From positions 124,001 to 188,000 of the forward strand of contig NZ_JAAGKO020000001.1 in NCBI RefSeq assembly GCF_027947535.2: a stretch of 64,000 nt of DNA. Direction: 5' to 3'. The position numbers and the translations under genes are program-made. The stretch is from Streptantibioticus silvisoli (GTDB lineage Bacteria; Actinomycetota; Actinomycetes; Streptomycetales; Streptomycetaceae). The notes under the pieces are model-generated. The model was not told where the DNA came from. It saw only the letters and a program-made list of their open reading frames with translations, and searched no databases. This document shows, piece by piece, positions 1 through 64,000 of this stretch (positions within the stretch are counted from its first letter, which is position 1; every line of letters begins with the position of its first letter).

Positions 1-228
1 TTCCTCGCCGCCCGGCCCGGCATCGTGGTCGCCCGGCGCGAACTGCTCACCGAGGTCTGGCGGCAGTCCTACGGCGACGACCAGACCATCGACGTGCACC
101 TGTCCTGGCTGCGTCGCAAGCTCGGCGAGACCGCGGCCCGGCCCCGTTACCTGCACACGCTGCGCGGGGTCGGCGTCAAGATCGAGCCGCCGGCGGCGGG
201 CGCGCCGGCCGGGGAGCCGGTGCGATGA
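1..228 (+). CDS. Response regulator, OmpR/PhoB type, C-terminal part only
   Basis: The reading frame is open from the window edge to a TGA at 226-228, so only the last 75 residues are present. They form the winged-helix DNA-binding domain of OmpR/PhoB response regulators: the segment ELLTEVWRQSYG, the recognition-helix region TIDVHLSWLRRKLGE and the wing YLHTLRGVGVKI are typical. The receiver domain with its phosphorylated Asp lies outside the window. The stop overlaps the ATG of the histidine kinase (ATGA at 225-228), so the two form a translationally coupled two-component pair. The regulator presumably acts on DNA in the cytoplasm, and the chitinase just downstream is a possible target (inference). 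Confidence 0.93.
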   Translation, partial: FLAARPGIVVARRELLTEVWRQSYGDDQTIDVHLSWLRRKLGETAARPRYLHTLRGVGVKIEPPAAGAPAGEPVR

Positions 229-1652
229 GATGGGCGCTGGTCAAGGTCGTGGTCGCGGTGACCGTGATGGTGGTGCTGGCGTTCGCGGTGCCGCTGGGTC
301 TGGTGGTCCGCGAGACAGCCAGGGACCAGGCGCTCACCACCGCGGAACGGCAGGCCGCCGCCATCGACCCGGCGCTGGCCATCACCACCGACCGCGCCGC
401 CCTGGAGCGCGCGGTGGCCTCCACCCAGGCGGGCGCCGAGGGGCGGATCGCGGTGCGGCTGCCCGGCGGGGGCACGGGCGCCGGGGCCGGGATCGGCCGG
501 CAGCGGGCGCCGCAGGCGGACGTGGACACCGCCGCCCGGCTCGGCAGGGCCTTCACCATCGCCGTCCCCGGCGGCTACACCCTGCTGCGGCCGACGGCGG
601 TGGACACCGGGTTCGCGGTGGTCGAGGTCTTCGTGCCGGACGGTGACGTCACCGACGGGGTCACCACCGCGTGGGGGATCCTCGCCCTGGTCGGCCTCGG
701 TCTGGTGATCGGCTCGGTGGCCGTGGCCGACCGGCTCGGCACCCGCGTGGTCCGGCCGGCCCGGCGGCTCGCGGCGGCCGCCCGCGACCTGGGCGGCGGT
801 GACCTCGGCGTCCGGGTCAGGGAGGACGGACCCACCGAACTGCGTTCGGCAGCCGCCGCGTTCAACTCGATGGCCGACCAGGTGACACAACTGCTGGCCA
901 ACGAGCGGGAGTTGGCGGCGGACCTGTCGCACCGGCTGCGGACTCCGCTGACGGTGCTGCGGCTGAACGCCGCCTCGCTCGGCGACAGTCAGGCCGCCGA
1001 GCAGACCCGGGAGGCCGTCGCGCAGCTGGAGCGCGAGGTCGACCGGATCATCCGCAGCGCCCGGGCGCACACCTCGGCGGTGGCGGGCTGCGACGCGGCG
1101 GAGGTGGTCCGGGAGCGGATGTCCTTCTGGTCCGCGCTCGCCGAGGACCAGGGGCGCCCGGTGCGCACCGCCGGGGTGGAGCGGCCGGCCCGGGTGCCGG
1201 TGCCCCGCGCGGAGCTGGCCGCCGCGCTCGACGCCCTGCTCGGCAACGTCTTCCGGCACACCCCGGAGGGCGCCGCGTTCTCCGTCGACGTGCACAGCGG
1301 CGAGGACGCGGTGATCCTGCTGGTCTGCGACGCGGGACCGGGGATCGCGGACCCGGCCGCCGCGCTGCGCCGCGGTCACGGCGACGGCGGTCCCGGGTCC
1401 ACCGGCCTGGGCCTGGACATCGTGCGCCGCGTCGCCGAGTCGACCGGCGGGGACCTCTCGCTGGGCCGCTCGGCGCTGGGCGGCACCGAGGTCCGGATCT
1501 GGCTCGCGCTGCGACCGGGCGGCACCGAGGTCCGCCGCGGACACCGGGTGCCGCGCCGCCGCCGGACCGCGCCGGGCGCCCACGGCGCGACGCGCAAGGA
1601 CGCGAAGGACACCAGGAAGGCCGCGGGCGCGAAGTACGCCGAAGACACCTAG
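225..1652 (+). CDS. Sensor histidine kinase (HAMP-HisKA-HATPase)
   Basis: 475 residues. The N-terminus is a membrane helix (about 5-29), followed by an extracytoplasmic sensor segment of about 110 residues without a domain I recognise, and a second helix near 148-170. A HAMP linker follows, then the dimerisation/phosphoacceptor helix with DLSHRLRTPL (His at about residue 236). The ATPase domain has an N-box-like NVFRHTPEG, DAGPGIAD (G1) and GSTGLGLDIVRRV (G2). The start overlaps the stop of the response regulator by 4 nt. The tail after about 430 is basic and degenerate (KDAKDTRKAAGAKYAEDT) and looks like low-complexity extension. Its stimulus is unknown. A chitinase starts 213 nt downstream, and chitinase genes in streptomycetes are sometimes preceded by a two-component pair. 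Confidence 0.92.
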   Translation: MRWALVKVVVAVTVMVVLAFAVPLGLVVRETARDQALTTAERQAAAIDPALAITTDRAALERAVASTQAGAEGRIAVRLPGGGTGAGAGIGRQRAPQADVDTAARLGRAFTIAVPGGYTLLRPTAVDTGFAVVEVFVPDGDVTDGVTTAWGILALVGLGLVIGSVAVADRLGTRVVRPARRLAAAARDLGGGDLGVRVREDGPTELRSAAAAFNSMADQVTQLLANERELAADLSHRLRTPLTVLRLNAASLGDSQAAEQTREAVAQLEREVDRIIRSARAHTSAVAGCDAAEVVRERMSFWSALAEDQGRPVRTAGVERPARVPVPRAELAAALDALLGNVFRHTPEGAAFSVDVHSGEDAVILLVCDAGPGIADPAAALRRGHGDGGPGSTGLGLDIVRRVAESTGGDLSLGRSALGGTEVRIWLALRPGGTEVRRGHRVPRRRRTAPGAHGATRKDAKDTRKAAGAKYAEDT

Positions 1653-1865
1653 GACACCAAGAACGCCCAGGACATCAGGTACGCCGGGTACGCCCGGGAC
1701 AGGTCCGGCCGTGGCTGAGCGGGGTGAACCATAACCGTCGCCGATCGCTGCCTTAAGTGCGCCATAAGAACACCGGCGACCGCCCCGAACAGCCCGTTTG
1801 CCGGTTTCCGGGTCACTAGCGTGCTGCCCGGACCCACCCCCTGACGCACACGTGAGGCAGCCCCC

Positions 1866-3362
1866 ATGAGTTCTTCGCACCGCCGCCGTCCCAGCCGCCG
1901 GACCCAGCTGATCGGCGGGGCCGTCGCCACCGCGGCGATCGCCGGTACCGCCTTCGCCCTGGCCGGCTCGGCGCAGGCCGCGACGGTCGGCGCCGCGTAC
2001 GACTCGACCAGCGACTGGAGCGGCGGCTACACCGGCCAGTACGTGATCACCAACTCCTCCGGGCAGCCGCTGTCCGGCTGGACGCTGAAGTTCACCCTGC
2101 CGGCCGGGACGTCCATCAGCTCGCTGTGGAACGGCGCGTACACCGCCGACGGCGGCCACGTCACCGTCACCGGGGCGGGCTGGGACAACACGATCGCGGC
2201 CGGCGCGTCGGTCACCGTCGGCTTCGTCGCCACCTCGTCCGGCGCCGCCGTGGCACCCACCGACTGCCTCATCGACGGCGCCCGTTGCTCGGTCGACGAC
2301 GCGCCGGCCCCGACCCCGACCGGCCGGCCCACCGCCACGGCCGCCCCGAGCACGGCCCCGACCGCCTCCGCGGCGCCGACCCGCACGGCCGCCCCGACGG
2401 CGACGGCCACCGCCTCCTCGACGCCGACCACGCCGTCGTCCGGCGGTACCGGCGGCGGGACGTCGTCGGACGCGGGCTTCGCGCCGTACGTCGACACCTC
2501 GCTCTACCCGGCCTACGACCTGGTCGCGGCCGAGAAGGCCACCGGGGTCAAGCAGTTCAACCTGGCGTTCGTCACCGACGGCGGCTCGTGCACCCCGGAG
2601 TGGGGCGGGGTGACCGGCCTCGCCGGCGACGCCACCGCCCAGCAGATCGGCGCGCTGCGCGCGGCCGGCGGCGACGTCCGGGTCTCCTTCGGCGGCGCCA
2701 ACGGCAACGAGCTGGCCACCACCTGCTCCTCGGCGTCCGCGCTGGCCGCCGCGTACGGCAAGGTCATCGACGCGTACCAGCTGACCAAGGTGGACTTCGA
2801 CGTCGAGGGCGGCGCGCTCACCGACACCGCCGCCAACACCGAGCGCGACCAGGCCATCGCGCAGCTCCAGAAGAGCCACCCGGGCTTGAAGGTCTCCTTC
2901 ACGCTGCCCGCGATGCCCACCGGCCTCACCCAGGACGGCATCGACCTGCTGTCCGGCGCGAAGTCCGCCGGTGTCGACGTCGATGCGGTCAACATCATGG
3001 CGATGGACTACGGCGCCTCCTTCAGCGGCGACATGGGCCAGTACGCGATCGACGGCGCGACCGCCACCCAGGCGCAGGTCAAGAGCGTGCTGGGCCTGTC
3101 CGACGCCGCGGCGTGGGGCAAGATCGCGGTCACTCCGATGATCGGTGTCAACGACGTGAGTTCCGAGACGTTCACCGTCGCCGACGCCGGCAAGCTGGCG
3201 GACTTCGCGAAGTCCAAGGGCCTGGCCTGGCTGTCGATGTGGTCCGCGACCCGCGACAAGCAGTGCGCGGGCGGCGCCGAGAGCTACGCCGACGCGACGT
3301 GCTCGTCCATCACCCAGTCGGCCAACGCGTTCGCCAAGGCCTTCGCCGCGTACACCGGCTGA
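1866..3362 (+). CDS. Secreted chitinase: CBM2 + GH18
   Basis: 498 residues. A twin-basic N-terminus (RRRPSRR) and hydrophobic helix end in a signal-peptidase site after GSAQA (about residue 38). Residues about 42-145 are a family 2 carbohydrate-binding module (SDWSGGYTGQYVITNSS, GWTLKFTLP, and a Cys pair). A Thr/Pro/Ala linker follows (about 148-200), then a GH18 barrel to the end. The GH18 signature appears as VDFDVEGG with catalytic Glu near residue 314 preceded by two Asp. NIMAMDYG and AWLSMWSATRD match later barrel strands. Predicted role: extracellular hydrolysis of chitin beta-1,4 bonds while anchored to the polymer. ATG at 1866 is preceded by GAGG. A strong hairpin terminator follows. 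Confidence 0.93.
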   Translation: MSSSHRRRPSRRTQLIGGAVATAAIAGTAFALAGSAQAATVGAAYDSTSDWSGGYTGQYVITNSSGQPLSGWTLKFTLPAGTSISSLWNGAYTADGGHVTVTGAGWDNTIAAGASVTVGFVATSSGAAVAPTDCLIDGARCSVDDAPAPTPTGRPTATAAPSTAPTASAAPTRTAAPTATATASSTPTTPSSGGTGGGTSSDAGFAPYVDTSLYPAYDLVAAEKATGVKQFNLAFVTDGGSCTPEWGGVTGLAGDATAQQIGALRAAGGDVRVSFGGANGNELATTCSSASALAAAYGKVIDAYQLTKVDFDVEGGALTDTAANTERDQAIAQLQKSHPGLKVSFTLPAMPTGLTQDGIDLLSGAKSAGVDVDAVNIMAMDYGASFSGDMGQYAIDGATATQAQVKSVLGLSDAAAWGKIAVTPMIGVNDVSSETFTVADAGKLADFAKSKGLAWLSMWSATRDKQCAGGAESYADATCSSITQSANAFAKAFAAYTG

Positions 3363-3394
3363 CGCCTCGTCGGCCGCACCTGGCCGGACAGCGC

Positions 3395-3435
3395 ACCGCC
3401 CCCGGGCCGCCGCCCCTACCCGGCCCGGGGGCGGT
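3395..3435 (+). terminator. Hairpin terminator after the chitinase
   Basis: A perfect 14-bp inverted repeat, ACCGCCCCCGGGCC at 3395-3408 and its complement at 3422-3435, flanks a 13-nt loop, 32 nt after the chitinase stop codon. It has no U-tract, which is usual for GC-rich actinobacterial terminators. It may also serve the convergent alpha/beta hydrolase. Confidence 0.8.
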
Positions 3436-3593
3436 CCCGTCGGGTCGGCGAACGGCGGTCGCCGGCGAACGGCGGTGGCCAGCCGGGCCGACTCGCGCCA
3501 TGGCCGGCAGCGGCACTCCCCCGGTCCGCCCCGAAGGCGTCCGCGACATCTCGCCGCGGCGCACTCGTCAGGCGCGGACGTCGGGCGCGGACG

Positions 3594-4463
3594 TCAGGCG
3601 AGGACGCGGGCGAGGAAGCCCCGGATGTGGCCGGTGATCTCCTCCAGGTGGCTCTCCAGGGCGAAGTGCCCGGAGTCGATGAGGTGGATCTCCGCGTCGG
3701 GCAGGTCCTGCCGGAAGGCGCGGGCGCCGTCGGGGCCGAAGATCTCGTCGTTCGCCCCCCAGGCGGCCAGCAACGGGACCCGGGACTCGCGGAAGTACCG
3801 GTGCACCTCGGGGTAGAGGTCGACGTTGGTGGGGTAGTCGCGGAACAGCTTCAGCTGGATCTCGTCGTTGCCCGGCCGGTCGAGCAGGGCCTGGTCGTGG
3901 ATCCAGTTGTCCGGGCTCACCAGCGTCGGGTCCGGCACGCCGTTGACGTACTGCCAGCGGACGAGTTCGGTGGTCAGCGCCGCCCGGACCGGCCCCTCGG
4001 TGTCGGGGCCCGGGGCGGCGGCGTACCCGAACAGGCCGTCCCAGAAGGGCTTGACGAAGCCCTCGGTGTAGGCGTTGCCGTTCTGCGTGATGATCGCGGA
4101 GATCCGCTCCGGGTTGCGCAGGGCGAGCCGCCACCCGATGGGGGCGCCGTAGTCCTGTACGTAGACGGCGTACCGGTCGACGCCCAGCTGGTCGAGCAGG
4201 CCCGAGGTGACGTCGGTGAGCGCGTCGAAGGTGTAGGGGAACTCCGCCAGGGAGGGCATGGCCGATCCGCCGAACCCGATGTGGTCCGGGGCGATGACCC
4301 GGTAGCGGTCGGCCAGGGCCGGGATGAGGTTGCGGAACATGTGCGAGCTGGTCGGGAAGCCGTGCAGCAGCACGACGACGGGCGCCCCGGCGTCCCCGGC
4401 CTCGCGGTGGAAGACGTCGAGCCCGTTCACCGTGCTGGTGCGGTAGTGCACTGCGTGAGCCAT
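3594..4463 (-). CDS. Alpha/beta hydrolase with Asp nucleophile (epoxide hydrolase / haloalkane dehalogenase-like)
   Basis: 289 residues. The oxyanion segment is LLHGFPTSS and the nucleophile elbow is VQDYGAPIG, with Asp104 in place of Ser. This marks the epoxide hydrolase / haloalkane dehalogenase branch. The acid lies in ANDEIFGPDGA and the catalytic His in DSGHFALESH (about residue 268). It is predicted to be a cytoplasmic hydrolase of epoxides or haloalkanes, or another small ester-like substrate; the substrate cannot be read from sequence. ATG at 4463 has an AAGAAGGG ribosome site. The upstream region carries two 30-bp inverted repeats that overlap a plausible promoter, so expression is probably repressed by an unlinked regulator (none is encoded next to it). 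Confidence 0.87.
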   Translation of the reverse strand: MAHAVHYRTSTVNGLDVFHREAGDAGAPVVVLLHGFPTSSHMFRNLIPALADRYRVIAPDHIGFGGSAMPSLAEFPYTFDALTDVTSGLLDQLGVDRYAVYVQDYGAPIGWRLALRNPERISAIITQNGNAYTEGFVKPFWDGLFGYAAAPGPDTEGPVRAALTTELVRWQYVNGVPDPTLVSPDNWIHDQALLDRPGNDEIQLKLFRDYPTNVDLYPEVHRYFRESRVPLLAAWGANDEIFGPDGARAFRQDLPDAEIHLIDSGHFALESHLEEITGHIRGFLARVLA

Positions 4464-4467
4464 GGAT

Positions 4468-4550
4468 CTAACCCTTCTTGACGCGTTTACCGGTTAGGCG
4501 TTCATTCGACCACGGGCCACCTAACCTTTCAAACACGCCTTGAGGGTTAG
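4468..4550. promoter_or_regulatory. Double operator CTAACC-N18-GGTTAG over the hydrolase promoter
   Basis: Two inverted repeats have identical geometry: CTAACC at 4468-4473 with GGTTAG at 4492-4497, and CTAACC at 4521-4526 with GGTTAG at 4545-4550. Both spacers are 18 nt. Read on the minus strand, the second repeat and the first also share CTAACCCT and a central GTTT. On the minus strand a TTGAAA-N17-TCGAAT promoter-like pair lies in the same stretch, so one repeat sits over the promoter and the other over the ribosome site. TetR- or MarR-type repressors use sites of this kind. No adjacent regulator gene is present. Confidence 0.6.
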
Positions 4551-4807
4551 ACGCACCCGGCGGACCGGTGCCCGTCAGCCAAGAAAAGACGGTCCGGGGG
4601 CGGGAGGTGATCAACGCGGCCCGGGAAGACACCCTGGTGGACCTGCCCGGCACCACGCCTTCGGTGGACCGCGCCGCCCGGGACCCGACCGGCCGCGCGC
4701 CGCAAGCCGCCGGCCGGCCGCGGGACCACGGCGGCACAGGCGGGGCAGGGCCGGGCATGACGACGGCGCCCACCCCCGGTGAGGGGATGGGCGCCGCGGT
4801 GACGGTG
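4551..4807. other. Intergenic stretch without a recognisable gene
   Basis: Between the double operator and the glucanase terminator I see no frame with family-like composition. The long open frames here are high-GC shadows. No further repeat or promoter stands out. Confidence 0.5.
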
Positions 4808-4838
4808 CCGCGTCCCGGCGGTGGGCGCCGGGACGCGG
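4808..4838 (-). terminator. Hairpin terminator after the GH30 gene
   Basis: A perfect 13-bp stem (CCGCGTCCCGGCG at 4808-4820 and its complement at 4826-4838) with a 5-nt loop lies 9 nt past the stop of the minus-strand glucanase gene. Confidence 0.8.
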
Positions 4839-4846
4839 GGCGGGGG

Positions 4847-7045
4847 TCAGCCCACCGCGTTGAGCGTGAAGCTCTGGCTCACGCCCCCGGTGCACGTCCA
4901 CTGCTGGAGGCGAGTGCCGTCCGCGGTGGAGACCCCGGTGACGTCGAGGCACTCGTTGCCGTTGCTGCGCGGGCTGAGGGTGTAGGCGCCGCCGCTGGTC
5001 GTGGTGGGCTTCCACTGCTCGTTGGTGCCGCCGCCGTACGTCCACAGCTGGATCGGGACGCCGTCGCCGGTCGCGCTCGGGCCGCCGGTCACGTTCCACG
5101 CCTCGGTGGGGGCGTTGCGGCTGACCACCTTGTAGTAGCCGCTGTCGGTGGCCTGGAACTGCCATTCCTGGTTGGTGTTGCCGCTGGCGCAGGTCCATTG
5201 CTGGAGCGCCGTGCCGTCGCTGGTGCCGCTGTTGGCGGCGTCGGCGCACTTGCCGCTGTTGGTGTTGATGACCTGGTACCACTTGCTCGTGTCGATACCG
5301 CCGCCGCCGGAGCCGGACGAACTCGTGGTGACGTTCGCCGTGTTGGAGGCACCCGAGACGTTGCCGGCCGCGTCGTACGCCTTGACGGTGTAGCTGTAGG
5401 CGGTCGAGGCGGACAGGCCGCTGTCGGTGTAGCCGGTGGTGGCGGTGGTGCCGACCTGCGTGCCGTTGCGGAACACGTCGTACCCAGCGACCCCGACGTT
5501 GTCGGTGGAGGCGGTCCACGACAGCTTCGTCGAGCTGGCGGTGGTGCCGGAGGCGGTCAGCCCGGCCGGGGCGGTCGGCGGGGTGGCGTCGGTGGAGGTG
5601 CTGGGCTTCCAGGTGAAGGTGGCGACCGCCTTGGCGGGCAGCGTGTAGGTGAACGCCTGGCCGTTCTGCGAGACGTTGAACGTGTGGGCGTTGGAGGCGT
5701 CGGCGTTGAGCACCACCGTGGCGATCGTGCCGTCCGGGTTGCGGAAGGCGACGTCCTCGATGTTGCCCGAGCCGAAGGTGTTGGAGTCGATGCGCACCGC
5801 GCCGGGCTTGACGAACTTCGACGCCTGGCCGAGCACGTAGTACTCGGCGTTGTACGCCGCCGTGCCCGCGTTGTTGTCGACGGTCACCACACCGGTGCAG
5901 GTGGTGCAGTTCATCGAGGGGCCGCCGCTGGGGTTCAGCGCCATGTTCCAGGTGACCACGGACTTCGCCCAGTTGCGGGTGGCGCCGATGATCAGGTTCT
6001 CGGTCTGCCAGTCCAGCGAGTCGGAGAAGGTGTTGGCGGTGTTGGACGACTGGCTGCCGGAGCACTCGGTGAAGTACGCGTCACTGTTGGGGTAGGCGTT
6101 GTGCACGGTGGTCTGCCCGGTGGGGTCGCCGCCGTAGCAGTGCCAGGCCACGCCGGAGACGTACTGCGCGGCGGTGGAGTCGCCCAGCACCGTCTCGGGG
6201 AAGCTCGGGTCGTCCCAGTTGTGGTCGTAGGCGAGGATCTTGGTGCTCAGCCCCGCGGCCTTGATCGCCGGGCCGAGGTAGCCGCCGATCAGGCTGGCCT
6301 CCTGGGCGCCGGTCAGCGTGGAGCCGGGGTAGTTCGACGGCGAGTACTCCGGCTCGTTCTGCGCGGTGAGCAGCGAGACCGGCACGCCGGCCGCCTTGTA
6401 CGCCTGGAGGAACTTCACCAGGTAGTTGGCGTAGACCTGGTAGTCGGCGCTGTTGAGGGAGCCGCCGATCATGGAACCGCTGGACTTCATCCAGCCCGGC
6501 GCGCTCCACGGCGTCGCCATCACGGTGGTCGACGGGTTGAGCGACAGCGCCTGCTGGAGCAGCGGCAGGATGTAGCTGTTGTCGTGCGCGATGGAGAACT
6601 TCGCCAGCGTCGGGTCGGTCTGGCCCGAGGGCAGGTCGTCGTAGCTGTAGGTCGACAGCGCGAAGTCCGAGGCCCCGATCGGCTGGCGCAGGAAGTCGAG
6701 GCCGATGCCCGAACTGGGGTCGAACAGCTTGGACATGATGGCGTTGCGCTGCGGGGAGGCGGCGATCAGCGACGCCGAGGAGTCGGTCAGCGACGCCCCG
6801 AAGCCGGTCATGCTCTGGTAGGTGGTCGAGGGGTTGACGGTGATCGTCTGCGAACCGGTACCGCCGCCGGCGGCGAAGGTGGTCCCGGTCTGCGGGGCGA
6901 GCAGCTTGCTCTGGTCCGCGGTGGTCTCCCAGACCGACACGGCCGCCCCGGTCGTCGCGGCGTGCGCGGTGCCGAGCCCCAAGACCGATCCGGAGACCAA
7001 CGCCGCCGCTGCGAGCAGCGCTGAGGTGATTCTGGTGCGGGACAA
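4847..7045 (-). CDS. Secreted GH30 glycosidase with FN3 and CBM13 domains
   Basis: 732 residues from a TTG start at 7045, chosen because AAGGAGG lies 5-6 nt upstream and a signal peptide (ending GLGTAHA, about residue 29) follows at once; a longer reading upstream lacks such support. Residues about 40-480 are a GH30 fold: TAQNEPEYSP contains the acid/base Glu231 and YFTECSGSQ the nucleophile Glu327. An FN3 domain (about 488-575) and a ricin-type CBM13 with repeated QW motifs (about 588-732) follow. It should cleave beta-glucosidic polymers, for example beta-1,6-glucan or glucosylceramide-like links, outside the cell. It is divergent from a LacI-family gene, a common arrangement for sugar-controlled hydrolases. 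Confidence 0.92.
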   Translation of the reverse strand: MSRTRITSALLAAAALVSGSVLGLGTAHAATTGAAVSVWETTADQSKLLAPQTGTTFAAGGGTGSQTITVNPSTTYQSMTGFGASLTDSSASLIAASPQRNAIMSKLFDPSSGIGLDFLRQPIGASDFALSTYSYDDLPSGQTDPTLAKFSIAHDNSYILPLLQQALSLNPSTTVMATPWSAPGWMKSSGSMIGGSLNSADYQVYANYLVKFLQAYKAAGVPVSLLTAQNEPEYSPSNYPGSTLTGAQEASLIGGYLGPAIKAAGLSTKILAYDHNWDDPSFPETVLGDSTAAQYVSGVAWHCYGGDPTGQTTVHNAYPNSDAYFTECSGSQSSNTANTFSDSLDWQTENLIIGATRNWAKSVVTWNMALNPSGGPSMNCTTCTGVVTVDNNAGTAAYNAEYYVLGQASKFVKPGAVRIDSNTFGSGNIEDVAFRNPDGTIATVVLNADASNAHTFNVSQNGQAFTYTLPAKAVATFTWKPSTSTDATPPTAPAGLTASGTTASSTKLSWTASTDNVGVAGYDVFRNGTQVGTTATTGYTDSGLSASTAYSYTVKAYDAAGNVSGASNTANVTTSSSGSGGGGIDTSKWYQVINTNSGKCADAANSGTSDGTALQQWTCASGNTNQEWQFQATDSGYYKVVSRNAPTEAWNVTGGPSATGDGVPIQLWTYGGGTNEQWKPTTTSGGAYTLSPRSNGNECLDVTGVSTADGTRLQQWTCTGGVSQSFTLNAVG

Positions 7046-7145
7046 CGGTGCCCCTCCTTGGATGAGATGGTCGGGGCCCGCCGGTGACGTACCCCGTCGC
7101 GTGTGGCCGGTCGGCCGCCCCGAGGACAATCGCTCGCACGTGCTT

Positions 7146-7234
7146 GGAACAAAATGAAACAAGTTCCGGAAACCGCGGAACACAACTAACCTCCGGTGCC
7201 CGGGAGATGTCAAGGGATTGCGCAGACACCGGAG
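7146..7234. promoter_or_regulatory. Divergent control region with inverted repeats (GH30 / LacI family)
   Basis: The 244-nt space between the divergent GH30 and LacI-family genes holds several dyads: GGAAC-N12-GTTCC (7146-7150 and 7163-7167), an overlapping palindrome TTCCGGAA (7164-7171), and CTCCGGTG-N28-CACCGGAG (7191-7198 and 7227-7234, 8-bp perfect arms). LacI-family proteins bind short dyads in such positions and usually release on binding a sugar. Which dyad is the operator cannot be decided by eye. Confidence 0.45.
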
Positions 7235-7289
7235 TTGAAGCCCCTGATGGCCTATAGGCTGCACCATATGAAACGAAACTCTGTAACAC

Positions 7290-8309
7290 ATGGCTAGGCC
7301 GCGATCAAAGCACGTCACCGTGCGGGCGATCGCCGCCGAGGCGGGGGTGTCGATCGCCACCGTCTCGCGGGTCGTCAACGGCCAGGCCCAGGTGACCCCC
7401 GAGACGCAGGACCGGGTCCGCCGGGCCGCGGAACGGCTCGGGGCGGCCGCCGCCGGACCGCGGGGGGCGGGTCCCGGCGCGGTGTACGTGCGGTGCCCCT
7501 ACGTCCTGAGCGACTACTTCGGCGTCATCGTGACCTCGATCGCCGACACCCTCGCCCTGCACGGGCGCGACCTGGTGCTCGGCGCGGGCGAGTCCGCGCA
7601 GGGCGCGCACGTGCTGGCGGCGCTGCCGCAGGACCGCGGCATCGTCGGCGCCGTGCTGATACTGCCGCCCGAGCCCGGCGGGGAACTCCAGGAACTGCGG
7701 GCCACCGGCTTCCCGTTCGTCGTGGTCGACCCCAGGACGCCGCCGCCGCGCGACATCGCCTCCGTCTCGGCGGCCAACTTCGCCGGCGCCCGCAGCGCCA
7801 CCGCGCACCTGACCGCGCTGGGCCACCGGCGCATCGGCATCATCGGCGGCCCCCGCGAATGGCTCGCCAGCCAGTCACGCCTGGCCGGCCACACCTCGGC
7901 GCTCGCCGACAGCGGCACGCTGCCCGCTGCGGAACTGCGCCGCAGCGTCGAGCCGACCGCGGAACACGGCTACCGCGCCGCCCACGAGCTGTTCGACCTC
8001 CCCGAACGGCCCACCGCGCTGGTCGCGTTCAACGACAAGGTCGCCGTCGGCATCCTGCACGCCGCCCACGAACGCGGCCTGCGGGTCCCCGCCGACCTGT
8101 CCGTCGTCGGCTTCGACGACAGCGACCTGTCCCGCAGCACCCTGCCCACCCTCACCACCGTGCGCCAGCCGCTGGAGGAGATGGGCCGACTGGCCGTCTC
8201 CCTGCTGACCCGGATTCTGGAGGGCCACACCGTCGACACCCTCCACATCGAACTGGCCACCCACCTCGTACCGCGCGACTCCACCGGCCCCGCCGGCACC
8301 CTCGCCTGA
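7290..8309 (+). CDS. LacI-family transcriptional regulator
   Basis: 339 residues. The first 60 are the LacI helix-turn-helix and hinge: VRAIAAEAGVSIATVSRVVN then TPETQDRVRRAAERLG. A periplasmic-binding-protein-like sugar domain follows (VLILPPEPGGE, HRRIGIIGGP, PTALVAFNDKVAVGIL, VVGFDDSDLSRSTLPTLTT). It most likely represses the divergent GH30 gene, and perhaps itself, until a breakdown sugar binds. No convincing ribosome site precedes ATG 7290, so translation may be weak or the transcript leaderless. Confidence 0.93.
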   Translation: MARPRSKHVTVRAIAAEAGVSIATVSRVVNGQAQVTPETQDRVRRAAERLGAAAAGPRGAGPGAVYVRCPYVLSDYFGVIVTSIADTLALHGRDLVLGAGESAQGAHVLAALPQDRGIVGAVLILPPEPGGELQELRATGFPFVVVDPRTPPPRDIASVSAANFAGARSATAHLTALGHRRIGIIGGPREWLASQSRLAGHTSALADSGTLPAAELRRSVEPTAEHGYRAAHELFDLPERPTALVAFNDKVAVGILHAAHERGLRVPADLSVVGFDDSDLSRSTLPTLTTVRQPLEEMGRLAVSLLTRILEGHTVDTLHIELATHLVPRDSTGPAGTLA

Positions 8310-8585
8310 GCGCGCCCGCGTGAACGGCCCGCGCGGCCGGGGGTGCCGGGCTGCCGGGTTCGCCGGGACGCGGCACTGCGCCGGGTGGTCCCGCGTCCCC
8401 GGTACCGCCTCGGCCACCGCGCCCCCGCCCGTGCCTCACCGGCACCGCACCCAACTCCTCCCGGTGTCCCCGTCCCGGTGCTCCCCGTCCATGTGTCGAC
8501 GGAACGGAACCGACCGGGCGTGTCGTGGCGTGTCGGGCGTCAGTAGGGTGGTGGTAAAGGCCCACGGATCAGGGGGAGGCGGCCG

Positions 8586-10682
8586 ATGCGCGGCGTCGTC
8601 GCGGGAGGGCACCGCCTGGGGCGGGGCGTCGTACGGTTCGTGGTGGTCGCACTGGCGGTGCTGGCCCTGGCGATGGCGGCCGTGCCACGGGCGCCGGCCG
8701 CCGACCGGACGGCCGCACCGCCGGCCCCGGCGTCGCAGGACGAGAAGCTGGCGCAGCTCCTGCGGCAGGACCCGGTCTACGTCAGCGACCAGCTGCCGCG
8801 TTCCGTACCGCGCTCGTGGCAGCCGAAGTTCGCCGCGCTCGCCCGGCGGACCGGGGTGCCGACGTACGTCCTCGTGCTGCCCTCGCTGCTGTCCATGGAC
8901 GACTCGCTGCTGGCCGGGGTGCACGACCGGCTGGGCAAGCCGGGTCTGTACGTGCTGATGAGCGACGGGTCGGACCTGCAGGCGGTGGCGTTCGGTGTGA
9001 ACGCGGACGCCGACGACGCCGAGACCGTCGCCACCTTCAGCACCCCCTACGACGCGAGCCCGCTGCGGCTGTTCCAGACCTTCGTCGACACCGTGCGGGA
9101 GGGCGCCGCCAAGGCCGGCTCGCAGGCGGACGCGTTGGAAGCCCGGATGGACAAGGCCCATTCCAAGGACGGGGACGGCCTCGTACCGCCGGCGTACATC
9201 TCCGACGACGACCGCGACAACCAGTCGTTCAACACCGGCGCCCTCATGCTGGGCGCGCCGCTGTTCGTGCTGCTGTTCGGCCTGTACGCGATCCGCCTGC
9301 TGCGCCGCCGGCGGCGGCCCGCACCGCACCTGCTGGCCAAGGCGCCGGGCAGAAGCGGCCGGTTGCGGACGAGCCTGCCCAGACTCGCCGTGGTCGTCGT
9401 GGCCGCCGCACTCGCCGCGGCCATCGGCCTGATCGCGCCGCACGTCTACGACCAGACGCTGGACGGACCGCTGGTGCGGCCCACCCACGCCGACCTGAGC
9501 GCCCGGATCGACCGGGTGGCCGCCGGGCTGGCGCACGACCCGGTCTACCTGGACCCGGAGAGCCCGTCGCCGTTCACCGGCGCCCAACTGACCGAGCTGG
9601 AGCACCGGATCGCGGCGTTCACCCCGGGCCAGGTGTACGTGGCGGCCGTGCCGATGGACCTCGACGACGAGTCGATGGCCGACCCCGACGCGTTCCTCAC
9701 CGCGTTGCACCGCGCGGTCGGCAAGCCGGGCGTCTACACGGTGGCCGACACCGCGACCGGCGAACTGGGCGTGGACTCCTGGGGGTTGAAGCTGGAGCCG
9801 TACCCGGTGCCGGAGTCGATCACCGACATCCCGGTCCACGACAGCGACGACCACGGCTTCCCGCAGCGCTACGACCGGCTGATGACCTTCCTCGGCAAGG
9901 TCCCGCACGCCTCGCAGCCCACCGACAACGCGAACGACACCTCGCCCGAGCCGCTCGACGACCAGCACCTCGCGCCGCTGTTCAGCGGCGAGTTCGGCGA
10001 CGGCCTCACCGGCGGCGCCGGCTGCGTGCTGATCCTCTTCCTGGCGGTGGTGGCCTGCGTCGCGCTGGGACGCCGGCTGGCGCGCGCCCGCCGGGCCCGG
10101 CTGGAGGTCCCGGAGGCCTGGACCGGCCTGCCGTCCGGCGTGGTCCCGCCGAGCGAAGCACCCGCCGCGCCGAGCGCGGCGACCCTGCGGCGCTGGGCAC
10201 AGCACGCGGTCGACGCGCTGGTGGCGGAGTTCGCCGCCGGTGACGCCGCCGGCCGGCATCCCGCCGCGTACGAGTGCCTGGACGCGGCGCTGCTGCTGGT
10301 GGACCGCGCGCCGAACGGCAGGATCGGCGAACACCTCGCGCCGGCCGACCTGGTGGCCGCGATCGTGCTGGCCACGGCCGGGCAGGAGGAGGTCGCCGGG
10401 CGATCGGTCAAGCACGTGTGCGAGGTCAACCCGCTGCACGGGCGCGCGACCGGCCGGCGCACCGTCCGGCCGGCCGGCCGCCCGGCCCGGCAGACCTGGG
10501 TGTGCGCGCCCTGCCAGGCCCGGTTGCGGCGCTCCGCGGCGGACCTGGCGGACCGGTGGCTGCGGCTGCCGGCCAAGCACGGCACCACCCCGTACGAGCA
10601 GGCGCCCGGAGCACTGCCCCACGTCTCGGACGGCATCGCCGGGCTGATCGCGAAGGTGAAGGAGTACGCCCATGTCCAGTGA
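8586..10682 (+). CDS. Multi-pass membrane protein with two DPVY modules and a Cys-rich tail
   Basis: 698 residues, family not named with certainty. Signal-like helix 17-39; then an exported module (about 50-215) with DPVYVSDQL and PTYVLVLPSL. TM helices follow near 218-240 and 264-285, then a second related module (about 295-470: HDPVYLDPES, GQVYVAAVPM, VGKPGVYTVAD) and a TM helix near 476-496. A cytoplasmic helical domain carries a terminal CEVNPLHGRA...CAPC pattern that could bind zinc. The two outer modules are clearly paralogous to each other and to the exported part of the next gene. A GGGGGAGG ribosome site precedes ATG 8586. The stop overlaps the next start by 11 nt, so the two proteins are probably coupled and may form one complex in the membrane. 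Confidence 0.75.
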   Translation: MRGVVAGGHRLGRGVVRFVVVALAVLALAMAAVPRAPAADRTAAPPAPASQDEKLAQLLRQDPVYVSDQLPRSVPRSWQPKFAALARRTGVPTYVLVLPSLLSMDDSLLAGVHDRLGKPGLYVLMSDGSDLQAVAFGVNADADDAETVATFSTPYDASPLRLFQTFVDTVREGAAKAGSQADALEARMDKAHSKDGDGLVPPAYISDDDRDNQSFNTGALMLGAPLFVLLFGLYAIRLLRRRRRPAPHLLAKAPGRSGRLRTSLPRLAVVVVAAALAAAIGLIAPHVYDQTLDGPLVRPTHADLSARIDRVAAGLAHDPVYLDPESPSPFTGAQLTELEHRIAAFTPGQVYVAAVPMDLDDESMADPDAFLTALHRAVGKPGVYTVADTATGELGVDSWGLKLEPYPVPESITDIPVHDSDDHGFPQRYDRLMTFLGKVPHASQPTDNANDTSPEPLDDQHLAPLFSGEFGDGLTGGAGCVLILFLAVVACVALGRRLARARRARLEVPEAWTGLPSGVVPPSEAPAAPSAATLRRWAQHAVDALVAEFAAGDAAGRHPAAYECLDAALLLVDRAPNGRIGEHLAPADLVAAIVLATAGQEEVAGRSVKHVCEVNPLHGRATGRRTVRPAGRPARQTWVCAPCQARLRRSAADLADRWLRLPAKHGTTPYEQAPGALPHVSDGIAGLIAKVKEYAHVQ

Positions 10683-11940
10683 CCGCAAGGGGCCGATCGC
10701 GGCGCTGGTCGCGGCGCTCGTCCTCGTCCTGGTGTCCGCGCTGCCGGCCGCCGCCGCGACGGCCAGTCCGGTGGACGTGATCGTGGCGGCGCTGCGCCAC
10801 TCGCCGGTGTACATCGACCCGGCCTACACCGGTTCGGTGCCGCCGGCCGACCAGCGGCGGCTGGCCGCACAGATCAAGGCGACCGGCCTGCCGATCAAGG
10901 TGGTGCTGATCCCGCTGGTCAAGGGCGACTCGTTCAACGGCGACTCCGCGACGCTGGCCGGCCTGGTCCACAGCCGCCTCGGCGGCGGCGACATGATCGC
11001 CATCACCACCGACAGCTACGGCGACCTGCTGGACGGCACCGAGTGGCCGTACGGCAAGCACCAGGCGCAGCAGGCGGTTTCGGCGGTCGGCTTCCTCGAC
11101 AGCACCAAGAACGCGGGGCTGTCCGTCCGGCTGGCCAAGGCCATCGCGCTGATCAAGCAGGGCGACGGTGACGCCGTCTACGACAAGGCCACCGCGCGGT
11201 TCGACACCCCGACCCCCGCGCCCGGGCCGGTCAAGGGCGGCGGCGGTTCGGCGGCCGGGGTGGTGGTCGCGCTGGTCGTCGCCGTGCTGGTGCTCGCCGG
11301 TCTCGGCCGGCTGCTGCTGGTGCGCCGGCGGCGCGGCGGTGGGACGGCGGCCGAGCCGTTCGCCTTCCCGCAGGCGGTGTTCGCCGCCGGGCGGGCCGCC
11401 GACGAGGACGAACTGCGGCAACGGGCGGAGGCGGAGGTGCTGTCGCTGGGCGAGGCCGTCCAGGCGGCCGACCCGGCGACGGTGCCGGGGCTCCAGCGGG
11501 CGCTGGACGCGTACACCGCGGCCGGCACCGTGCTGGACGGCAGCCGGGGGATGCCGGACCTGGCCGGGGTGCTGGCGCTGGTCAGCTCCGGGCGGGACGC
11601 GCTGGCCGGCCACCTGGACGCGCTGCCGCTGTGCTTCTTCGACCCGCTGCACGGCCGGGCCGACCGGCGCGTCACCTGGCGTCCGCTGGGCCGCCGCGAC
11701 CAGCTCGACGTGGCCGCCTGCGCGAGCTGCGCGACCGCGGTGCGCGACCACCGGGCCCCGGAGGTGCTGACCGGCACCGCGGCGGACGGCCGGCGGGTGC
11801 CGTACTTCGAACTGCCGCCGGACTCCAGCGTGTGGGCGGCGACCGGTTACGGCTCGCTGGTGGACGCGGACGGCCCGCAGAGCATGGCCGGACGGATCGC
11901 GCGCGGCGACTTCAGCCAGCACCACCGCCGCCGTATCTGA
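10672..11940 (+). CDS. Single-pass membrane paralogue: DPVY module, TM helix, Cys-rich tail
   Basis: 422 residues. Signal peptide (about 1-27, ending LPAAAATA), then one exported module (about 28-170) starting with HSPVYIDPA and with a beta-strand IKVVLIPLV that aligns with both modules of the upstream protein. After a Pro/Gly linker comes a TM helix (about 193-215), then a cytoplasmic helical domain ending in CFFDPLHGRAD...CASC, the same Cys pattern as in the upstream protein. Function unknown; no catalytic motif recognised. The start lies 11 nt inside the upstream gene. Confidence 0.75.
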   Translation: MSSDRKGPIAALVAALVLVLVSALPAAAATASPVDVIVAALRHSPVYIDPAYTGSVPPADQRRLAAQIKATGLPIKVVLIPLVKGDSFNGDSATLAGLVHSRLGGGDMIAITTDSYGDLLDGTEWPYGKHQAQQAVSAVGFLDSTKNAGLSVRLAKAIALIKQGDGDAVYDKATARFDTPTPAPGPVKGGGGSAAGVVVALVVAVLVLAGLGRLLLVRRRRGGGTAAEPFAFPQAVFAAGRAADEDELRQRAEAEVLSLGEAVQAADPATVPGLQRALDAYTAAGTVLDGSRGMPDLAGVLALVSSGRDALAGHLDALPLCFFDPLHGRADRRVTWRPLGRRDQLDVAACASCATAVRDHRAPEVLTGTAADGRRVPYFELPPDSSVWAATGYGSLVDADGPQSMAGRIARGDFSQHHRRRI

Positions 11941-11997
11941 CGGTGCGTCAGAGTGGGGTGGGGCCGCGCGGCGCAGGGTGAAGCAGGGCGGCGCGGC

Positions 11998-13122
11998 TCA
12001 CGATCCCCTGTACCAGGACTGGACGACGCCGCCCGGACCGAAGTCGGCGCTGCCGCAGCTCGTGCCGGTGAACGTGGACGCCTGGTGCTGCGGACCGTGG
12101 GCCACGCTGCCGAACTTGTCACCGCTGAAGTCGAAGGCGTAGGCGGTCAGTCCGATCTGCCGGGTCCGGAGGTAGCGGACGAAGGCGACAGCTGACTTCG
12201 CGGTGTCGCGATCGCAGAAGTAGCCCGGGACCGTGGTCCACTCGGTGACGATGACCGGATGCGTGCGGGCGAAGCGGCCGAACCGGTCGTCCCACGCCTG
12301 CGCGGTCTGCCCTTCCGCGTCGTGGGCGTACGGATGCGAGGCGTAGACGACCGCGTGGACCGGATCGGTGAGGTCCGGGGCGCCGGACAGGCGTTCCCCG
12401 AGGAGCAGGCCGTCGGCCACCACGACGTTGCGCGAACCGGTCCCCCGGATGGTCGCGATCGTCTTGTTCATCGCGGTCGCCCAGGCCCGCCAGTTCGCCG
12501 GCGAGGGCTGGGGGCGCGGCTCGTTCAGCATCTCGTACATGATCCCCGGATCATGGTTGAAGTCAGGCGCCAGCGACGCCCACACCCGGCGGGTCGCGTC
12601 GTCCGGCAGCGACGTGGGGTGCCGCTCGCCGCTCTGCTGCTCGTCCTGCACGCTCACGATCACGCTCAGGCCCGCCGCACGCGCCGCCCGCACGCCGGCG
12701 ACGACCTTGCTGCGGAACGCCGGGTCGAACAGCGGGCTCTTCGGATCGAGGCCCGGCTGCGAGACCTGGAACCGGATGCTGTCGGCGCCCCAGGCCCGCG
12801 CGGCACTCATCTGCACCGGCCGGAACTGCCGGTAGGCCGTGGCGAAGACGCCCTGCGCCGCTTTCGGCGGTGCCACGAAAGCGACACTGACGAGCCCGTG
12901 CGGCACCCAGGGCCGGCCGTCCCGCCGAAGATGTCCGCCCACCAGGGTGACCGCTCCGGCGGGGGACGCGGAGCCGGACCGCTTTGCGGGGGCCGAACAG
13001 GCGGCGAGCATCGTCGTCACGACCACCAGGGTGGTGAATGCCGCGATCACCCTGCCCGCGCTTCGAGGCCGATGGCGCCGAGGCCGATAACGCCGAGTCG
13101 CCGTCCGGTGGTTCCGGGTCAC
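11998..13122 (-). CDS. GH5-family glycoside hydrolase, lipoprotein
   Basis: 374 residues from GTG 13122, which has GGGGGAG close upstream. A basic N-terminus and hydrophobic stretch lead to the lipobox LAAC (about residues 39-42), so the enzyme should be lipid-anchored on the outer face of the membrane. The barrel has the GH5 hallmarks: YEMLNEPRP with the acid/base Glu near residue 198, YASHPYAHD, and VIVTEWTTV with the nucleophile Glu near 293. Predicted endo-glucanase or mannanase activity; the substrate is not determined by sequence. It fits the other polysaccharidases of this region. Confidence 0.88.
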   Translation of the reverse strand: MTRNHRTATRRYRPRRHRPRSAGRVIAAFTTLVVVTTMLAACSAPAKRSGSASPAGAVTLVGGHLRRDGRPWVPHGLVSVAFVAPPKAAQGVFATAYRQFRPVQMSAARAWGADSIRFQVSQPGLDPKSPLFDPAFRSKVVAGVRAARAAGLSVIVSVQDEQQSGERHPTSLPDDATRRVWASLAPDFNHDPGIMYEMLNEPRPQPSPANWRAWATAMNKTIATIRGTGSRNVVVADGLLLGERLSGAPDLTDPVHAVVYASHPYAHDAEGQTAQAWDDRFGRFARTHPVIVTEWTTVPGYFCDRDTAKSAVAFVRYLRTRQIGLTAYAFDFSGDKFGSVAHGPQHQASTFTGTSCGSADFGPGGVVQSWYRGS

Positions 13123-13349
13123 ACCGCTCCCCCATCGTCGAAAAACAATGAACGCCGGCAGGCCGGGAATTCCGCCTGCGGCAGGTAAATGCGTCTTCCG
13201 ACTCTACGAAACGTCCCGCATACCCCGGCAACCGGGCTCGCACAAGCCGCTCGATATCACCGGCCACGGGTACGCGACCGCGTGTTCTCCCGCCGGGGGA
13301 AAGCGTCTCCGCGGCCGTTCCGTTCAGAGCTTCAGGTCGTCAACACGTC

Positions 13350-13490
13350 CTCGTGTCCGAGGGGGAAGAGGACCTCGCCCCGCTGCGCGACGGGCTCGCC
13401 GACCTCGACGTGGGCGTCATCGCGGACTTCGGCGCCCAGGTGCGCGTCCGGCCCGTCACCCGCGACCGGCGTGCGGACCGTGAGGAAGGG
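13350..13490 (+). pseudogene. Remnant of a LysR-family effector domain
   Basis: One reading frame encodes VSEGEEDLAPLRDGLADLDV followed by GVIADFGAQVRVRPVTRD. This closely resembles the part of LysR-family effector domains that reads EGDEDLAPLRDG...DLDIGV...VRVxxLFRD. Nothing before it is a LysR helix-turn-helix and nothing after it continues the domain, so only about 45 residues of an eroded regulator remain. The rest of the 13123-13681 gap holds no recognisable gene. Confidence 0.5.
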
Positions 13491-13681
13491 GCCGGTATGC
13501 GGGCCGTGAGGAAGGGAGCGCGGAGGCCGGCGGGGCCGGCGCGTCGGGACAGGGTGCAGCGCACCCTTGCGGACGACCATGGGGTTCGTGACAAGATCTC
13601 CGGGAGGCCGAAACGGGCCGTTCACGACAGCGGGCTTCGCCTCATGGCAGGAATTCCTTTCCACGTGAGAGATTGCACAGC

Positions 13682-14272
13682 ATGCTCGAATCGAAGCCGA
13701 AAACGGACCTGCTCCGCTATCTGCGAACCGCCCGCGAGGCCCTGCTGTGGAAACTCGACGGGCTTTCGGAGTATGACGTCCGCCGTCCGCTGACGCCGAC
13801 CGGAACGAATCTCCTGGGGCTGGTCAAGCATCTCGTCGGCGTGGAATTGGGTTATTTCGGCGACACGTTCGGCCGTCCCTGTGACGAGCCGCTGCCGTGG
13901 CTGGCGCAGGACGCCGAACCCAACGCGGAGATGTGGGCCACCGCGGACGAGTCACGCGAACAGATCATCGGGCTGTACCGCTGGTCGTGGCGGCATGCGG
14001 ACGCCACGATCGACACGCTGGCGCTCGACGCGACCGGCCGCGTTCCGTGGTGGCCGGCGGAACGCAGCGAGGTCACGCTGCACCAGGTCCTGGTGCACAT
14101 GATCGCCGAGACCCACCGGCACGTCGGCCACGCCGACATCGTCCGGGAACTCGTGGACGGCGCCGTCGGAGTGCGGGACGGCAACAGCAACATGGCACCG
14201 GGTGATCAGTCCTGGTGGGAGGAGTACCGGCACCGGCTGGAGCGGGCGGCCCGGGAAGCCGGTCACCGCTGA
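13682..14272 (+). CDS. DUF664/DinB-superfamily protein
   Basis: 196 residues from ATG 13682; an in-frame TTG 9 nt earlier is possible but lacks a better ribosome site. The N-terminal pattern LLRYLRTAREALLWKLDGLS and GTNLLGLVKHLVGVELGYF is typical of DUF664, a DinB-like four-helix bundle in which three His residues can bind a metal. Candidates here are the His of LVKHLVG and the two in MIAETHRHVGHAD. Family members act as thiol-dependent transferases or are uncharacterised; the substrate cannot be assigned. It stands alone between a LysR remnant and an XRE regulator. Confidence 0.8.
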   Translation: MLESKPKTDLLRYLRTAREALLWKLDGLSEYDVRRPLTPTGTNLLGLVKHLVGVELGYFGDTFGRPCDEPLPWLAQDAEPNAEMWATADESREQIIGLYRWSWRHADATIDTLALDATGRVPWWPAERSEVTLHQVLVHMIAETHRHVGHADIVRELVDGAVGVRDGNSNMAPGDQSWWEEYRHRLERAAREAGHR

Positions 14273-14367
14273 TCCCGCCCGCGGACCCCTCGGCGGCGTC
14301 ATTCCGCCCGGGCACCCCTCCGCCCTCCCCCGCCCGCAAGCTCACGCGCTCCACACAACGGACACCT

Positions 14368-15276
14368 ATGCTTCCCACCATGGCTTCTGCCCGGTCCGCA
14401 CCCCGTACCCCGGCTCCGGCCCCGCGAACGGCCGGCGCGTCCACCCCGCGCCGGCGGGGCCGGCCGTCCGCGCTCGGCGAGTTCCTCCACGGGCGCCGCG
14501 TGCGGGTCGCCCCGGAATCCGTGGGGATCGTGTCGGACCGGCGCCGGCGTCAGGTTCCGGGGCTGCGCCGCGAGGAGATCGCCGAGCTGGCCGGCATCAG
14601 CGCCGACTACTACACGCGCCTCGAACAAGGACGTGAGCGTCGCCCCTCCGCGCAGGTGATCGGGGCCATCGCACGGGCCCTCCTGCTGGACGACGACGAG
14701 ATCGGCCATCTGTTCCTCCTGGCCGGCCAGGCGGTGCCGTCGGTCCCCGCGCCGCAGGCCGCGCTCGGCGCCGATCTGCGCGCCCTGCTGCACCCGTCCC
14801 TGCTGAGGGTCCCGGTCACGGTGCTCGGCCCCGCGCTCGACATCGTGGAGATCAACCCGGTCGGCGCGGCCCTCTACAGCGGGTTCGCGAAGACCGAGAA
14901 CCTCGTGCGCATGGTGTTCTGCGATCCGGTGGCCCGCGAGTTCTACGAGGAGTGGGACCTCACCGCCCGCGCGAAGGTGGCCAGTCTGCGTGCCTCGTCG
15001 GCGCAGTTCCCCGGCGACCCGCGGATCAACGCGATCGTCAGCGAACTCAGCGCCCGCAGCGAGCACTTCGAAAGCCTGTGGCAGGCCCAGGAGATCCGGC
15101 TGGACCCCTGCCCGGAAACCCATCTGATCCATCACCCGCTCGTCGGCGACCTCCACCTGTACTGCAACACCTTCGCCGTCGTCTCGGTGCCCGGCCAGCG
15201 CCTGCACGTGTTCACCCCGGAGCCCGGCGGCGAAAGCGCCCGCCGCGTCGAGCAGCTCGCCGCCACGGGGGACTGA
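14368..15276 (+). CDS. XRE-family regulator with MmyB-like ligand domain
   Basis: 302 residues from ATG 14368; a second ATG at 14380 is equally plausible because neither has a strong ribosome site. After a Pro/Arg-rich lead, residues about 35-100 form the helix-turn-helix (PGLRREEIAELAGISADYYT then RLEQGRERRPS). The remainder is the MmyB-type ligand-binding domain (VLGPALDIVEINPVGAALYS, NLVRMVFCD, HHPLVGDLHLYCNTFAVVS), which in relatives binds a fatty acid-like ligand. Such genes are abundant in streptomycetes and usually control an adjacent short-chain dehydrogenase; no such neighbour is present. Confidence 0.9.
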   Translation: MLPTMASARSAPRTPAPAPRTAGASTPRRRGRPSALGEFLHGRRVRVAPESVGIVSDRRRRQVPGLRREEIAELAGISADYYTRLEQGRERRPSAQVIGAIARALLLDDDEIGHLFLLAGQAVPSVPAPQAALGADLRALLHPSLLRVPVTVLGPALDIVEINPVGAALYSGFAKTENLVRMVFCDPVAREFYEEWDLTARAKVASLRASSAQFPGDPRINAIVSELSARSEHFESLWQAQEIRLDPCPETHLIHHPLVGDLHLYCNTFAVVSVPGQRLHVFTPEPGGESARRVEQLAATGD

Positions 15277-15345
15277 GCTCCGCACCGCCAGCCCGATCGG
15301 CGAGCCCGCCGCCACCACCGGGCCGGAGGGTGAGCGCGGGCCGGA

Positions 15346-15987
15346 TCAGCCGACGGTGTGGTTGAGGAAGCCGAGGTCGATGATGACGTAGGCGACGAGG
15401 GAGAAGGGCACGGCGGCCAGCAGCGTCAGCGGGCGCTCGCGGTGGGTACGGGCCAGGGCGAGCGACAGCACGACGACGCAGCCCAGGCAGGCCCACGCCT
15501 GAGCTGCGTAGTGCAGCACCCAGGCGTAGCGCAGTCCTTCCTGGCCGAAGACGCCCGCGAGCGCCGCCAGGCCGGCGATCCTGCGCCGCACGTCCGGCTC
15601 GCGCCGCCACCACGTTCCGGCGATGCCGAAGAGCGGCCCGGCGACGAGCGCCATGACGGTCCAGATCAGCGGAGCGTAGAGGCTGCCGATGCCGTGCCGG
15701 CCGAACTCCGCGTAACCGTAGTAGCCGACCACCACCGCGAGTTCGGCCAGCAGCCCGGCGACCGCGCGGACCGCCAGGGTCACCCGGCCGGTCACCAGCG
15801 CGCCGGCCACGAACGCGGCGACGGTCCAGACCGCACCGGAGTTGGCTATCTGGTTCCAGGCGCCGGGAAGCCAGCCCTGGGCCAAGTTGGTCAGCACGCC
15901 CAGCAGCAGGCCACCGGCCACGGACCCGGCCCACGCACGAACGGACGCCTCTCTCGTGGCGGGGGCGGGCGTGCTCGCAGTGGTCAT
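15346..15987 (-). CDS. Multi-pass membrane protein (DUF6518-like)
   Basis: 213 residues from ATG 15987, chosen over an upstream ATG because GGAGAAA lies at a suitable distance. About six hydrophobic helices are visible (SVAGGLLLGVLTNLAQ, AVWTVAAFVAGALVTG, LIWTVMALVAGPLFGIAG, ACLGCVVVLSLALA and others), with a conserved-looking EGLRYAW segment. I recall a DUF6518 assignment for this type but am not certain. No catalytic or transport motif is seen. Confidence 0.65.
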   Translation of the reverse strand: MTTASTPAPATREASVRAWAGSVAGGLLLGVLTNLAQGWLPGAWNQIANSGAVWTVAAFVAGALVTGRVTLAVRAVAGLLAELAVVVGYYGYAEFGRHGIGSLYAPLIWTVMALVAGPLFGIAGTWWRREPDVRRRIAGLAALAGVFGQEGLRYAWVLHYAAQAWACLGCVVVLSLALARTHRERPLTLLAAVPFSLVAYVIIDLGFLNHTVG

Positions 15988-16087
15988 CACGACGGGTTTT
16001 CTCCGTTTCTCCGGCGCGGGGCCGCAGTCTTGCCGCAACGCCCGGCGGGCTCGCGGAGGAGGCGCCGGCGGCGGGCCGGCGCGCTGG

Positions 16088-16756
16088 TCACTTGCCGGCG
16101 CCGACCGGGTCCACGCTGATGGCGGGGGCCGAGTCGGAGTCGGCGGGGACGTTGATGCCGAGGGTCATGGTGTGGGAGTGGGTCTCGTTCGGCGGGGTCA
16201 CCTCGGCGGTGGTGAAGGTCTCGCCGCTGCCGCCGGTGTTGTTGGGCGGGTAGTGCAGGGTGAACTCGGTGGTCCGCCCGGGCGCCAGGGTGACCGAGGG
16301 CGCCGCCATCGTGCTGCGCGCGGCGCTGACCGTGCCGTCGCGGCCCTTGAGGTCCACGCCGGGAAAGCCGTGCATCGAGCAGCTCGTGGCGCCGACGTTC
16401 TTCAGGTTGATCAGCACCTCGCCCTCCCCCATGCCCCCCGAGGAGCTGAAGGCCAGGTTCGCGGTCCGGCAGCCCGACCCCGCCGCCGGGCCGCCGCCCG
16501 CACCGGTGCCGCCGGTATTACCGGCGTTGCCGGCGCCGTCACCGGACGTGCCGGACCCGCCGGCGGCGGTGGACCCGCCGGGAGTCGACGTGGTGGCCGA
16601 CGTGCCGCCGCCGGCGCCCGCGGAGCCGCCGGAGGGCGGCGTGGCGCTCGAAGTGCCGGAGGCGGTCGTGCTGTTGGAGCCGCACGCGGCCAGTGCCAGC
16701 CCGGCGGCGACAAGCGCGGCGACCGGCAGGCTCCGGCGGGCAGTCCTCGTCAGCAT
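16088..16756 (-). CDS. DUF4232 lipoprotein
   Basis: 222 residues from ATG 16756 (AAAGAGG 6 nt upstream). The lipobox LAAC near residue 28 is followed by a long Gly/Ser/Thr linker and a C-terminal DUF4232 domain (about 110-222: VLINLKNVGATSCSMHGFPG, VTLAPGRTTEFTLHY). It should be anchored on the outer membrane face. DUF4232 is a beta-sandwich common in actinobacteria, with no assigned activity. The Cys pair in the domain probably forms a disulfide. Confidence 0.82.
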   Translation of the reverse strand: MLTRTARRSLPVAALVAAGLALAACGSNSTTASGTSSATPPSGGSAGAGGGTSATTSTPGGSTAAGGSGTSGDGAGNAGNTGGTGAGGGPAAGSGCRTANLAFSSSGGMGEGEVLINLKNVGATSCSMHGFPGVDLKGRDGTVSAARSTMAAPSVTLAPGRTTEFTLHYPPNNTGGSGETFTTAEVTPPNETHSHTMTLGINVPADSDSAPAISVDPVGAGK

Positions 16757-17157
16757 GGTGTTCCTCTTTCGCATTCGCTTCTTCGTCACACGGCCGGCGG
16801 CGCGTGTTCGATCCCTCTTCGGAGCGAACGCCGACACCGGGGCCATATTGACTTCTTATCGGGGAAACGCCCAGGTCAGCGCCTGTTGTCCCGCCTTGGT
16901 GGCATCACACCACGGACCCGGCGCCCGTCGGGAGCGGACCTGGCCGCGGAAGACATCGCGGGCGGCGTCGGCGTCCCGCATGCCGTCGGCACGGTCCCGC
17001 CCCGGACCGACCGGGCCGCGGTGCTCGCGACGTCCGACGCACCGCACCCCGCTGCCGCCCGTTCCGCGCGCCGACCGCACCAGCCGCCGCCCGTGCCGCA
17101 CGTCAAGCGCACCGGCCCGCCATCAACCGCGCCGACAGCTAGCGCCGGACACGCCGG
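16757..17157. other. Intergenic stretch without a recognisable gene
   Basis: About 400 nt upstream of the DUF4232 gene and downstream of the glycosyltransferase. A lower-GC segment near 16835-16870 may contain the DUF4232 promoter. No frame resembles a protein family. Confidence 0.45.
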
Positions 17158-18330
17158 TCAGGGTGCGGTGAGCGCGTCGACCAGGGGCGGCAGGGCCAGG
17201 GTCTGCCGTTGCATGGCCCGGGCCGTGCAGCGAACGGCCGGGTTCCGCAGGGTTCGCGCGACGGTCACCGCGAGCGTCTCCGGATCGACGACGGCGGGGT
17301 CGAGCACCCGCCCCAGGCCGATCTCCTCCACCCGGGCGGCGGTGGCCGGCTGGTCGGCGAAGAGCGGCAGGGCGACCATCGGCACCCCCGCCGCGATCGC
17401 CTCGCGGACGCCGTTGAAGCCCGCGTGGGTGATGAAGAGGTCGCAGGTCGACAGCAGCTCCTGCTGGGGGACGAACGACTCCAGCACGACGTTGGGCGCT
17501 CTCGCCCCGGTCCACGCCCACGGGTCCTGGTCGGCGCCGAGGGCGACCACCGCGGACACCGGCAGGCGCCCCAGCGCGACGATGATCGCGTCGAGGATCC
17601 GGTCGATGCCGGGCACCATCGCCGCGTTCGAGCCGAGGCCGGCCAGCACCAGCGGGCGGTCGCCGGGCAGGTCGGCGACGGTCCGGGGCAGCGGTGTGGG
17701 ACGGCGGGGGGACGGCACCTGGAAGTAACCGGCGCCGGCCGGGCGCAGCGACGGCGGGTAGAACGCCTCGGGAACCACGCCGATGCGCCCGCTTCCCCAG
17801 ATCCGGCCGGGTTCGAGCGGCGGCAGGCCGAACCGGGCCCGCTGGACGTCGAGGGCGGCCAGGACCACCGGGTCGCTCGCGTGCGACATCGGGCCGATGT
17901 CGAGAACGCGGTGCGGGACGCCCAGGACCTCGGCGGCCAGGTGACCGCCGAACTCGCTCGCCTCGCGCACGACGAGGTCCGGCGGCCGGTCACCGCACGC
18001 CGCGAGCAGATCCTCGGCGGTGGTGGGCGCGATCGTCGAGACGAACCCGCGGGCGAACAGCTCCGGGCTGGTGCCGTTGGCCGCCGGTCCCGCGTCCGGG
18101 GTACGCGGGCGGTCCGCGGCCTCGGCGGAGAGGCGGCGCATGACCTGTCCGAGCGGTTGCGACCGGGGCAGCACCAGGACGTCGCCGGCGGGCAGGTCGA
18201 GGTCCGGCGCCAGCTCGGGCGACGTGGCGACCAGGACGTCGTGCCCCGCCTCGCGGGCCGACCGGGCGAGCGGGAGGACGAGCGGGTGCACGTGCGAGAA
18301 GGCGGCCTGGGCGGTGAAGAGGATGCGCAT
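17158..18330 (-). CDS. UDP-sugar-dependent glycosyltransferase, GT1 (macrolide/MGT type)
   Basis: 390 residues from ATG 18330, where the family N-terminus MRILFTAQAAFSHVHPLV begins (the His is the usual catalytic base). The C-terminal donor-binding half has VVLESFVPQQELLSTCDLFI, then HAGFNGVREAIAAGVPMVAL and LFADQPATAARVE, the GT1 motif around the nucleotide-sugar site. Such enzymes glycosylate or inactivate macrolides and other natural products in the cytoplasm. It is not next to a sugar-biosynthesis set, so an antibiotic-tailoring or self-protection role is only inferred. A beta-lactamase lies just upstream. Confidence 0.88.
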   Translation of the reverse strand: MRILFTAQAAFSHVHPLVLPLARSAREAGHDVLVATSPELAPDLDLPAGDVLVLPRSQPLGQVMRRLSAEAADRPRTPDAGPAANGTSPELFARGFVSTIAPTTAEDLLAACGDRPPDLVVREASEFGGHLAAEVLGVPHRVLDIGPMSHASDPVVLAALDVQRARFGLPPLEPGRIWGSGRIGVVPEAFYPPSLRPAGAGYFQVPSPRRPTPLPRTVADLPGDRPLVLAGLGSNAAMVPGIDRILDAIIVALGRLPVSAVVALGADQDPWAWTGARAPNVVLESFVPQQELLSTCDLFITHAGFNGVREAIAAGVPMVALPLFADQPATAARVEEIGLGRVLDPAVVDPETLAVTVARTLRNPAVRCTARAMQRQTLALPPLVDALTAP

Positions 18331-18498
18331 CCGGCTCACCGCGGCGCGTGGGCGGGCGGGCGGTCCGGCCGGGAACGCGCTGCGGGACACGCCGGCGTAG
18401 TGCGGATGGCGGGCGAGTCGGACACCACGTTCTCCCGATGCTTCAGGGCCCTGGCTCTCAGGACCTGTCGACGACAGTCGACCGTACGAATGGCCGCG

Positions 18499-18526
18499 CC
18501 ACCAGGGTGGGCTTCACCCCCTCGCG
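18499..18526. repeat. Dispersed palindromic motif, copy B
   Basis: The core CCAGGGTGGGCTTCACCCC resembles segments at 28592-28620 and (reverse complement) 25432-25457. Each copy contains a GGGTG...CACCC dyad followed by a pyrimidine-rich run. This copy lies between the beta-lactamase and the glycosyltransferase. Confidence 0.5.
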
Positions 18527-18544
18527 GCGCCGGGACGTGCGCCG

Positions 18545-19468
18545 CTACGCCAGAGCGCCCACGGCGACCTTGGCCGCCTTCGCGATGAGCGCGTCGTTGT
18601 ACGTGTCCTTGCTGCCGGTACGCGTCGACATGACCACCACGATCAGCGGCGCGCGGTGCGGGGGCCATACGACGGCGATGTCGTTGCGGGTGCCGTAGTC
18701 GCCGGCGCCGCTCTTGTCGCCGACCGTCCAGCCGCTGGGAACGCCGGCCCGCACGAGGGTCGCCCCCACGGTGTCGCCGCGCAGCCACTGGTCGAGTTCG
18801 GTGCGGCGGTCGCCGGGCAGCGCGGTGGCGACGGCGTACTGCCGCAGGTCCTCGCCGAGCGCGCTCGGCGTGCTGGTGTCGCGGACGTCACCGGGGACGG
18901 CGTCGTTGAGATCGGGCTCGTAACGGTCCACGTGCGTGGTGGTGTCGCCGATCGCGCGCAGCGCGCTCTGCAGACCGGCCGGGCCGCCGAGCCGGCGCAG
19001 CAGGAGGTTGCCGGCGGTGTTGTCGCTGTAGCGGATCGCCGCGTCGCACAGGGCGCGGACAGTCATCCCGGTCTTGACGTGCTGCTTCGTGATCGGCGCG
19101 TAACTTTGCAGGTCGGCGCTGGTGTACGTGACCGTCCGGTCCAGCTGGGCCGTGGAGTCGTTCCGCAGCAGCGCCGCGGCGGCCAGCGCCTTGTAGGTCG
19201 AGGCGTAGGCGATGCGCGTGGTGGAGTGCCACGTGACCGTGCGGTTGTCACCGGTGTCCAGCGCCCACACGCCGAGCTTGGCGTGGTACTCGGTTTCCAG
19301 GCCGGCGAAGGCGGGGCCGGTGCCGGCGGTGACCGAGGCCGTCGCGGCGGGCTGCGCCGGGGACGAGTGGCCGGTGGAGCCGCAGGCCGTCGTCAGGGCG
19401 AGCAGGACCGCCGCCACCACGGCGAACAGGGGATACCGGTCGCGCCGGAAACGCATGGCTTCGCTCAT
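18545..19468 (-). CDS. Class A beta-lactamase, lipoprotein
   Basis: 307 residues. Lipobox TTAC with the lipidated Cys at 29. All class A active-site elements are present: Ser90-Thr-Tyr-Lys93, SDN (148-150), Glu184 in EPDLN, and KSG at 252-254. It should hydrolyse beta-lactams at the cell surface by an acyl-serine mechanism; the KSG variant of KTG is common in actinobacterial enzymes. ATG 19468 has only a weak ribosome site and an in-frame ATG at 19456 is an alternative. Confidence 0.92.
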   Translation of the reverse strand: MSEAMRFRRDRYPLFAVVAAVLLALTTACGSTGHSSPAQPAATASVTAGTGPAFAGLETEYHAKLGVWALDTGDNRTVTWHSTTRIAYASTYKALAAAALLRNDSTAQLDRTVTYTSADLQSYAPITKQHVKTGMTVRALCDAAIRYSDNTAGNLLLRRLGGPAGLQSALRAIGDTTTHVDRYEPDLNDAVPGDVRDTSTPSALGEDLRQYAVATALPGDRRTELDQWLRGDTVGATLVRAGVPSGWTVGDKSGAGDYGTRNDIAVVWPPHRAPLIVVVMSTRTGSKDTYNDALIAKAAKVAVGALA

Positions 19469-19855
19469 TTCTGTGATGTTCGGTTCGCGGGTGCATCCTC
19501 AGGACGCCGGTCCGTACGGGCGCGGAACCGGACGCCGCGGTCGCCTCTCCCCGGGCTTCGCCGGGTTCCCGAAGCCCGCGACCGGGTGTTCAGGCGGTCC
19601 GCGGGAGAGGTCCCGGCTCCCCCGGTACGCCTGCTGGTGCGGGCCTGCGGAACGGGACCGGGTGCGCAGGGCGGTCGTTGGCCGCGGTGACCCGCGATCC
19701 GCCGGCGGACGGCCGGTTCGCCGGCCGGCACCGAGGTGCCGTTCGTCCCGGTGACGCAGTACATCGCGGCCGCGGCCACACCACCAGGGGGCAGCCCACC
19801 CCCTCGACGGGTGCGTGCCGTCGACGCGGCCGGGGCCGGGACGCCCGTCGGGGCG
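19469..19855. other. Intergenic stretch without a recognisable gene
   Basis: About 390 nt upstream of the beta-lactamase and downstream of the amidohydrolase. Open frames exist on both strands, but none has a family-like motif or a start with a ribosome site. Confidence 0.45.
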
Positions 19856-21151
19856 TCAGGCCGCGAAGCCGTCGAGGACGCCGGCTCGCGTCAGCCGTCG
19901 GATCGTCCCGCGTGCCGTGTCGATGAGCGCTGTGTCGTCACGCGTCGGACGGCCGTCGAGCTTGTGGGCGGTGCCGGCGACGAGGACGGTGTCGACGTGG
20001 CTGCGGTCCATCTGCAGGACGACCGCGCCGTAGGGGTCCGTCACGGGGAAGGCGTCGGCGCGGTCGGTGCGCAGCAGTAGCAGGTCGGCCTCCTTGCCGG
20101 GGGTGATCGAGCCGACGCGCCCGTCGAGACCGAGCGCCCGCGCGCCGTCGAGCGTCGCGAACCGCAGGATGTCGCGCACGGTCGGTCCGCTCGTGGTCGA
20201 GGCCGAGCGCGCGGCCAGGTACAGGGAGCGCATCTGGGAGAACATGTCCGTCGGGCTGGTCACCTCCACATCGACGCTGAGGCAGACCGGCAGACCCGGG
20301 ACGGCGAGGGCCTGCGTGATCATCGGGTTGCCGAGTCCCATGGCCTGCTCGACCACGGGTGCGATCGACAGCGATCCCCCCGAATCCGCGATCACCGCGA
20401 GTTCGTCGGCGTCCAGGCCGTTGCCGTGCACGAACGTCGTCCGCGGCCGCAACGCGCCCAGCTCACGCAACCGGCTCGGCCGGATGGAGGAGCGGACGTG
20501 GTGGGCGGTGAGGACGTCGAGTTCGCGGGCCAGCGCGGCGTTGCGCCGTTCCGCGGCGTCGTCGCCGTTCTGCGTTTCGAGCGCCATGGTGACCAGCGCG
20601 TCGTCGTCGGGCAGCAGTTGGGCGCGCACCCGGCGCACGTCGTCGGGGAACCCGCTGCCGTGCCGGGAGACGTAGGGGCGGCTCAGACCGTAGGCGAACA
20701 CCGCCCGCAGCCCCGACTCCTGGAGCGCGGCCACGATGGCGTCGGTGCGCGCGGGGGTCTCGTTGATGTCGGAGGTGTCCTGGACCGTCGTGATCCCGGC
20801 GTCGAGTGCGGCGCGCGCGCTGAGCGCCTCGCTGACCGCGAGGTCCCGCGGCGTCAGTTCGGGGCCGATCCCGAACAGGATGCGCTCGAAGTAGCCCTCC
20901 AGCGTGTCCCGCGCCGCGTAGCCGCGCAGGATCGCCTCCCACATGTGCCGGTGCGTGTCGACGAAGCCCGGGATGACGATGCCGCCGTTCGCGTCGATCA
21001 CCCGGTCCGCGACGACGGGGCCGAGGTCGCGCCCCACCGCGGCGATCCGCTTGCCCTCGACGAGCACCTGCCCGCGAGGAAGGTCACCGATCTCCGCGTC
21101 CATGGACAGCACGATGGCGTCACGGATCAAGGTGGTCGGGTTCTTTCCCAT
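19856..21151 (-). CDS. Metal-dependent amidohydrolase (ATZ/TRZ-like)
   Basis: 431 residues from ATG 21151, which has AGGAGGAG 5-6 nt upstream. The fold signature is clear: GGIVIPGFVDTHRHMWEA (HxH metal pair), TTVQDTSDINETP, a further His in LTAHHVRS, TFVHGNGLDADEL and VCLSVDVEVTSPTDMFSQMR with the conserved Asp. The family includes cytosine/guanine deaminases, adenosine-type deaminases and chlorohydrolases, and the exact substrate is open. It lies downstream of the D-aminoacylase and racemase genes on the same strand, with the SRPBCC gene between, so it may belong to one catabolic unit. Confidence 0.88.
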   Translation of the reverse strand: MGKNPTTLIRDAIVLSMDAEIGDLPRGQVLVEGKRIAAVGRDLGPVVADRVIDANGGIVIPGFVDTHRHMWEAILRGYAARDTLEGYFERILFGIGPELTPRDLAVSEALSARAALDAGITTVQDTSDINETPARTDAIVAALQESGLRAVFAYGLSRPYVSRHGSGFPDDVRRVRAQLLPDDDALVTMALETQNGDDAAERRNAALARELDVLTAHHVRSSIRPSRLRELGALRPRTTFVHGNGLDADELAVIADSGGSLSIAPVVEQAMGLGNPMITQALAVPGLPVCLSVDVEVTSPTDMFSQMRSLYLAARSASTTSGPTVRDILRFATLDGARALGLDGRVGSITPGKEADLLLLRTDRADAFPVTDPYGAVVLQMDRSHVDTVLVAGTAHKLDGRPTRDDTALIDTARGTIRRLTRAGVLDGFAA

Positions 21152-21299
21152 GGGAATCTCCTCCTGTCGTTCCACGGTGGTGCCGCGGGGGCACCGCCGG
21201 CGGTTCCGCTCCGCCGAGGGCACGTGGGGTGCGGACCTCAGGGGCAGCGCGCACGGCCGGCCGGCCTCGCGGCGGCCGGCCGCGGCGCCTGGCGGCCGG

Positions 21300-21791
21300 T
21301 CAGTTCGCCTCGGTGATCCGCTTGATCGCGGCAAGGGTCTCCGCGATGCCGGTCCGTGCCATCTCAGCACGCTCGGCGATCACGTCGTCCGCGTCGTCCC
21401 CGTAGCGGCCGGTGAAGAAGGGCGTGCTGCCGGGGAGCAGCTTCCAGGTCTCGGTGAGCCGGGTACCGCCCTCGATCGGTTCGAGGAGGTACCCCCAGCG
21501 CGCCACCGGGTCCTCGGCGGGGCCGACCCGCCAGGCGAACTCCCGGCCCGGTTCGGCCGTTTCCACCTGGGAGCGGGTCTCCCACGTGCGCTCGGGGATG
21601 ACGTTGCGTCCGGTGAACCACGCGCCGGCCCCTCGTTCGTCGGCGTCGTCCCACCAGCACTTCTGGCAGATGGGGCTCCATTCGCCCGTACGGGTCACGT
21701 CGGAGACGACGGCGTAAACGCTCTCCGGGGATCGCGCGATGTCGATCGACTCCGTCAGCGGTTCGGGGCTGGGACGGTTGTGCGTGGGCAT
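21300..21791 (-). CDS. SRPBCC-family protein (polyketide cyclase/dehydrase-like)
   Basis: 163 residues from ATG 21791 (GGGGAG 6 nt upstream). The START/SRPBCC pattern is visible: LTESIDIARSPESVYAVVSD, RTGEWSPICQKCWW, and a C-terminal long helix after GSTPFFTGRYGDDADDV. These proteins form a hydrophobic cup for small ligands; an enzymatic role is not shown. Its start lies inside the 3' end of the broken racemase frame, which suggests coupled translation. Confidence 0.82.
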   Translation of the reverse strand: MPTHNRPSPEPLTESIDIARSPESVYAVVSDVTRTGEWSPICQKCWWDDADERGAGAWFTGRNVIPERTWETRSQVETAEPGREFAWRVGPAEDPVARWGYLLEPIEGGTRLTETWKLLPGSTPFFTGRYGDDADDVIAERAEMARTGIAETLAAIKRITEAN

Positions 21792-22516
21792 GGGGTCTCC
21801 CCTCGATCGGGCGGGCCCGCCTGGGCGAGCTCGACGGTGGTGGTGGCGAGGACTTCGGTGGAATCGACGACCGGCAGCGGCCAGCCGCCGGAGTGGTGGT
21901 GCAGCAGGGGCAGTTCGGTGCAAGCGGTGACCACGACGTCCGCGCCGGCCGCCACGAGCGACTCCAGGACTGGGGTGAGGACGGCCGCCGCCTCGCGCGG
22001 GTCGGCTCCCGCCTTGCCCGCCCGGATGGCCGCCGTGATGAGCCGTTGCCGCCCTTCGTCCGGCACCACCGGCTCCAGTCCCCGCCGGCCCAGGGCCCGA
22101 GTGTAGAGCCCGCTGCGCACCGTCCCCGGGGTCGCCATGACGGCGGCCCGGGCACCGGGGTGGCGCGCGGCGACCGCGGCCGCCGTCTATTCCACCATGT
22201 CCACGACGTACGCGTCCCCCGCTTCGGCGCGGACGGTCGCGAGGAAGGCGTGCGCGGTGTTGCAGGGCATGGCGAGGACTTCGCATCCGGCGTCGACCAG
22301 CCAGCGGGTGCCCGACGCGAGCCAGGGGCGGGGATCGGGGCCGCCGTCGAGCAGGGCGGCCGTGCGGTCCGGTGTCCGGGGGTCGGCCCAGATCGCCACC
22401 GGCAGGTGTTCCTGGTCGGTGGCGGCGCCGGTCGCCGCAATGAGTCTCCGGTAGAAGTCCGCGGTGGCCGCCGGGCCCATGCCGCCCAGGACGCCGACCC
22501 GGCGCACGCCGTTCAC
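21755..22516 (-). pseudogene. Asp/Glu/hydantoin racemase gene interrupted by one in-frame TAG
   Basis: GTG 22516 overlaps the stop of the D-aminoacylase gene (GTGA). The frame reads VRRVGVLGGMGPAATADFYR and AMPCNTAHAF (first catalytic Cys), then meets TAG at 22189-22187. It continues in the same frame without any shift through TAAAVAARHPGARAAVMATP and VVTACTELPLL (second catalytic Cys) to about residue 252. So a full two-domain Asp/Glu racemase is present apart from a single amber codon right after VVDMVE, where one base change (for example from CAG or GAG) would restore sense. It is either a fresh nonsense mutation or a base-call error. Both halves keep the residues needed for proton abstraction. 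Confidence 0.85.
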
Positions 22517-23994
22517 AGCGTGCCCGCCCTCACCGGGCGGCCGGGCATGGCCGCGGTCTCGACCGCCTGGTCCCTGACCACGAACGTGCCGTTCACCAGC
22601 ACGTGCCTGATCCCCGTCGAGGCCCGTCCGGGCGCGTCGTAGGTGGAGTTGTCGGTCACCGTCCCCGGGTCGAAGACGGTCAGGTCGGCGTCGGCACCGG
22701 TGCGCACCCGCCCCTTGCGGGCGAACTGCGGGCTCACCGACGCCAGGATCCGGGCGGGCAGCAGCGTGCAGCGCCGCACCGCCTCCAGCAAGCTCAGCTC
22801 CGCCCTCTCGCGCGCGAACACCCGCAGCGTCCGGGCGAACGTGCCGGCGCTGCGCGGGTGGGTCGTCGCCCCCTCCGGCGGCGGCCACTGCGTTCCCGTG
22901 AGCACCCTGCCGTCCGGCCCGTACAGCGGCAGCGCGTCGGAGGCGACGGCGGTGTCGTCGAACAGCGTTGCCCGGGCCAGGAGTTCGCGGTCCGCGGCGC
23001 GGCTCTCGTCCAGGTAGCGGATGAGCGCCATGGCGCCGGGGTCCTGCTCCCGCAGGGTGCGCAGGCGGGCGGCGTCGGCGGGGCGTTCACCGGTCGGCGT
23101 GTACACGATGTCGGTGGGCAGCAGACCCAGCCGGGCGAGGTTGTCCGGGTCGAGGAACGCCGCGCCCAGCGCCGTCATCGACGTGCCGTACGGATACGCC
23201 TCGGTCGTGATCCCGCCCCCGTGCTCGCGCGCCCGGCCGATCAGCTCGGTGACGAGGTCGAGCTGGCGCAGGGACGTGCTGTTGAGGTGGCACAGATGCA
23301 TGTGCGCCCCGGAGTCGAGCCCGACGGCCACGATCTCCTGCACGCCCTGGAGCGCGGTACCCGGCTCCGCCTGGTTCTTGTGGCGCGCGTGCGTGAAGGT
23401 CGGTACCCGGTACCTGGCGGCGAGCCGGGCCACGTCGAGGTACTCGCGGTGCTCCGCGCCCGGTGCGTAGCCGAGCAGCACGCCGATGCCGAGCGCGCCG
23501 GCGGCCAGCTCCTTCTCCAGCCGGTCGACCACCCGGCGCGTGGCGTCGGCAGTCCCGGCACCGGTCCACGCCGTGTCGCTGATGCGGCTGGGCACGTCGC
23601 CGCGCGCGTGCTCGGTCTTCAGCCCGCCGAGTACGGCCATCCGGGCCGCGGCCCACGAGGCGGAGAAGCCGTAGTTGATCGGCCGGCCCGCCCGCTCCGC
23701 CTCGCGGTGGGCGCGTTCGACCGACAGTGCTCCGGCTTCCAGTTCGAGGGCGGTCGTCACGCCGTCGCACGCCTGGAGCCGCATCGACATGACGGTCTGC
23801 GCGTGGCTGTGCATGTCGATGAAGCCGGGCGCCACCGCCAGGCCGGAGACGTCGGTGCGGCGGCGCCCGGCCAGCCGCTCGCCCACGCCGCTGACGACAC
23901 CGCCGGTCACGCCCACATCGCGCACGGCGTCGAGGCCACTCTCCGGATCGAGTACGCGTCCGCCGGCCAGAACGAGGTCATGCGTCGTGGTCAT
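22513..23994 (-). CDS. N-acyl-D-amino-acid deacylase (D-aminoacylase family)
   Basis: 493 residues from ATG 23994 with GGAGGAG upstream. Amidohydrolase-superfamily metal motif GFIDMHSHAQTVM, then TALELEAGALSV, FTHARHKNQAEPGTALQG, HMHLCHLNSTSL, ITTEAYPYGTSMTALG and the C-terminal RKGRVRTGADADLTVFDP strand. This matches D-aminoacylases, zinc enzymes that release D-amino acids from N-acyl forms. The next gene is an Asp/Glu racemase (4-nt overlap), which would convert the D-amino acid to the L-form. The unit is divergent from a Lrp/AsnC-type regulator. Confidence 0.9.
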   Translation of the reverse strand: MTTTHDLVLAGGRVLDPESGLDAVRDVGVTGGVVSGVGERLAGRRRTDVSGLAVAPGFIDMHSHAQTVMSMRLQACDGVTTALELEAGALSVERAHREAERAGRPINYGFSASWAAARMAVLGGLKTEHARGDVPSRISDTAWTGAGTADATRRVVDRLEKELAAGALGIGVLLGYAPGAEHREYLDVARLAARYRVPTFTHARHKNQAEPGTALQGVQEIVAVGLDSGAHMHLCHLNSTSLRQLDLVTELIGRAREHGGGITTEAYPYGTSMTALGAAFLDPDNLARLGLLPTDIVYTPTGERPADAARLRTLREQDPGAMALIRYLDESRAADRELLARATLFDDTAVASDALPLYGPDGRVLTGTQWPPPEGATTHPRSAGTFARTLRVFARERAELSLLEAVRRCTLLPARILASVSPQFARKGRVRTGADADLTVFDPGTVTDNSTYDAPGRASTGIRHVLVNGTFVVRDQAVETAAMPGRPVRAGTL

Positions 23995-24070
23995 GTGCTC
24001 ACTCCTCCGGTGCGCTGTGTCTCGGTCCCACCACCGTGCACGACTGGGACATTGGTACGGTTGAAACGCA

Positions 24071-24099
24071 GCATTCGGACATCCAGACCTGCGGAATGC
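24071..24099. promoter_or_regulatory. Inverted repeat in the D-aminoacylase / Lrp-type divergent region
   Basis: GCATTC at 24071-24076 and GAATGC at 24094-24099 form a dyad (17-nt spacer) 13 nt before the regulator ATG and about 80 nt upstream of the D-aminoacylase. Lrp/AsnC regulators bind comparable dyads and often control the divergent catabolic gene and themselves. Confidence 0.4.
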
Positions 24100-24111
24100 C
24101 AGGTATAGGTC

Positions 24112-25179
24112 ATGCTCAGTGAAGGCTCACTGGAGATCGTCGACGCGCTGCAGATCAGTCCGCGCGCTCCGTGGTCACTGGTCGGCGAGGTCCTCCAGGT
24201 GGATCCCGTGACGGTCCGGCGCAGGTGGGAGCGCCTGACGGGCGACGGCACCGCGTGGGTGTCGGCCTACGTCGGATCGCAGGCGAGCTCCACGGTCACC
24301 ACCGGATTCCTGGAGATCTCCTGCGAGCCCGGACGCAGTCACGACGTCGCGCACGCCATGGCCCACTGGAACAACGTCGTCACCGTGCAGTACGTCGCCG
24401 GCCAGCACGATCTGCTGGCGATCGTGTTCGCCGCCGACTTCGTGCAGATGTCACAGCTGCTGCTGGTCGACCTGCCGTCGCTGCCGGGCGTATCCCGGGT
24501 ACGCAGCAGCCTGGCCACCCGGATGTTCGAAGCCACCGGCCAGTGGCGGCTGGGGGTGCTGTCGGCCGCTCAGGTCCGCCGGCTGCGCACCGCCGCCCCG
24601 CGACGCGCCGGCTCCACGGAGCGGCCGTTCGCAAGCCCCGACCGCGACCTGTTCCGTGCCCTGTCGCAGGACGGTCGCGGTTCCAACGTCACGTTGGGGT
24701 CGCGGCTGTCGCTGTCGGCCCGGCAGGTCCAGCGCCGGCTGACCGCGCTGCTCGCCCGTGACGAGGTCATGGTCCGCTGCGACGTGGCGCGCAGTCTGGT
24801 GGGGTGGCCGAGCGCCGCGCTGCTGTGGTTCTCCGTTCCCGAGGACCGGCTGGAGGAGGTGGGGCGGAAACTCGGCGCACGGCACGAGGTACGCACCTGC
24901 GCCGCGCTCGCCGACGAACGGAACCTGCTGCTCAGCGTCGGACTCCGCTCCATCGGCGACCTGCACGGGCTGGTCAGCGACATCACCGCGCAGTTCCCGT
25001 ACGCGCGCATCCGCGAGCGCAACCTGGTGCTGCGCCAGGAGAAGCTCTGCGGCCACCTGCTGGACGCCGCCGGCCGTACCGTGGGGTCGGTGCCGTTGGA
25101 TCCCTGGGCCACCGCCCGCGACAGCGAGCCGTGCCCCGGACCGGGTCTGTGCGCAGGAGCGGCACGGCAGGACCCCTGA
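24112..25179 (+). CDS. Lrp/AsnC-type regulator with two tandem HTH-ligand units
   Basis: 355 residues, about twice the usual Lrp length. The first unit (about 1-150) has SLEIVDALQISPRAPWSLVG with a recognition helix DPVTVRRRWERL and an effector-like domain. The second (about 170-320) repeats the plan: DRDLFRALSQDGRGSNVTLG, LSARQVQRRLTALLARDEV and a second RAM-like domain. Fused double Lrp proteins are known in actinobacteria. It probably senses an amino acid and controls the divergent D-aminoacylase/racemase genes. The last codons run into the first copy of a 36-bp tandem repeat. Confidence 0.88.
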   Translation: MLSEGSLEIVDALQISPRAPWSLVGEVLQVDPVTVRRRWERLTGDGTAWVSAYVGSQASSTVTTGFLEISCEPGRSHDVAHAMAHWNNVVTVQYVAGQHDLLAIVFAADFVQMSQLLLVDLPSLPGVSRVRSSLATRMFEATGQWRLGVLSAAQVRRLRTAAPRRAGSTERPFASPDRDLFRALSQDGRGSNVTLGSRLSLSARQVQRRLTALLARDEVMVRCDVARSLVGWPSAALLWFSVPEDRLEEVGRKLGARHEVRTCAALADERNLLLSVGLRSIGDLHGLVSDITAQFPYARIRERNLVLRQEKLCGHLLDAAGRTVGSVPLDPWATARDSEPCPGPGLCAGAARQDP

Positions 25180-25320
25180 GGCGTGGTTGCCGGGGAGGGA
25201 CCGCCGGGCCTCTGACGCGTGGTTGCCGGAGCGGCACGGCAGGACTCCTGATGCGTGGTGGCCGGGGAGGGACGGCAGGGCCCCTGACGCGTGGCTGCCG
25301 GAGCGGGGCCGCCGGGCCGG
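25156..25320. repeat. 36-bp tandem repeat, four copies plus partial flank
   Basis: The landmark T of CCTGA recurs at 25177, 25213, 25249 and 25285, an exact 36-nt period. Units share CTGANGCGTGG(T/C)TGCC and alternate between two variants (GGAGCGGCACGGCAGG and GGGGAGGGACNGCNGGG), giving a 72-bp higher-order pattern. The first unit contains the stop codon of the Lrp-type gene. 36 is a multiple of 3, so the array stays open in some frames. Confidence 0.85.
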
Positions 25321-25431
25321 ATCGCGCTTCCTCTCCCCTGCCGCCTTCGGCTGCCCGCGCCTGACCGGTCGGGGGCATCGACGGCCCCCGGGAGCCCTGG
25401 CGGGCCGCCGGTACGGAGCGCCTGCCCCGGG

Positions 25432-25457
25432 GAGGGGGTGAATCGCACCCTGGTGAC
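25432..25457. repeat. Dispersed palindromic motif, copy C (reverse orientation)
   Basis: The core GGGGGTGAATCGCACCCTGG is the reverse complement of the motif at 18499-18526 and 28592-28620. It lies in the gap between the Lrp-type and PAS-LuxR genes. Confidence 0.5.
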
Positions 25458-25903
25458 GTGGCAATGGGTGCGATCTACTGCATACCTCGAATGCCACCCT
25501 CGGCATCGATCAGCCGATCGTCCAGCGTGACCGCTCCTTTTCGGTCAGCCGTATTCCGGCGCGCTCGATCACATGGGTCCTCCCCGTCCTCGGCGGAGGA
25601 GGCCGCACCGGACGAAAGAGGACGAGTTGATTCCGATAGCGAAGAATCAACTCCTGGAACGCGGGAAGGACATCCCGATGGAGCCGCATTTCCCGGCGCC
25701 TGTCCGACGGGCCGGTACTTCCGCGTTACGCCGCACACCAAGGGCGCTCCTCTCCAGTTCTTCGGGTCTTTCCGGCCAGGCACCAGGGCGCGTTCGCACG
25801 CACCAGGGTCCGCACGGCCGGCGACGTCGGGGCGTATTCCCCCCTCGACCCCGGAACCCTGATATCTCCGCTCCCTCTTGACATCAGAAAGACGACCATC
25901 TCC
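25458..25903. other. Long leader region of the PAS-LuxR gene, no gene seen
   Basis: No recognisable coding frame. A TTGACA at 25878-25883 lies too close to the start codon to be its ordinary -35 unless translation starts later. Several AG-rich segments near 25610-25690 are lower in GC than the surroundings. Confidence 0.4.
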
Positions 25904-26638
25904 ATGACCCAGGAAACCATCACAAGGTCCCAGGAATTGCTTAGCACTACGGTGACTGGTCCTGGTCCGCTCAACCCGGCGCGTGCGGCCGCCTCCCAGC
26001 AGGCGGCGGATCTCCGCGCCCGGGGACGTGTTCGCCGCCGCGCCTGTACGGCCAACCTCGACCCCGAACTGCGCATCACGTCGGCCGACCCGGACTTCTA
26101 CCACCAGTTCGGCCGCAGCCCCTCGGACGTCTGCGGTCGCAGCCTCTACGAACTGCTCCACCCCAGCGCGCCCACGGTCTTCGGGCGGCACTTCACCCGG
26201 TTGACGGAACGCCGCTGCAACCGCTTCGCCGAGCGGATGGTGGGCCTCAAGGGTGAGAACGGCGAGACCCCCTTCTCCGGCGAACTGGTCGGGATCGCGG
26301 TCCACCAGAGCGACGACCGGCTGTCCGGCATCGTTGTCATGGTGCAGCCCGACGAGGAAGCCGGGGAACCGGCGGCCACCGAGCCGCTGAAGCACCGCAA
26401 GGCGATCCTGAGCAAGCTCGACGCCCTCGTGCTGGAAGGCGTAGCCAGCGGCGCCTCCACCGTCCAGCTCGCCTCCCGCCTCTACCTCAGCCGCCAGGGC
26501 GTCGAGTACCACGTCGGCCTGATGCTGCGCACCCTCAAGGCCCCCAACCGGGCCGCGCTGGTCGCCCGCGCGCACTCGATGGGCATGCTGACCGTCGGCC
26601 ACTGGCCGCCCCGCGTGCTGCCGGAGTTCGTCAAGTAG
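25904..26638 (+). CDS. PAS-LuxR transcriptional regulator (PimM-like layout)
   Basis: 244 residues. Residues about 45-155 are a PAS fold (ANLDPELRITSADPDFYHQF, SDVCGRSLYELLHP, FSGELVGIAVHQSDDRLSGI). Residues about 165-235 are a LuxR/GerE-type helix-turn-helix (VLEGVASGASTVQLASRLYL, SRQGVEYHVGLMLRTLKAPN). PAS-LuxR proteins of this plan are pathway activators of polyene macrolide clusters (PimM type), and this is the only regulator next to the biosynthetic genes at 28.8-48.5 kb. I infer that it activates them. It is longer than PimM because of an N-terminal extension of about 40 residues. Confidence 0.88.
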   Translation: MTQETITRSQELLSTTVTGPGPLNPARAAASQQAADLRARGRVRRRACTANLDPELRITSADPDFYHQFGRSPSDVCGRSLYELLHPSAPTVFGRHFTRLTERRCNRFAERMVGLKGENGETPFSGELVGIAVHQSDDRLSGIVVMVQPDEEAGEPAATEPLKHRKAILSKLDALVLEGVASGASTVQLASRLYLSRQGVEYHVGLMLRTLKAPNRAALVARAHSMGMLTVGHWPPRVLPEFVK

Positions 26639-27335
26639 GGCGGGCTTTCGGGTAACGGGCGCGCTGGAGGAGGGTCGTCGGGGCGGGGGCCCGGCGGGCG
26701 GCGGTACGGAAAGGGCGGCGCGGGAGCCGATGTGTCGACGGCACGGCCGATGTGTCGACCGCGCGGGACGGCGGGCGGCGTACGGGAGGGGGCTTGGCGA
26801 CGGCACCGGAACGGCGGCCGGTGGCTGACGGCCGACGGTCGGTGGCGCGAAGACCGGTGGCCGACGGGTGCGCTGGCCCCGCCCGCGCCGCGTGACACGC
26901 GCAGGCCGTGACCGGCCCACCCCGGCCACGGCCTGCGCATCTCCCGGACCCCGCCCGGCCCTTCGAGCGCCACGGCCACGGCACCCACCCACCCACCGCA
27001 TCGTCCGGAGCCGCGAGCGACACGCGTTCCGGCGCTGCCCCGACCGCGTCCGACAGGGCGGCGGCATCAGGGGGCGGTTGTAAATCGCGGACAGCCGCCG
27101 GGGGATGATCCGGCCCGCCTCAGTGCACGGGGAACGCCGCCTTGCGCGCGTCTCGGCGCCTCGTGGCCCGGGCTATCCCGTCCCGCCATGCCGAAAAAAC
27201 GGGACCGCGCGGAACGCGAAATGCGGAATGTGGAATCAGCGCACCGGATAATCGCGACGGGTTCTGATTGCGCGACGCCCGAAGCACCGCGGAGCATGAC
27301 CCATTGTCCAGCGCATTCTTCGCGCGCCGGCGCGG
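26639..27335. other. Gene-poor stretch
   Basis: About 700 nt with no convincing gene on either strand. 27190-27300 is less GC-rich than its surroundings and could hold a promoter. Open frames here lack family motifs. Confidence 0.45.
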
Positions 27336-27431
27336 GCCCGGACAAAGGCCAGAACGAAGGCCCGGACAAAGGCCAGAACGGAGGCCAGAACGGAGGCCAG
27401 GACAGAGGCGCGGACAGCGGCGCGGACGGAG
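27336..27431. repeat. 12-bp tandem repeat, eight units
   Basis: Eight contiguous 12-nt units of consensus GCC(C/A)GGACAAAG / GCCAGAACGGAG run from 27336 to 27431. On the plus strand they would encode a PDKGQNEG-type tetrapeptide repeat; on the minus strand they give a Trp/Pro-rich one. No surrounding frame is convincing as a gene, so I list it only as a minisatellite. Confidence 0.85.
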
Positions 27432-27656
27432 TCGTCACGCACCGCCCGCCGACCGGAACAGCCGGATTACCCGCGGCCGAACCGGATTCCGCGCGGCCGG
27501 AGAAGATTCCCGCCGCAGCGGCCAGAACGTTCCGCAGCAGCCGCAATGTCGTCCCGCAGCGAACAAGGGAACACGTCCGCAGAAGGAATCCCCGGGCCGT
27601 CGGTCCGGTGAGCGGAGCGACGGACCGTTGCCTGCGGGAGAGATCACCGACCGCCG

Positions 27657-28217
27657 TCAGCCGTGTTGTCCCCTGGAGCCGATCAGCAGACGAAGGCCGG
27701 CGAGCAGTGTTTTGAGCCTGATGACGAAGGTGATGGCACCGATCAGCGCGGTCAGGCCACCGATTCCGGTCACCGCGAACGCCACCCAGTCGTGCGCGGG
27801 GATGACGCGCGCCGATTGCGGATCACCTTTCCGGTAGGACAGTTGGACGCTGCCGCCGACGGTGGGCCTGACGCTGCTCGTGTTCGGCTCGGTCACCGTC
27901 ACCCTCCGCCCGCTCGCCGCGGTGAAGGCGATGACGGGCGCGTACGCCGGCTGGCCGTGATCGTTTCGGGACGTCTGTACCCCCGTCACGGTCCCGGTGG
28001 TCGACATCCCGTTCGCGTAGGGCTGGTGTTGACGGTGCACGTAGACACCGACTCCGACGAAAACCAGCCCCACCACGAGTACGACCAGCGAACTCAGGAT
28101 GCCGGCCCGTTTCCGGCCGACCTGTCCATCGATACCGACGATGCCGTCGGCGACGAGTATGCCTCCCGCGACGGCTCGTCCCCGGCGGCCCGTCACGTAG
28201 TCCCTGAACGATGTCAC
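27657..28217 (-). CDS. DUF3592-like membrane protein
   Basis: 186 residues from GTG 28217 (GGAG about 9 nt upstream); the frame stays open much further up, but that part is low-complexity repeat. A TM helix (GILSSLVVLVVGLVFVGVGV), an exported beta-rich domain (TTGTVTGVQTSRNDHGQPAY, APVIAFTAASGRRVTVTEP, SVQLSYRKGDPQSARVIP) and a second TM helix match DUF3592. No enzymatic function is known. It sits alone between repeat arrays. Confidence 0.72.
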   Translation of the reverse strand: MTSFRDYVTGRRGRAVAGGILVADGIVGIDGQVGRKRAGILSSLVVLVVGLVFVGVGVYVHRQHQPYANGMSTTGTVTGVQTSRNDHGQPAYAPVIAFTAASGRRVTVTEPNTSSVRPTVGGSVQLSYRKGDPQSARVIPAHDWVAFAVTGIGGLTALIGAITFVIRLKTLLAGLRLLIGSRGQHG

Positions 28218-28230
28218 TACCGAGTTCTCC

Positions 28231-28430
28231 GTGCTCTGTCTTCGTGCGCTGTGTCCTCGTGCGCTGTGTCTTCGTGCGCTGTCTTCGCGTGCTGTCCGCG
28301 TGCTCTGCGTCTTCGCCGTCCGTCTTCTGGGTCCGTGTCCGCGTGGTCCGCGTCTTCCTGGTCCGTGACCTCGCAGTCCGTCCGCGTGGTCCGTGTCCTC
28401 GCCGTCCGCGTCTTCGCCGTGGCGAACCGG
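28231..28430. repeat. Degenerate 15-bp minisatellite
   Basis: Three near-identical units TGTCTTCGTGCGCTG fill 28237-28281; decaying relatives (GTCCGCGTGGTC, GTCTTCGCCGTCC) continue to about 28430. On the minus strand the core encodes an AHEDT pentapeptide repeat just upstream of the DUF3592 start. Confidence 0.75.
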
Positions 28431-28591
28431 TCGGTCTCCGGGCCGGTTGGGCCCACCCCGCCGAGGCCCGATCGGTGATCGCAGGGGTCGGGGCGTCGGC
28501 GCAGCGGCCGGGCGCCGACCGCACGGCGCCTCGTGACCACCGCTTGCCGTGGCCATAGCCGGACCCCAGGGTGACCGCGCTTACGGCCCTG

Positions 28592-28620
28592 CCGCCAGGG
28601 TGCGGTTCACCCCGTCGCGA
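28592..28620. repeat. Dispersed palindromic motif, copy A
   Basis: The core CCAGGGTGCGGTTCACCCC at 28595-28613 contains the GGGTG...CACCC dyad and lies about 190 nt upstream of the aminopeptidase start. Copies B (18499-18526) and C (25432-25457) share most of it. Confidence 0.5.
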
Positions 28621-28808
28621 GGGGGAGGTGAGCCGGCCGGGCTCGGCTGCCGCCTGTCCGGATCCGGTTCGGCCAGGCCGGCGGGCGGGGCGGGCGGTGC
28701 CGCGCGGGCGGAGCGGCTTGCCTTCGATACCTCGTTGACTCGGCTGAACGGCCGTGCAACGGTGGGTGCGCTGCTCTGAGAACCGCTGGGAACTGGAGGC
28801 AGGCCGCT

Positions 28809-30170
28809 GTGACCTTCGGAGACGATGACTCCCGCCAGGCCATGGATCGCAGTTTGACCCCGGATCAACTCGAACTCTTCGAGAAGGGGTTCGCCGCCCG
28901 GTCGGCGAACCGGCTGATGCAGAACGCCGTCACCCAGACGCCGGTGGACGACGTCGCCCTGGACCGGCGGGTCGTCACCGGTATCGACCACTCGGTCTCG
29001 CACCATCTGGACGACTGGAAGGTCACCAACCAGAAGAAAAGCGGCCGCTGCTGGATGTTCGCCGGGCTCAACCTGCTCCGGGTCGGCGCCGCGCGGAAGC
29101 TGGGTGTGAAGGACTTCGAGTTCTCGCAGAACTACCTGCTGTGGTGGGACAAGTTCGAGCGGGCGAACCACTTCCTCGAAGCGGTCGTCGAGACGTCGGA
29201 CCGTGAGGTGGACGACCGCACGGTGGCGCACCTGCTGTCGGACCCGATCGGGGACGGCGGGCAGTGGAACATGTTCGTGGCGCTGGTCGCCAAGCACGGT
29301 CTGGTACCCAAGTCGGCGATGCCGGAGACCCACAGCTCCTCCGCCACCCGGGCGATGAACCTGGCGCTGAAGACCCTGCTGCGCCAGGGCGCCCGCGACC
29401 TGCGCGCACTGGCCGCCGAGGGGGTCGCGGCGCAGCGGGAGTGCAAGCGGGAGGTGCTGGCCGCCATCCACCGGGTGCTCAGCATCCACCTCGGCACGCC
29501 GCCGCAGCGGTTCCTGTGGCAGTGGGAGGACAAGGACAAGGAGTTCCACCGCGACGGCTGGCTCACCCCGGCGCAGTTCGCCGCCTCGTACGCGCAGCTC
29601 CCGCTGGAGGACTACGTCTGCCTGGTGCACGACCCGCGGGAGTCCAGCCCGGTCGGCCGCACGTTCACCGTGCAGTACCTGGGCAACGTCGTGGACGCCC
29701 CGCCGGTGGTCTATCTCAACGCGCCGATGGAGCTGCTGAAGCGGCTGACCATGACCGCGATCGTCGACGGCGAGCCGGTGTGGTTCGGCTGCGACGTGAG
29801 CAAGATGTCGCGCTCGGACGTCGGGGTGTGGGATGCCGCGCTCTACGACTACGCGGGGGTCTACGACGCCCCCTTCACCATGGACAAGGCCGACCGGCTG
29901 CTTCACCACGAGACGCAGATGACCCACGCCATGCTGTTCACCGGCGTCGACGTGGTGGACGGCAGTCCGCGCCGCTGGCGGGTGGAGAACAGCTGGGGCG
30001 CGGAGAAGGCCGACCGGGGCTTTTGGACCATGAACGACTCGTGGTTCGGTGAGTACGTCTTCGAGATCGCGGTCCGGCGCTCCGCGCTGCCGCCGGAGCT
30101 GGCCGCCGCCCTCGACCAGCCGCCGATCGTCCTGCCCGCCTGGGACCCCATGGGCGCCCTCGCCGACTGA
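28809..30170 (+). CDS. Aminopeptidase C / bleomycin hydrolase (peptidase C1B)
   Basis: 453 residues from GTG 28809 with GGAGG upstream, the normal family length. The papain-like triad is complete: NQKKSGRCWMFAG with Cys81, MTHAMLFTGV with His373 and RWRVENSWG with Asn394. Family members form cytoplasmic hexamers that trim peptides from the N-terminus and can inactivate bleomycin by deamidation. Its position next to a biosynthetic cluster suggests either a housekeeping gene at the border or a role in processing or resistance. A hairpin terminator follows. Confidence 0.93.
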   Translation: MTFGDDDSRQAMDRSLTPDQLELFEKGFAARSANRLMQNAVTQTPVDDVALDRRVVTGIDHSVSHHLDDWKVTNQKKSGRCWMFAGLNLLRVGAARKLGVKDFEFSQNYLLWWDKFERANHFLEAVVETSDREVDDRTVAHLLSDPIGDGGQWNMFVALVAKHGLVPKSAMPETHSSSATRAMNLALKTLLRQGARDLRALAAEGVAAQRECKREVLAAIHRVLSIHLGTPPQRFLWQWEDKDKEFHRDGWLTPAQFAASYAQLPLEDYVCLVHDPRESSPVGRTFTVQYLGNVVDAPPVVYLNAPMELLKRLTMTAIVDGEPVWFGCDVSKMSRSDVGVWDAALYDYAGVYDAPFTMDKADRLLHHETQMTHAMLFTGVDVVDGSPRRWRVENSWGAEKADRGFWTMNDSWFGEYVFEIAVRRSALPPELAAALDQPPIVLPAWDPMGALAD

Positions 30171-30212
30171 GGACGTCCGGAAGACGGACCGCGCCGCACG
30201 AGGGCGCGGGCT

Positions 30213-30233
30213 CCCCGCCTCCCCGAGGCGGGG
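30213..30233 (+). terminator. Hairpin terminator after aminopeptidase C
   Basis: A perfect 9-bp stem CCCCGCCTC / GAGGCGGGG with a 3-nt loop, 43 nt after the stop codon. Confidence 0.75.
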
Positions 30234-30477
30234 GTCCGCCTCCTCGCTCACGATCCGGGTGAGCTGTCGTGTACGACGGCCACCAGGACCGTCCCCCTCG
30301 CCATCGCAGCCGGTCCCGTCACCGTCCGCCCGTAGCGGAGCGGTCTCGTGCTGCCCCGGGGCGACGGCGGACGGGACGGTCCCGGGTGCTGACGCCGGAC
30401 GGGCTGGTGCCCCGCGGTGCCCGAACCCACGACTCGCGGCTGTGACCTGCACGTTCACTGATCGCGAACGCGACCCC

Positions 30478-31635
30478 TCAGGCCCCCGGTGCCGGGGGCC
30501 ACACCGTGACGGTGTCGGGGGTGAGGTCGGTCAGGCGGGGGCGGCCGGCGAGGGTCATCGTCTGTTCCAGGTCCTCGCGCAGCAGGCGCAGGACCGCGGC
30601 CACCCCGTCGCGGCCGTCGTGGGCCAGGCCCCACAGGACCGGCCGGCCCACCAGCACCGTGCGGGCGCCCAGGGCCAGCGCCTTGGCGATGTCGCCGCCG
30701 GAGCGGATACCGCCGTCGAGGAGCACCGGTATCCGCTCCCCCACCGCGCCGGCGACCTCGGGCAGGGCGGCCAGCGGCGGGACGGCGCCGTCGAGTTGCC
30801 GGCCGCCGTGGTTGGAGACGATCACGGCGTCGACGCCGTGGTCGAGGGCGAGGCGGGCGTCCTCGGCGGTCAGCACGCCCTTCAGTACCAGGGGCAGCGG
30901 CGTCAGGGCACGCAGCCAGGCCAGGTCCGCCCAGGTGATCGCGGGGTCGAACTGGTCGCGGGACTGGGCCTCGATCGCGGAGGCGCCCCGGGTGCCGTAG
31001 GAGTTGGCGGACGGGACGGACGCGATGTTGACGGCGGCCAGCCGGTCCGGCAGCCGGAAGGAGTTGCGCACGTCGCGCAGCCGGCGGCCGACGCGCGGGG
31101 CGTCGACGGTCAGCACCAGCGCCCGGTATCCCGCGTCCGCGGCGCGGCGCACCACGTCGGCGAGTACGTCGCGGCGGCGCAGCCAGTACAGCTGGAGCCA
31201 CAGCGGGCCGGTCGCCGCCGCCGCGATGTCCTCGATCGTCTCGCCCGCCAGCATCCCCACCACGAACAGCGCCCCGGCCGCGCCGGCCGCCCGGGCGGTG
31301 GCCAACTCCGCCTCCGGGTGGGCCAGTCCGTGGTAGGCGAGCGGTGCCACGCCGATCGGGGCGGCCAGCCGGGCGCCGAGCAGTTCGACGCCCGGGTCGA
31401 CCGCGGAGACGTCGACCAGCACGCGGGGGCGCAGCGCGAGCCGCTGGAACTGGGCGCGGTTGGCAGCGAGCGTCCACTCCTCGCCCGCGGCGCCCTCGAT
31501 GAAGTCCCACACGTCGGCGGGCAGCCGGTCGCGGGCCGCGGCCTCCAGGTCCGCCAGGTCGAGCGGCTCACCGCGGTCCGCGGGCGTCACGCCGTCCGGT
31601 GCGGGACGCGGCCGGGTGCCGTCCCCCGTGGTCAC
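30478..31635 (-). CDS. hmo: 4-hydroxymandelate oxidase (FMN-dependent alpha-hydroxy acid oxidase)
   Basis: 385 residues from GTG 31635, which overlaps the HpgT stop by 4 nt. It is an FMN TIM-barrel oxidase of the glycolate/lactate/mandelate family: DLEAAARDRLPADVWDFIEG near the N-terminus, an LQLYWLRRRD strand, LVLTVDAPRVGRR, LPLVLKGVLTAEDA, and VIVSNHGGRQLDG with the active-site His-Gly-Gly-Arg. Together with the 4-hydroxymandelate synthase and HpgT-type aminotransferase in the same operon it should oxidise 4-hydroxymandelate to 4-hydroxyphenylglyoxylate. It is the last gene of the minus-strand run, and a hairpin overlaps its final codons. Confidence 0.88.
   Translation of the reverse strand: MTTGDGTRPRPAPDGVTPADRGEPLDLADLEAAARDRLPADVWDFIEGAAGEEWTLAANRAQFQRLALRPRVLVDVSAVDPGVELLGARLAAPIGVAPLAYHGLAHPEAELATARAAGAAGALFVVGMLAGETIEDIAAAATGPLWLQLYWLRRRDVLADVVRRAADAGYRALVLTVDAPRVGRRLRDVRNSFRLPDRLAAVNIASVPSANSYGTRGASAIEAQSRDQFDPAITWADLAWLRALTPLPLVLKGVLTAEDARLALDHGVDAVIVSNHGGRQLDGAVPPLAALPEVAGAVGERIPVLLDGGIRSGGDIAKALALGARTVLVGRPVLWGLAHDGRDGVAAVLRLLREDLEQTMTLAGRPRLTDLTPDTVTVWPPAPGA
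30481..30500 (-). terminator. Hairpin overlapping the end of hmo
   Basis: GGCCCCCGG-TG-CCGGGGGCC forms a near-perfect stem that includes codons just before the hmo stop. It is a plausible end of the long biosynthetic operon. Confidence 0.5.
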
Positions 31636-32927
31636 ACCGCCTCCCGCAGGAAGCCGGCGAGTCGGCGGACGCCTTCGGCGATGTCGGCCGGTTCCAGGCA
31701 ACTGCACGACAGGCGCAGGTCGTTGGTCCCTCCGCCGGCGGGGTGGAAGCCGGCCATCGGGGTCCACAGCACGCCCCACGCGCGGGCGCAGCGTTCCAGT
31801 GCGGCGTCGTCCGCGGTGAACGGCACGGTGACGACGGCGAAGAAGCCGCCTTCGGGCGCGTTCCAGTCCAGGCCGAGCGCGGTCCGCTCGGCGGCGGGGA
31901 AGGCGGCGTCGAGGCAGTCGAGCAGGGTGGCCATGTTGCGGGCGTAGAAGCGGCGGGAGCGTTCGTTGGCCTCGCGCAGCCGGAAGCCGTGGTGCAGCAG
32001 CATGCCGCCGATGACCGCCTGGCTGAGCGAGGGGGTGTTGACGGTGGTCATGCTCTTGAGCTTGGCGAGTTCGTCGGCGAGCAGGCCGCGCCGGCCGTCG
32101 GGGTGGACGACCTCCTGGTCGGCGACGACGTAGCCGAGCCGGGCGCCGGGGAAGCAGGTCTTGGCGAAGGAGCCCAGGTGGACGACGAGGCGGTCCGGGT
32201 CGAGGGCCTTGAGGGTGGGCCGGGGCAGCGGGTCGGTGCCGAAGAAGCCGTAGGGGTCGTCCTCGATGACCAGCAGGTCGTGCTCGGCGGCGGTGGCCAG
32301 CAGCCGGTGGCGGTCCTCGGTGGCCATGCTGGTGCCGGAGGGGTTGGCGAAGTCGGGCACGACGTAGAAGGCGCGTGGCCGGCGGCCGGCGGCCCGCAGC
32401 CGGGTGGCGGCCGCGGCGAGGGCGGCGGGGTCCGCGCCGCCGGGGCCCTCGGGGACGAACTCGACGGCGATGTCGAGCAGCCGGGCGGCGCCGGTGATGC
32501 CCACGTAGCAGGGCGAGCTGACCAGCAGGACGTCGCGGGGCGAGGCGAACAGCGCGCGCAGCACCAGCAGCATGCCCTCCTGGGCGCCGACGGTGACGAC
32601 GAGCGCCTCGGGGTCGACGCGCAGGTCCTCGTCGGCCTCCAGGGTCCGGGCGATCAGTTCGTGGACGATGCCCTTGGTGCGGCCGTACTGGAACAGTTCG
32701 GTACGCACCCGCTCCGACGGCATGCCGCGGTCCTTGGCGAGGTGTTCGAGGTAGGTGTCGAGGTAGGTGTGGACGGAGTCCACCTCGAAGAAGCCCTCGT
32801 AGGGGCGGCCGGGGGCGAAGGAGATCGCGTCCGGGTACCGGGTGGTGACCTCGTTGAGGAAGGTCATGGTGTCCAGCAGCGGGTCGGACAGCGAACCGTG
32901 CAGGTCCAGCGGGGTCAGCGCGGTCAC
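31632..32927 (-). CDS. hpgT: 4-hydroxyphenylglycine aminotransferase (HpgT-type, PLP)
   Basis: 431 residues from GTG 32927, overlapping the hydrolase stop (GTGA). Fold type I aminotransferase of the MocR/AAT class: TVGAQEGMLLVLRALF, YVVPDFANPSGTSMA, LLVIEDDPYGFF and the PLP-lysine motif LGSFAKTCFPGARLGYV. HpgT converts 4-hydroxyphenylglyoxylate to L-4-hydroxyphenylglycine with an amino donor such as tyrosine, regenerating 4-hydroxyphenylpyruvate. The assignment rests on fold plus linkage to the Hmo and HmaS homologues; by sequence alone another aromatic substrate remains possible. Confidence 0.82.
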   Translation of the reverse strand: MTALTPLDLHGSLSDPLLDTMTFLNEVTTRYPDAISFAPGRPYEGFFEVDSVHTYLDTYLEHLAKDRGMPSERVRTELFQYGRTKGIVHELIARTLEADEDLRVDPEALVVTVGAQEGMLLVLRALFASPRDVLLVSSPCYVGITGAARLLDIAVEFVPEGPGGADPAALAAAATRLRAAGRRPRAFYVVPDFANPSGTSMATEDRHRLLATAAEHDLLVIEDDPYGFFGTDPLPRPTLKALDPDRLVVHLGSFAKTCFPGARLGYVVADQEVVHPDGRRGLLADELAKLKSMTTVNTPSLSQAVIGGMLLHHGFRLREANERSRRFYARNMATLLDCLDAAFPAAERTALGLDWNAPEGGFFAVVTVPFTADDAALERCARAWGVLWTPMAGFHPAGGGTNDLRLSCSCLEPADIAEGVRRLAGFLREAV

Positions 32928-33895
32928 GGCCGGCCCTCCGCGACGGGGGCCGGAGCGGAGGCGGGGGCGTCGAGCGCGGTGCGCAGCCGGCCGGCGATCC
33001 AGGCGTGCGCCTCGCGGGCCTCCGCCAGGACGCCGGTCATGGTGAAGAAGCCGTGCGCCATGCCGTCGTAGCGCCGGGCGGCGACGGCGACCCCGGCGTC
33101 GCGGAGCCGGTCGGCGTACCGCTCCCCCTCGTCGCGCAGCGGGTCGTACTCGGCGGTGACGACGGTGGCCTCCGGCAGGCCGCCGAGGTCGGCGGCGCGC
33201 AGCGGGGAGGCCAGCGGGTCGGTGCCGTCGGCGCCGGCGAGGTAGTGCCCCCAGTACCAGGCGACCGAGTGCCGGTTGAACAGCAGCGGGTCGGTGTTCT
33301 CGCGGGCGGAGGGGGTGTCGGCGCGGTGGTCGGTGTTGGGGTAGACCAGGACCTGGTGGCGGATGGCCGGGCCGCCGCGGTCGCGGGCGAGCAGGGTGGT
33401 GGCGGCGGCCAGGTTGCCGCCGGCGCTGTCCCCGGCGACGGCCAGCCGCGCCGGGTCGCCGCCGAACCGCGCCGCGTTGCCGGCCGCCCAGCACAGCGCG
33501 GCGTAGCAGTCGTGGACGGCGGCCGGGAACGGGTTCTCCGGGGCGAGGCGGTAGCCGACGGCGATCGTGACGCATCCGGCGGCGTTGGCCAGCGAGCGGC
33601 AGACCGCGTCGCCGGTGTCGAGGCTGCCGAGCGTCCAGCCGCCGCCGAAGAAGTACAGCAGGACGGGCCGGCCGGGGACGGCGTCCGGCCGGTAGACGCG
33701 TACCGGCAGGTCGCCGTCCGGGCCGGGGATCGTCTCCTCGGCGAGCTGGTGCACCCGCTCCCCGGTGCCCGCGCCGGCGCGGATCGCCGCCAGGTCGGCG
33801 GCCCGCGCCTGGGCGAGCGTCAGTTCGTAGAGCGGCGGGGTGCCCTCGGCGGCCCGGTGGGCGCGCTGGGCCTGGAGTTGCGGGTGGAGCGGCAT
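32924..33895 (-). CDS. Alpha/beta hydrolase of the HSL type with altered oxyanion motif
   Basis: 323 residues, ATG 33895. Nucleophile elbow GDSAGGNLA, acid in YDPLRDEG and His in GMAHGFF are intact. In hormone-sensitive-lipase-type esterases the oxyanion motif is HGGG(W); here it reads YFFGGGWTLGS, with Phe in place of His. Position within the biosynthetic run suggests a role in ester or thioester cleavage, product release or acyl transfer. The substrate is unknown. Confidence 0.82.
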   Translation of the reverse strand: MPLHPQLQAQRAHRAAEGTPPLYELTLAQARAADLAAIRAGAGTGERVHQLAEETIPGPDGDLPVRVYRPDAVPGRPVLLYFFGGGWTLGSLDTGDAVCRSLANAAGCVTIAVGYRLAPENPFPAAVHDCYAALCWAAGNAARFGGDPARLAVAGDSAGGNLAAATTLLARDRGGPAIRHQVLVYPNTDHRADTPSARENTDPLLFNRHSVAWYWGHYLAGADGTDPLASPLRAADLGGLPEATVVTAEYDPLRDEGERYADRLRDAGVAVAARRYDGMAHGFFTMTGVLAEAREAHAWIAGRLRTALDAPASAPAPVAEGRP

Positions 33896-33929
33896 GGTCG
33901 GGTCTCCGGGGAGCGGGTGCGGCGGGTCG

Positions 33930-34724
33930 TCAGCGGCCGGGGAAGGAGGCGGTGATGGAGTCCCACAGCGCCACGCGGGCGGACAGCGCGTCGTGGACGG
34001 TACGGGCGCACTCCTCCCACTTGGCCCGGTCGTCGCCGCACAGGTCGATGAGCATCTGCATGGCCATCGGGGTGTGCATCTCGCCGTCGACCTCGATGTG
34101 CCGGGCGAGGTAGTCCTTGAAGACGGTCAGCGTGCCGGCCGTGTCCTCGATCCCGACGACCTGCTGGAACATCTCCGGGATCAGGTCCTCGCGGCCGAAG
34201 GCGAACGCGGCGGCCTGGCAGTGCACCGGGGCGGACTCGATGATCCCCCAGGTGGTGGTGACGAAGTCGGCCGCGCCCTGCGGTACTTCGGCGCGCTTGA
34301 GGGCTTCGGCGACGCCGGTCCCGTCGCGCAGCAGGCCGATGAAGGTGTCGATGGGCGTGGTGTCGGCGCCGGCGGCGGCCATGCCTTCGAGGTAGAGCTC
34401 GAAGTGGCTGATGTAGCCGTCGCCGTACTCGTCGCTCTCCTCGACCAGCACGATGTCGTTGATCAGCCGCCGGCTGGCGGTGGGCCCGCTGGGCACCCAG
34501 GGGACCTGGACGCAGGTGAGGTTGCGCTGAAGGGACTTCAGCAGGCACATGAAGTCCCAGACGGCGAAGACGTGGGTGCCGAGGAAGACCCGGACGCGCT
34601 CCAGGTCGTCCAGGGCGGTGTAGACGGGGTGGGCGACGACCTGTCCGCGTACCGGCTCGATGGCCTTCTGCAGGCTGACGAGTCCGGGGTGGGTGCGGTC
34701 CCAGTGGTAACGGCTGGCGGTCAT
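33930..34724 (-). CDS. DUF3050 protein, heme-oxygenase-like diiron oxidase candidate
   Basis: 264 residues from ATG 34724 with AAGGAGAA upstream. All-helical. Typical DUF3050 segments are [51 protein letters not shown], and [15 protein letters not shown]. Conserved Glu/His/Asp residues in the third to sixth helices could bind two metal ions as in heme-oxygenase-like diiron oxidases, a group that performs N-oxygenation, C-C cleavage and oxidative decarboxylation. DUF3050 itself has no assigned reaction that I know of. Within this operon it is a candidate for an oxidative step on an amino-acid- or aryl-derived intermediate. Confidence 0.78.
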
Positions 34725-34798
34725 GGCGGTTCTCCTTCAACTGGCCGCAGCGGCGGGCGCGTGCGGGTCCTGGGCGCCCGGGTGGACGAACGGGTCAT

Positions 34799-35761
34799 TC
34801 ACTTCATGACGGCGCGGATGGCTCCGGTCAGCTGCCGGGCGTCCGGCTGGAGGGCGCGGTCGAGTTCGAGGGCGAAGGGCAGCACGGCGCCGTCCGGCCG
34901 GGTGACGCGCCGGGGCGGGGCGGTCAGCCGCATCTCCTCGGCGGCGGTGGCCATCACCTCCGCCGCGAAGCCGCACGCCCGGTTGGAGTCGTCGATGACG
35001 ACGAGCCGGCCGGTGCGCTCCAGCGACCGGCTCAGCGTGGCCCAGTCGAAGGGGTGGACGGTACGGGCGTCCACGACCTCGACGGAGATCTCCGGGGCGA
35101 GCTCCTCGGCGACGGCGAGCGCGCCGTGCACCGGGGCGCCGAGGGCGACCACCGTCACGTCGTCGCCTTGCCGGGCGATCCGGGCGCGGCCGAGCGGGAC
35201 GGGTTCCAGGTCCCAGGTGACGTCCTGGCGCACCCCCATGGCGGCGGCCGGCGCGAAGACGATCACCGGGTCGTCGTCGCGGATGGCGGAGGCCAGCAGC
35301 CCGTAGGCGTCGCTGGGGGTGGCCGGGACGACGGTCTTGATGCCGACGTGCGCGAACAGGCTGTAGGGGTGGTCGGAGTGCTGGCCGGCCCAGCCCTCGC
35401 GCGATCCGGACCCGGGCACCAGGCAGGTCAGCGGCACGGAGGTCTGACCGCCGGTCATCAGCGACAACTTGTGGGCCTGGTTGGCGAGTTGTTCGAACGT
35501 CAGGAAGAGCAGCGAGGGGATCTGGAGTTCCACCACCGGGCGGCGGCCGGCCAGGGCTGCGCCGATGGCCATCGACACGAACGCCTGCTCCGACAGCGGG
35601 GTGTCGACCACCCGGTCGGTGCCGAACCGGGCCTGGAGGCCGAGGGTCGGTCCGGCGAGGCCGGCGCCCACGTCCTCGCCGAAGACGCACACCGACTCGT
35701 CGGCCGCCAGCGCGTCGCCGAGCGCCCGGTTGAGCGCCTTGGTGTAGGACAGCTTGCTCAC
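34799..35761 (-). CDS. Thiamine-diphosphate E1 beta subunit (2-oxoacid dehydrogenase type)
   Basis: 320 residues from GTG 35761, overlapping the E1 alpha stop (GTGA). Transketolase pyrimidine and C-terminal domains of E1 beta: ALGDALAADESVCVFGEDVG, VDTPLSEQAFVSMAIGAALA, FEQLANQAHKLSLMTGGQ, DARTVHPFDWATL. With the alpha subunit it would form an alpha2beta2 enzyme that decarboxylates a 2-oxo acid and holds the acyl anion equivalent on the cofactor. No lipoyl E2 or E3 gene is in the window, so the acceptor is not the usual lipoamide unless it is borrowed from elsewhere. Confidence 0.9.
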   Translation of the reverse strand: MSKLSYTKALNRALGDALAADESVCVFGEDVGAGLAGPTLGLQARFGTDRVVDTPLSEQAFVSMAIGAALAGRRPVVELQIPSLLFLTFEQLANQAHKLSLMTGGQTSVPLTCLVPGSGSREGWAGQHSDHPYSLFAHVGIKTVVPATPSDAYGLLASAIRDDDPVIVFAPAAAMGVRQDVTWDLEPVPLGRARIARQGDDVTVVALGAPVHGALAVAEELAPEISVEVVDARTVHPFDWATLSRSLERTGRLVVIDDSNRACGFAAEVMATAAEEMRLTAPPRRVTRPDGAVLPFALELDRALQPDARQLTGAIRAVMK

Positions 35762-36759
35762 AGCGTCACCCCCGCCCGGGGGCGCAGGCCGTCGGCGTAC
35801 AGGTAGTCGCAGGCGCCGGAGATGTCGGGGGCGGGGCTGGCGAGCGCGAACGTGCGGGCGTCGGCCAGCAGTTGGCCGATCCCGGCGTCGATGCGGTCGG
35901 CCTCGCCGGGGTCGAGTGCGGCGGCGGCGCGCGGGAGCGGGTCGCGCTCCCGCCAGCCGGCCACCTCCTCGGCGGTGCGGTAGCCGAGCTTGAGGCGGCG
36001 CTCCATCGTGTGGTGTCCCTCGAACCGGTAGGTGCGGCACTCCAGGAAGGACGGCCCGTCGCCCGCCCGGGCCCGTTCGACGGCGCCGGCGGCGGCCGCC
36101 AGCACCGCCTCGCAGTCCATGCCGTCCACGGTCTGCGCCGGGATGCCGAACGCCCGGGCCCGCTCGACCGCGCCGCCGGCCACCGCGCCGGCGGCCGGCA
36201 AGGTGGTGGCGTAGCCGTTGTTCTCGCAGACGAACAGCACCGGCAGCCGCCAGATGGCGGCGAGGTTGAAGGTCTCCAGCAGGACGCCCTGGTTGAGGGC
36301 GCCGTCGCCGAAGAAGGCGGTGACGACGGTGTCGCGGCCGGCGCGGGCCTCGGCCCAGGCGGCGCCGGCGGCGATCGGGGCGCCGGCGCCGACGATGCCG
36401 TTGGCGCCGAGGATGCCCAGCGAGAAGTCGGCGGCGTGCATCGAGCCGCCGCGGCCGCGGTTGAGTCCGGTGACCCGGCCGGCCAGTTCGGCCAGCATGC
36501 GGTGCGGTGACGCGCCCTTGGCCAGCACGTGCCCGTGCCCGCGGTGGGTGCTGGTGATCAGGTCGCCGTCGCGCAGTGCGGCGCACACTCCGACGGCGAC
36601 GGCCTCCTGCCCGATGTAGGGGTGGATGCCGCCGGCGATGACGCCCTCGCGTACCAGGTCCAGGGCCTGCTCCTCGAAGCCGCGCACCAGCCGCATGGCG
36701 CGGTAGCGGTCGGCCGGCTCCGCCAGCGGGAGGTGGTGGGGCGGTGCGGTCGGTGTCAT
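35758..36759 (-). CDS. Thiamine-diphosphate E1 alpha subunit (2-oxoacid dehydrogenase type)
   Basis: 333 residues from ATG 36759; this start gives the 4-nt ATGA overlap with the upstream oxygenase gene, whereas a GTG 12 nt earlier does not. Thiamine-diphosphate fold: YIGQEAVAVGVCAALRDGDL, STHRGHGHVLAKG, GRGGSMHAAD, and the cofactor motif FFGDGALNQG ending in CENNGYA. Family members act on pyruvate, branched 2-oxo acids or acetoin. Here 4-hydroxyphenylglyoxylate or 4-hydroxyphenylpyruvate, both made in the same pathway, are the obvious candidate substrates (inference). Confidence 0.9.
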   Translation of the reverse strand: MTPTAPPHHLPLAEPADRYRAMRLVRGFEEQALDLVREGVIAGGIHPYIGQEAVAVGVCAALRDGDLITSTHRGHGHVLAKGASPHRMLAELAGRVTGLNRGRGGSMHAADFSLGILGANGIVGAGAPIAAGAAWAEARAGRDTVVTAFFGDGALNQGVLLETFNLAAIWRLPVLFVCENNGYATTLPAAGAVAGGAVERARAFGIPAQTVDGMDCEAVLAAAAGAVERARAGDGPSFLECRTYRFEGHHTMERRLKLGYRTAEEVAGWRERDPLPRAAAALDPGEADRIDAGIGQLLADARTFALASPAPDISGACDYLYADGLRPRAGVTL

Positions 36760-37679
36760 CGGGATCGCCACACCACCGGGCAGAAGTCCGGGTCGGCGTA
36801 GTCGGGCTCCGCGGGGCGGCCGGCGGTGGCCTCGGTGCGGCGCACCAGGACGTCGTGGTTGTAGACCAGCGGGCTGCCGTCCGGGCGCAGGTGGGGGCGG
36901 TAGCGGTTGTCGCCGTCCTGGAGGTGGACGGAGACCGCGCGGCGCGGGCGGTCGGACCGGTTGGGGCCGCTGCCGTGGTAGGTGGCGCAGCTGTGGAAGC
37001 TGACGTGGCCGCGCGGGATGGTGACCGGGACCTTGCGGATGGTGTCGCCGTTGAAGTGGGCGGTCCGCTCCAGGATCTCCTCCAGCTCGGCGCGGTCGCG
37101 GCGGGCGAAGTGCCGGGTGGAGTCGTCGGTGCTGGTCTCCTTCCAGCGGTGGCTGCCGTCGATCATGGTGATGGTGCCCATCTCCTCCCCGCAGTCGTGG
37201 AAGGGGACGAACGCGGTCAGCATCCGCTCGGAGGTGCAGGTCTGCCAGTAGTGCCGGTCGATGTGCCAGGGCACCAGGTTGCTGGGCTCGGCCGGGTTCG
37301 GCGGCTTGTAGATCATGGTGGCCTGGAAGACCCGGATCTCCTCGGTGCCGGCCAGCGCGGCGGCGACCGCGCCGAGCAGCGGCTTGCGCAGGATGCGGCC
37401 GATCTCGTCGCTCTCGTAGTGCACGTAGTCGTTGTGCCGGTGGATCGGGCCGTCGGACGGCTGCCAGGAGGCGAGGTACGGCGGCCGGACGGGCAGCTGC
37501 CGGTCGCGGTGGCCGGCGTAGTACTGGTCGCTGGCCTGCGTGAGGGCGTCGAGTTCGGCGTCGTCGAACAGCCGGCGCGAGAGGTACCAGCCGTGTTCGG
37601 CGTAGAAGGCGACGTCCTCGGCGGTGGGCAGCAGGCGGGTCTCGGCGTCGGTGAGGGTCAGGTCGGCCGTGCTGGTCAC
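36756..37679 (-). CDS. Phytanoyl-CoA dioxygenase (PhyH) family Fe(II)/2-oxoglutarate oxygenase
   Basis: 307 residues from GTG 37679 with GAAAGGA upstream. Jelly-roll oxygenase with the iron triad WHIDRHYW (His-x-Asp) and FHSCATYHGSGPN (distal His), followed by Arg in RPRRAVSVHLQ for 2-oxoglutarate. PhyH enzymes hydroxylate or otherwise oxidise aliphatic C-H bonds, often on carrier-bound or free amino acids in natural-product pathways. 29 nt separate it from HmaS, and it overlaps E1 alpha by 4 nt. Confidence 0.87.
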   Translation of the reverse strand: MTSTADLTLTDAETRLLPTAEDVAFYAEHGWYLSRRLFDDAELDALTQASDQYYAGHRDRQLPVRPPYLASWQPSDGPIHRHNDYVHYESDEIGRILRKPLLGAVAAALAGTEEIRVFQATMIYKPPNPAEPSNLVPWHIDRHYWQTCTSERMLTAFVPFHDCGEEMGTITMIDGSHRWKETSTDDSTRHFARRDRAELEEILERTAHFNGDTIRKVPVTIPRGHVSFHSCATYHGSGPNRSDRPRRAVSVHLQDGDNRYRPHLRPDGSPLVYNHDVLVRRTEATAGRPAEPDYADPDFCPVVWRSR

Positions 37680-37708
37680 GGGGTGGATCCTTTCGGTGGG
37701 TGGCCCGG

Positions 37709-38722
37709 TCAGGTGGTGGCGACGGCCTGTTGGCGCTCGACGGCCTCGTACAGCGCCTTGATGTTCGCGGTGCCGAAGGTGGCGGCGCCGCGGCGTTCGA
37801 TCAGCTCGAAGAAGAAGGTGTGGCGCGAGTGGACCGAGCGGGTGAAGATCTGCAGCAGGTGCCCGCCGTGGTCCTGGTCGACCAGGACGTGCAGTTCGCG
37901 CAGGGCGGCCACCGGGATGCCGCTGTCGGCCGCGAGCCGTTCGGCCAGCGCGTCGTAGTAGGTGCCCGGGGTGGTCAGGAAGCCGACGCCGCGCTCGGAG
38001 CAGGTGCGGACGGTGCGGGCGATGTCGTCGGTGCGGAACGCCACGTGCTGGACGCCGACTCCCTGGTGGGCCTTGAGGAAGTCGTCGATCTGGCCGGGCG
38101 GGCGGCGGGTGTCGGGCTCCAGCAGGGTGAACGTGACGGTGCCGGAGGGGTTCTGGACCACGACGGAGTCCATGCCCTGGGCGCCGACCTCGATGTACTC
38201 GCTGAAGATCGGGCGGAACCCCAGGCCGTCCTCGCAGAAGCGGACCGCGTCGGCCATGGTGCCGGACGGGACGCAGATGGCGAGGTGGTCGATCGCGTCG
38301 AGCAGCCCGGCGCCGGCCGGGGCGGGGAAGGCGGCTTCGGCGGCCGGGTCGCCGTCCTGGACGAAGCGCAGCGCGACGTCGTCGAAGCCGGCGACCGTGC
38401 GGGTGCCGGCGTCCAGCAGCCGGGCGCCGTGGGCGAGCGCGCGGTCCAGGGTCGCGGCGGCGTCCGGGCAGGCCAGCGCGACGACCGCGACCCCGTCGCC
38501 GTGGCGGGCGACGTAGTCGGCGGCCCGGTGGGCGGGGTCGGTGCTGGAGGTCAGCCGCAGGCGGATGCCGCCCTGGACCGCGGGCACCGACCGGGTGCCG
38601 GCGGTGCCGTCGGTGTCCTCGACGGGGCCGGCGGTGAAGCCGAAGCCGTCGGCGAGGTCGGCGGCGGCGCGCTCGGCGTCCCCCACGTAGAACTCGACAT
38701 GGTCGATCCGTTGCACACTCAC
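37709..38722 (-). CDS. hmaS: 4-hydroxymandelate synthase (HPPD-fold, Fe(II))
   Basis: 337 residues from GTG 38722, overlapping the KS1 stop (GTGA). Two-domain vicinal-oxygen-chelate fold with iron ligands His146 (IDHLAIC), His226 (VQHVAF) and Glu306 (FFFELIERRGA). The segments EYIEVGAQGMDSVVVQNPSG and HTFFFELIERRGAATFG then TANIKALYEAVE resemble HmaS of glycopeptide producers more than 4-hydroxyphenylpyruvate dioxygenase, and two aryl-glycine pathway partners are in the same operon. It should convert 4-hydroxyphenylpyruvate and O2 to 4-hydroxymandelate and CO2. Confidence 0.88.
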   Translation of the reverse strand: MSVQRIDHVEFYVGDAERAAADLADGFGFTAGPVEDTDGTAGTRSVPAVQGGIRLRLTSSTDPAHRAADYVARHGDGVAVVALACPDAAATLDRALAHGARLLDAGTRTVAGFDDVALRFVQDGDPAAEAAFPAPAGAGLLDAIDHLAICVPSGTMADAVRFCEDGLGFRPIFSEYIEVGAQGMDSVVVQNPSGTVTFTLLEPDTRRPPGQIDDFLKAHQGVGVQHVAFRTDDIARTVRTCSERGVGFLTTPGTYYDALAERLAADSGIPVAALRELHVLVDQDHGGHLLQIFTRSVHSRHTFFFELIERRGAATFGTANIKALYEAVERQQAVATT

Positions 38723-39993
38723 GGTGTGTCCCCCTCCGGAACTCTCGGGGCGGCCGTGCCGGCCGGCCCGAACAGCAGGCTGATGTTGTGCCCGCCGAAG
38801 GCGAACGAGTTCGACAGCGCGGCGCGCACCCGGGTGTGGCGCGGGGCGGCGCGGACGTGGTCCAGCTCGCAGTCGGGGGCGGGCGCGTCGAGGTTGGCGG
38901 TCGGCGGCAGGACGCCGTGGGCGACGGACAGCACGGTGGCGACGGCCTCGACCGCCCCCGAGGCGCCGAGCAGGTGGCCGGTGTTGCCCTTGACGGAGCT
39001 GACCGCCGGGCCGGTGTCGCCGAAGACGGTGTGCAGCGCGGCGGTCTCGGCGCGGTCGCCGAGCTTGGTGCCGGTGCCGTGCGCGTTGACGTGGTCGATG
39101 TCGCCGGGGGCCAGGCCCGCGTCGTCGATCGCCCGGCGCACGCAGGCGGCGGCGCCCTCGCCGTCCGGGCGCGGGCTGGTGGGGTGGTGGGCGTCGGTCG
39201 TGGCGCCCCAGCCGATCAGGTCGGCGTACCCGGTGGCGCCGCGCGCGGCCGCGAAGTCGGTGCGTTCCAGCACCAGTACGGCGGCGCCCTCGCCGAGCAC
39301 GAAGCCGTTGCGGCGCTCGTCGAACGGGCGGCTGGCCTGCGCCGGGTCCTGCCAACCGGAGGCCAGCGCACGGGTGTTGGCGAAGGCGGAGGCGATGGTG
39401 GGGTGCAGTGAGGACTCCGAGCCGCCGCACACCACCACGTCGGCGTCGCCGGCCCGCAGCAGCCGCAGCCCTTCGGCGATCGACTGGGCCCCGGCGGCGC
39501 AGGCGGTGGAGACCGCCGAGCTGTACCCGCGGATGCCGTGCCGGATCGCGATGCGGGCCGAGGCCATGTTGGCGAGCATCCCCGGCAGCAGGTACGGGCT
39601 GACGCCGGGCCGGCCGCGCTCCAGGCGCCGGTGGGACTGCTCCTCGAAGGTCTGTAGCCCGGCGCCGCCGCTGGAGACCACGACCGCCACCCGGTAGGGG
39701 TCCACGTCCCGGCCGACGACGATCCCGCTGTCGGCGAGGGCGTCCTCGGCGGCGGCCAGCGCCATCAGCACGAAGCGGTCGACGCAGCGGCCCTCCTTGG
39801 GCGGCAGCACCTCCAGCGGGTCGACGGCCGGCGCGATCCCGGCCGACTCCAGCCAGCCGGCGGCCGGGTGGCCGTCGGGCGGCCGCACCAGGCCGGAGCG
39901 GCCGGTCAGCAGGGCGTCGAAGAACTCGGCGGGCTTGCGGCCGACCGGGGTGACCACGCCCAGGCCGGTGACGGTGGCACCGGGCCGGTTCAC
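38719..39993 (-). CDS. Ketosynthase KS1 (FabF-like), intact active site
   Basis: 424 residues from GTG 39993, overlapping the AMP-ligase stop. Thiolase fold of the FabF/type II KS family with Cys165 (VSTACAAGAQ), His305 (NAHGTGT), Lys335 and His340 (SVKGNTGHLLGAS). It should catalyse decarboxylative Claisen condensation between an acyl group on its Cys and a malonyl-type carrier protein. No acyltransferase, ketoreductase or dehydratase is encoded nearby, so reduction would need the host fatty-acid enzymes or does not occur. Confidence 0.9.
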   Translation of the reverse strand: MNRPGATVTGLGVVTPVGRKPAEFFDALLTGRSGLVRPPDGHPAAGWLESAGIAPAVDPLEVLPPKEGRCVDRFVLMALAAAEDALADSGIVVGRDVDPYRVAVVVSSGGAGLQTFEEQSHRRLERGRPGVSPYLLPGMLANMASARIAIRHGIRGYSSAVSTACAAGAQSIAEGLRLLRAGDADVVVCGGSESSLHPTIASAFANTRALASGWQDPAQASRPFDERRNGFVLGEGAAVLVLERTDFAAARGATGYADLIGWGATTDAHHPTSPRPDGEGAAACVRRAIDDAGLAPGDIDHVNAHGTGTKLGDRAETAALHTVFGDTGPAVSSVKGNTGHLLGASGAVEAVATVLSVAHGVLPPTANLDAPAPDCELDHVRAAPRHTRVRAALSNSFAFGGHNISLLFGPAGTAAPRVPEGDTP

Positions 39994-41609
39994 CGGGCGC
40001 CGCCCTGGGCGGAGTGCCGGTCGCGCAGCAGGACCTTGCGGACCTTGCCGGTCGGGCCGAGCGGGATGCGCCCGTCGGCGGCGGTCGTCACCTCGCGCAG
40101 GGTGGCGGCCACCTCGGGCGGCAGGGCGGCGGCGACCTCCTTGGCCCAGTCGCGGCCCGGGTCGGCGCCGTCGCGCGGCTGGACCAGGACGTCGGTGACG
40201 ACCCGGCCGTCCTCGCGCAGCGCGACGAAGGTGCAGTCGAGGATGTCGGGGCACGCGGCGAGGACCGCCTCCTCCGACACCGCGGTGTACAGCCGCCGGC
40301 CGCCGCCGAGGTCGACCGCGTCGACCGCGCGGTCCAGGTGGTAGTAGTAGCCCTCCTCGTCGCGGTACACCAGGTCGCCGGTCAGGAAGTAGCCGCGTAC
40401 CCGGGTGCGGTAGGTGGTGACGGAGTCGTTCCAGTAGCCGAGGGCGAGGGTGGGCGAGCGGGTGCCGAGTTCGCCGACCTGTCCGGCGGGCAGTTCCTCC
40501 CCGTCCGGGCCGAGCACCGCGCAGTCGACGAAGGCGTGCGGGCGGCCGACGCAGCGGCCGTAGCGCTCGGTGTCGGGGGTGTGGGTGATGAAAAAGTGCG
40601 AGTGCCCCATCTCGGTGGAGCCCAGGCCGTCGACGAACACCGACCCGGGCAGCGTGACGCGGCCCTGCCGGGTGACGGACTGCCGGGACCCGGCGGCGAT
40701 CAGCCGGCGGATGTGCGCCTCGTGGGCGCAGTCGCCGGTGTTCCACCACAGCGCGACGCTGCCGGTGCGCCGGGCGCCGAGGTCGTGGCGGGCCAGGTCG
40801 GCCCAGGTGGTGGCGAACCCGATGACGCCGCGCGGCTGCCAGCTCTCGATCGCCTCCAGGACCGCGTCGCCGGTCTGGCTCGACAGCAGGGAGATCTCGG
40901 CGTGGGTGCTCAGCGCCAGGTTGACCGCGATCAAGGTGGCGGCGTGCGGGGCGGGCAGCACGCTGAGCATCCGCTCCGAGCCCTGCGGACGCGGCAGCGA
41001 CAGGCGGTGCCGGACGGCCGCGTACAGGCTCGCGTGCGAGTGGACGACCGCCTTGGGCAGGCCGGTCGTACCGGAGGAGTGGGTGATGGCGACCGGGTCG
41101 TCCGCCCAGTGGCGGTACGGCTCGGGGGCGTCGGCCGGGTCGTGCGTGGCCGGCGCGGACAGGTCGGGCAGCAGCGGGGCGCCGGTGTCGCGGCCGGTCA
41201 GCAGGGCGTGCCGCTCGGTGTCGGCCAGCACGGCGGCAGCCCGCAGCCGGCCGATGTAGATGACGGCCTTGTCCGGGTCGAGGCGCGGGTTGACCAGGGC
41301 GGGGATGGCGCCGAGCCGGGCGAGGGCGAGGAAGCTCAGGACGTGGTCGGCCGCGGTGCCCGCCCACACCGCCACCGGGTCGCGGGGCCGGATGCCCTCG
41401 GCGTGCAGCGCGGCGGCCCGGGCGCGCACGGCGCGGTCGAGTTGGCGCACCGTGAGGGCCTCGCCCGCGCGGTGGGTGTCGATGGCGCTGTCGAAGGTGA
41501 TCAGCGGGACGTCGAGGCCGGTGTCCAGGGCCATCAGGGTGGTCAGCACGTTGCCCGCGCCCACGGCTGGATCGCTGGCGAGCTGTGCGCGGATCGTCTT
41601 GGCGCTCAC
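39990..41609 (-). CDS. AMP-forming acyl/aminoacyl ligase (second of three)
   Basis: 539 residues from GTG 41609. Adenylate-forming fold: P-loop ITHSSGTTGLPKAVVHSH, GLGSTEMGHSHFF, YFLTGDLVYRDEEGYYY and catalytic Lys in GPTGKVRKVLL near the C-terminus. It is embedded between the KS-N-like gene and KS1 with 4-nt overlaps on both sides. It should activate a carboxylic acid as adenylate and load CoA or one of the two carrier proteins. Candidate acids are 4-hydroxyphenylglycine, 4-hydroxybenzoate or a fatty acid; sequence alone does not decide. Confidence 0.88.
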   Translation of the reverse strand: MSAKTIRAQLASDPAVGAGNVLTTLMALDTGLDVPLITFDSAIDTHRAGEALTVRQLDRAVRARAAALHAEGIRPRDPVAVWAGTAADHVLSFLALARLGAIPALVNPRLDPDKAVIYIGRLRAAAVLADTERHALLTGRDTGAPLLPDLSAPATHDPADAPEPYRHWADDPVAITHSSGTTGLPKAVVHSHASLYAAVRHRLSLPRPQGSERMLSVLPAPHAATLIAVNLALSTHAEISLLSSQTGDAVLEAIESWQPRGVIGFATTWADLARHDLGARRTGSVALWWNTGDCAHEAHIRRLIAAGSRQSVTRQGRVTLPGSVFVDGLGSTEMGHSHFFITHTPDTERYGRCVGRPHAFVDCAVLGPDGEELPAGQVGELGTRSPTLALGYWNDSVTTYRTRVRGYFLTGDLVYRDEEGYYYHLDRAVDAVDLGGGRRLYTAVSEEAVLAACPDILDCTFVALREDGRVVTDVLVQPRDGADPGRDWAKEVAAALPPEVAATLREVTTAADGRIPLGPTGKVRKVLLRDRHSAQGGAR

Positions 41610-42184
41610 GGGTGCGGGTTTCCCTTCGGCGGCGCTGTCAGGCGCGGTGGTACGGGGTGCGGTGCCGGTGCGAGCAGCCGGGCGCGGGCCTCGCCCGGGG
41701 TGCCGGCGGCGGCGTCGGCGGCGATGACGAGTACCTCGGTGGCGTCGCCGTCCAGCAGCAGGAGTTCGGCGGCGGCCAGGGCGGCGGGCAGGGCGTCGGC
41801 GTCGGCGGTCCTGACGCAGCTGACCGGTCCGCGCAGCCCCCAGCGGGCGGCGACGTGGCCGGCCACGGCGTTGGGGTTGGACTGGAAGAACAGCAGCGGC
41901 TGGACCCGGCTGCCGTCGGCGACGGCCCGGCCGACGGCGTCGGCGGTCGCGGTGTCGCCGTCGGCGCTGGCCAGCACGATCGCGGTGCGTTCCAGCCGCC
42001 GCGGGTCGGCGGTCTCCGGTGTCCCGTGGGCGGCGCGCAGGCAGCGGTCGGCCACCGCGGCGACGAGCGGGTTGAACGGCGAGACGATGAACCCGGGGAT
42101 GCGCGGCGGCTGTTGGTCGTCCGGTTCGGGCCAGCGCGCCTCGGCCAGGGTCACCGGCCCGGTGGGCGGCGCGGCGGCGCTCAC
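41606..42184 (-). CDS. Stand-alone beta-ketoacyl-synthase-like N-terminal domain protein
   Basis: 192 residues from GTG 42184, overlapping the KS2 stop (GTGA). The stretch ERTAIVLASADGDTATADAV and the FFQSNPNAVAGHVAARWGLR segment resemble the N-terminal half of KS/chain-length-factor-like proteins (Ketoacyl-synt_2 type in aryl-polyene clusters), but the C-terminal half with the His residues is absent. The nucleophile region reads GPVSCVRTADAD and is not canonical. It may be a structural partner of KS1 or KS2. Confidence 0.6.
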   Translation of the reverse strand: MSAAAPPTGPVTLAEARWPEPDDQQPPRIPGFIVSPFNPLVAAVADRCLRAAHGTPETADPRRLERTAIVLASADGDTATADAVGRAVADGSRVQPLLFFQSNPNAVAGHVAARWGLRGPVSCVRTADADALPAALAAAELLLLDGDATEVLVIAADAAAGTPGEARARLLAPAPHPVPPRLTAPPKGNPHP

Positions 42185-43296
42185 GCGGCGGCCTCCACCA
42201 GCAGGGCGGTGTTGGCGCCGCCGAAGGCGGAGTTGAGGCTGAGCGCGTACCGCGGCCGGGCCTCGCGGGGGGCGTGCAGGACCAGGTCGAGCCGGCAGTC
42301 GTCGGCGCTGCCGAGGTATCCGGCGTTGACCGGCAGCAGGCCGGCCCGCAGGGACTCGACGGTGACGGCGAACTCCAGCAGGGCGGACGCCTCCAGGGCG
42401 TGGCCGTGCACGGACTTGGTGGAGCTGACCGGCGGCCCGTCGCCGGGGCCGAACACCGCGTGCAGCGCCCGGGTCTCGGCGGCGTCGGCGAGCACGGAGC
42501 CGGTGCCGTTGGCGTTGACGTAGCCGACGTCGCCGGGCGCCACCCCGGCCCGGGCCAGCGCCGCGGTGACGGCGCGGGCGAGCCCGGCGCCGTCGGGGGC
42601 GGGACGGCAGACGTGGTGGGCGTCGCCGGTGCGTCCCCAGCCGGCCAGCGCGGCCAGCGGCCGCACCCCGCGCGAGTGGGCGGACCCCGCGGTCTCCAGG
42701 ACGACGGCGACCACGGCGTCGCCGAGGAGCGGTCCGCGCCGGTCGCGGCTGAACGGGCGCACCTCGCCGTCGCGCGAGAGCGCGCTCGCGGCGTCGAAGA
42801 GCGCGTACGTGTCGGGTTCGACCAGGTAGCCGGCCGCGACGACGGCCGTCTGCGCGCGGCCGGCGGTCAGCAGGACGGCGGCGTCGGCCAGGGCGCCGCT
42901 GGAGGCGGTGCAGGCGCCGACGGCGGTGCTGGTGACGGCGGGCAGGCCGACGGTGTCGCGCACGGCCGCGCCGACCTCGGCGACGGTCGCGGCGGTGCGC
43001 GTGTCGCTGTGCAGGGCGAGCAGCAGCGGGGCGCGGCCGGCCTGTTCGCGGTCGAGCCCGGCGCCGGCCGCGGCCTCGCCGACGACCCGGGTCAGCTCGG
43101 CGGCCAGCCGGGGGGCGCCGGGCAGGTGCGCGGCGTGCCGGACCCGGCGGCCGGCCACGTCGAACCGGGTGACCGGCGCGAACGCCGGCTTGCCGGCCCA
43201 GGCGGCCTCGACGAGCGGCCCGGTGCCGTCGCCGAGGGCGGACAGCACGGCGAGGCCGGTGACGACGACCTGCCGTGCCGGATCGCCGCCCGGCAT
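42181..43296 (-). CDS. Ketosynthase KS2 with His-to-Asn change in the active site
   Basis: 371 residues, ATG 43296, one nt after the stop of the second carrier-protein gene. Thiolase fold with Cys129 (AVGACTASSG), Lys294 and His299 (STKSVHGHALEAS), but the first His of the usual NAHGT motif is Asn263 (YVNANGTGS). FabF-type enzymes need both His for malonyl decarboxylation; the change suggests a non-elongating acyl transferase, a chain-length-factor-like subunit or a condensing enzyme with another donor. It is shorter than KS1. Confidence 0.82.
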   Translation of the reverse strand: MPGGDPARQVVVTGLAVLSALGDGTGPLVEAAWAGKPAFAPVTRFDVAGRRVRHAAHLPGAPRLAAELTRVVGEAAAGAGLDREQAGRAPLLLALHSDTRTAATVAEVGAAVRDTVGLPAVTSTAVGACTASSGALADAAVLLTAGRAQTAVVAAGYLVEPDTYALFDAASALSRDGEVRPFSRDRRGPLLGDAVVAVVLETAGSAHSRGVRPLAALAGWGRTGDAHHVCRPAPDGAGLARAVTAALARAGVAPGDVGYVNANGTGSVLADAAETRALHAVFGPGDGPPVSSTKSVHGHALEASALLEFAVTVESLRAGLLPVNAGYLGSADDCRLDLVLHAPREARPRYALSLNSAFGGANTALLVEAAA

Positions 43297-43297
43297 C

Positions 43298-43555
43298 TCA
43301 GCGTCCTTCCGCGGGGGCGGCCGCCGCGGGCAGCAGGGCGCCGAGCACCCGCACCGCGTCGTCCACGGTCCACACCGCGTCGAGGGCGTCCTCGGGCAGT
43401 TCGACCGTGATGCCGTAGCGCTGTTCGACCTCGGTGACCAGCCAGGTCAGCTCCAGCGACCCGATCTCCTCGTCCACGGCGGACGGATCGCGGTCGCCGA
43501 AGGCGGCGAGCATGCCGATGACCGCGGCGCGGTCGAACGGTGGGAGCAGGCTCAC
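43298..43555 (-). CDS. Acyl carrier protein 2
   Basis: 85 residues from GTG 43555 (GTGA overlap with carrier protein 1). Four-helix carrier pattern with the phosphopantetheine Ser in EEIGSLELTWLVTEVEQRYG and a C-terminal helix WTVDDAVRVLGAL. The Ser is preceded by Gly instead of Asp. It should shuttle acyl or aminoacyl thioesters for the adjacent ketosynthases and ligases. Confidence 0.85.
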   Translation of the reverse strand: MSLLPPFDRAAVIGMLAAFGDRDPSAVDEEIGSLELTWLVTEVEQRYGITVELPEDALDAVWTVDDAVRVLGALLPAAAAPAEGR

Positions 43556-43818
43556 GCGTTGTCCCCGACGCCGACGGCGGCCATCTGGGCCACCTTGGCG
43601 GTGAACTCGTCGAGGGTCATCAGCGCGGTGCTCTCCATGTCGTCGTCGGCGATCTTGACCCCGAACTCGTCCTCGACCTGGATGGCGAGTTCCGCCAGGG
43701 CGAGCGATTCGAGGTCGAGGCCGGCGGGACCGAGATCGGTGTCGCCGGTCACCTCGCTGACGTCGTAGTTCATGTCGTTCAGGGCGTTGACCACGAAACG
43801 GCGTACGGCGTCCTGCAC
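43552..43818 (-). CDS. Acyl carrier protein 1
   Basis: 88 residues from GTG 43818, which has GAGGAGGA 5 nt upstream; the frame stays open far upstream but that part is compositional. Carrier-protein helices with the attachment Ser in AGLDLESLALAELAIQVEDE and a C-terminal helix TLDEFTAKVAQMAA. It is the first gene after a 700-nt leader that holds three 66-bp direct repeats. Confidence 0.88.
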   Translation of the reverse strand: MQDAVRRFVVNALNDMNYDVSEVTGDTDLGPAGLDLESLALAELAIQVEDEFGVKIADDDMESTALMTLDEFTAKVAQMAAVGVGDNA

Positions 43819-44525
43819 TGTTCCTCCTCGATGGGGGTGTCCTGGGTTCTTCGCACCCGTGCGGCGGGTCCTGCTGTCGGCGATCAGCCGGTCGCAGGGC
43901 GGGTGTCCTGGGTTGCCCGCACCCGTGCGGGGCGAGCCGGTCGCCTGCCGGGCGGCGGTGCCCGACGGGGTCTTCCGGGTCCTTCGCGCCGGTGCGGGTG
44001 CCGGCGGTACGCGGCCGGGGAGCCGCAGGGCGCGGCGGGCGGGGTCGCGCGGGCCGCGGGCCGGGCCGGCCGCGGGGACGCGCGGGCCGGCTGCGGGCCG
44101 GTGGCGCGGCTGTGCGGTGCCGGCCGGCGCGGGCCGCGAGCGGTACGGGCCTTCGGCGGCCGGCCGGCGGTGACGGGTGACCGCGGCGGGGCGGGCCTGC
44201 GTCACGCCCGCGGCGGGGCCGGTTCCGGTGCGCGGGCCGGCGTAGCGGTCGAGGTGGTCGAGGTGGTGGACGGCCCGGGGGTCCGGCGTCCTGGCGGGCG
44301 CCGGTATGCGGTGGGCAGGGCGCAGCGGTGCGATCGCGCCGACCGGTCTTCGGCGCCCCTGCGGCTGCGGGAACGGCGTAAGGCGCAGGGCGGAGCGGCC
44401 GGCCGCACGGCCGACGGCACGCCGGGGACCGCGGTGCCCCGGGGCACCGGTGCGGACCGCACGGTGCTGCGGTCCGGGCGCCGGGAGGTGCTGGGCGCGT
44501 CGTCGGGGTAACGTGCGGGCGGCCG
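43819..44525. other. 700-nt leader between the first ligase and carrier protein 1, with direct repeats and palindromes
   Basis: No gene recognised. Three related blocks start near 43835, 43901 and 43968 (period 66-67 nt); the first two share GGGTGTCCTGGGTT and CGCACCCGTGCGG. A 16-bp palindrome GGTGCCCCGGGGCACC lies at 44433-44448, followed by GTGCGGACCGCAC. On the transcript strand the first block gives a CGCACGGGTGCG hairpin just upstream of the carrier-protein ribosome site. Confidence 0.65.
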
Positions 44526-45953
44526 TCACGCGCTGGGAGCCATCTGTTCGCCGGCCGCGCGCAGCGCCTCGGCGGACCGCAGCAGTTTGCCGGTGTTGGT
44601 GCGCGGCAGCCGGGGCAGCGCCCGCAGGGTGCGGGGCACCTTGTAGCCGGCGATCCGGGCGGCCAGTCGCCCGCGCGCCTCCTGCGGGCTGGTGGTCGCG
44701 TCGAGTTCGGCGTACGCGCGGATGGCGCCGTTGTCGAAGACCAGGACGCACTCGGTGACGCCGGGCACCTCGCGCAGGGTCTGCTCGACCTCGTTGAGGT
44801 CCACCTTCAGGCCGCCGACCGACACCTGGGAGTCGCGCCGGCCCAGGACCACCACCCGGCCGGTGTCCGGGTCGATCTCGGCGGCGTCACGGGTGTGCAG
44901 CCAGCCGTCCGACCAGCGGTCGGCCGCGACGGTCCCCAGGTAGGGGTTGTCCGGCCGGCGGATGTGCAACTCACCGTCGCGCACGATGAGTTCGTGGCCG
45001 TGGGCCGGGGTGAGGGCGGGGTGGGCGGTGCCGTCGAGGTCGGTGGCGATCACGCCCAGCTCGGTCATCCCGTACATCGTGCCGAGCGGAACGCCGTAGC
45101 GCTCGCGGAAGGCCTGCGGCACCGCGGGGCGCACGAGTTCGCCGGCCACGATCATCCGCACCAGCGAGGGGGTGGGCGGCGGCTGGGCGATCGCGGTGAG
45201 CAGCTGGGCGTGGAACGGGACGCCGATGACGGTGGTGGGCCGCTCGCCGGCCCGGACCGCGTCGAGGATGCCGTCGCCGGTCAGGCGGTCGGGCAGCACG
45301 AGTTCGGCGCCGGCGTGCAGCGCGTGCAGCAGTCCGCCGACCAGGCCCAGGACGTGGACCATCGACGACAGCAGCACCACGCGCCCACCGCGGCGCGGGA
45401 AGTCCGGCATCCGGGCGTAGCGGTCGAGTTCGGCGGCCAGGTCCGCGCCGGTGCGGGCGATCACCTTCGACGGTCCGGTGGAGCCGGAGCTGAGCTGGAT
45501 CAGCCGGTGTTCGCCGGCCGCCGGGCGTCCGCCGGGGCGGCCGGTGACGACGACCGGGGCCTCGACGTAGCCGCGCAGCGCGGCGCCGGGGGGCGTGGGG
45601 CCGTCCTCCACCAGGACCTGCGGGGCGAGGCGGTCCAGGGCCGCCGCGGTCTCGGCGGCGGACAGCCGGTGGTCGAGCAGCGCGACCTGGGCGCCTTCGC
45701 GCCAGCCGGCGAGCAGGGTCACCACGAACTCCAGCGACGGGCCCATGCTCAGCGCGGCGGTGCCGTCCGGGGTGAGTCCCGCCGCGCGCAGCCGCAGCTG
45801 CCGCTCGGCGACGAGCCGCCGCAGGGTGCCGCGGTCGGTGGGTGTGCCGAACCGCAGGCAGTCGTCCGTGTCGGGGCCCGCAAGAAGAAGGTCGTCCACC
45901 CAGCTCTCCGGCCGCTCCTGGGGACCGCCGCAGCGGGTTGTGTGATCGTTCAA
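44526..45953 (-). CDS. AMP-forming acyl/aminoacyl ligase (first of three)
   Basis: 475 residues from TTG 45953, chosen because TTGGGGA lies 5-6 nt upstream and no other start fits. Short adenylate-forming fold: P-loop LIQLSSGSTGPSKVIARTG, LGTMYGMTELGVIATD, WLHTRDAAEIDPDTGRVVVL and Lys in LPRTNTGKLLRSAEAL. It is separated from the rest of the operon by the 700-nt leader and is divergent from the third ligase. It should make an acyl-adenylate for CoA or carrier-protein loading; substrate unknown. Confidence 0.87.
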   Translation of the reverse strand: MNDHTTRCGGPQERPESWVDDLLLAGPDTDDCLRFGTPTDRGTLRRLVAERQLRLRAAGLTPDGTAALSMGPSLEFVVTLLAGWREGAQVALLDHRLSAAETAAALDRLAPQVLVEDGPTPPGAALRGYVEAPVVVTGRPGGRPAAGEHRLIQLSSGSTGPSKVIARTGADLAAELDRYARMPDFPRRGGRVVLLSSMVHVLGLVGGLLHALHAGAELVLPDRLTGDGILDAVRAGERPTTVIGVPFHAQLLTAIAQPPPTPSLVRMIVAGELVRPAVPQAFRERYGVPLGTMYGMTELGVIATDLDGTAHPALTPAHGHELIVRDGELHIRRPDNPYLGTVAADRWSDGWLHTRDAAEIDPDTGRVVVLGRRDSQVSVGGLKVDLNEVEQTLREVPGVTECVLVFDNGAIRAYAELDATTSPQEARGRLAARIAGYKVPRTLRALPRLPRTNTGKLLRSAEALRAAGEQMAPSA

Positions 45954-46404
45954 CGCGTCCCCAAGCTTGAGGAAAAGGATAACAGCGTACGGAAGTACAG
46001 AACTGATTTCGCCTCGCGCCTGACTGTGCGTCCAGAGATTTGCACAGAAGGCAGAAGGCGGTCAAGAGACGGCTCCGGCGGCTCACCGGGCGCCGCCGCA
46101 GGGGCCTTTGGGAACTGCGGTCGGCCGCCGAAGTCGAACTTCGGGCATTCCGGGACTGGTCACCGGAACCGGGCAGTGCCAGACTGCGATCCGGGGGGTG
46201 AGGCGAAGGGCCCGAACCGTTACGCGGTCGGGGGCGTTGGGCGGCACGACGCTCGACCACGGCCGTCCGCGTCCTTCCCGGCAGCCGCCGGCAACGGTTT
46301 GCGGCAGGGCGGGGGTAAGGGCCGGCGGCTTTTGCGGGCGGATGCCAACCGCCTTATGGTTAAGGTACGTTGACAACCCTCTGTGGTCAGCCTTAGATGA
46401 ATCC
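45954..46404. promoter_or_regulatory. Bidirectional promoter region of the biosynthetic cluster
   Basis: 451 nt between the divergent ligase genes, visibly less GC-rich near 45960-46050 and 46340-46410. It contains the promoter of the leaderless plus-strand gene (46370-46398). At 46140-46155, TTCGGGCATTCCGGGA matches the published PAS-LuxR (PimM) box CTVGGGAWWTCCCBAG at 11 of 16 positions, including GGG and TCC of the core. The single PAS-LuxR gene of the window would be the natural regulator. The minus-strand promoter is not assigned. Confidence 0.45.
46370..46398 (+). promoter_or_regulatory. Consensus promoter TTGACA-N17-TTAGAT
   Basis: TTGACA at 46370-46375 is a perfect -35 hexamer, 17 nt before TTAGAT at 46393-46398. 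The predicted transcription start falls at 46405, the G of the GTG start codon, so the mRNA should be leaderless. Confidence 0.75.
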
Positions 46405-47964
46405 GTGGATAACCCCAGTGATTCTGTCGCGAACTACGTGATCAATGCCCTCCAGCGGTTCGCCGAATACGGGGATCGGGAGGCGATCGTCTCGGCGACA
46501 CGCAGGACCACGTACGCGGATCTGGTCCAGGAGATCCGGGCGCTGGTCACCGAACTGCGTTTGCACGGCGTGGTGCCGGAATCGGTGGTCGCCATTCTCA
46601 CCGGCAATCAGGCCGAAGCGATGTCGTTGCAGTTCGCGGCTCACCTGATCGGCTGCCGCACGGTGTGGGTGGCCGGATACATGCCCTCCCGGGAGCAGCC
46701 CGACTATCTGCGGCGCTCCGGTGCGGATTACCTGGTGTACGACACCAAGCGTTATGGCGACACCGCCGCCGAACTGCTGCGCGGTGACTGGAAAGGCACG
46801 GTGCTGTGCGTCGGCCCCGGCGGCGAGGGTCCCGACCTGTTCGCCGGGCGGGACGCGGCCGAGCCCGACCTCACCCCCGGCCCGGCGCCGTCCTCGCTGT
46901 TCTACACCGGCGGCACCACCGGACGCGCCAAGCTCGTCCACCACGAACACCGCTTCTACCTCGCGCTGCTGGCGATCGGCTCGGCCTGGCTGGCCTCCGG
47001 CGCCCCCACCCTCAAGCACCTGACGATCAACGGCTTCTCGCACGTCAGCGGGCACATGACCAACCTGCTGATGCTCTTCACCGGCAGCACGGTCGTGCTG
47101 CACGCCGGCTTCGACATCCCCGAGTGGCTGGCCGCGATCGAGGCCGAGCGGGCCACCAGCACGCTGCTGACCCCGGTCCAGCTCTACCAGGTGCTCGACC
47201 ACCCGGCCCTGGAGTCCGCCGACCTCAGCAGCCTGCTGCTGCTCAACGTCGGCGGCGCCGCCGTCTCGCCGACCCGGCTGCGGCAGGCGGGCGAGCGGCT
47301 GGGCCCGGTGATCCGGCTGGTCTACGGGCTCACCGAGGCCGCGTTCGTCACCGAGTACCGCGCGGTGATGCCCGACCCGCGGCACCCGCGGCGGCTCAGC
47401 TCGTGCGGCACGCTGTTCGCCGACTCCAGGGCGCAGATCCGCGACGCGGACGGGCGGGTGCTGGCGGCCGGCGAGACCGGCGAGGTGTGGGTCAGCGGCT
47501 CGCTGGTGATGAGCGGCTACTGGGACGAGCCGCAGGAGGACAGCCCGGTCAAGGACGGCTGGCTGCACACCGGCGACATCGGCAGCGTCGACGAGGACGG
47601 CTACCTGTACCTGTTCGACCGCTCCAAGGACATGATCGTCACCGGGCGCGGGGCGGTGAACGTCTACAGCAAGCCGGTGGAGGACGTGCTGACCTCGCAC
47701 CCCGGCGTCCGCGCGGCCGCCGTCGTCGGCGTGCCGGACGAGGCGCTGGGCGAGGCGGTGGTCGCCTTCGTCGTCCCGGCACCGGGCGCGGAGCCGACCG
47801 CGGACGAGCTGCGGGAGCTGGTGACGGCCGAACTGCGCGAGTACTCGGCGCCGGGGGCGGTGGAGTTCGTCACCGCCCTGCCGCTGACCGGGATGGGCAA
47901 GGTGGACAAGAAGGCGCTGCGCCAGCAGTGGGCGGCCCGCACCGGCGCCGGGACCGGCCGGTGA
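46405..47964 (+). CDS. AMP-forming acyl/aminoacyl ligase (third of three), leaderless
   Basis: 519 residues from GTG 46405. That start has no ribosome site, but it coincides with the predicted transcription start; an in-frame ATG at 46342 would lie upstream of the promoter. Adenylate-forming motifs: SSLFYTGGTTGRAKLVHHEH, LVYGLTEAAFVTEY, WLHTGDIGSVDEDGYLYLF, and Lys in TGMGKVDKKALRQQW. Divergent from the main operon and coupled (GTGA) to a TIGR03086 gene. It probably feeds an acid into the pathway; identity unknown. Confidence 0.87.
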   Translation: MDNPSDSVANYVINALQRFAEYGDREAIVSATRRTTYADLVQEIRALVTELRLHGVVPESVVAILTGNQAEAMSLQFAAHLIGCRTVWVAGYMPSREQPDYLRRSGADYLVYDTKRYGDTAAELLRGDWKGTVLCVGPGGEGPDLFAGRDAAEPDLTPGPAPSSLFYTGGTTGRAKLVHHEHRFYLALLAIGSAWLASGAPTLKHLTINGFSHVSGHMTNLLMLFTGSTVVLHAGFDIPEWLAAIEAERATSTLLTPVQLYQVLDHPALESADLSSLLLLNVGGAAVSPTRLRQAGERLGPVIRLVYGLTEAAFVTEYRAVMPDPRHPRRLSSCGTLFADSRAQIRDADGRVLAAGETGEVWVSGSLVMSGYWDEPQEDSPVKDGWLHTGDIGSVDEDGYLYLFDRSKDMIVTGRGAVNVYSKPVEDVLTSHPGVRAAAVVGVPDEALGEAVVAFVVPAPGAEPTADELRELVTAELREYSAPGAVEFVTALPLTGMGKVDKKALRQQWAARTGAGTGR

Positions 47965-48551
47965 CCGGCCTGGTCGACCTCGACCGGCGGGCCGTCGAGG
48001 CGGGCGTGCAGCTCGTCGCGGCCGTCACGGGGGACCTGGCGCGGCCCACGCCGTGCGCCGGGTGGACGCTGGGCAGGCTGCTGGCGCACATGGCCGGCCA
48101 GCACCGCGGGTTCGCCGCCGCCGCGCGCGGCGGCGGCGCCGACCTCGCCGTCTGGGCGGACCTGCCGGTGGACGGCGATCCGGCCCAGGGGTACGCGAAG
48201 GCCGCCGCCGAGGCGCTCACCGCGTTCGCCGAACCCGGTGCGCCGGAACGCCGCTGGGCGCTGCCGGAGGTGCACCCCACGTTCGGCTTCCCGGGCACGA
48301 CCGCGCTCGGCTTCCATCTGCTGGACTACGTCGTGCACGGCTGGGACGTCGCCGAATCCCTCGGCACCGCGGTGGAGTTCGACGACGAGGTGCTCGGCGC
48401 GGCGCTCGCCGTGGCGGAACGGGTGCCAGACGGGCCGGAACGGCTCGCCCCGGGCGCCGCGTTCCGCCCCGCGCTGCCGGCGCCCGGTGCGGCGGGGCCG
48501 CTGGAGCGGATTCTCGCGGCGACCGGCCGCTCGCCCGCCTGGCGCGCCTGA
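47961..48551 (+). CDS. TIGR03086-family (DinB-like, mycothiol-dependent isomerase-related) protein
   Basis: 196 residues from GTG 47961, overlapping the ligase stop by 4 nt. N-terminal DinB-like helices with CAGWTLGRLLAHMAGQHRGF and a later HLLDYVVHGWDVAESLG, which supply candidate metal-binding His residues. TIGR03086 proteins are actinobacterial relatives of mycothiol-dependent maleylpyruvate isomerase. In this context it might detoxify or isomerise a pathway intermediate, but no substrate can be named. Confidence 0.82.
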   Translation: MTGLVDLDRRAVEAGVQLVAAVTGDLARPTPCAGWTLGRLLAHMAGQHRGFAAAARGGGADLAVWADLPVDGDPAQGYAKAAAEALTAFAEPGAPERRWALPEVHPTFGFPGTTALGFHLLDYVVHGWDVAESLGTAVEFDDEVLGAALAVAERVPDGPERLAPGAAFRPALPAPGAAGPLERILAATGRSPAWRA

Positions 48552-48560
48552 GGCCGGTCC

Positions 48561-48590
48561 GCGGCGGGGGGGGGGGCCGCCCCCCCACCC
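48561..48590. terminator. G11/C7 hairpin between convergent genes
   Basis: A run of 11 G (48566-48576) is followed by CCG and a run of 7 C (48580-48586), giving a strong stem between the plus-strand TIGR03086 gene and the minus-strand htpG. More GC-rich dyads follow up to about 48620. It is a likely bidirectional terminator. Confidence 0.6.
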
Positions 48591-48652
48591 CGGGGGCGCG
48601 GGGGGCCCCGCCCGGTGCGCCACGTGCTCGTCGCGGCGCGGGGAGCGCGGAC

Positions 48653-50578
48653 CTACAAGGTGCGCTCCAGGCGGTCGGCCATCAGCTTGACGAACCGCGA
48701 CGGATCGGCCAGCTCGCCGCCCTCCGCCAACAGCGCCATGCCGTAGAGCAGTTCGGCCGCCTCGTCGAGACCGGCGTCCTCCTGGCGGTCGGCGTGCGCC
48801 CGGTTCAGGCCGCTGACCAGCGGGTGGCCCGGGTTGAGTTCGAGGATGCGCTTGACCTCGGGGACCGGCTGGCCCATGGCGCGGAACATGTTCGCCAGCG
48901 CCGGCGTCACGTCGTCGGTGTCCGACACGACGCAGGCGGGCGAGACGGTCAGCCGCGACGACAGCCGCACCTCCTTGACGTCCTCACCCAGCCGGCCGGT
49001 CATCCAGGCCAGCAGCCCCGCGAACTCCTCCTGCTGCTTCTCCCGCTCGGTGCCGGCCTCCTTCTTCTCCTCCTCGGTGCCCAGGTCGACCTCGCCCTTG
49101 GCGACGGACCGCAGCTGCTTGCCGTCGAACTCGGGGACCGCGTCGACCCACACCTCGTCCACCGGGTCCGTCAGCAGCAGCACCTCGATGCCCCTGGCCT
49201 GGAACGCCTCCATGTGCGGGGAGTTCTCGATGGCCTGCCGTGACTCGCCGGTCAGGTAGAAGATGTGCTCCTGACCGTCCTTCATGCGCTCCACGTACTG
49301 CGCCAGGGTGGTCGGCCCGTCCTTGTCGTGCGTGGTGGCGAACGAGGAGGCCGCGAGGATGGCGTCGCGGTTCTCGAAGTCGCTCAGCAGCCCCTCCTTC
49401 AGGACGGCCCCGAACTCCCGCCAGAACGTGGTGTAGCGCTCCGGGGCGGCCGACCTCATCTCCTTGACGGTCGACAGCACCTTCTTCGCCAGCCGCCGGT
49501 GCATCAGCTGGATCTGCCGGTCCTGCTGGAGGATCTCGCGCGACACGTTGAGCGACAGGTCCTGCGCGTCGACGACACCCTTGACGAACCGCAGGTAGGG
49601 CGGCATCAGCGCTTCGCAGTCGTCCATGATGAAGACGCGCTTGACGTAGAGCTGGACGCCGCGCTTGTAGCCCTGCATGAACATGTCCTGCGGCGCGTGC
49701 GCCGGGATGAACAGCAGCGCCTGGTACTCGAAGGTGCCCTCCGCCTGGAGGCGGATGGTCTCCAGCGGGTCGTTCCAGTCATGGCTGATGTGCTTGTACA
49801 GCTCGTGGTACTCGTCGTCCGTGACCTCGTCGCGCGAACGCGCCCACAGCGCCTTCATCGAGTTGAGCGTCTCGGGCTCACGCGGCGCGTCGTCGGAGCC
49901 GTCCTCGGCCTCGGCGTCGGCTGCGGGCTCCGCGGCCATCTTGATGGGCCACGTGATGAAGTCCGAGTACCGCTTGACGATCTCCTTGATCTTCCACGCG
50001 GAGGTGTAGTCGTAGAGCCGGTCCTCGGAGTCCTCCGGCTTCAGCCGCAGCACGACGGAGGTGCCCTGCGGCGCGTCGTCGACGGTCTCGATCGTGTACG
50101 TGCCCTCGCCGGTCGACGTCCAGCGGGTGCCCTGGCTCTCGCCCGCGCGCCGGGTCAGCAGCGTGACCTCGTCGGCCACCATGAAACTGGAGTAGAACCC
50201 GACCCCGAACTGGCCGATCAGCCCTTCGGTCGCGGCGCTGTCCTCGGCCTCCTTGAGTTCCTTCAGGAACTTCGCGGTGCCCGAGTTGGCGATCGTCCCG
50301 ATGAGCTGGACCACCTCGTCGTTCGACATGCCTATGCCGTTGTCCCGCACGGTCAGCGTGCGGGCCTGCTTGTCGGCTTCGATGGCGATGTGGAGGTCGG
50401 ACACGTCCGCGCCGAGCGAGTCGTCGCGGAGGGCTTCGAGTCGTAGCTTGTCGAGCGCGTCGGAGGCATTGGAGACGAGTTCGCGCAGGAACACGTCCTT
50501 GTTCGAGTAGATCGAGTGGATCATCATCTGCAGAAGCTGGCGCGCTTCCACCTGAAACTCGAACGTCTCAGTCGGCAT
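48653..50578 (-). CDS. htpG: Hsp90-family chaperone HtpG
   Basis: 641 residues, full family length, ATG 50578. GHKL ATPase N-domain: [55 protein letters not shown]. Middle domain with the catalytic-loop Arg region ([14 protein letters not shown]) and a C-terminal dimerisation domain ([20 protein letters not shown]). Cytosolic ATP-dependent folding chaperone. No partner gene is adjacent. Confidence 0.97.
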
Positions 50579-50758
50579 AGTGCGTGTTTCCTTCTCAAGT
50601 CACCAGGTGACGGGATCTGACCTGGGCACTGTAGATCAGATGGCCGCCGCGCGGACCGTGAACATCCACCTGCGTGGGTCCGCCGGGCCCCGGGTGCCCG
50701 CTCCGGCGGGGTCGCCGGTCCGCCGGCGGGTTCCTCGCGGGCGGGCGGCGGGGCCGGC

Positions 50759-51802
50759 TCAGTAGGTGACGACGATGCGGCGTGCCGGGCCGTCCACCCG
50801 GATCACCCCGCCCACGGGGAGCACGAGTTGCGGGTCGGTGTGGCCGAAGTCGACGTCGAACACGGCCATGGTGTCGGGCGCGTACCGGCCCAGGGCCCGC
50901 AGCACGGCCTCCCGCTGGTCGTGACGGTAGGCCGCCTTCTCCCGGGCGCCGAGCGGCTTGTCGAACGACCAGCTCTTGGCCCGGCCCATCAGCAGCGCCG
51001 GGAACTGCCGCAGCAGGCCGCGTTCGCCCATGTTCCGCAGGATCGCGTAGACCTCCTGGGCGGGCGGCATCTGCTCGGAGGTCTCCAGGAAGAGCACGTT
51101 GCCGGCGTAGGCGTCGACCGGCTGGATCGCGCGGTCGGCCATCAGCATCCAGGACAGGATCTCCAGGTTGCCGCCCCAGCTGATCGCCTCGACCACCCGG
51201 TCTCCGTTGTGCCAGTGCCAGCCGTCGCCGGGTTCCATCTCCGGTTCCGCGTCGAAGGTTCCCGGCGCCTCCCAGGGCCGCTGGACGTCCCCCACGGTCT
51301 TCGCCGGCGTGAGTTCGTACGCGCCCGGGGTGAACAACGCCGCGCGCACGGAGTCCGCGGTGAGCGCGTTCATCGCCCCGGGCCGTCCGAACTCGATCAT
51401 CACCGAGCTGCCGTGGTAGCCGACGATGCCCAGGTTCCGCAGGAACAGCAGCAGGTTGGTGTTGTCGCTGTAGCCGAAGAACGGCTTGGGGTTGGCGCGC
51501 AGCAGATCGGCGTCGAGGTGGGGCAGGACGGTGATCTGGTCGTCGCCGCCGATGGTGGCGACCACCGCCTTGATGTCGGGGTCCGCGAAGGCCGCATGGA
51601 GGTCGGCGGCCCGCTCCTCGGGCGTCGCACCCCACTTCCGGGTCGTCGGGTACTCCTGCGTCCGGAGCCCGAAGTCGTCCCGCAGGCGTCGCATCCCCAG
51701 CTCGTGCGGCTGGGGGAAGAGGGCGGCCAGGCCGGAGGAGGGGGACAGCACCGCGACCAGGTCGCCTGGGCGGGGCTTCGCGGGGTGGAGGGGCGTCGTC
51801 AC
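50759..51802 (-). CDS. S66-family peptidase (MccF / LD-carboxypeptidase)
   Basis: 347 residues from GTG 51802. S66 fold: GDLVAVLSPSSGLAALFP, VATIGGDDQITVLPHLD, and the nucleophile Ser in FFGYSDNTNLLLFLRNLG. Glu and His of the catalytic triad should lie in the C-terminal half (AISWGGNLEILSWML, FDVDFGHTDPQLVLPVGG). Its length and GYSDNT motif are closer to the MccF type, which cleaves microcin C-like aminoacyl-nucleotide toxins, than to cell-wall LdcA. The substrate is unproven. Confidence 0.87.
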   Translation of the reverse strand: MTTPLHPAKPRPGDLVAVLSPSSGLAALFPQPHELGMRRLRDDFGLRTQEYPTTRKWGATPEERAADLHAAFADPDIKAVVATIGGDDQITVLPHLDADLLRANPKPFFGYSDNTNLLLFLRNLGIVGYHGSSVMIEFGRPGAMNALTADSVRAALFTPGAYELTPAKTVGDVQRPWEAPGTFDAEPEMEPGDGWHWHNGDRVVEAISWGGNLEILSWMLMADRAIQPVDAYAGNVLFLETSEQMPPAQEVYAILRNMGERGLLRQFPALLMGRAKSWSFDKPLGAREKAAYRHDQREAVLRALGRYAPDTMAVFDVDFGHTDPQLVLPVGGVIRVDGPARRIVVTY

Positions 51803-51921
51803 CCGATGATCCTAGGAGTCCGGGGGCGCCGACCGGTGCGGGCCGGCGTGAGCCGGTGCGCGGCGGGTGCTGAGCGATACGGACCGGCGCGGGCCGGCGC
51901 GGGCGATGGGCAACGGAGAAG

Positions 51922-51960
51922 CTCTATAGCATTAATATAATTAGTGGTAATGTAATTTTC
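51922..51960. promoter_or_regulatory. AT-rich promoter/operator of the MarR gene
   Basis: A 35-nt stretch of exceptionally low GC contains the dyad CATTA-N13-TAATG (51930-51934 and 51948-51952) just upstream of the MarR-family start. MarR proteins commonly bind AT-rich dyads of this size and repress their own operon. Confidence 0.6.
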
Positions 51961-51981
51961 CTCAAGGTGGACGGAGGCGTG

Positions 51982-52416
51982 ATGGAGCTGCGGCGGTTGT
52001 TCGACGACCTGGTGCGGTTCGAGACCGAACTGTGGAACGGGCTCGACGCGAGACTGCAACAGAAGTGCGGCGTCACGATGGGCGCCCTCGACGTGATGTC
52101 CGTCGTCGCCCGCACGGCCTCGTGCCGGGTGAACGACATCTCCGTCGCGCTGTCGATCACGGTCGGCGGAGCGAGCCAGGCGGTGGACCGGCTGGTGGCG
52201 AGGGGCAGCCTCGTACGCCGCCCGAATCCGGCCGACCGGCGCTCGTCGATCGTCGAACTGACGCCTGAGGGAGCCCGGTTGACCGCGGCGGGCGGACTGG
52301 TGCTCGACGACGAACTCGCCGCCCGGTTCCGCGGCGCGGTGACCGAGACCGAACTCGACCGGCTCGGCGCCGTGCTGGCGACCCTGCGCGCGGCCGGCCG
52401 GCCCGCGGCGGACTGA
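51982..52416 (+). CDS. MarR-family transcriptional regulator
   Basis: 144 residues from ATG 51982 (GGAGG 4-5 nt upstream; a GTG 15 nt earlier is less likely). Winged helix with CRVNDISVALSITVGGASQA, VDRLVARGSLVRRPNPADRR and the wing SIVELTPEGARL. It dimerises through its terminal helices. It is followed by an oxidoreductase gene 80 nt away on the same strand, a typical redox- or phenolic-responsive pair. It probably binds the AT-rich dyad just upstream. Confidence 0.92.
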   Translation: MELRRLFDDLVRFETELWNGLDARLQQKCGVTMGALDVMSVVARTASCRVNDISVALSITVGGASQAVDRLVARGSLVRRPNPADRRSSIVELTPEGARLTAAGGLVLDDELAARFRGAVTETELDRLGAVLATLRAAGRPAAD

Positions 52417-52495
52417 CGGACCCGCACGGACCCGCACAACCTGTGTGATGCCCCCCGACCCAGCGATGCGACCCAGCGATCCCAAGGAGAACCCG

Positions 52496-53443
52496 ATGGC
52501 TGAGAACCCGGCGACCGAGATACGAGGACGCGCCGTGCGGTTCGACCGTTACGGCGGCACGGAGGTGCTCCACGTCGCCGACGTCCCGGTTCCGGCCCCG
52601 GCCGCGGACGAGGTCGTCGTGGCGGTGCGCGCCGCGGGCATCAATCCGGGCGAGGTCGCGATCCGGTCCGGCGCCCTGCACGAACGGTGGCCCGCGACCT
52701 TCCCCTCCGGCCAGGGCAGCGACCTCGCCGGCGTCGTCACCGCGGTCGGCGGCGGCGTCACGGAACTCGCCGTCGGCGACGAGGTGTTGGGGTACTCCTG
52801 GCAACGCTCCAGCCAGGCCACCCACGTCGCCGTCCCCGCCACGCAGGTGATCCGCAAGCCGCCGGGGCTCGACTGGCCGGTGGCCGGCGCGCTGTACGTC
52901 GTGGGCTGTACGGCCTACGCCGCGGTGCGGGCGGTGGCCCCGGAACCCGGCGAGACCGTCGCCGTCTCGGCCGCGGCCGGCGGGGTGGGCTCGGTCGTGG
53001 TGCAGATGCTGGCCGCACGGGGTGTGCGGGTGCTCGCGATCGCCTCGCCGGCCAACGCCGACTGGCTGACCGCCCGGGGCGCGACGCCGGTCCCCTACGG
53101 CGACGGGCTCGCCGAACGCCTCAAGGCGGCGGCGCCGGACGGCATCGACGCGTTCATCGACCTGTTCGGGCCGGAATACGTTCAGCTCGCCGTAGACCTC
53201 GGCGTCGCGCGCGACCGGGTCGAGACGATCATCGCGTTCGCGAAGGCGGCGGAACTCGGCACGAAGGCGGAGGGCAGCACGGACGCCTCGACCCGGGAGA
53301 TCCTCACCGAAGTGGCCGAGCTCGTCGCGTCGGGCACCGTCGACATCCCCATCGCCGCGACCTACCCCCTCGACCGCGTCGTCGAAGCCTTCACCGAACT
53401 CGAACGCCGCCACACCCACGGAAAGATCGTCCTGATTCCCTGA
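52496..53443 (+). CDS. NADP-dependent quinone oxidoreductase-like MDR enzyme
   Basis: 315 residues from ATG 52496 (AAGGAG 7 nt upstream). GroES-like N-domain (RAVRFDRYGGTEVLHVADV, GINPGEVAIRSG, GQGSDLAGVVTAVGGGV), nucleotide-binding AAAGGVGSVVVQMLAARG and C-terminal YPLDRVVEAFTELERR HTHGKIVL. No structural-zinc Cys cluster is seen, as in the QOR subgroup. It reduces quinones or other conjugated carbonyls with NADPH in the cytoplasm. It is probably cotranscribed with, and controlled by, the MarR regulator upstream. Confidence 0.9.
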   Translation: MAENPATEIRGRAVRFDRYGGTEVLHVADVPVPAPAADEVVVAVRAAGINPGEVAIRSGALHERWPATFPSGQGSDLAGVVTAVGGGVTELAVGDEVLGYSWQRSSQATHVAVPATQVIRKPPGLDWPVAGALYVVGCTAYAAVRAVAPEPGETVAVSAAAGGVGSVVVQMLAARGVRVLAIASPANADWLTARGATPVPYGDGLAERLKAAAPDGIDAFIDLFGPEYVQLAVDLGVARDRVETIIAFAKAAELGTKAEGSTDASTREILTEVAELVASGTVDIPIAATYPLDRVVEAFTELERRHTHGKIVLIP

Positions 53444-53465
53444 GCGGTGATTCTTTCTCTCGTGG

Positions 53466-53530
53466 AGCGGTGGAGTCCTTGAGCCTCGGAGCCCTTGAGC
53501 CCTTGAGCCCCGGAGCCCTTGAGCCGAGCG
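53466..53530. repeat. Short degenerate repeat GGAGCCCTTGAGCC
   Basis: GGAG(T/C)CCTTGAGCC recurs at 53472, 53488 and 53512, with an extra CCTTGAGCC between, directly after the oxidoreductase stop. Periods are 16 and 24 nt. The rest of the 53444-53913 gap has no recognisable gene. Confidence 0.7.
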
Positions 53531-53913
53531 GCGTCGTCCCGTCGCTGGTCGGGCGGTACGGTGCCTCCTCGCCGGTGAGCGGGACGACGCGGCAGCCCCT
53601 CCGGTGCGGCCGGGCGGCAGCCCCTGCTGGGCCGGCCGGTTGACGACGGTCTCCGGACGGCGGGCGGAGGTCCGGCGCGGTGGCCGGCCCAACGCCCGCC
53701 GCCTGAACGCCGGTTGCCGCGCCGGGCCCGTCGTTCGGTGCGCCGGTGATCCGTCGGGGCGCGGTGCCCGGGCCGAACGCGTGGTGCCGTGGCCGGGGTT
53801 CGGGCCGGCGGCCGGGTCGAACGGCCCACCCGGGGGGCGTTCCGCGGTGCCGTACCCCCCGCACCCGCGCCGGCGGTGAGCGTCGGGCCTCGCGGGGTGA
53901 GTACGGTTTATCC

Positions 53914-55254
53914 ATGCAGATCGATGGGGTGGAACGGGCCGACCGCCCGGAACGGCGAGGGCACCTGCTCCTGGTCGCGGGTGCCGGGACAACACACCGG
54001 CGCAGGCCGGCGCACGATCCCGGTGCGAATCTCGCCGCCCTCGCCGCGGTACCCGTCGCCGTCCTGCTGGGCTCCGACGTGCCCACCGACACCACCCACC
54101 TGGACGGCCACCGCGGCCAGAACGCGCTCCTGATGCGTCTGCGCACCGCTGTCGCCACCCCCGGCCCACTGCTGATCTACCTCACCGGCCGCCTGACCGC
54201 CGACCGCAGGGCCCACCGCCTGCACCTGGCCATGCCCGACACGACCGCCGGTACCACCCGGTACACGGCCCTGCCCTGGCAGTGGGTCCTCGAAGCGGTC
54301 CGCACCCGCCCGCCGGGGCTGTCAACGGTGGTCGTCGACCTCGCGGCCGACGCCGCGGCCTGGCAGCGGCTCCGCGACGAACCGGCCGAACTCACCGCCG
54401 ACCTGAACCTGTACGGCGTCGTCGCCCCACCCGGGTGGGCCGTCGCCGGTCCCGGGATACCCAGCCACTACACGGCCCACCTGATCGACCAGCTGCGCCG
54501 GAATCCGGACCGCCCGCCCTGGCCCCGGTTGCACGCGCTCACCGTGGCCGGCGCCGACCTGCCACCGGGCGCGCTCGTCGTCCCGGCGGCACCCGAACTG
54601 GTCCCGCACCCCGACCACCGGCCGCAGCCGGACGAGCGGCACGTCCCGCAGCCGGACGAGCAGCACGCCCCGGCCGGGCGGGCACCGGCCGCCGAACCGC
54701 CGCGAGCCGCCGCCGGGGAACCGCCGCCCGTCGCCCGGACCGCCCCGCCGGAACCCGTGGTCCTTTCGGGTCCCGTTCTCCCGGCCCCCGCCGCCCTGCC
54801 TGCCGTGGCGCCGGAGGCCGACCCGGCGGATCCGCGCCCCTTCATCTGGCGGGCCGCCCAGGAAGGCATGCACCAGCAGGCCGCCGACGCCGCCGCCGCG
54901 TGGGAACAGCACGCCATCCGCACCCACGGGCTCGACAGCCTCCAGGCCACCGAGTGGGGTGAGATCCGGGCCGACCTCGCGCGGACGGCCGGTGACTGGC
55001 CGCTGGCGACGCGGTTGTGGACCGCGGCGGCCCAGGCCCGTTTACGCCACCAGCCCCACGACACACCGGAAGTCCTCGACGCCGCTCGCGGAGCGCACTA
55101 CTGCTGGCAGCACATCGACGACCCGGCCGAAGCCGTCGCGACGGGACCGGAACTCCTCCACGTCATCCGGCAACTCCCCGCCCTCGACCCCCGCCACCTC
55201 TCGGCCGCCCAACAGCGCCTCACCCAGATGCAGTTCACGCAGGCCCTGGGCTGA
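53914..55254 (+). CDS. Protein with possible degenerate caspase-like N-domain and C-terminal helical repeats
   Basis: 446 residues from ATG 53914; family not named. Residues about 15-180 alternate strands and helices: HLLLVAGAGTTHRRR, VAVLLGSD, a GPLLIYLTGRLTADRR strand and a STVVVDLAADAAAWQRL strand. These two positions correspond to the LxYxSGHG and LxxDxCxSG segments of caspase-like peptidases, but His and Cys are replaced by Arg and Ala. A Pro-rich linker (about 235-310) leads to a helical, TPR-like tail (about 315-446). If the fold reading is right it is a catalytically dead scaffold; otherwise unknown. Confidence 0.55.
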   Translation: MQIDGVERADRPERRGHLLLVAGAGTTHRRRPAHDPGANLAALAAVPVAVLLGSDVPTDTTHLDGHRGQNALLMRLRTAVATPGPLLIYLTGRLTADRRAHRLHLAMPDTTAGTTRYTALPWQWVLEAVRTRPPGLSTVVVDLAADAAAWQRLRDEPAELTADLNLYGVVAPPGWAVAGPGIPSHYTAHLIDQLRRNPDRPPWPRLHALTVAGADLPPGALVVPAAPELVPHPDHRPQPDERHVPQPDEQHAPAGRAPAAEPPRAAAGEPPPVARTAPPEPVVLSGPVLPAPAALPAVAPEADPADPRPFIWRAAQEGMHQQAADAAAAWEQHAIRTHGLDSLQATEWGEIRADLARTAGDWPLATRLWTAAAQARLRHQPHDTPEVLDAARGAHYCWQHIDDPAEAVATGPELLHVIRQLPALDPRHLSAAQQRLTQMQFTQALG

Positions 55255-55432
55255 CCGTTGGCAGGGGGCGAGCACGGGTGACGGCGAGAACGGCCATGCG
55301 TCACGACACCGTTCACGTGATCGCCGTGATCGCCCGGAGTGCCTGGAGCGACCGGCTGTCAACGGTGCGGAGGGGGCCTTCTCGCCTGGTCGCGTTGTGC
55401 GGGATCACCCTTCCCGCCGTGCCTCACGCGGA

Positions 55433-56398
55433 TCACCCGTTGAGCAGCGCGTGTGCCTTGGCCTCGCTGTCGCGGCGCAGCGCCGGCAGCTTCTTGGCCG
55501 CGGTGGTCACGGTCTCCGGTGCGCGGCAGAGGCGGAATACCAGGTCGACGAGTCGGCGGCTGAAGAGCAGCCCGGCGAGCCGGTCACGCTCGTCGTCGGT
55601 GAGGGAGACCACCCGGGCGTAGCCCTTCAGGAAGGGGCCCGCGGCCCATCCCGACTTCAGCATGAACGTCATGGACGCGAGCCGAGGGCCGCGTCCGGCG
55701 GAGGTCCAGTCGACCAGGACGGGGCCGTCCGCGGTGAAGATAACGTTCTTGGGGACGGGATCGGGATGAACGAAGGCCTCCGGCAGGCCGTCTCCACCGT
55801 CAGCGGCGGCCACAGCGGTGCGAACGGCGTCGAAGGCACCGCCGCCCCCGCTCGGCACCCGGGCCTCGACGGAGTCGAGCCAGCCGGCCACGGCCCGCAG
55901 TTCGTCGGCCATCGTGCCTTCCGCGAAGTGGTGCAGCGCTCCGGCGGGTCTGTCCGCGCCGGCCGGCACGGCGAGGCCGTGCAACCGGCCGATCGTGGCA
56001 CCGAGCGAGACGATGGGATAAGCCGGACGTTTGGGCTTGGCCACCTGCCGGACGAACTCGGTCACCAGCAGCGCCTGACCTTCGTGGCTGGTGAGTGCGC
56101 CGTCGCCGAAGGGCCGTTCGGCCGGGAAGCCGATCCCGGCGAGGTGTCGCAGCACGGCGAGATCGCCCTCGGCGGCGGCATGGGACCGTGCCGCGGGAAA
56201 CAGCCGCGCCACCAGCGGGGTGCCCTGGTCGCCCCGATCCACCCGGAACACCCCGACGTCGAGCCGGGAGATCTTCGTGACGGAGATCCCGTAGGTCTTC
56301 TCCAGGTGAGCGGGCAGGGCTTCCACGCCCTCTCGCCGGTACATCCGTTGGAGGACCGAGTCGAACGCGGGCACGGGCGGCATGGGCATACCGAGCAT
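55433..56398 (-). CDS. Aminoglycoside phosphotransferase (APH)-family kinase
   Basis: 321 residues from ATG 56398; ATGs at 56389 and 56383 are alternatives and none has a strong ribosome site. Protein-kinase-like fold of the APH group: LVARLFPAARSHAAAEGDLA (ATP-site region), ALLVTEFVRQV hinge, AFVHPDPVPKNVIF (catalytic HxDxxxxN) and VLVDWTSAG (metal-binding Asp). It phosphorylates a small molecule, which could be an antibiotic or a metabolite. It stands alone. Confidence 0.85.
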   Translation of the reverse strand: MLGMPMPPVPAFDSVLQRMYRREGVEALPAHLEKTYGISVTKISRLDVGVFRVDRGDQGTPLVARLFPAARSHAAAEGDLAVLRHLAGIGFPAERPFGDGALTSHEGQALLVTEFVRQVAKPKRPAYPIVSLGATIGRLHGLAVPAGADRPAGALHHFAEGTMADELRAVAGWLDSVEARVPSGGGGAFDAVRTAVAAADGGDGLPEAFVHPDPVPKNVIFTADGPVLVDWTSAGRGPRLASMTFMLKSGWAAGPFLKGYARVVSLTDDERDRLAGLLFSRRLVDLVFRLCRAPETVTTAAKKLPALRRDSEAKAHALLNG

Positions 56399-56675
56399 GG
56401 TAGGGCCGCACGCCAAGCGGTGACGAAGCTGTGGGCCGCACCTTTCCCGGGACCGGGACCGATGGTTCTTCATGCGTGATCGTGGGCAACTGCGCTGTGG
56501 CCGACGCAAGTTCATGCCGACCCCGACCGTCTCGCTTTCGCCTCCCGCCTTCCGCCTGAGGTGCGAAGGCGACGCGAGCGGATCAAGTGGGGGACGCCGC
56601 AGGCACGTTGGAGCGGGGAAGGGAACGCGTCCGGGAGGAGCGTGAGCCGGGTGACCTTGCGGCCGGCTCCGCCGG

Positions 56676-58166
56676 TCAGGGCGACGGCCGACCGTGTTTC
56701 GGGTCGGGCGGCCCGGTCGTGTTGTCCGGGGTGGAGGCGACAAGCGGGTCCTCCTCCCCGAGCATGGAACCGATCCGCCCGACCGCGTCGGGACGCCTTG
56801 CGCGCAGCACCGCGACGGCGACGATGCCCAACACCAGCCAGCCGAGCGCCACATAGGGCGTGAGGTTCAGTGGATGGGCGGGCACCGGCCGCACCGATCC
56901 GTACAGCGCGGCGCCGAAGAGGAGGACGCCGATCGCCGGTACGGCCAGATGCGGCAGGACGTTGTACGGCCGCTGCGTCCGGCGGAAGAAGACCGCGCCG
57001 CCGACGCAGAGGCCCATGTACACCACGATCACGGCAAGGGTGCCCAGCGTCGCGAAGAAGAAGTACACGGTGTCCGGCGGGCCGCCCAGTGCCTTCGACG
57101 CGAAGGCGAATCCGACGACGGCCGCGAGGACGACGGATACCGCGGCGACGGTCAGCGCGGCGTTGACGGGGGTGCGGTACCGGGAGTGGGTGGCGCCGAG
57201 CCACCGCGGCAGAACGCCTTCTCGGCCCATCGCGTAGAGCGTGCGCGAGCCCGCCGCCGAGCAGCCCACGCAGACGAAGAACGCCGACAGCAGGGCACCG
57301 ACCTCCACGAGCGTTCCGAACGGGGCGCCCACGTACCGGTCGGCGATCGTCTTGAGCGCGAACGGATCGCCCCCGAAGGCGGCGCCGTTGTTCACACCGA
57401 AGCCGATGCTGAGGCTGTAGGTGGTCCACAGGTAGAACACGATGGCGAACACGACGGACACGATGACGGCGACGGGGACGGACCGGCGCGGGCGTGACGT
57501 CTCCTCGCCGAAGTCGGCGGCGGTCTCGAAGCCGATGTACGACGTCACGCCCAGGATGATGCCGTAGAAGATCCCGGAGACGCCGGATCTTTGCGTGTGG
57601 TCGAAGGTGAAGGGCGCCAGGGTGTTCCCCCCGGCTCCGCCCTTCGCGACCACGACGGTGTCCACCACCACGATGACGGCGACCGTCGCGATGCCGACGG
57701 CCAGTTGGAGCCGGGTGGCGACACGGACGCGCGCGGCCGACACTACGGCGAGCAGCAGCGTGCCGGCGAGGAAGAACAGGAACCACCAGTGCGGCGGGAC
57801 ATGCAGCAGATCGCAGGCCAGCGACGCCACCGCCGCCATGGTCATCGGCACGAAGCAGATCAGTCCGAAGGCGTACAGCCAGCCCGCCATGAACCCGGCC
57901 GACGTGCCGAGCGACCGGCTGGCGTAGGTGTACGCGTATCCGGCGGAGGCCATGCGCCGGGCGAACCCCACGACGACGTAGGCGAGGGCGAGGCAGGCCA
58001 GCCCGCCCAGCTGGAAGGCGAGGGGCGTTGACCCTCCCGCGACGGCGGCCACTCCCGGCACGTTGAGCAACATGGCCATGCCGGGGGCGAGGACGGTGAC
58101 GGAGACGGCGATCGCGTCCATCGAGGACAGCACGCCTCGTGCGAGTCTCGTGTTGGCACCGGGCAT
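56676..58166 (-). CDS. APC-superfamily amino acid permease
   Basis: 496 residues from ATG 58166 (AAGGACC upstream). About 12 TM helices, with the first-helix signature SMDAIAVSVTVLAPGMAMLL, helix 3 region RMASAGYAYTYASRSLG, and a helix 6-type segment GVTSYIGFETAADFGEE of APC transporters. It should import an amino acid or amine across the cytoplasmic membrane with protons. Substrate unknown; no catabolic gene adjacent. Confidence 0.9.
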   Translation of the reverse strand: MPGANTRLARGVLSSMDAIAVSVTVLAPGMAMLLNVPGVAAVAGGSTPLAFQLGGLACLALAYVVVGFARRMASAGYAYTYASRSLGTSAGFMAGWLYAFGLICFVPMTMAAVASLACDLLHVPPHWWFLFFLAGTLLLAVVSAARVRVATRLQLAVGIATVAVIVVVDTVVVAKGGAGGNTLAPFTFDHTQRSGVSGIFYGIILGVTSYIGFETAADFGEETSRPRRSVPVAVIVSVVFAIVFYLWTTYSLSIGFGVNNGAAFGGDPFALKTIADRYVGAPFGTLVEVGALLSAFFVCVGCSAAGSRTLYAMGREGVLPRWLGATHSRYRTPVNAALTVAAVSVVLAAVVGFAFASKALGGPPDTVYFFFATLGTLAVIVVYMGLCVGGAVFFRRTQRPYNVLPHLAVPAIGVLLFGAALYGSVRPVPAHPLNLTPYVALGWLVLGIVAVAVLRARRPDAVGRIGSMLGEEDPLVASTPDNTTGPPDPKHGRPSP

Positions 58167-58457
58167 CGGCCGAGGTCCTTTCCGCGCGTCCGGACGCCGC
58201 CGCGACATCCGCGACCACCGCCGCACCATCGGCGGGGCGCGCGCCCGGCCGACGCCGCACTGTGAGTGACCGTACGATCCCTACCCGTATCGGAGCCGGG
58301 GCAAGCTCCGGCCCGGCAGACCCCACCGCCGCCACGGCACGGGCCTGGGGAGCGGTCGGACGGCACGGTCGCGGCGGAGAAGCCGGACGCTCGGTTACGC
58401 AGGAGAGACCGGACGGAGCAGTCGCGGGGGAGAGGAGGGAGGCGGCGGGCCGGGGGT

Positions 58458-59636
58458 TCAGGCGGTGTCGGTGCGGGGGAAGACGAACTCGTCCAGCAGC
58501 AGGCCGAGCGTCATGGCGGCCGGGATCGCCACCAGCGCCCCGATGATGCCCAGCAGCGCGCCGCCGAGCAGGACGGCGACCACGGTGACGATGGGGTGGA
58601 CGTCGACGGCGTGCCGCATGACGCGCGGAACGATCAGGTAGTCCTCGGCGACCCGGAAGGCGATGTAGAACACGGCCGTGGCGATGGCGATCGGAACCGA
58701 GACGGCCAGCGCGACCAGGCTGACCACGACGCCGCCGACCGTGGACCCCACCATCGGTACCAGGTCCAGCAGGGCCACCAGCACGCCGAGCGCGGCCGCG
58801 TAGGGCACCGAGGTCGCCGAGCACCACACGAAGGTGGAAACACCGGCGATGAGCGAGGTGGCGAGATTGCCCAGCATGTAGCGACCGGTGCTGACGAAGA
58901 CCTGGTCGGTCAGCGCCCTCGCCCGCTCGCGCCCGCTGGCCGGGACGAACCGGTACGCGAACTCCTTGATCTGCGGCAGCCCCGCCATGAAGTACAACGC
59001 CACGACGATGACGATCACGGTGTCGGTCACCGTCGTCAGCAGCACCTGGCCGGCGCCCAGCAGGCCGGAGAAAAGACTCGATCCGCCACCCGAACCGAAT
59101 TGCTGCTTCGCCTTCTCGATCAGGTGGTAGTGGTCCTCCATGCGCCCCAACGTCGAGTGGTGGTCGCGCAGTTCCTCCAGCCAGCCCGGTACGGCGTGGG
59201 AGAAGGCGGTCACCTCGTTGGTGACGAGCGGGATCACCAGTGCCATGAACCCGGCGATCACCCCGGTGAACGCGGCGAGCACGATACCCACCGCGAGGCC
59301 CCGCTTGAGTCCGCGGCGTACCAGCCACCGAACGAAGGGGTCGAGGCTCACCGCCACGAAGAACGCGAGCATCAGCAGGATCATCAACTCGCTGATGCGC
59401 AGGATCTCACCGGCCAGGGTGTACGCCAGGAATCCCCCCAGGGTGACGCTGAAGCCGATCGCGAACCACGACAGGCCGCGCCGCGCCTCCCGTTGCACGG
59501 CGCTCTCGCCCTTCGCCGGGGGTGTGGCGACCGGCGGATGCGCGGCGACCAGCCGCGCGTGCGCGGGAGTGTCGTCAGGCGCGTGCACGAGGTTGTCGTC
59601 GGCTGCGCAGGGATCGCCCACGGTCGGGTTCGCCAT
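58458..59636 (-). CDS. AI-2E-family (PerM/TqsA-like) membrane transporter
   Basis: 392 residues from ATG 59636, which begins the family-like segment; the frame continues upstream as Pro/Ala-rich noise. Seven to eight TM helices: SWFAIGFSVTLGGFLAYTL, ISELMILLMLAFFVAVSL, LAVGIVLAAFTGVIAGFMAL, and the C-terminal LGVLVALLDLVPMVGSTVGG then VVAVLLGGALLGIIGALVAI typical of AI-2E exporters. The family includes the AI-2 exporter TqsA and Na+/H+ antiporters; substrate open. Confidence 0.9.
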   Translation of the reverse strand: MANPTVGDPCAADDNLVHAPDDTPAHARLVAAHPPVATPPAKGESAVQREARRGLSWFAIGFSVTLGGFLAYTLAGEILRISELMILLMLAFFVAVSLDPFVRWLVRRGLKRGLAVGIVLAAFTGVIAGFMALVIPLVTNEVTAFSHAVPGWLEELRDHHSTLGRMEDHYHLIEKAKQQFGSGGGSSLFSGLLGAGQVLLTTVTDTVIVIVVALYFMAGLPQIKEFAYRFVPASGRERARALTDQVFVSTGRYMLGNLATSLIAGVSTFVWCSATSVPYAAALGVLVALLDLVPMVGSTVGGVVVSLVALAVSVPIAIATAVFYIAFRVAEDYLIVPRVMRHAVDVHPIVTVVAVLLGGALLGIIGALVAIPAAMTLGLLLDEFVFPRTDTA

Positions 59637-60179
59637 TCTCTCGGGGGAGCGAGCGCCCGTCACCGCCGGGTTGCTGGCGGTTCCGGATCGCGCCTCGGCC
59701 TGCCCGGCCTTCCGCTCCGGCTTCTCTTCACTGCTCTGGTCGGCACTGCTCAGGTCGTAGGTCCGGACGGGGCGGGACCCACCGGATATGCAGCAACGTT
59801 TGTCCGCCTCCGGGGGAAAGAAACACACCTGCTCCGGCGGTTGGCCCGATTCGCCGTGAGCGAGCGTTCTCCGTGGCGGTGGGGACGCGGATTCGGTGAA
59901 CCGCGCCGGGACGGGACGTGGGTGCCGGGCTGGCGGACGCCTGCGGGAGGCGCCGGCGGGGATGGCGCCGGGAGGCATCGACGGGGGCGGCGGCGAGGGC
60001 GATGTCGACGGGGGCGTTGGCGCCGCGGAGGCAGCGGCGACGGGTGCGGCGGCGACGGGCGCGGTGGCGGCACCGGCGACGATGTGGTGCCCGGCACCGG
60101 GGCCACCGGCGTGCCGACCGTGCCGCTGCCTCCGCTGCCTCACCCGCCTCAGTGGCACGCGCTGTCGCGTCCGATTCGT

Positions 60180-61331
60180 TCAAGACCGGCGGCGCGGCGC
60201 GCGTCTACCGTGGCGCCCATGACTCCTCAACCCCGCATCGACCTCATCGGCCTCGTCGTCTCCGACATGGCGGCCTCGCTCGCCTTCTACCGCCGGCTCG
60301 GGCTCGACGTTCCCGCGGAGGCGGACGGTGCGCCGCACGCCGAGATCACGCTGCCCGGGGGGCTCCGCCTCGCCTGGGACACCGTCGAGACCATCCGCTC
60401 CTTCGACCCCGACTGGACCGCGCCCGTGGGCGGTCACCGGACCGCGCTCGCCTTCGTGTGTTCCGGCCCCGCCGAGGTCGACGAGATGTACGCGGCGCTC
60501 GTCGCCGAGGGCCACGCCGGCCACAAGGCACCGTGGGACGCGGTCTGGGGCATGCGGTACGCCGTCCTCCACGACCCCGACGGCAACGCGGTGGACCTGT
60601 TCGCCGCGCTGCCCGGCTGACTCGTCCGCCAGCAGCCGCCCCAGCGGAACGCCGGCCAGTGCCCGCACCTCCCGGGCCAGATGCGACTGGTCGGCGTACC
60701 CGGTACGGAAGGCGATCTGCGCGAACGGCAGTCCCGCTCGGGCCTGGTCGAGCGCCCGGGTCAGCCGCAGGACGCGGGCGAGCGTCTTCGGCCCGTATCC
60801 GAACGCGTCCAGGCAGCGGCGCCGCAGTTGCCGCTCGCTCAGTCCCAGCTCACCCGCGATCCCGGGCACCGCCAGCCCGCGCCGCACTCCCCGCAGGACC
60901 GCCGCCGGTACCCGGTCCCGCACGGCCCGCCCGTCCCGCGCCGAAGCCGCCGCGGCCTCCGCCGCCACCGCTTCCAGTTCGGCCGCGCGATCCGCCGCGC
61001 ACCAGATCCGCTCGGCCAGTTCGCGTTCCCGGCGCCCGGACCACAGCTCGTCCAGCGGTACGCGTCGATCACGCAGCTCCCACGCGGGCACGCCCAGCAC
61101 GAAGGGCCCGGTCCCCGGCGCGAACCGCACCCCCGCATAGGCGTCGCCGGCCCGTCCCGGAACCACGTGCGCCGCCGTGTCGGGCCCCGCGACCAGCAGC
61201 CCGCGATCCGTCCAGATCAGGTCCGTACAGCCGTCCGGCAGCACGCGGACGTCCGCACCGGCGTCCGTATCCCGCCGCTGCGTCCACACCACGGCCCCCG
61301 GCAGCACCGGCGAACTCCGTTCCTCGTACAC
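60180..61331 (-). CDS. AraC-family regulator whose frame runs antisense through the VOC gene
   Basis: 383 residues from GTG 61331, where the family N-terminus YEERSSPVLPGAVVW begins. N-domain with VLPDGCTDLIWTDRGLLVAG; C-terminal AraC HTH with IAGELGLSERQLRRRCLDAF, IAFRTGYADQSHLAREVRAL and AGVPLGRLL, where such proteins normally end. The frame has no stop there and continues about 145 codons of low-complexity sequence through the whole convergent VOC gene to 60180. Either a stop codon was lost or the tail is real. The partner VOC gene is its likely target. Confidence 0.8.
   Translation of the reverse strand: MYEERSSPVLPGAVVWTQRRDTDAGADVRVLPDGCTDLIWTDRGLLVAGPDTAAHVVPGRAGDAYAGVRFAPGTGPFVLGVPAWELRDRRVPLDELWSGRRERELAERIWCAADRAAELEAVAAEAAAASARDGRAVRDRVPAAVLRGVRRGLAVPGIAGELGLSERQLRRRCLDAFGYGPKTLARVLRLTRALDQARAGLPFAQIAFRTGYADQSHLAREVRALAGVPLGRLLADESAGQRGEQVHRVAVGVVEDGVPHAPDRVPRCLVAGVALGDERRVHLVDLGGAGTHEGERGPVTAHGRGPVGVEGADGLDGVPGEAEPPGQRDLGVRRTVRLRGNVEPEPAVEGERGRHVGDDEADEVDAGLRSHGRHGRRAPRRRS
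60219..60620 (+). CDS. VOC (glyoxalase/bleomycin-resistance fold) family protein
   Basis: 133 residues, ATG 60219. IDLIGLVVSDMAASLAFYRR at the N-terminus, GGHRTALAFVCSGPAEVDEM, and YAVLHDPDGNAVDLFAALPG at the C-terminus give the paired beta-alpha-beta-beta-beta modules. Metal-binding positions are not obviously complete, as in many binding-only members. It is convergent with an AraC regulator whose frame covers it entirely on the other strand, a common VOC/AraC pairing in streptomycetes. Confidence 0.87.
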   Translation: MTPQPRIDLIGLVVSDMAASLAFYRRLGLDVPAEADGAPHAEITLPGGLRLAWDTVETIRSFDPDWTAPVGGHRTALAFVCSGPAEVDEMYAALVAEGHAGHKAPWDAVWGMRYAVLHDPDGNAVDLFAALPG

Positions 61332-62400
61332 CGTCCCAGTATCAACGGCGACGGCGACGGCGAAGCGCACGTATCCCCGGTGCCGGGTCGGTGCCGGGTC
61401 GGTGTCGCGGAGGAGTGGGCGGGGGAGCGGTGGTGGACGGGTCAGCATGCATCGACCACGCGGCCGTCCCCGGCCGCGCACGTCGCGCCGTCGGCGTCGG
61501 CGCCGTCATGTTCGCGACCGACACCCGTACGGAGACCCGGTCGGCGCCATTGCCTTCCGGCGGTCGGTCTTCCCGGCCGGCCCTCAATGCCTCAACATCA
61601 CCCACCGCACCGTCGAGCAGGTGTTCGCGCTCCGGTGACTGTCGGCTGACTGTCAGCGCATCGTCAGGTCGGACCGCGCCGACGGATGATCGCCGGTGCG
61701 CGGCGGGCGATCACCTGCGGCCACGTCCGTTCTCGGTGAGCCGTGCTCCGCGTTGAGCCGGGGGAGCGATGAGGGGTTGGTCGCCGCCCGGTGCCGACGC
61801 GAGACTTCTACCGTTGCGTTGGTGATCGCACGCGCCAACGTTCGCCGGGGGAGGGCTGGTTGACACCGCCGCTCACCAACTCCGCAACGGCCGGCTCTCG
61901 CAACGTGATCGACCTCCGCCCGCAGGACGGCCCGCCCGGCCCGCGCGCCCTCGCCGTCGGCATTCATCGCGACCGTGACGCTCTCCGCACCGGACCCGCC
62001 CGGGCCTTGGGCTCCGATGTCGGCGAAGGATACGTCAACCGGATGTGGATGCTCGTGCGACAGATGTTCGACCGCGGGGGATTCCAACTCCTTCGGAATA
62101 CCGTCCCGAGCGCTCCGGGGAATGCGATTCGGTACGCCGGAAATCAGCGGTCAACTGGACATACCGCAGGTGGGAGTTGGCCTGGACCTGTGTGGTGCTG
62201 GGCCTCCTGGCCGGTGGGCTCCGCCGCGCGCCGGCGAAGACATGGGGCGAGGGTCGCGCAGCGCGTTTGTGTCTTCATTCGACTTGATGGGTTAGTGTAA
62301 ACGGAAATTACCGGCTGAAGAGGGCTGCGCTATCCGCGTGCCCTTCCCCGGCTGCGTACGACACGCGTGGCCTCCCGAGAGAAAGTCAGGACCACTAGCG
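61332..62400. other. 1-kb stretch without a recognisable gene
   Basis: Several short frames are open but none shows a family pattern with a supported start. An AT-richer segment at about 62275-62320 upstream of the next gene probably contains its promoter. A frame near 61435-61530 (VGVGAVMFATDT) faintly recalls the start of luciferase-like monooxygenases, but it does not continue. Confidence 0.4.
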
Positions 62401-63102
62401 GTGGCAACGACGACTGGCGCACACAACGATATCGCCTCGACCATCAAGGCCCTGGAGGCGGAACTTCCCCAACTGGAGGACCACCAGGGGGAGCTCGAGA
62501 AGAACCTCGCGGCGGTGACGGAGCGGCTCGCCGCCGTCCGTGTCGCGCTGACCAGCCTGAAGGCACTCGACGGCGCCCCCGCGCCGCTGTCCAGGCCGAC
62601 GGCGCAGCAGCAGCAGGAAGCGCCGGAAACCGTTCCGGCGGCGCAGCCTCAGGCCGCCCCTGCCGAGGCGCGGACCCCCAAGCCCAAGGCGGAGGCGGTA
62701 CCGGCTCCGCGTCGCACGGGCGAGAGCAAGTCACGCCAGGGCACGAAGACCCCGAAGCCCGCGGTCGGCCGCAAGAAGACCAGGGCGACGGCGACGACCG
62801 CCGTGGAATCCGGCGACGACCAGGCGGCCCAGAAGCCCGCGGGCGCCGGCAGGACCGCGAAGAAGGCACCGGCGGAGGCCGCGCCGGCGAAGCGGACGAG
62901 GACGCCGGGGCTGTCGCTGTCCATCGTGGCGGTTCTGACCAAGGCCGGGAAACCCCTGCGCGCGGGCGAGGTCAACGAGATCCTCGGCCGCGACAAGTCC
63001 AACGGCAACGTGAACTCGGTGCGTACCGCGCTGGAACGCCTTGTCGTCAACCAGGACATCCAGCGCGTGGGCCGCGGCCTGTACGAGGCCAACCAGGCGT
63101 AG
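62401..63102 (+). CDS. Coiled-coil / Lys-Ala-Pro-rich / winged-helix protein, DNA-binding candidate
   Basis: 233 residues from GTG 62401. Residues about 10-55 form a coiled coil (ALEAELPQLEDHQGELEKNL then AAVTERLAAVRVALTSL). Residues about 60-170 are a basic, disordered Lys/Ala/Pro-rich segment (AEARTPKPKAEAVPAPRR, VGRKKTRATATT). Residues about 172-233 look like a winged helix (LSIVAVLTKAGKPLRAGEVN then EILGRDKSNGNVNSVRTALE). The plan recalls histone H1-like or nucleoid-associated regulators. No partner gene is adjacent. Two tandem hairpins follow the stop. Confidence 0.7.
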   Translation: MATTTGAHNDIASTIKALEAELPQLEDHQGELEKNLAAVTERLAAVRVALTSLKALDGAPAPLSRPTAQQQQEAPETVPAAQPQAAPAEARTPKPKAEAVPAPRRTGESKSRQGTKTPKPAVGRKKTRATATTAVESGDDQAAQKPAGAGRTAKKAPAEAAPAKRTRTPGLSLSIVAVLTKAGKPLRAGEVNEILGRDKSNGNVNSVRTALERLVVNQDIQRVGRGLYEANQA

Positions 63103-63198
63103 GTCGTGTCTTGTGGATCCCGGCGGGCCCGCGACGTCCGGCACGCAGATCGCGGTGCCGCCGAGACGCCCCGATGACAGCAACTGTCGGGAAGTACC

Positions 63199-63280
63199 GG
63201 CGCCTTGCTCCCTCCAGCCTCCGGCTGGGAGGACGCCCCGGCGCCTTGCTCCCCCAGCCGTCGGCCGGGGGGCGGCCTCG
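63199..63280 (+). terminator. Two tandem hairpins, 41 bp apart
   Basis: A 41-nt unit beginning GGCGCCTTGCTCCC (63199 and 63240) is repeated. Each copy contains a stem: CCAGCC-TCC-GGCTGG at 63214-63228 and CCCCC(A)GCC-GTC-GGC(C)GGGGG at 63251-63271. They lie about 100 nt after the coiled-coil/winged-helix gene and probably act as a double terminator. The rest of 63103-63808 shows no gene. Confidence 0.6.
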
Positions 63281-63808
63281 CCGTCCCGGACGCCGCTGCT
63301 TGATCCACCCTGATCCCGCTGATCCACAAGACACCTCCCGGTGCGCCTGCCGATCAAGGCGGTAGCGGCTCGCGTCATCCGGCTTCCCCACCTGGGGTCG
63401 TCGGGTGCCGCAGCGCAGGCGGGGACGGGCTCGCCGCCCCCGTCCGTGAGCGCGCCGGCGTGCGGGTGCCGTACGCGGTCGACGCCGGCGCCGAGGCCCC
63501 GCCCGGTTTCCCCACGACGACTCGGCGCGAGATCCGTGTCCACGGCCGGCGGTGCGGGGTCGGCCGAGTCGTCTCCGTACGGAACGGGTCATCACGCATG
63601 CCATGCCGCGACGTGCCACGGCGCGTCACCCGAAGCCGGCACAACCCTGTGATCCCGTGCCCGGAACCGCATGCTCCCGTAGGCGGAGCCTTCCGATCCC
63701 ATCAGTCATGGGGACCCGGATCGAACTCCCGAGTCCGCGCCGCCCAGTTGTCCGCGGCGGCGTCGAACACATCACCATGAGTCCCGCCGTGCCGAAGCAC
63801 GCCGGACG

Positions 63809-64000
63809 TCAGCCCGGGGCGAGGAGCGTCGCGGCGAGGGTATCCGCCAGCCAGGTCCGGTAGGTGTCGGCGGGCCAGGCGCGGGTGGCGGTGAGCTGGG
63901 TGAACAGGTGCGGCCCGGTCAGGGCCCAGCACGCGTCGGCCAGCCGGGCCCGGTCCGCTCCCGGCCGCAGGAGACCCGCGGTGGCGAGGTGGGCGACGAA
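63809..64000 (-). CDS. TetR-family regulator, C-terminal part only
   Basis: The minus-strand frame enters from the window edge and ends at TGA (63811-63809). Its 63 residues include ADACWALTGPHLFTQLTATR and WPADTYRTWLADTLAATLL, the usual last two helices of the ligand/dimerisation domain in actinobacterial TetR proteins. The DNA-binding domain lies outside the window. Confidence 0.75.
   Translation of the reverse strand, partial: FVAHLATAGLLRPGADRARLADACWALTGPHLFTQLTATRAWPADTYRTWLADTLAATLLAPG

What the first reader, a model, noticed from the sequence alone, without database searches (positions are those of the whole stretch)
33930..34724. DUF3050 protein as candidate diiron oxidase in a natural-product operon
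The helical layout with Glu/His/Asp positions resembles heme-oxygenase-like diiron oxidases, a class that yields unusual chemistry (N-oxidation, fragmentation). DUF3050 has no assigned reaction that I know of, and the coupled pathway offers aryl amino-acid substrates.
Basis: inference. Interest (0 to 1): 0.68.

Follow-up and report, generated by a model that had tools for sequence, protein, structure and literature searches.

The report
HamA-type diiron oxidase beside diazotase ligase
The gene encodes a predicted iron-and-oxygen enzyme of the HamA (DUF3050) kind, sitting at the end of a conserved but unstudied Streptomyces-family antibiotic-type operon that makes 4-hydroxyphenylglycine and carries a relative of the enzymes that join two nitrogen atoms, so it probably oxidises an amine on the way to a reactive nitrogen group.

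Summary
The ORF is real (33930-34724, minus, 264 aa) and is a full DUF3050/PF11251 protein. The model is confident (pLDDT 94.7), and its best PDB match is 9VWB, "HamA, a heme-oxygenase-like enzyme" (38% identity, Z 31), followed by HrmI, CADD and UndA. The six expected dimetal ligands (E95, H107, E179, H209, D213, H217) are conserved in nearly all of 72 homologues and in HamA. The claim is not new in kind: the diiron prediction dates from 2015, and HamA/MgoB are DUF3050 proteins of diazeniumdiolate clusters.

New here is the setting. The operon makes 4-hydroxyphenylglycine and contains a ligase closest to ATP/nitrite-dependent N-N enzymes (diazotase CmaA6, then Tri17). This ligase lies within 8 kb of DUF3050 at 39 of 71 DUF3050 loci in 395 Streptomycetaceae genomes. 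Some sister clusters carry nitrosuccinate-lyase-type nitrite genes and flavohaemoglobin.

Best explanation: a HamA-type HDO oxidising an amine nitrogen on a carrier-bound, Hpg-derived intermediate. The reaction class is inferred, not shown. Near-identical clusters lack DUF3050, so it is a tailoring enzyme rather than core. C-C cleavage or desaturation remains a serious rival.

The parts
33930..34724 (-). DUF3050 / HamA-type heme-oxygenase-like dimetal oxidase (264 aa); predicted ligands E95, H107, E179, H209, D213, H217
34799..35761 (-). ThDP-dependent E1 beta subunit (2-oxoacid dehydrogenase type)
   Evidence: conserved next to DUF3050
35758..36771 (-). ThDP-dependent E1 alpha subunit
36756..37679 (-). 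PhyH-type Fe/2-oxoglutarate oxygenase (SnoN/SnoK-like by sequence)
37709..38716 (-). 4-hydroxymandelate synthase (closest PDB chain 2r5v, PCZA361.1, well above S. avermitilis HPPD 1t47)
38719..39993 (-). FabF-type ketosynthase
39990..41609 (-). ATP-dependent diazotase-family ANL ligase (CmaA6/AvaA6/Tri17-like)
41606..42184 (-). partial ketosynthase-like protein, AmcG-like
42181..43296 (-). ketosynthase/CLF-like protein, AmcF-like
43298..43555 (-). carrier protein 2 (short ACP-like ORF, assigned from its sequence and place)
43552..43818 (-). carrier protein 1 (short ACP-like ORF, assigned from its sequence and place)
44526..45899 (-). AMP-ligase 1 (place of the AvaA1/CmaA1 acyl-ACP ligase)
32924..33895 (-). 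alpha/beta hydrolase (Abhydrolase_3), conserved in the cluster family
31632..32927 (-). PLP aminotransferase, HpgT-like in context
30478..31635 (-). FMN alpha-hydroxyacid oxidase, hydroxymandelate-oxidase-like in context
46438..47964 (+). third AMP-ligase, divergent; homologue (49-51%) beside DUF3050 in L087, L088, L092

Best explanation
The protein is a HamA-subfamily heme-oxygenase-like dimetal oxidase (HDO). Two irons (or Fe/Mn) held by E95, H107, E179, H209, D213 and H217 would activate O2. It acts as a late or side tailoring enzyme in an operon that makes L-4-hydroxyphenylglycine (hydroxymandelate synthase, hydroxymandelate oxidase, aminotransferase), loads an acyl or aminoacyl group on a carrier protein, and carries a diazotase-family ligase that would use ATP and nitrite. 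The most likely reaction is oxidation at nitrogen of the carrier-bound, Hpg-derived amine (hydroxylamine, oxime or nitroso level) or help in N-N bond closure, as proposed for HamA in fragin and valdiazen. Step by step: HDO fold and ligand set, shown by sequence and model; metal binding and O2 use, inferred from family (about 0.9); biosynthetic role in this operon, inferred from conserved linkage (about 0.85); N-centred chemistry, inferred from HamA and the diazotase neighbour (about 0.45); substrate Hpg on a carrier protein, a guess (about 0.3).
For: Fold: pLDDT 94.7; best match 9VWB HamA, Z 31.2, rmsd 2.3 over 245 residues, then HrmI (N-oxygenase), CADD and UndA at Z 21-22. Sequence: 9VWB E = 2.9e-53. 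Ligands: all six are identical in HamA; four are invariant in 72 homologues and E179 and H217 are kept in 71 of 72; they match the six of the 2015 diiron model by a constant offset of 2. Linkage: 39 of 71 DUF3050 loci have the CmaA6-like ligase within 8 kb, against about 0.3% by chance per locus. Ligase: CmaA6 diazotase is the nearest structure (398 bits, about 38%), then Tri17 (299 bits); apart from one FadD entry at 258 bits, ordinary acyl ligases score 106 bits or less. Gene order ligase-ACP-ACP-KS-CLF-diazotase parallels ava/cma. Sister clusters L118 and L127 carry nitrosuccinate-lyase-like and CreE-like genes. Flavohaemoglobin adjoins five sister loci. HamA is placed before the dihydrosydnone N-oxide and is described as not needed for hydroxylamine formation.
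Against: Eight near-identical clusters examined (L121-L128) have the ligase but no DUF3050, so DUF3050 is not needed for the ligase's own chemistry. In three of them a PLP decarboxylase fills the DUF3050 slot, which fits carbon chemistry as well. HamA's usual partner HamC (AurF family) is not in the window's cluster; AurF proteins lie on other contigs. This genome has a CreE-like protein but no nitrosuccinate lyase. HamA's own reaction is labelled putative in the review held. Distances between the ligands were not measured.
Confidence: 0.45

Rival explanations
1. The same dimetal enzyme, but carbon-centred chemistry: oxidative decarboxylation, C-C fragmentation or desaturation of an amino-acid or acyl intermediate, as in UndA, BesC or MboA.
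For: UndA and CADD are as near in fold as the N-oxygenase HrmI. In L121, L125 and L127 the operon slot after E1-beta holds an Orn/DAP-type PLP decarboxylase instead of DUF3050. Characterised HDOs include many C-C and desaturation reactions.
Against: The nearest relative by far is HamA, tied to N-N chemistry, and the linked ligase is diazotase-like.
Confidence: 0.3
2. A protective or redox accessory (oxidative or nitrosative stress) that travels with a nitrite-using cluster and does not act on the pathway intermediate.
For: Many non-actinobacterial DUF3050 genes sit among unrelated genes, and some Streptomyces-family copies stand alone. Flavohaemoglobin with an Rrf2 regulator adjoins some sister loci.
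Against: Position inside the biosynthetic operon, short gaps, and a constant 6-7 kb distance to the ligase in most linked loci.
Confidence: 0.13
3. CADD-like enzyme that supplies an arylamine (self-sacrificing or on a tyrosine-derived substrate) as the substrate for the diazotase-like ligase.
For: CADD is among the nearest folds (Z 22.1). Characterised diazotases of the ava/cma type act on arylamines and no arylamine synthase was seen in the window.
Against: Only 17% identity to CADD; clusters without DUF3050 keep the ligase.
Confidence: 0.05
4. A metal-free heme-oxygenase-fold protein (TenA or PqqC type).
For: TenA and PqqC share the fold at Z 17-20.
Against: All six dimetal ligands are kept in nearly all of 72 homologues.
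Confidence: 0.03

Closest known systems
HamA / MgoB (PvfA) of the fragin, mangotoxin (mgo) and Pseudomonas pvf clusters
   Same: Same Pfam family over full length, 38% identity to HamA 9VWB, all six ligands and the neighbouring invariant residues shared.
   Different: HamA works beside an AurF N-oxygenase, an A-T-R NRPS and a cyclase on L-valine. The window instead has an Hpg pathway, type II carrier proteins and ketosynthases, and a diazotase-family ligase; no AurF in the cluster.
HDO superfamily (UndA, BesC, SznF, HrmI, CADD, AetD, PolF, MboA)
   Same: Fold and 3-His/3-carboxylate set by sequence.
   Different: 10-17% identity in the structural alignments; DUF3050 is its own branch; reaction unknown.
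ava/cma avenalumic and p-coumaric acid clusters
   Same: Order ligase-ACP-ACP-KS-CLF-diazotase and ligase about 38% identical to CmaA6.
   Different: 3,4-AHBA synthase genes and the AvaA7 denitrifying enzyme were not seen; Hpg genes, E1, PhyH and DUF3050 are added. The window also has no nitrite genes, a lack shared by about half of the reported ava-type clusters.

Membership tests
DUF3050 / HamA subfamily (PF11251) | full-length match over the curated cut-off | tested here: met
   314.6 bits against 22.2, profile 2-233/233; HamA 9VWB E = 2.9e-53
DUF3050 / HamA subfamily (PF11251) | HamA-type cluster partners (AurF N-oxygenase, NRPS) | tested here: not met
   AurF-family genes lie on other contigs only; no NRPS in the operon. 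A context feature, not part of the protein family definition
Heme-oxygenase-like dimetal oxidases (HDO) | heme-oxygenase-like helical fold | tested here: met
   HamA Z 31.2; HrmI, CADD and UndA Z 21-22
Heme-oxygenase-like dimetal oxidases (HDO) | 3-His/3-carboxylate ligand set on the core helices | tested here: met
   E95, H107, E179, H209, D213, H217 conserved. By sequence; distances not measured
Heme-oxygenase-like dimetal oxidases (HDO) | binds two metals and activates O2 | not testable with these tools
   needs purified protein
SznF-like 3H/4C HDO N-oxygenases | seventh ligand (extra Glu from an auxiliary helix) | tested here: inconclusive
   E96 and D98 are invariant and E211 is frequent, but geometry is unknown; no cupin domain in this protein
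ATP-dependent diazotases (CreM/AvaA6/CmaA6/Tri17), for the linked ligase | closest to diazotases rather than acyl ligases | tested here: met
   NCBIfam AvaA6 461 bits (below its cut-off of 975); PDB CmaA6 398 bits, Tri17 299
ATP-dependent diazotases (CreM/AvaA6/CmaA6/Tri17), for the linked ligase | nitrite-dependent N-N bond formation | not testable with these tools
   indirect only: nitrosuccinate-lyase-like genes beside sister clusters; none in this genome
4-hydroxyphenylglycine pathway | hydroxymandelate synthase rather than HPPD | tested here: met
   2r5v (PCZA361.1) 286.6 bits against S. avermitilis HPPD (1t47) 187.7

The most novel reading that the evidence does not exclude
A HamA-type diiron oxidase and a CmaA6-type nitrite-dependent ligase work in sequence on carrier-bound 4-hydroxyphenylglycine, giving an aryl-glycine-derived N-N group (diazeniumdiolate, nitroso or diazo) in a widespread, uncharacterised Streptomyces-family metabolite class; it would be an HDO and a diazotase cooperating in one pathway, a combination I found no report of.
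Probability: 0.22. Interest if true: 0.82.

Novelty: new variant of a known kind. Interest (0 to 1): 0.55.

Why it matters
HamA-type DUF3050 proteins have a structure and genetic links to N-N metabolites but, in the papers I could read, no proven reaction. This operon offers a different, well-defined setting with a likely substrate pool (Hpg), carrier proteins, a diazotase relative and natural with/without comparisons (L121-L128 lack DUF3050), which makes the reaction directly testable. About one sampled Streptomycetaceae genome in six holds a close homologue of the ligase (68 of 395 at E <= 1e-150; some of these may be ava-type clusters), so the metabolite class may be common.

Tried and rejected
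A Foldseek search with the AF2 model of the diazotase-like ligase is not evidence of fold (pLDDT 43); I used it only to read the titles of entries already found by sequence. A search for the AurF partner of HamA found it on other contigs only. No nitrosuccinate lyase in this genome, so a local nitrite pathway is not claimed. Neighbours of distant DUF3050 genes gave no common partner. The DUF3050 tree does not make the cassette members one clade. A heme oxygenase role was rejected: the dimetal ligand set fits the HDOs. A literature search found no paper naming this cluster. The library holds open-licence papers only, so no paper behind 9VWB could be read.

Full report
What is there. The ORF at 33930-34724 (minus, 264 aa, ATG, good ribosome site) is a complete DUF3050 protein (PF11251, E = 5e-94) with a weaker match to Haem_oxygenas_2. 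It sits inside a tight minus-strand operon: AMP-ligase, two carrier proteins, two AmcF/AmcG-like ketosynthase proteins, a second AMP-ligase, a FabF-type ketosynthase, an HPPD-like enzyme, a PhyH oxygenase, E1 alpha, E1 beta, DUF3050, alpha/beta hydrolase, aminotransferase and FMN hydroxyacid oxidase. It is the only DUF3050 in the genome.

Fold and metal site. The AlphaFold2 model from 36 homologues has pLDDT 94.7 and pTM 0.91. The best solved structure is 9VWB, titled 'HamA, a Heme-Oxygenase-Like Enzyme' (38% identity, Z 31.2, rmsd 2.3 over 245 residues); next come the N-oxygenase HrmI, CADD and UndA at Z 21-22. By sequence alone only HamA is found (E = 2.9e-53). Across 72 homologues from many phyla, E95, E96, D98, H107, Y111, R178, Y205, R208, H209, D213 and R250 are invariant and E179 and H217 are kept in 71 of 72; HamA has all of them. 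The six residues assigned to the diiron centre in a 2015 homology model of DUF3050 (Glu93, His105, Glu177, His207, Asp211, His215 as numbered in PMC4520260) correspond to E95, H107, E179, H209, D213 and H217 by a constant shift of two. In the model H209, D213 and H217 lie about one turn apart on one long helix (200-229), E95 and E179 near helix ends, and H107 at a helix start. Distances were not measured, because the tools return no coordinates.

'No assigned reaction' needs qualifying. MgoB of the mangotoxin operon is DUF3050 (PMC3298696), and 9VWB, titled HamA, is a DUF3050 protein; HamA belongs to the fragin cluster (PMC5878181). A 2024 review lists HamA and/or HamE as putative N-N enzymes (PMC11705231). 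HamA (PvfA) is described as not needed for hydroxylamine formation (PMC11659414), and hamA mutants make fragin when fed the dihydrosydnone N-oxide, which puts HamA between those two points.

Context in relatives. An operon with the order ligase1-ACP1-ACP2-ksC-ksN-ligase2-KS-HmaS-PhyH-E1a-E1b-DUF3050 recurs, with small losses, in the relatives. Hmo, HpgT and the hydrolase lie on the far side of ligase1 in most of them. The HPPD-like gene is closer to hydroxymandelate synthase 2r5v (286.6 bits) than to S. avermitilis HPPD 1t47 (187.7 bits), so this is an Hpg pathway.

The telling neighbour. Ligase2 (39990-41609) has ATP-dependent diazotase CmaA6 as its nearest solved relative (398 bits, about 38%), then Tri17 (299 bits) and one FadD entry (258 bits); other acyl ligases score 106 bits or less. 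Its best NCBIfam model is the AvaA6 diazotase, at 461 of a 975-bit cut-off, so it is a relative, not an equivalog. The first six genes follow the published ava/cma order. In 395 Streptomycetaceae genomes, 39 of 71 DUF3050 loci have this ligase within 8 kb; by chance about 0.3% of loci would. Loci are related to each other, so this is a measure of conserved linkage, not 39 independent events.

Nitrite hints. Sister clusters L118 and L127, both without DUF3050, carry genes best matched by the nitrosuccinate-lyase model (560 and 509 bits on cut ORFs, cut-off 650) beside CreE-like FAD proteins. Flavohaemoglobin lies beside the cluster in L082, L090, L091, L094 and L128 (identified by Pfam in L091 and L128, by sequence family in the others), with an Rrf2-type regulator confirmed in L091. 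This genome itself has a CreE-like protein on another contig but no nitrosuccinate lyase.

Limits. Eight clusters examined (L121-L128) keep the same operon but lack DUF3050; in L121, L125 and L127 a PLP Orn/DAP-type decarboxylase holds its place. L114 and L115 have DUF3050 but no E1 pair. So DUF3050 is a swappable tailoring enzyme, not needed for the core or for the ligase. The tree shows DUF3050 of the cassette type in one actinobacterial clade together with standalone copies.

Judgement. HDO membership at the level of fold and ligands is well supported and was foreseeable from the literature. A role in this biosynthetic operon is likely. N-centred oxidation is the best single guess because of HamA and the diazotase neighbour, but carbon chemistry is a real rival. 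The combination of Hpg pathway, diazotase-family ligase and HamA-type HDO was not found in the papers searched, and it is worth a bench test.

Noticed in passing
L118:15172-18590; L127:1-3064: CreE-like FAD protein plus nitrosuccinate-lyase-like gene (nitrite-forming pathway) next to sister clusters that lack DUF3050.
   Followed up: partly
L121:18586-19782; L125:2945-4213; L127:3225-4571: Orn/DAP-type PLP decarboxylase in the operon slot otherwise held by DUF3050 (Pfam run on the L121 copy; the other two judged from their sequence starts).
   Followed up: partly
L091:8952-10793; L128:16564-17739; also L082, L090, L094: Flavohaemoglobin, with an Rrf2-type regulator in L091, beside the cluster; suggests nitrosative stress from the pathway.
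   Followed up: partly
L034:8808-12194 (similar gene order in L035, L036): DUF3050 with a Rieske protein, a 4Fe-4S ferredoxin, a cupin and an aldehyde dehydrogenase: possible redox partners for a DUF3050 oxidase in another Streptomyces operon.
   Followed up: no
L093:1598-10394 (Kitasatospora mediocidica, second copy): Second DUF3050 of the same genome beside a methyltransferase, glycosyltransferase, carrier protein, class II tRNA-synthetase-like protein and condensation-domain protein.
   Followed up: partly
L101:10693-16375: Additional block in some sister clusters: KASIII-like, ACP, phosphopantetheinyl transferase, tRNA-synthetase-like and free condensation domains.
   Followed up: no
L097:10481-12747: DUF3050 next to a cyclodipeptide synthase and an AMP-ligase.
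   Followed up: no
window 41606-43296: Two ketosynthase-like proteins that each match only part of a ketosynthase (AmcG/AmcF-like), beside a full FabF-type ketosynthase at 38719-39993.
   Followed up: no
window about 24980-25380 and 27310-27420: Short repeated motifs (for example RGCRSGTAGP, GQNGGQDRG) in several frames, likely tandem repeats.
   Followed up: no
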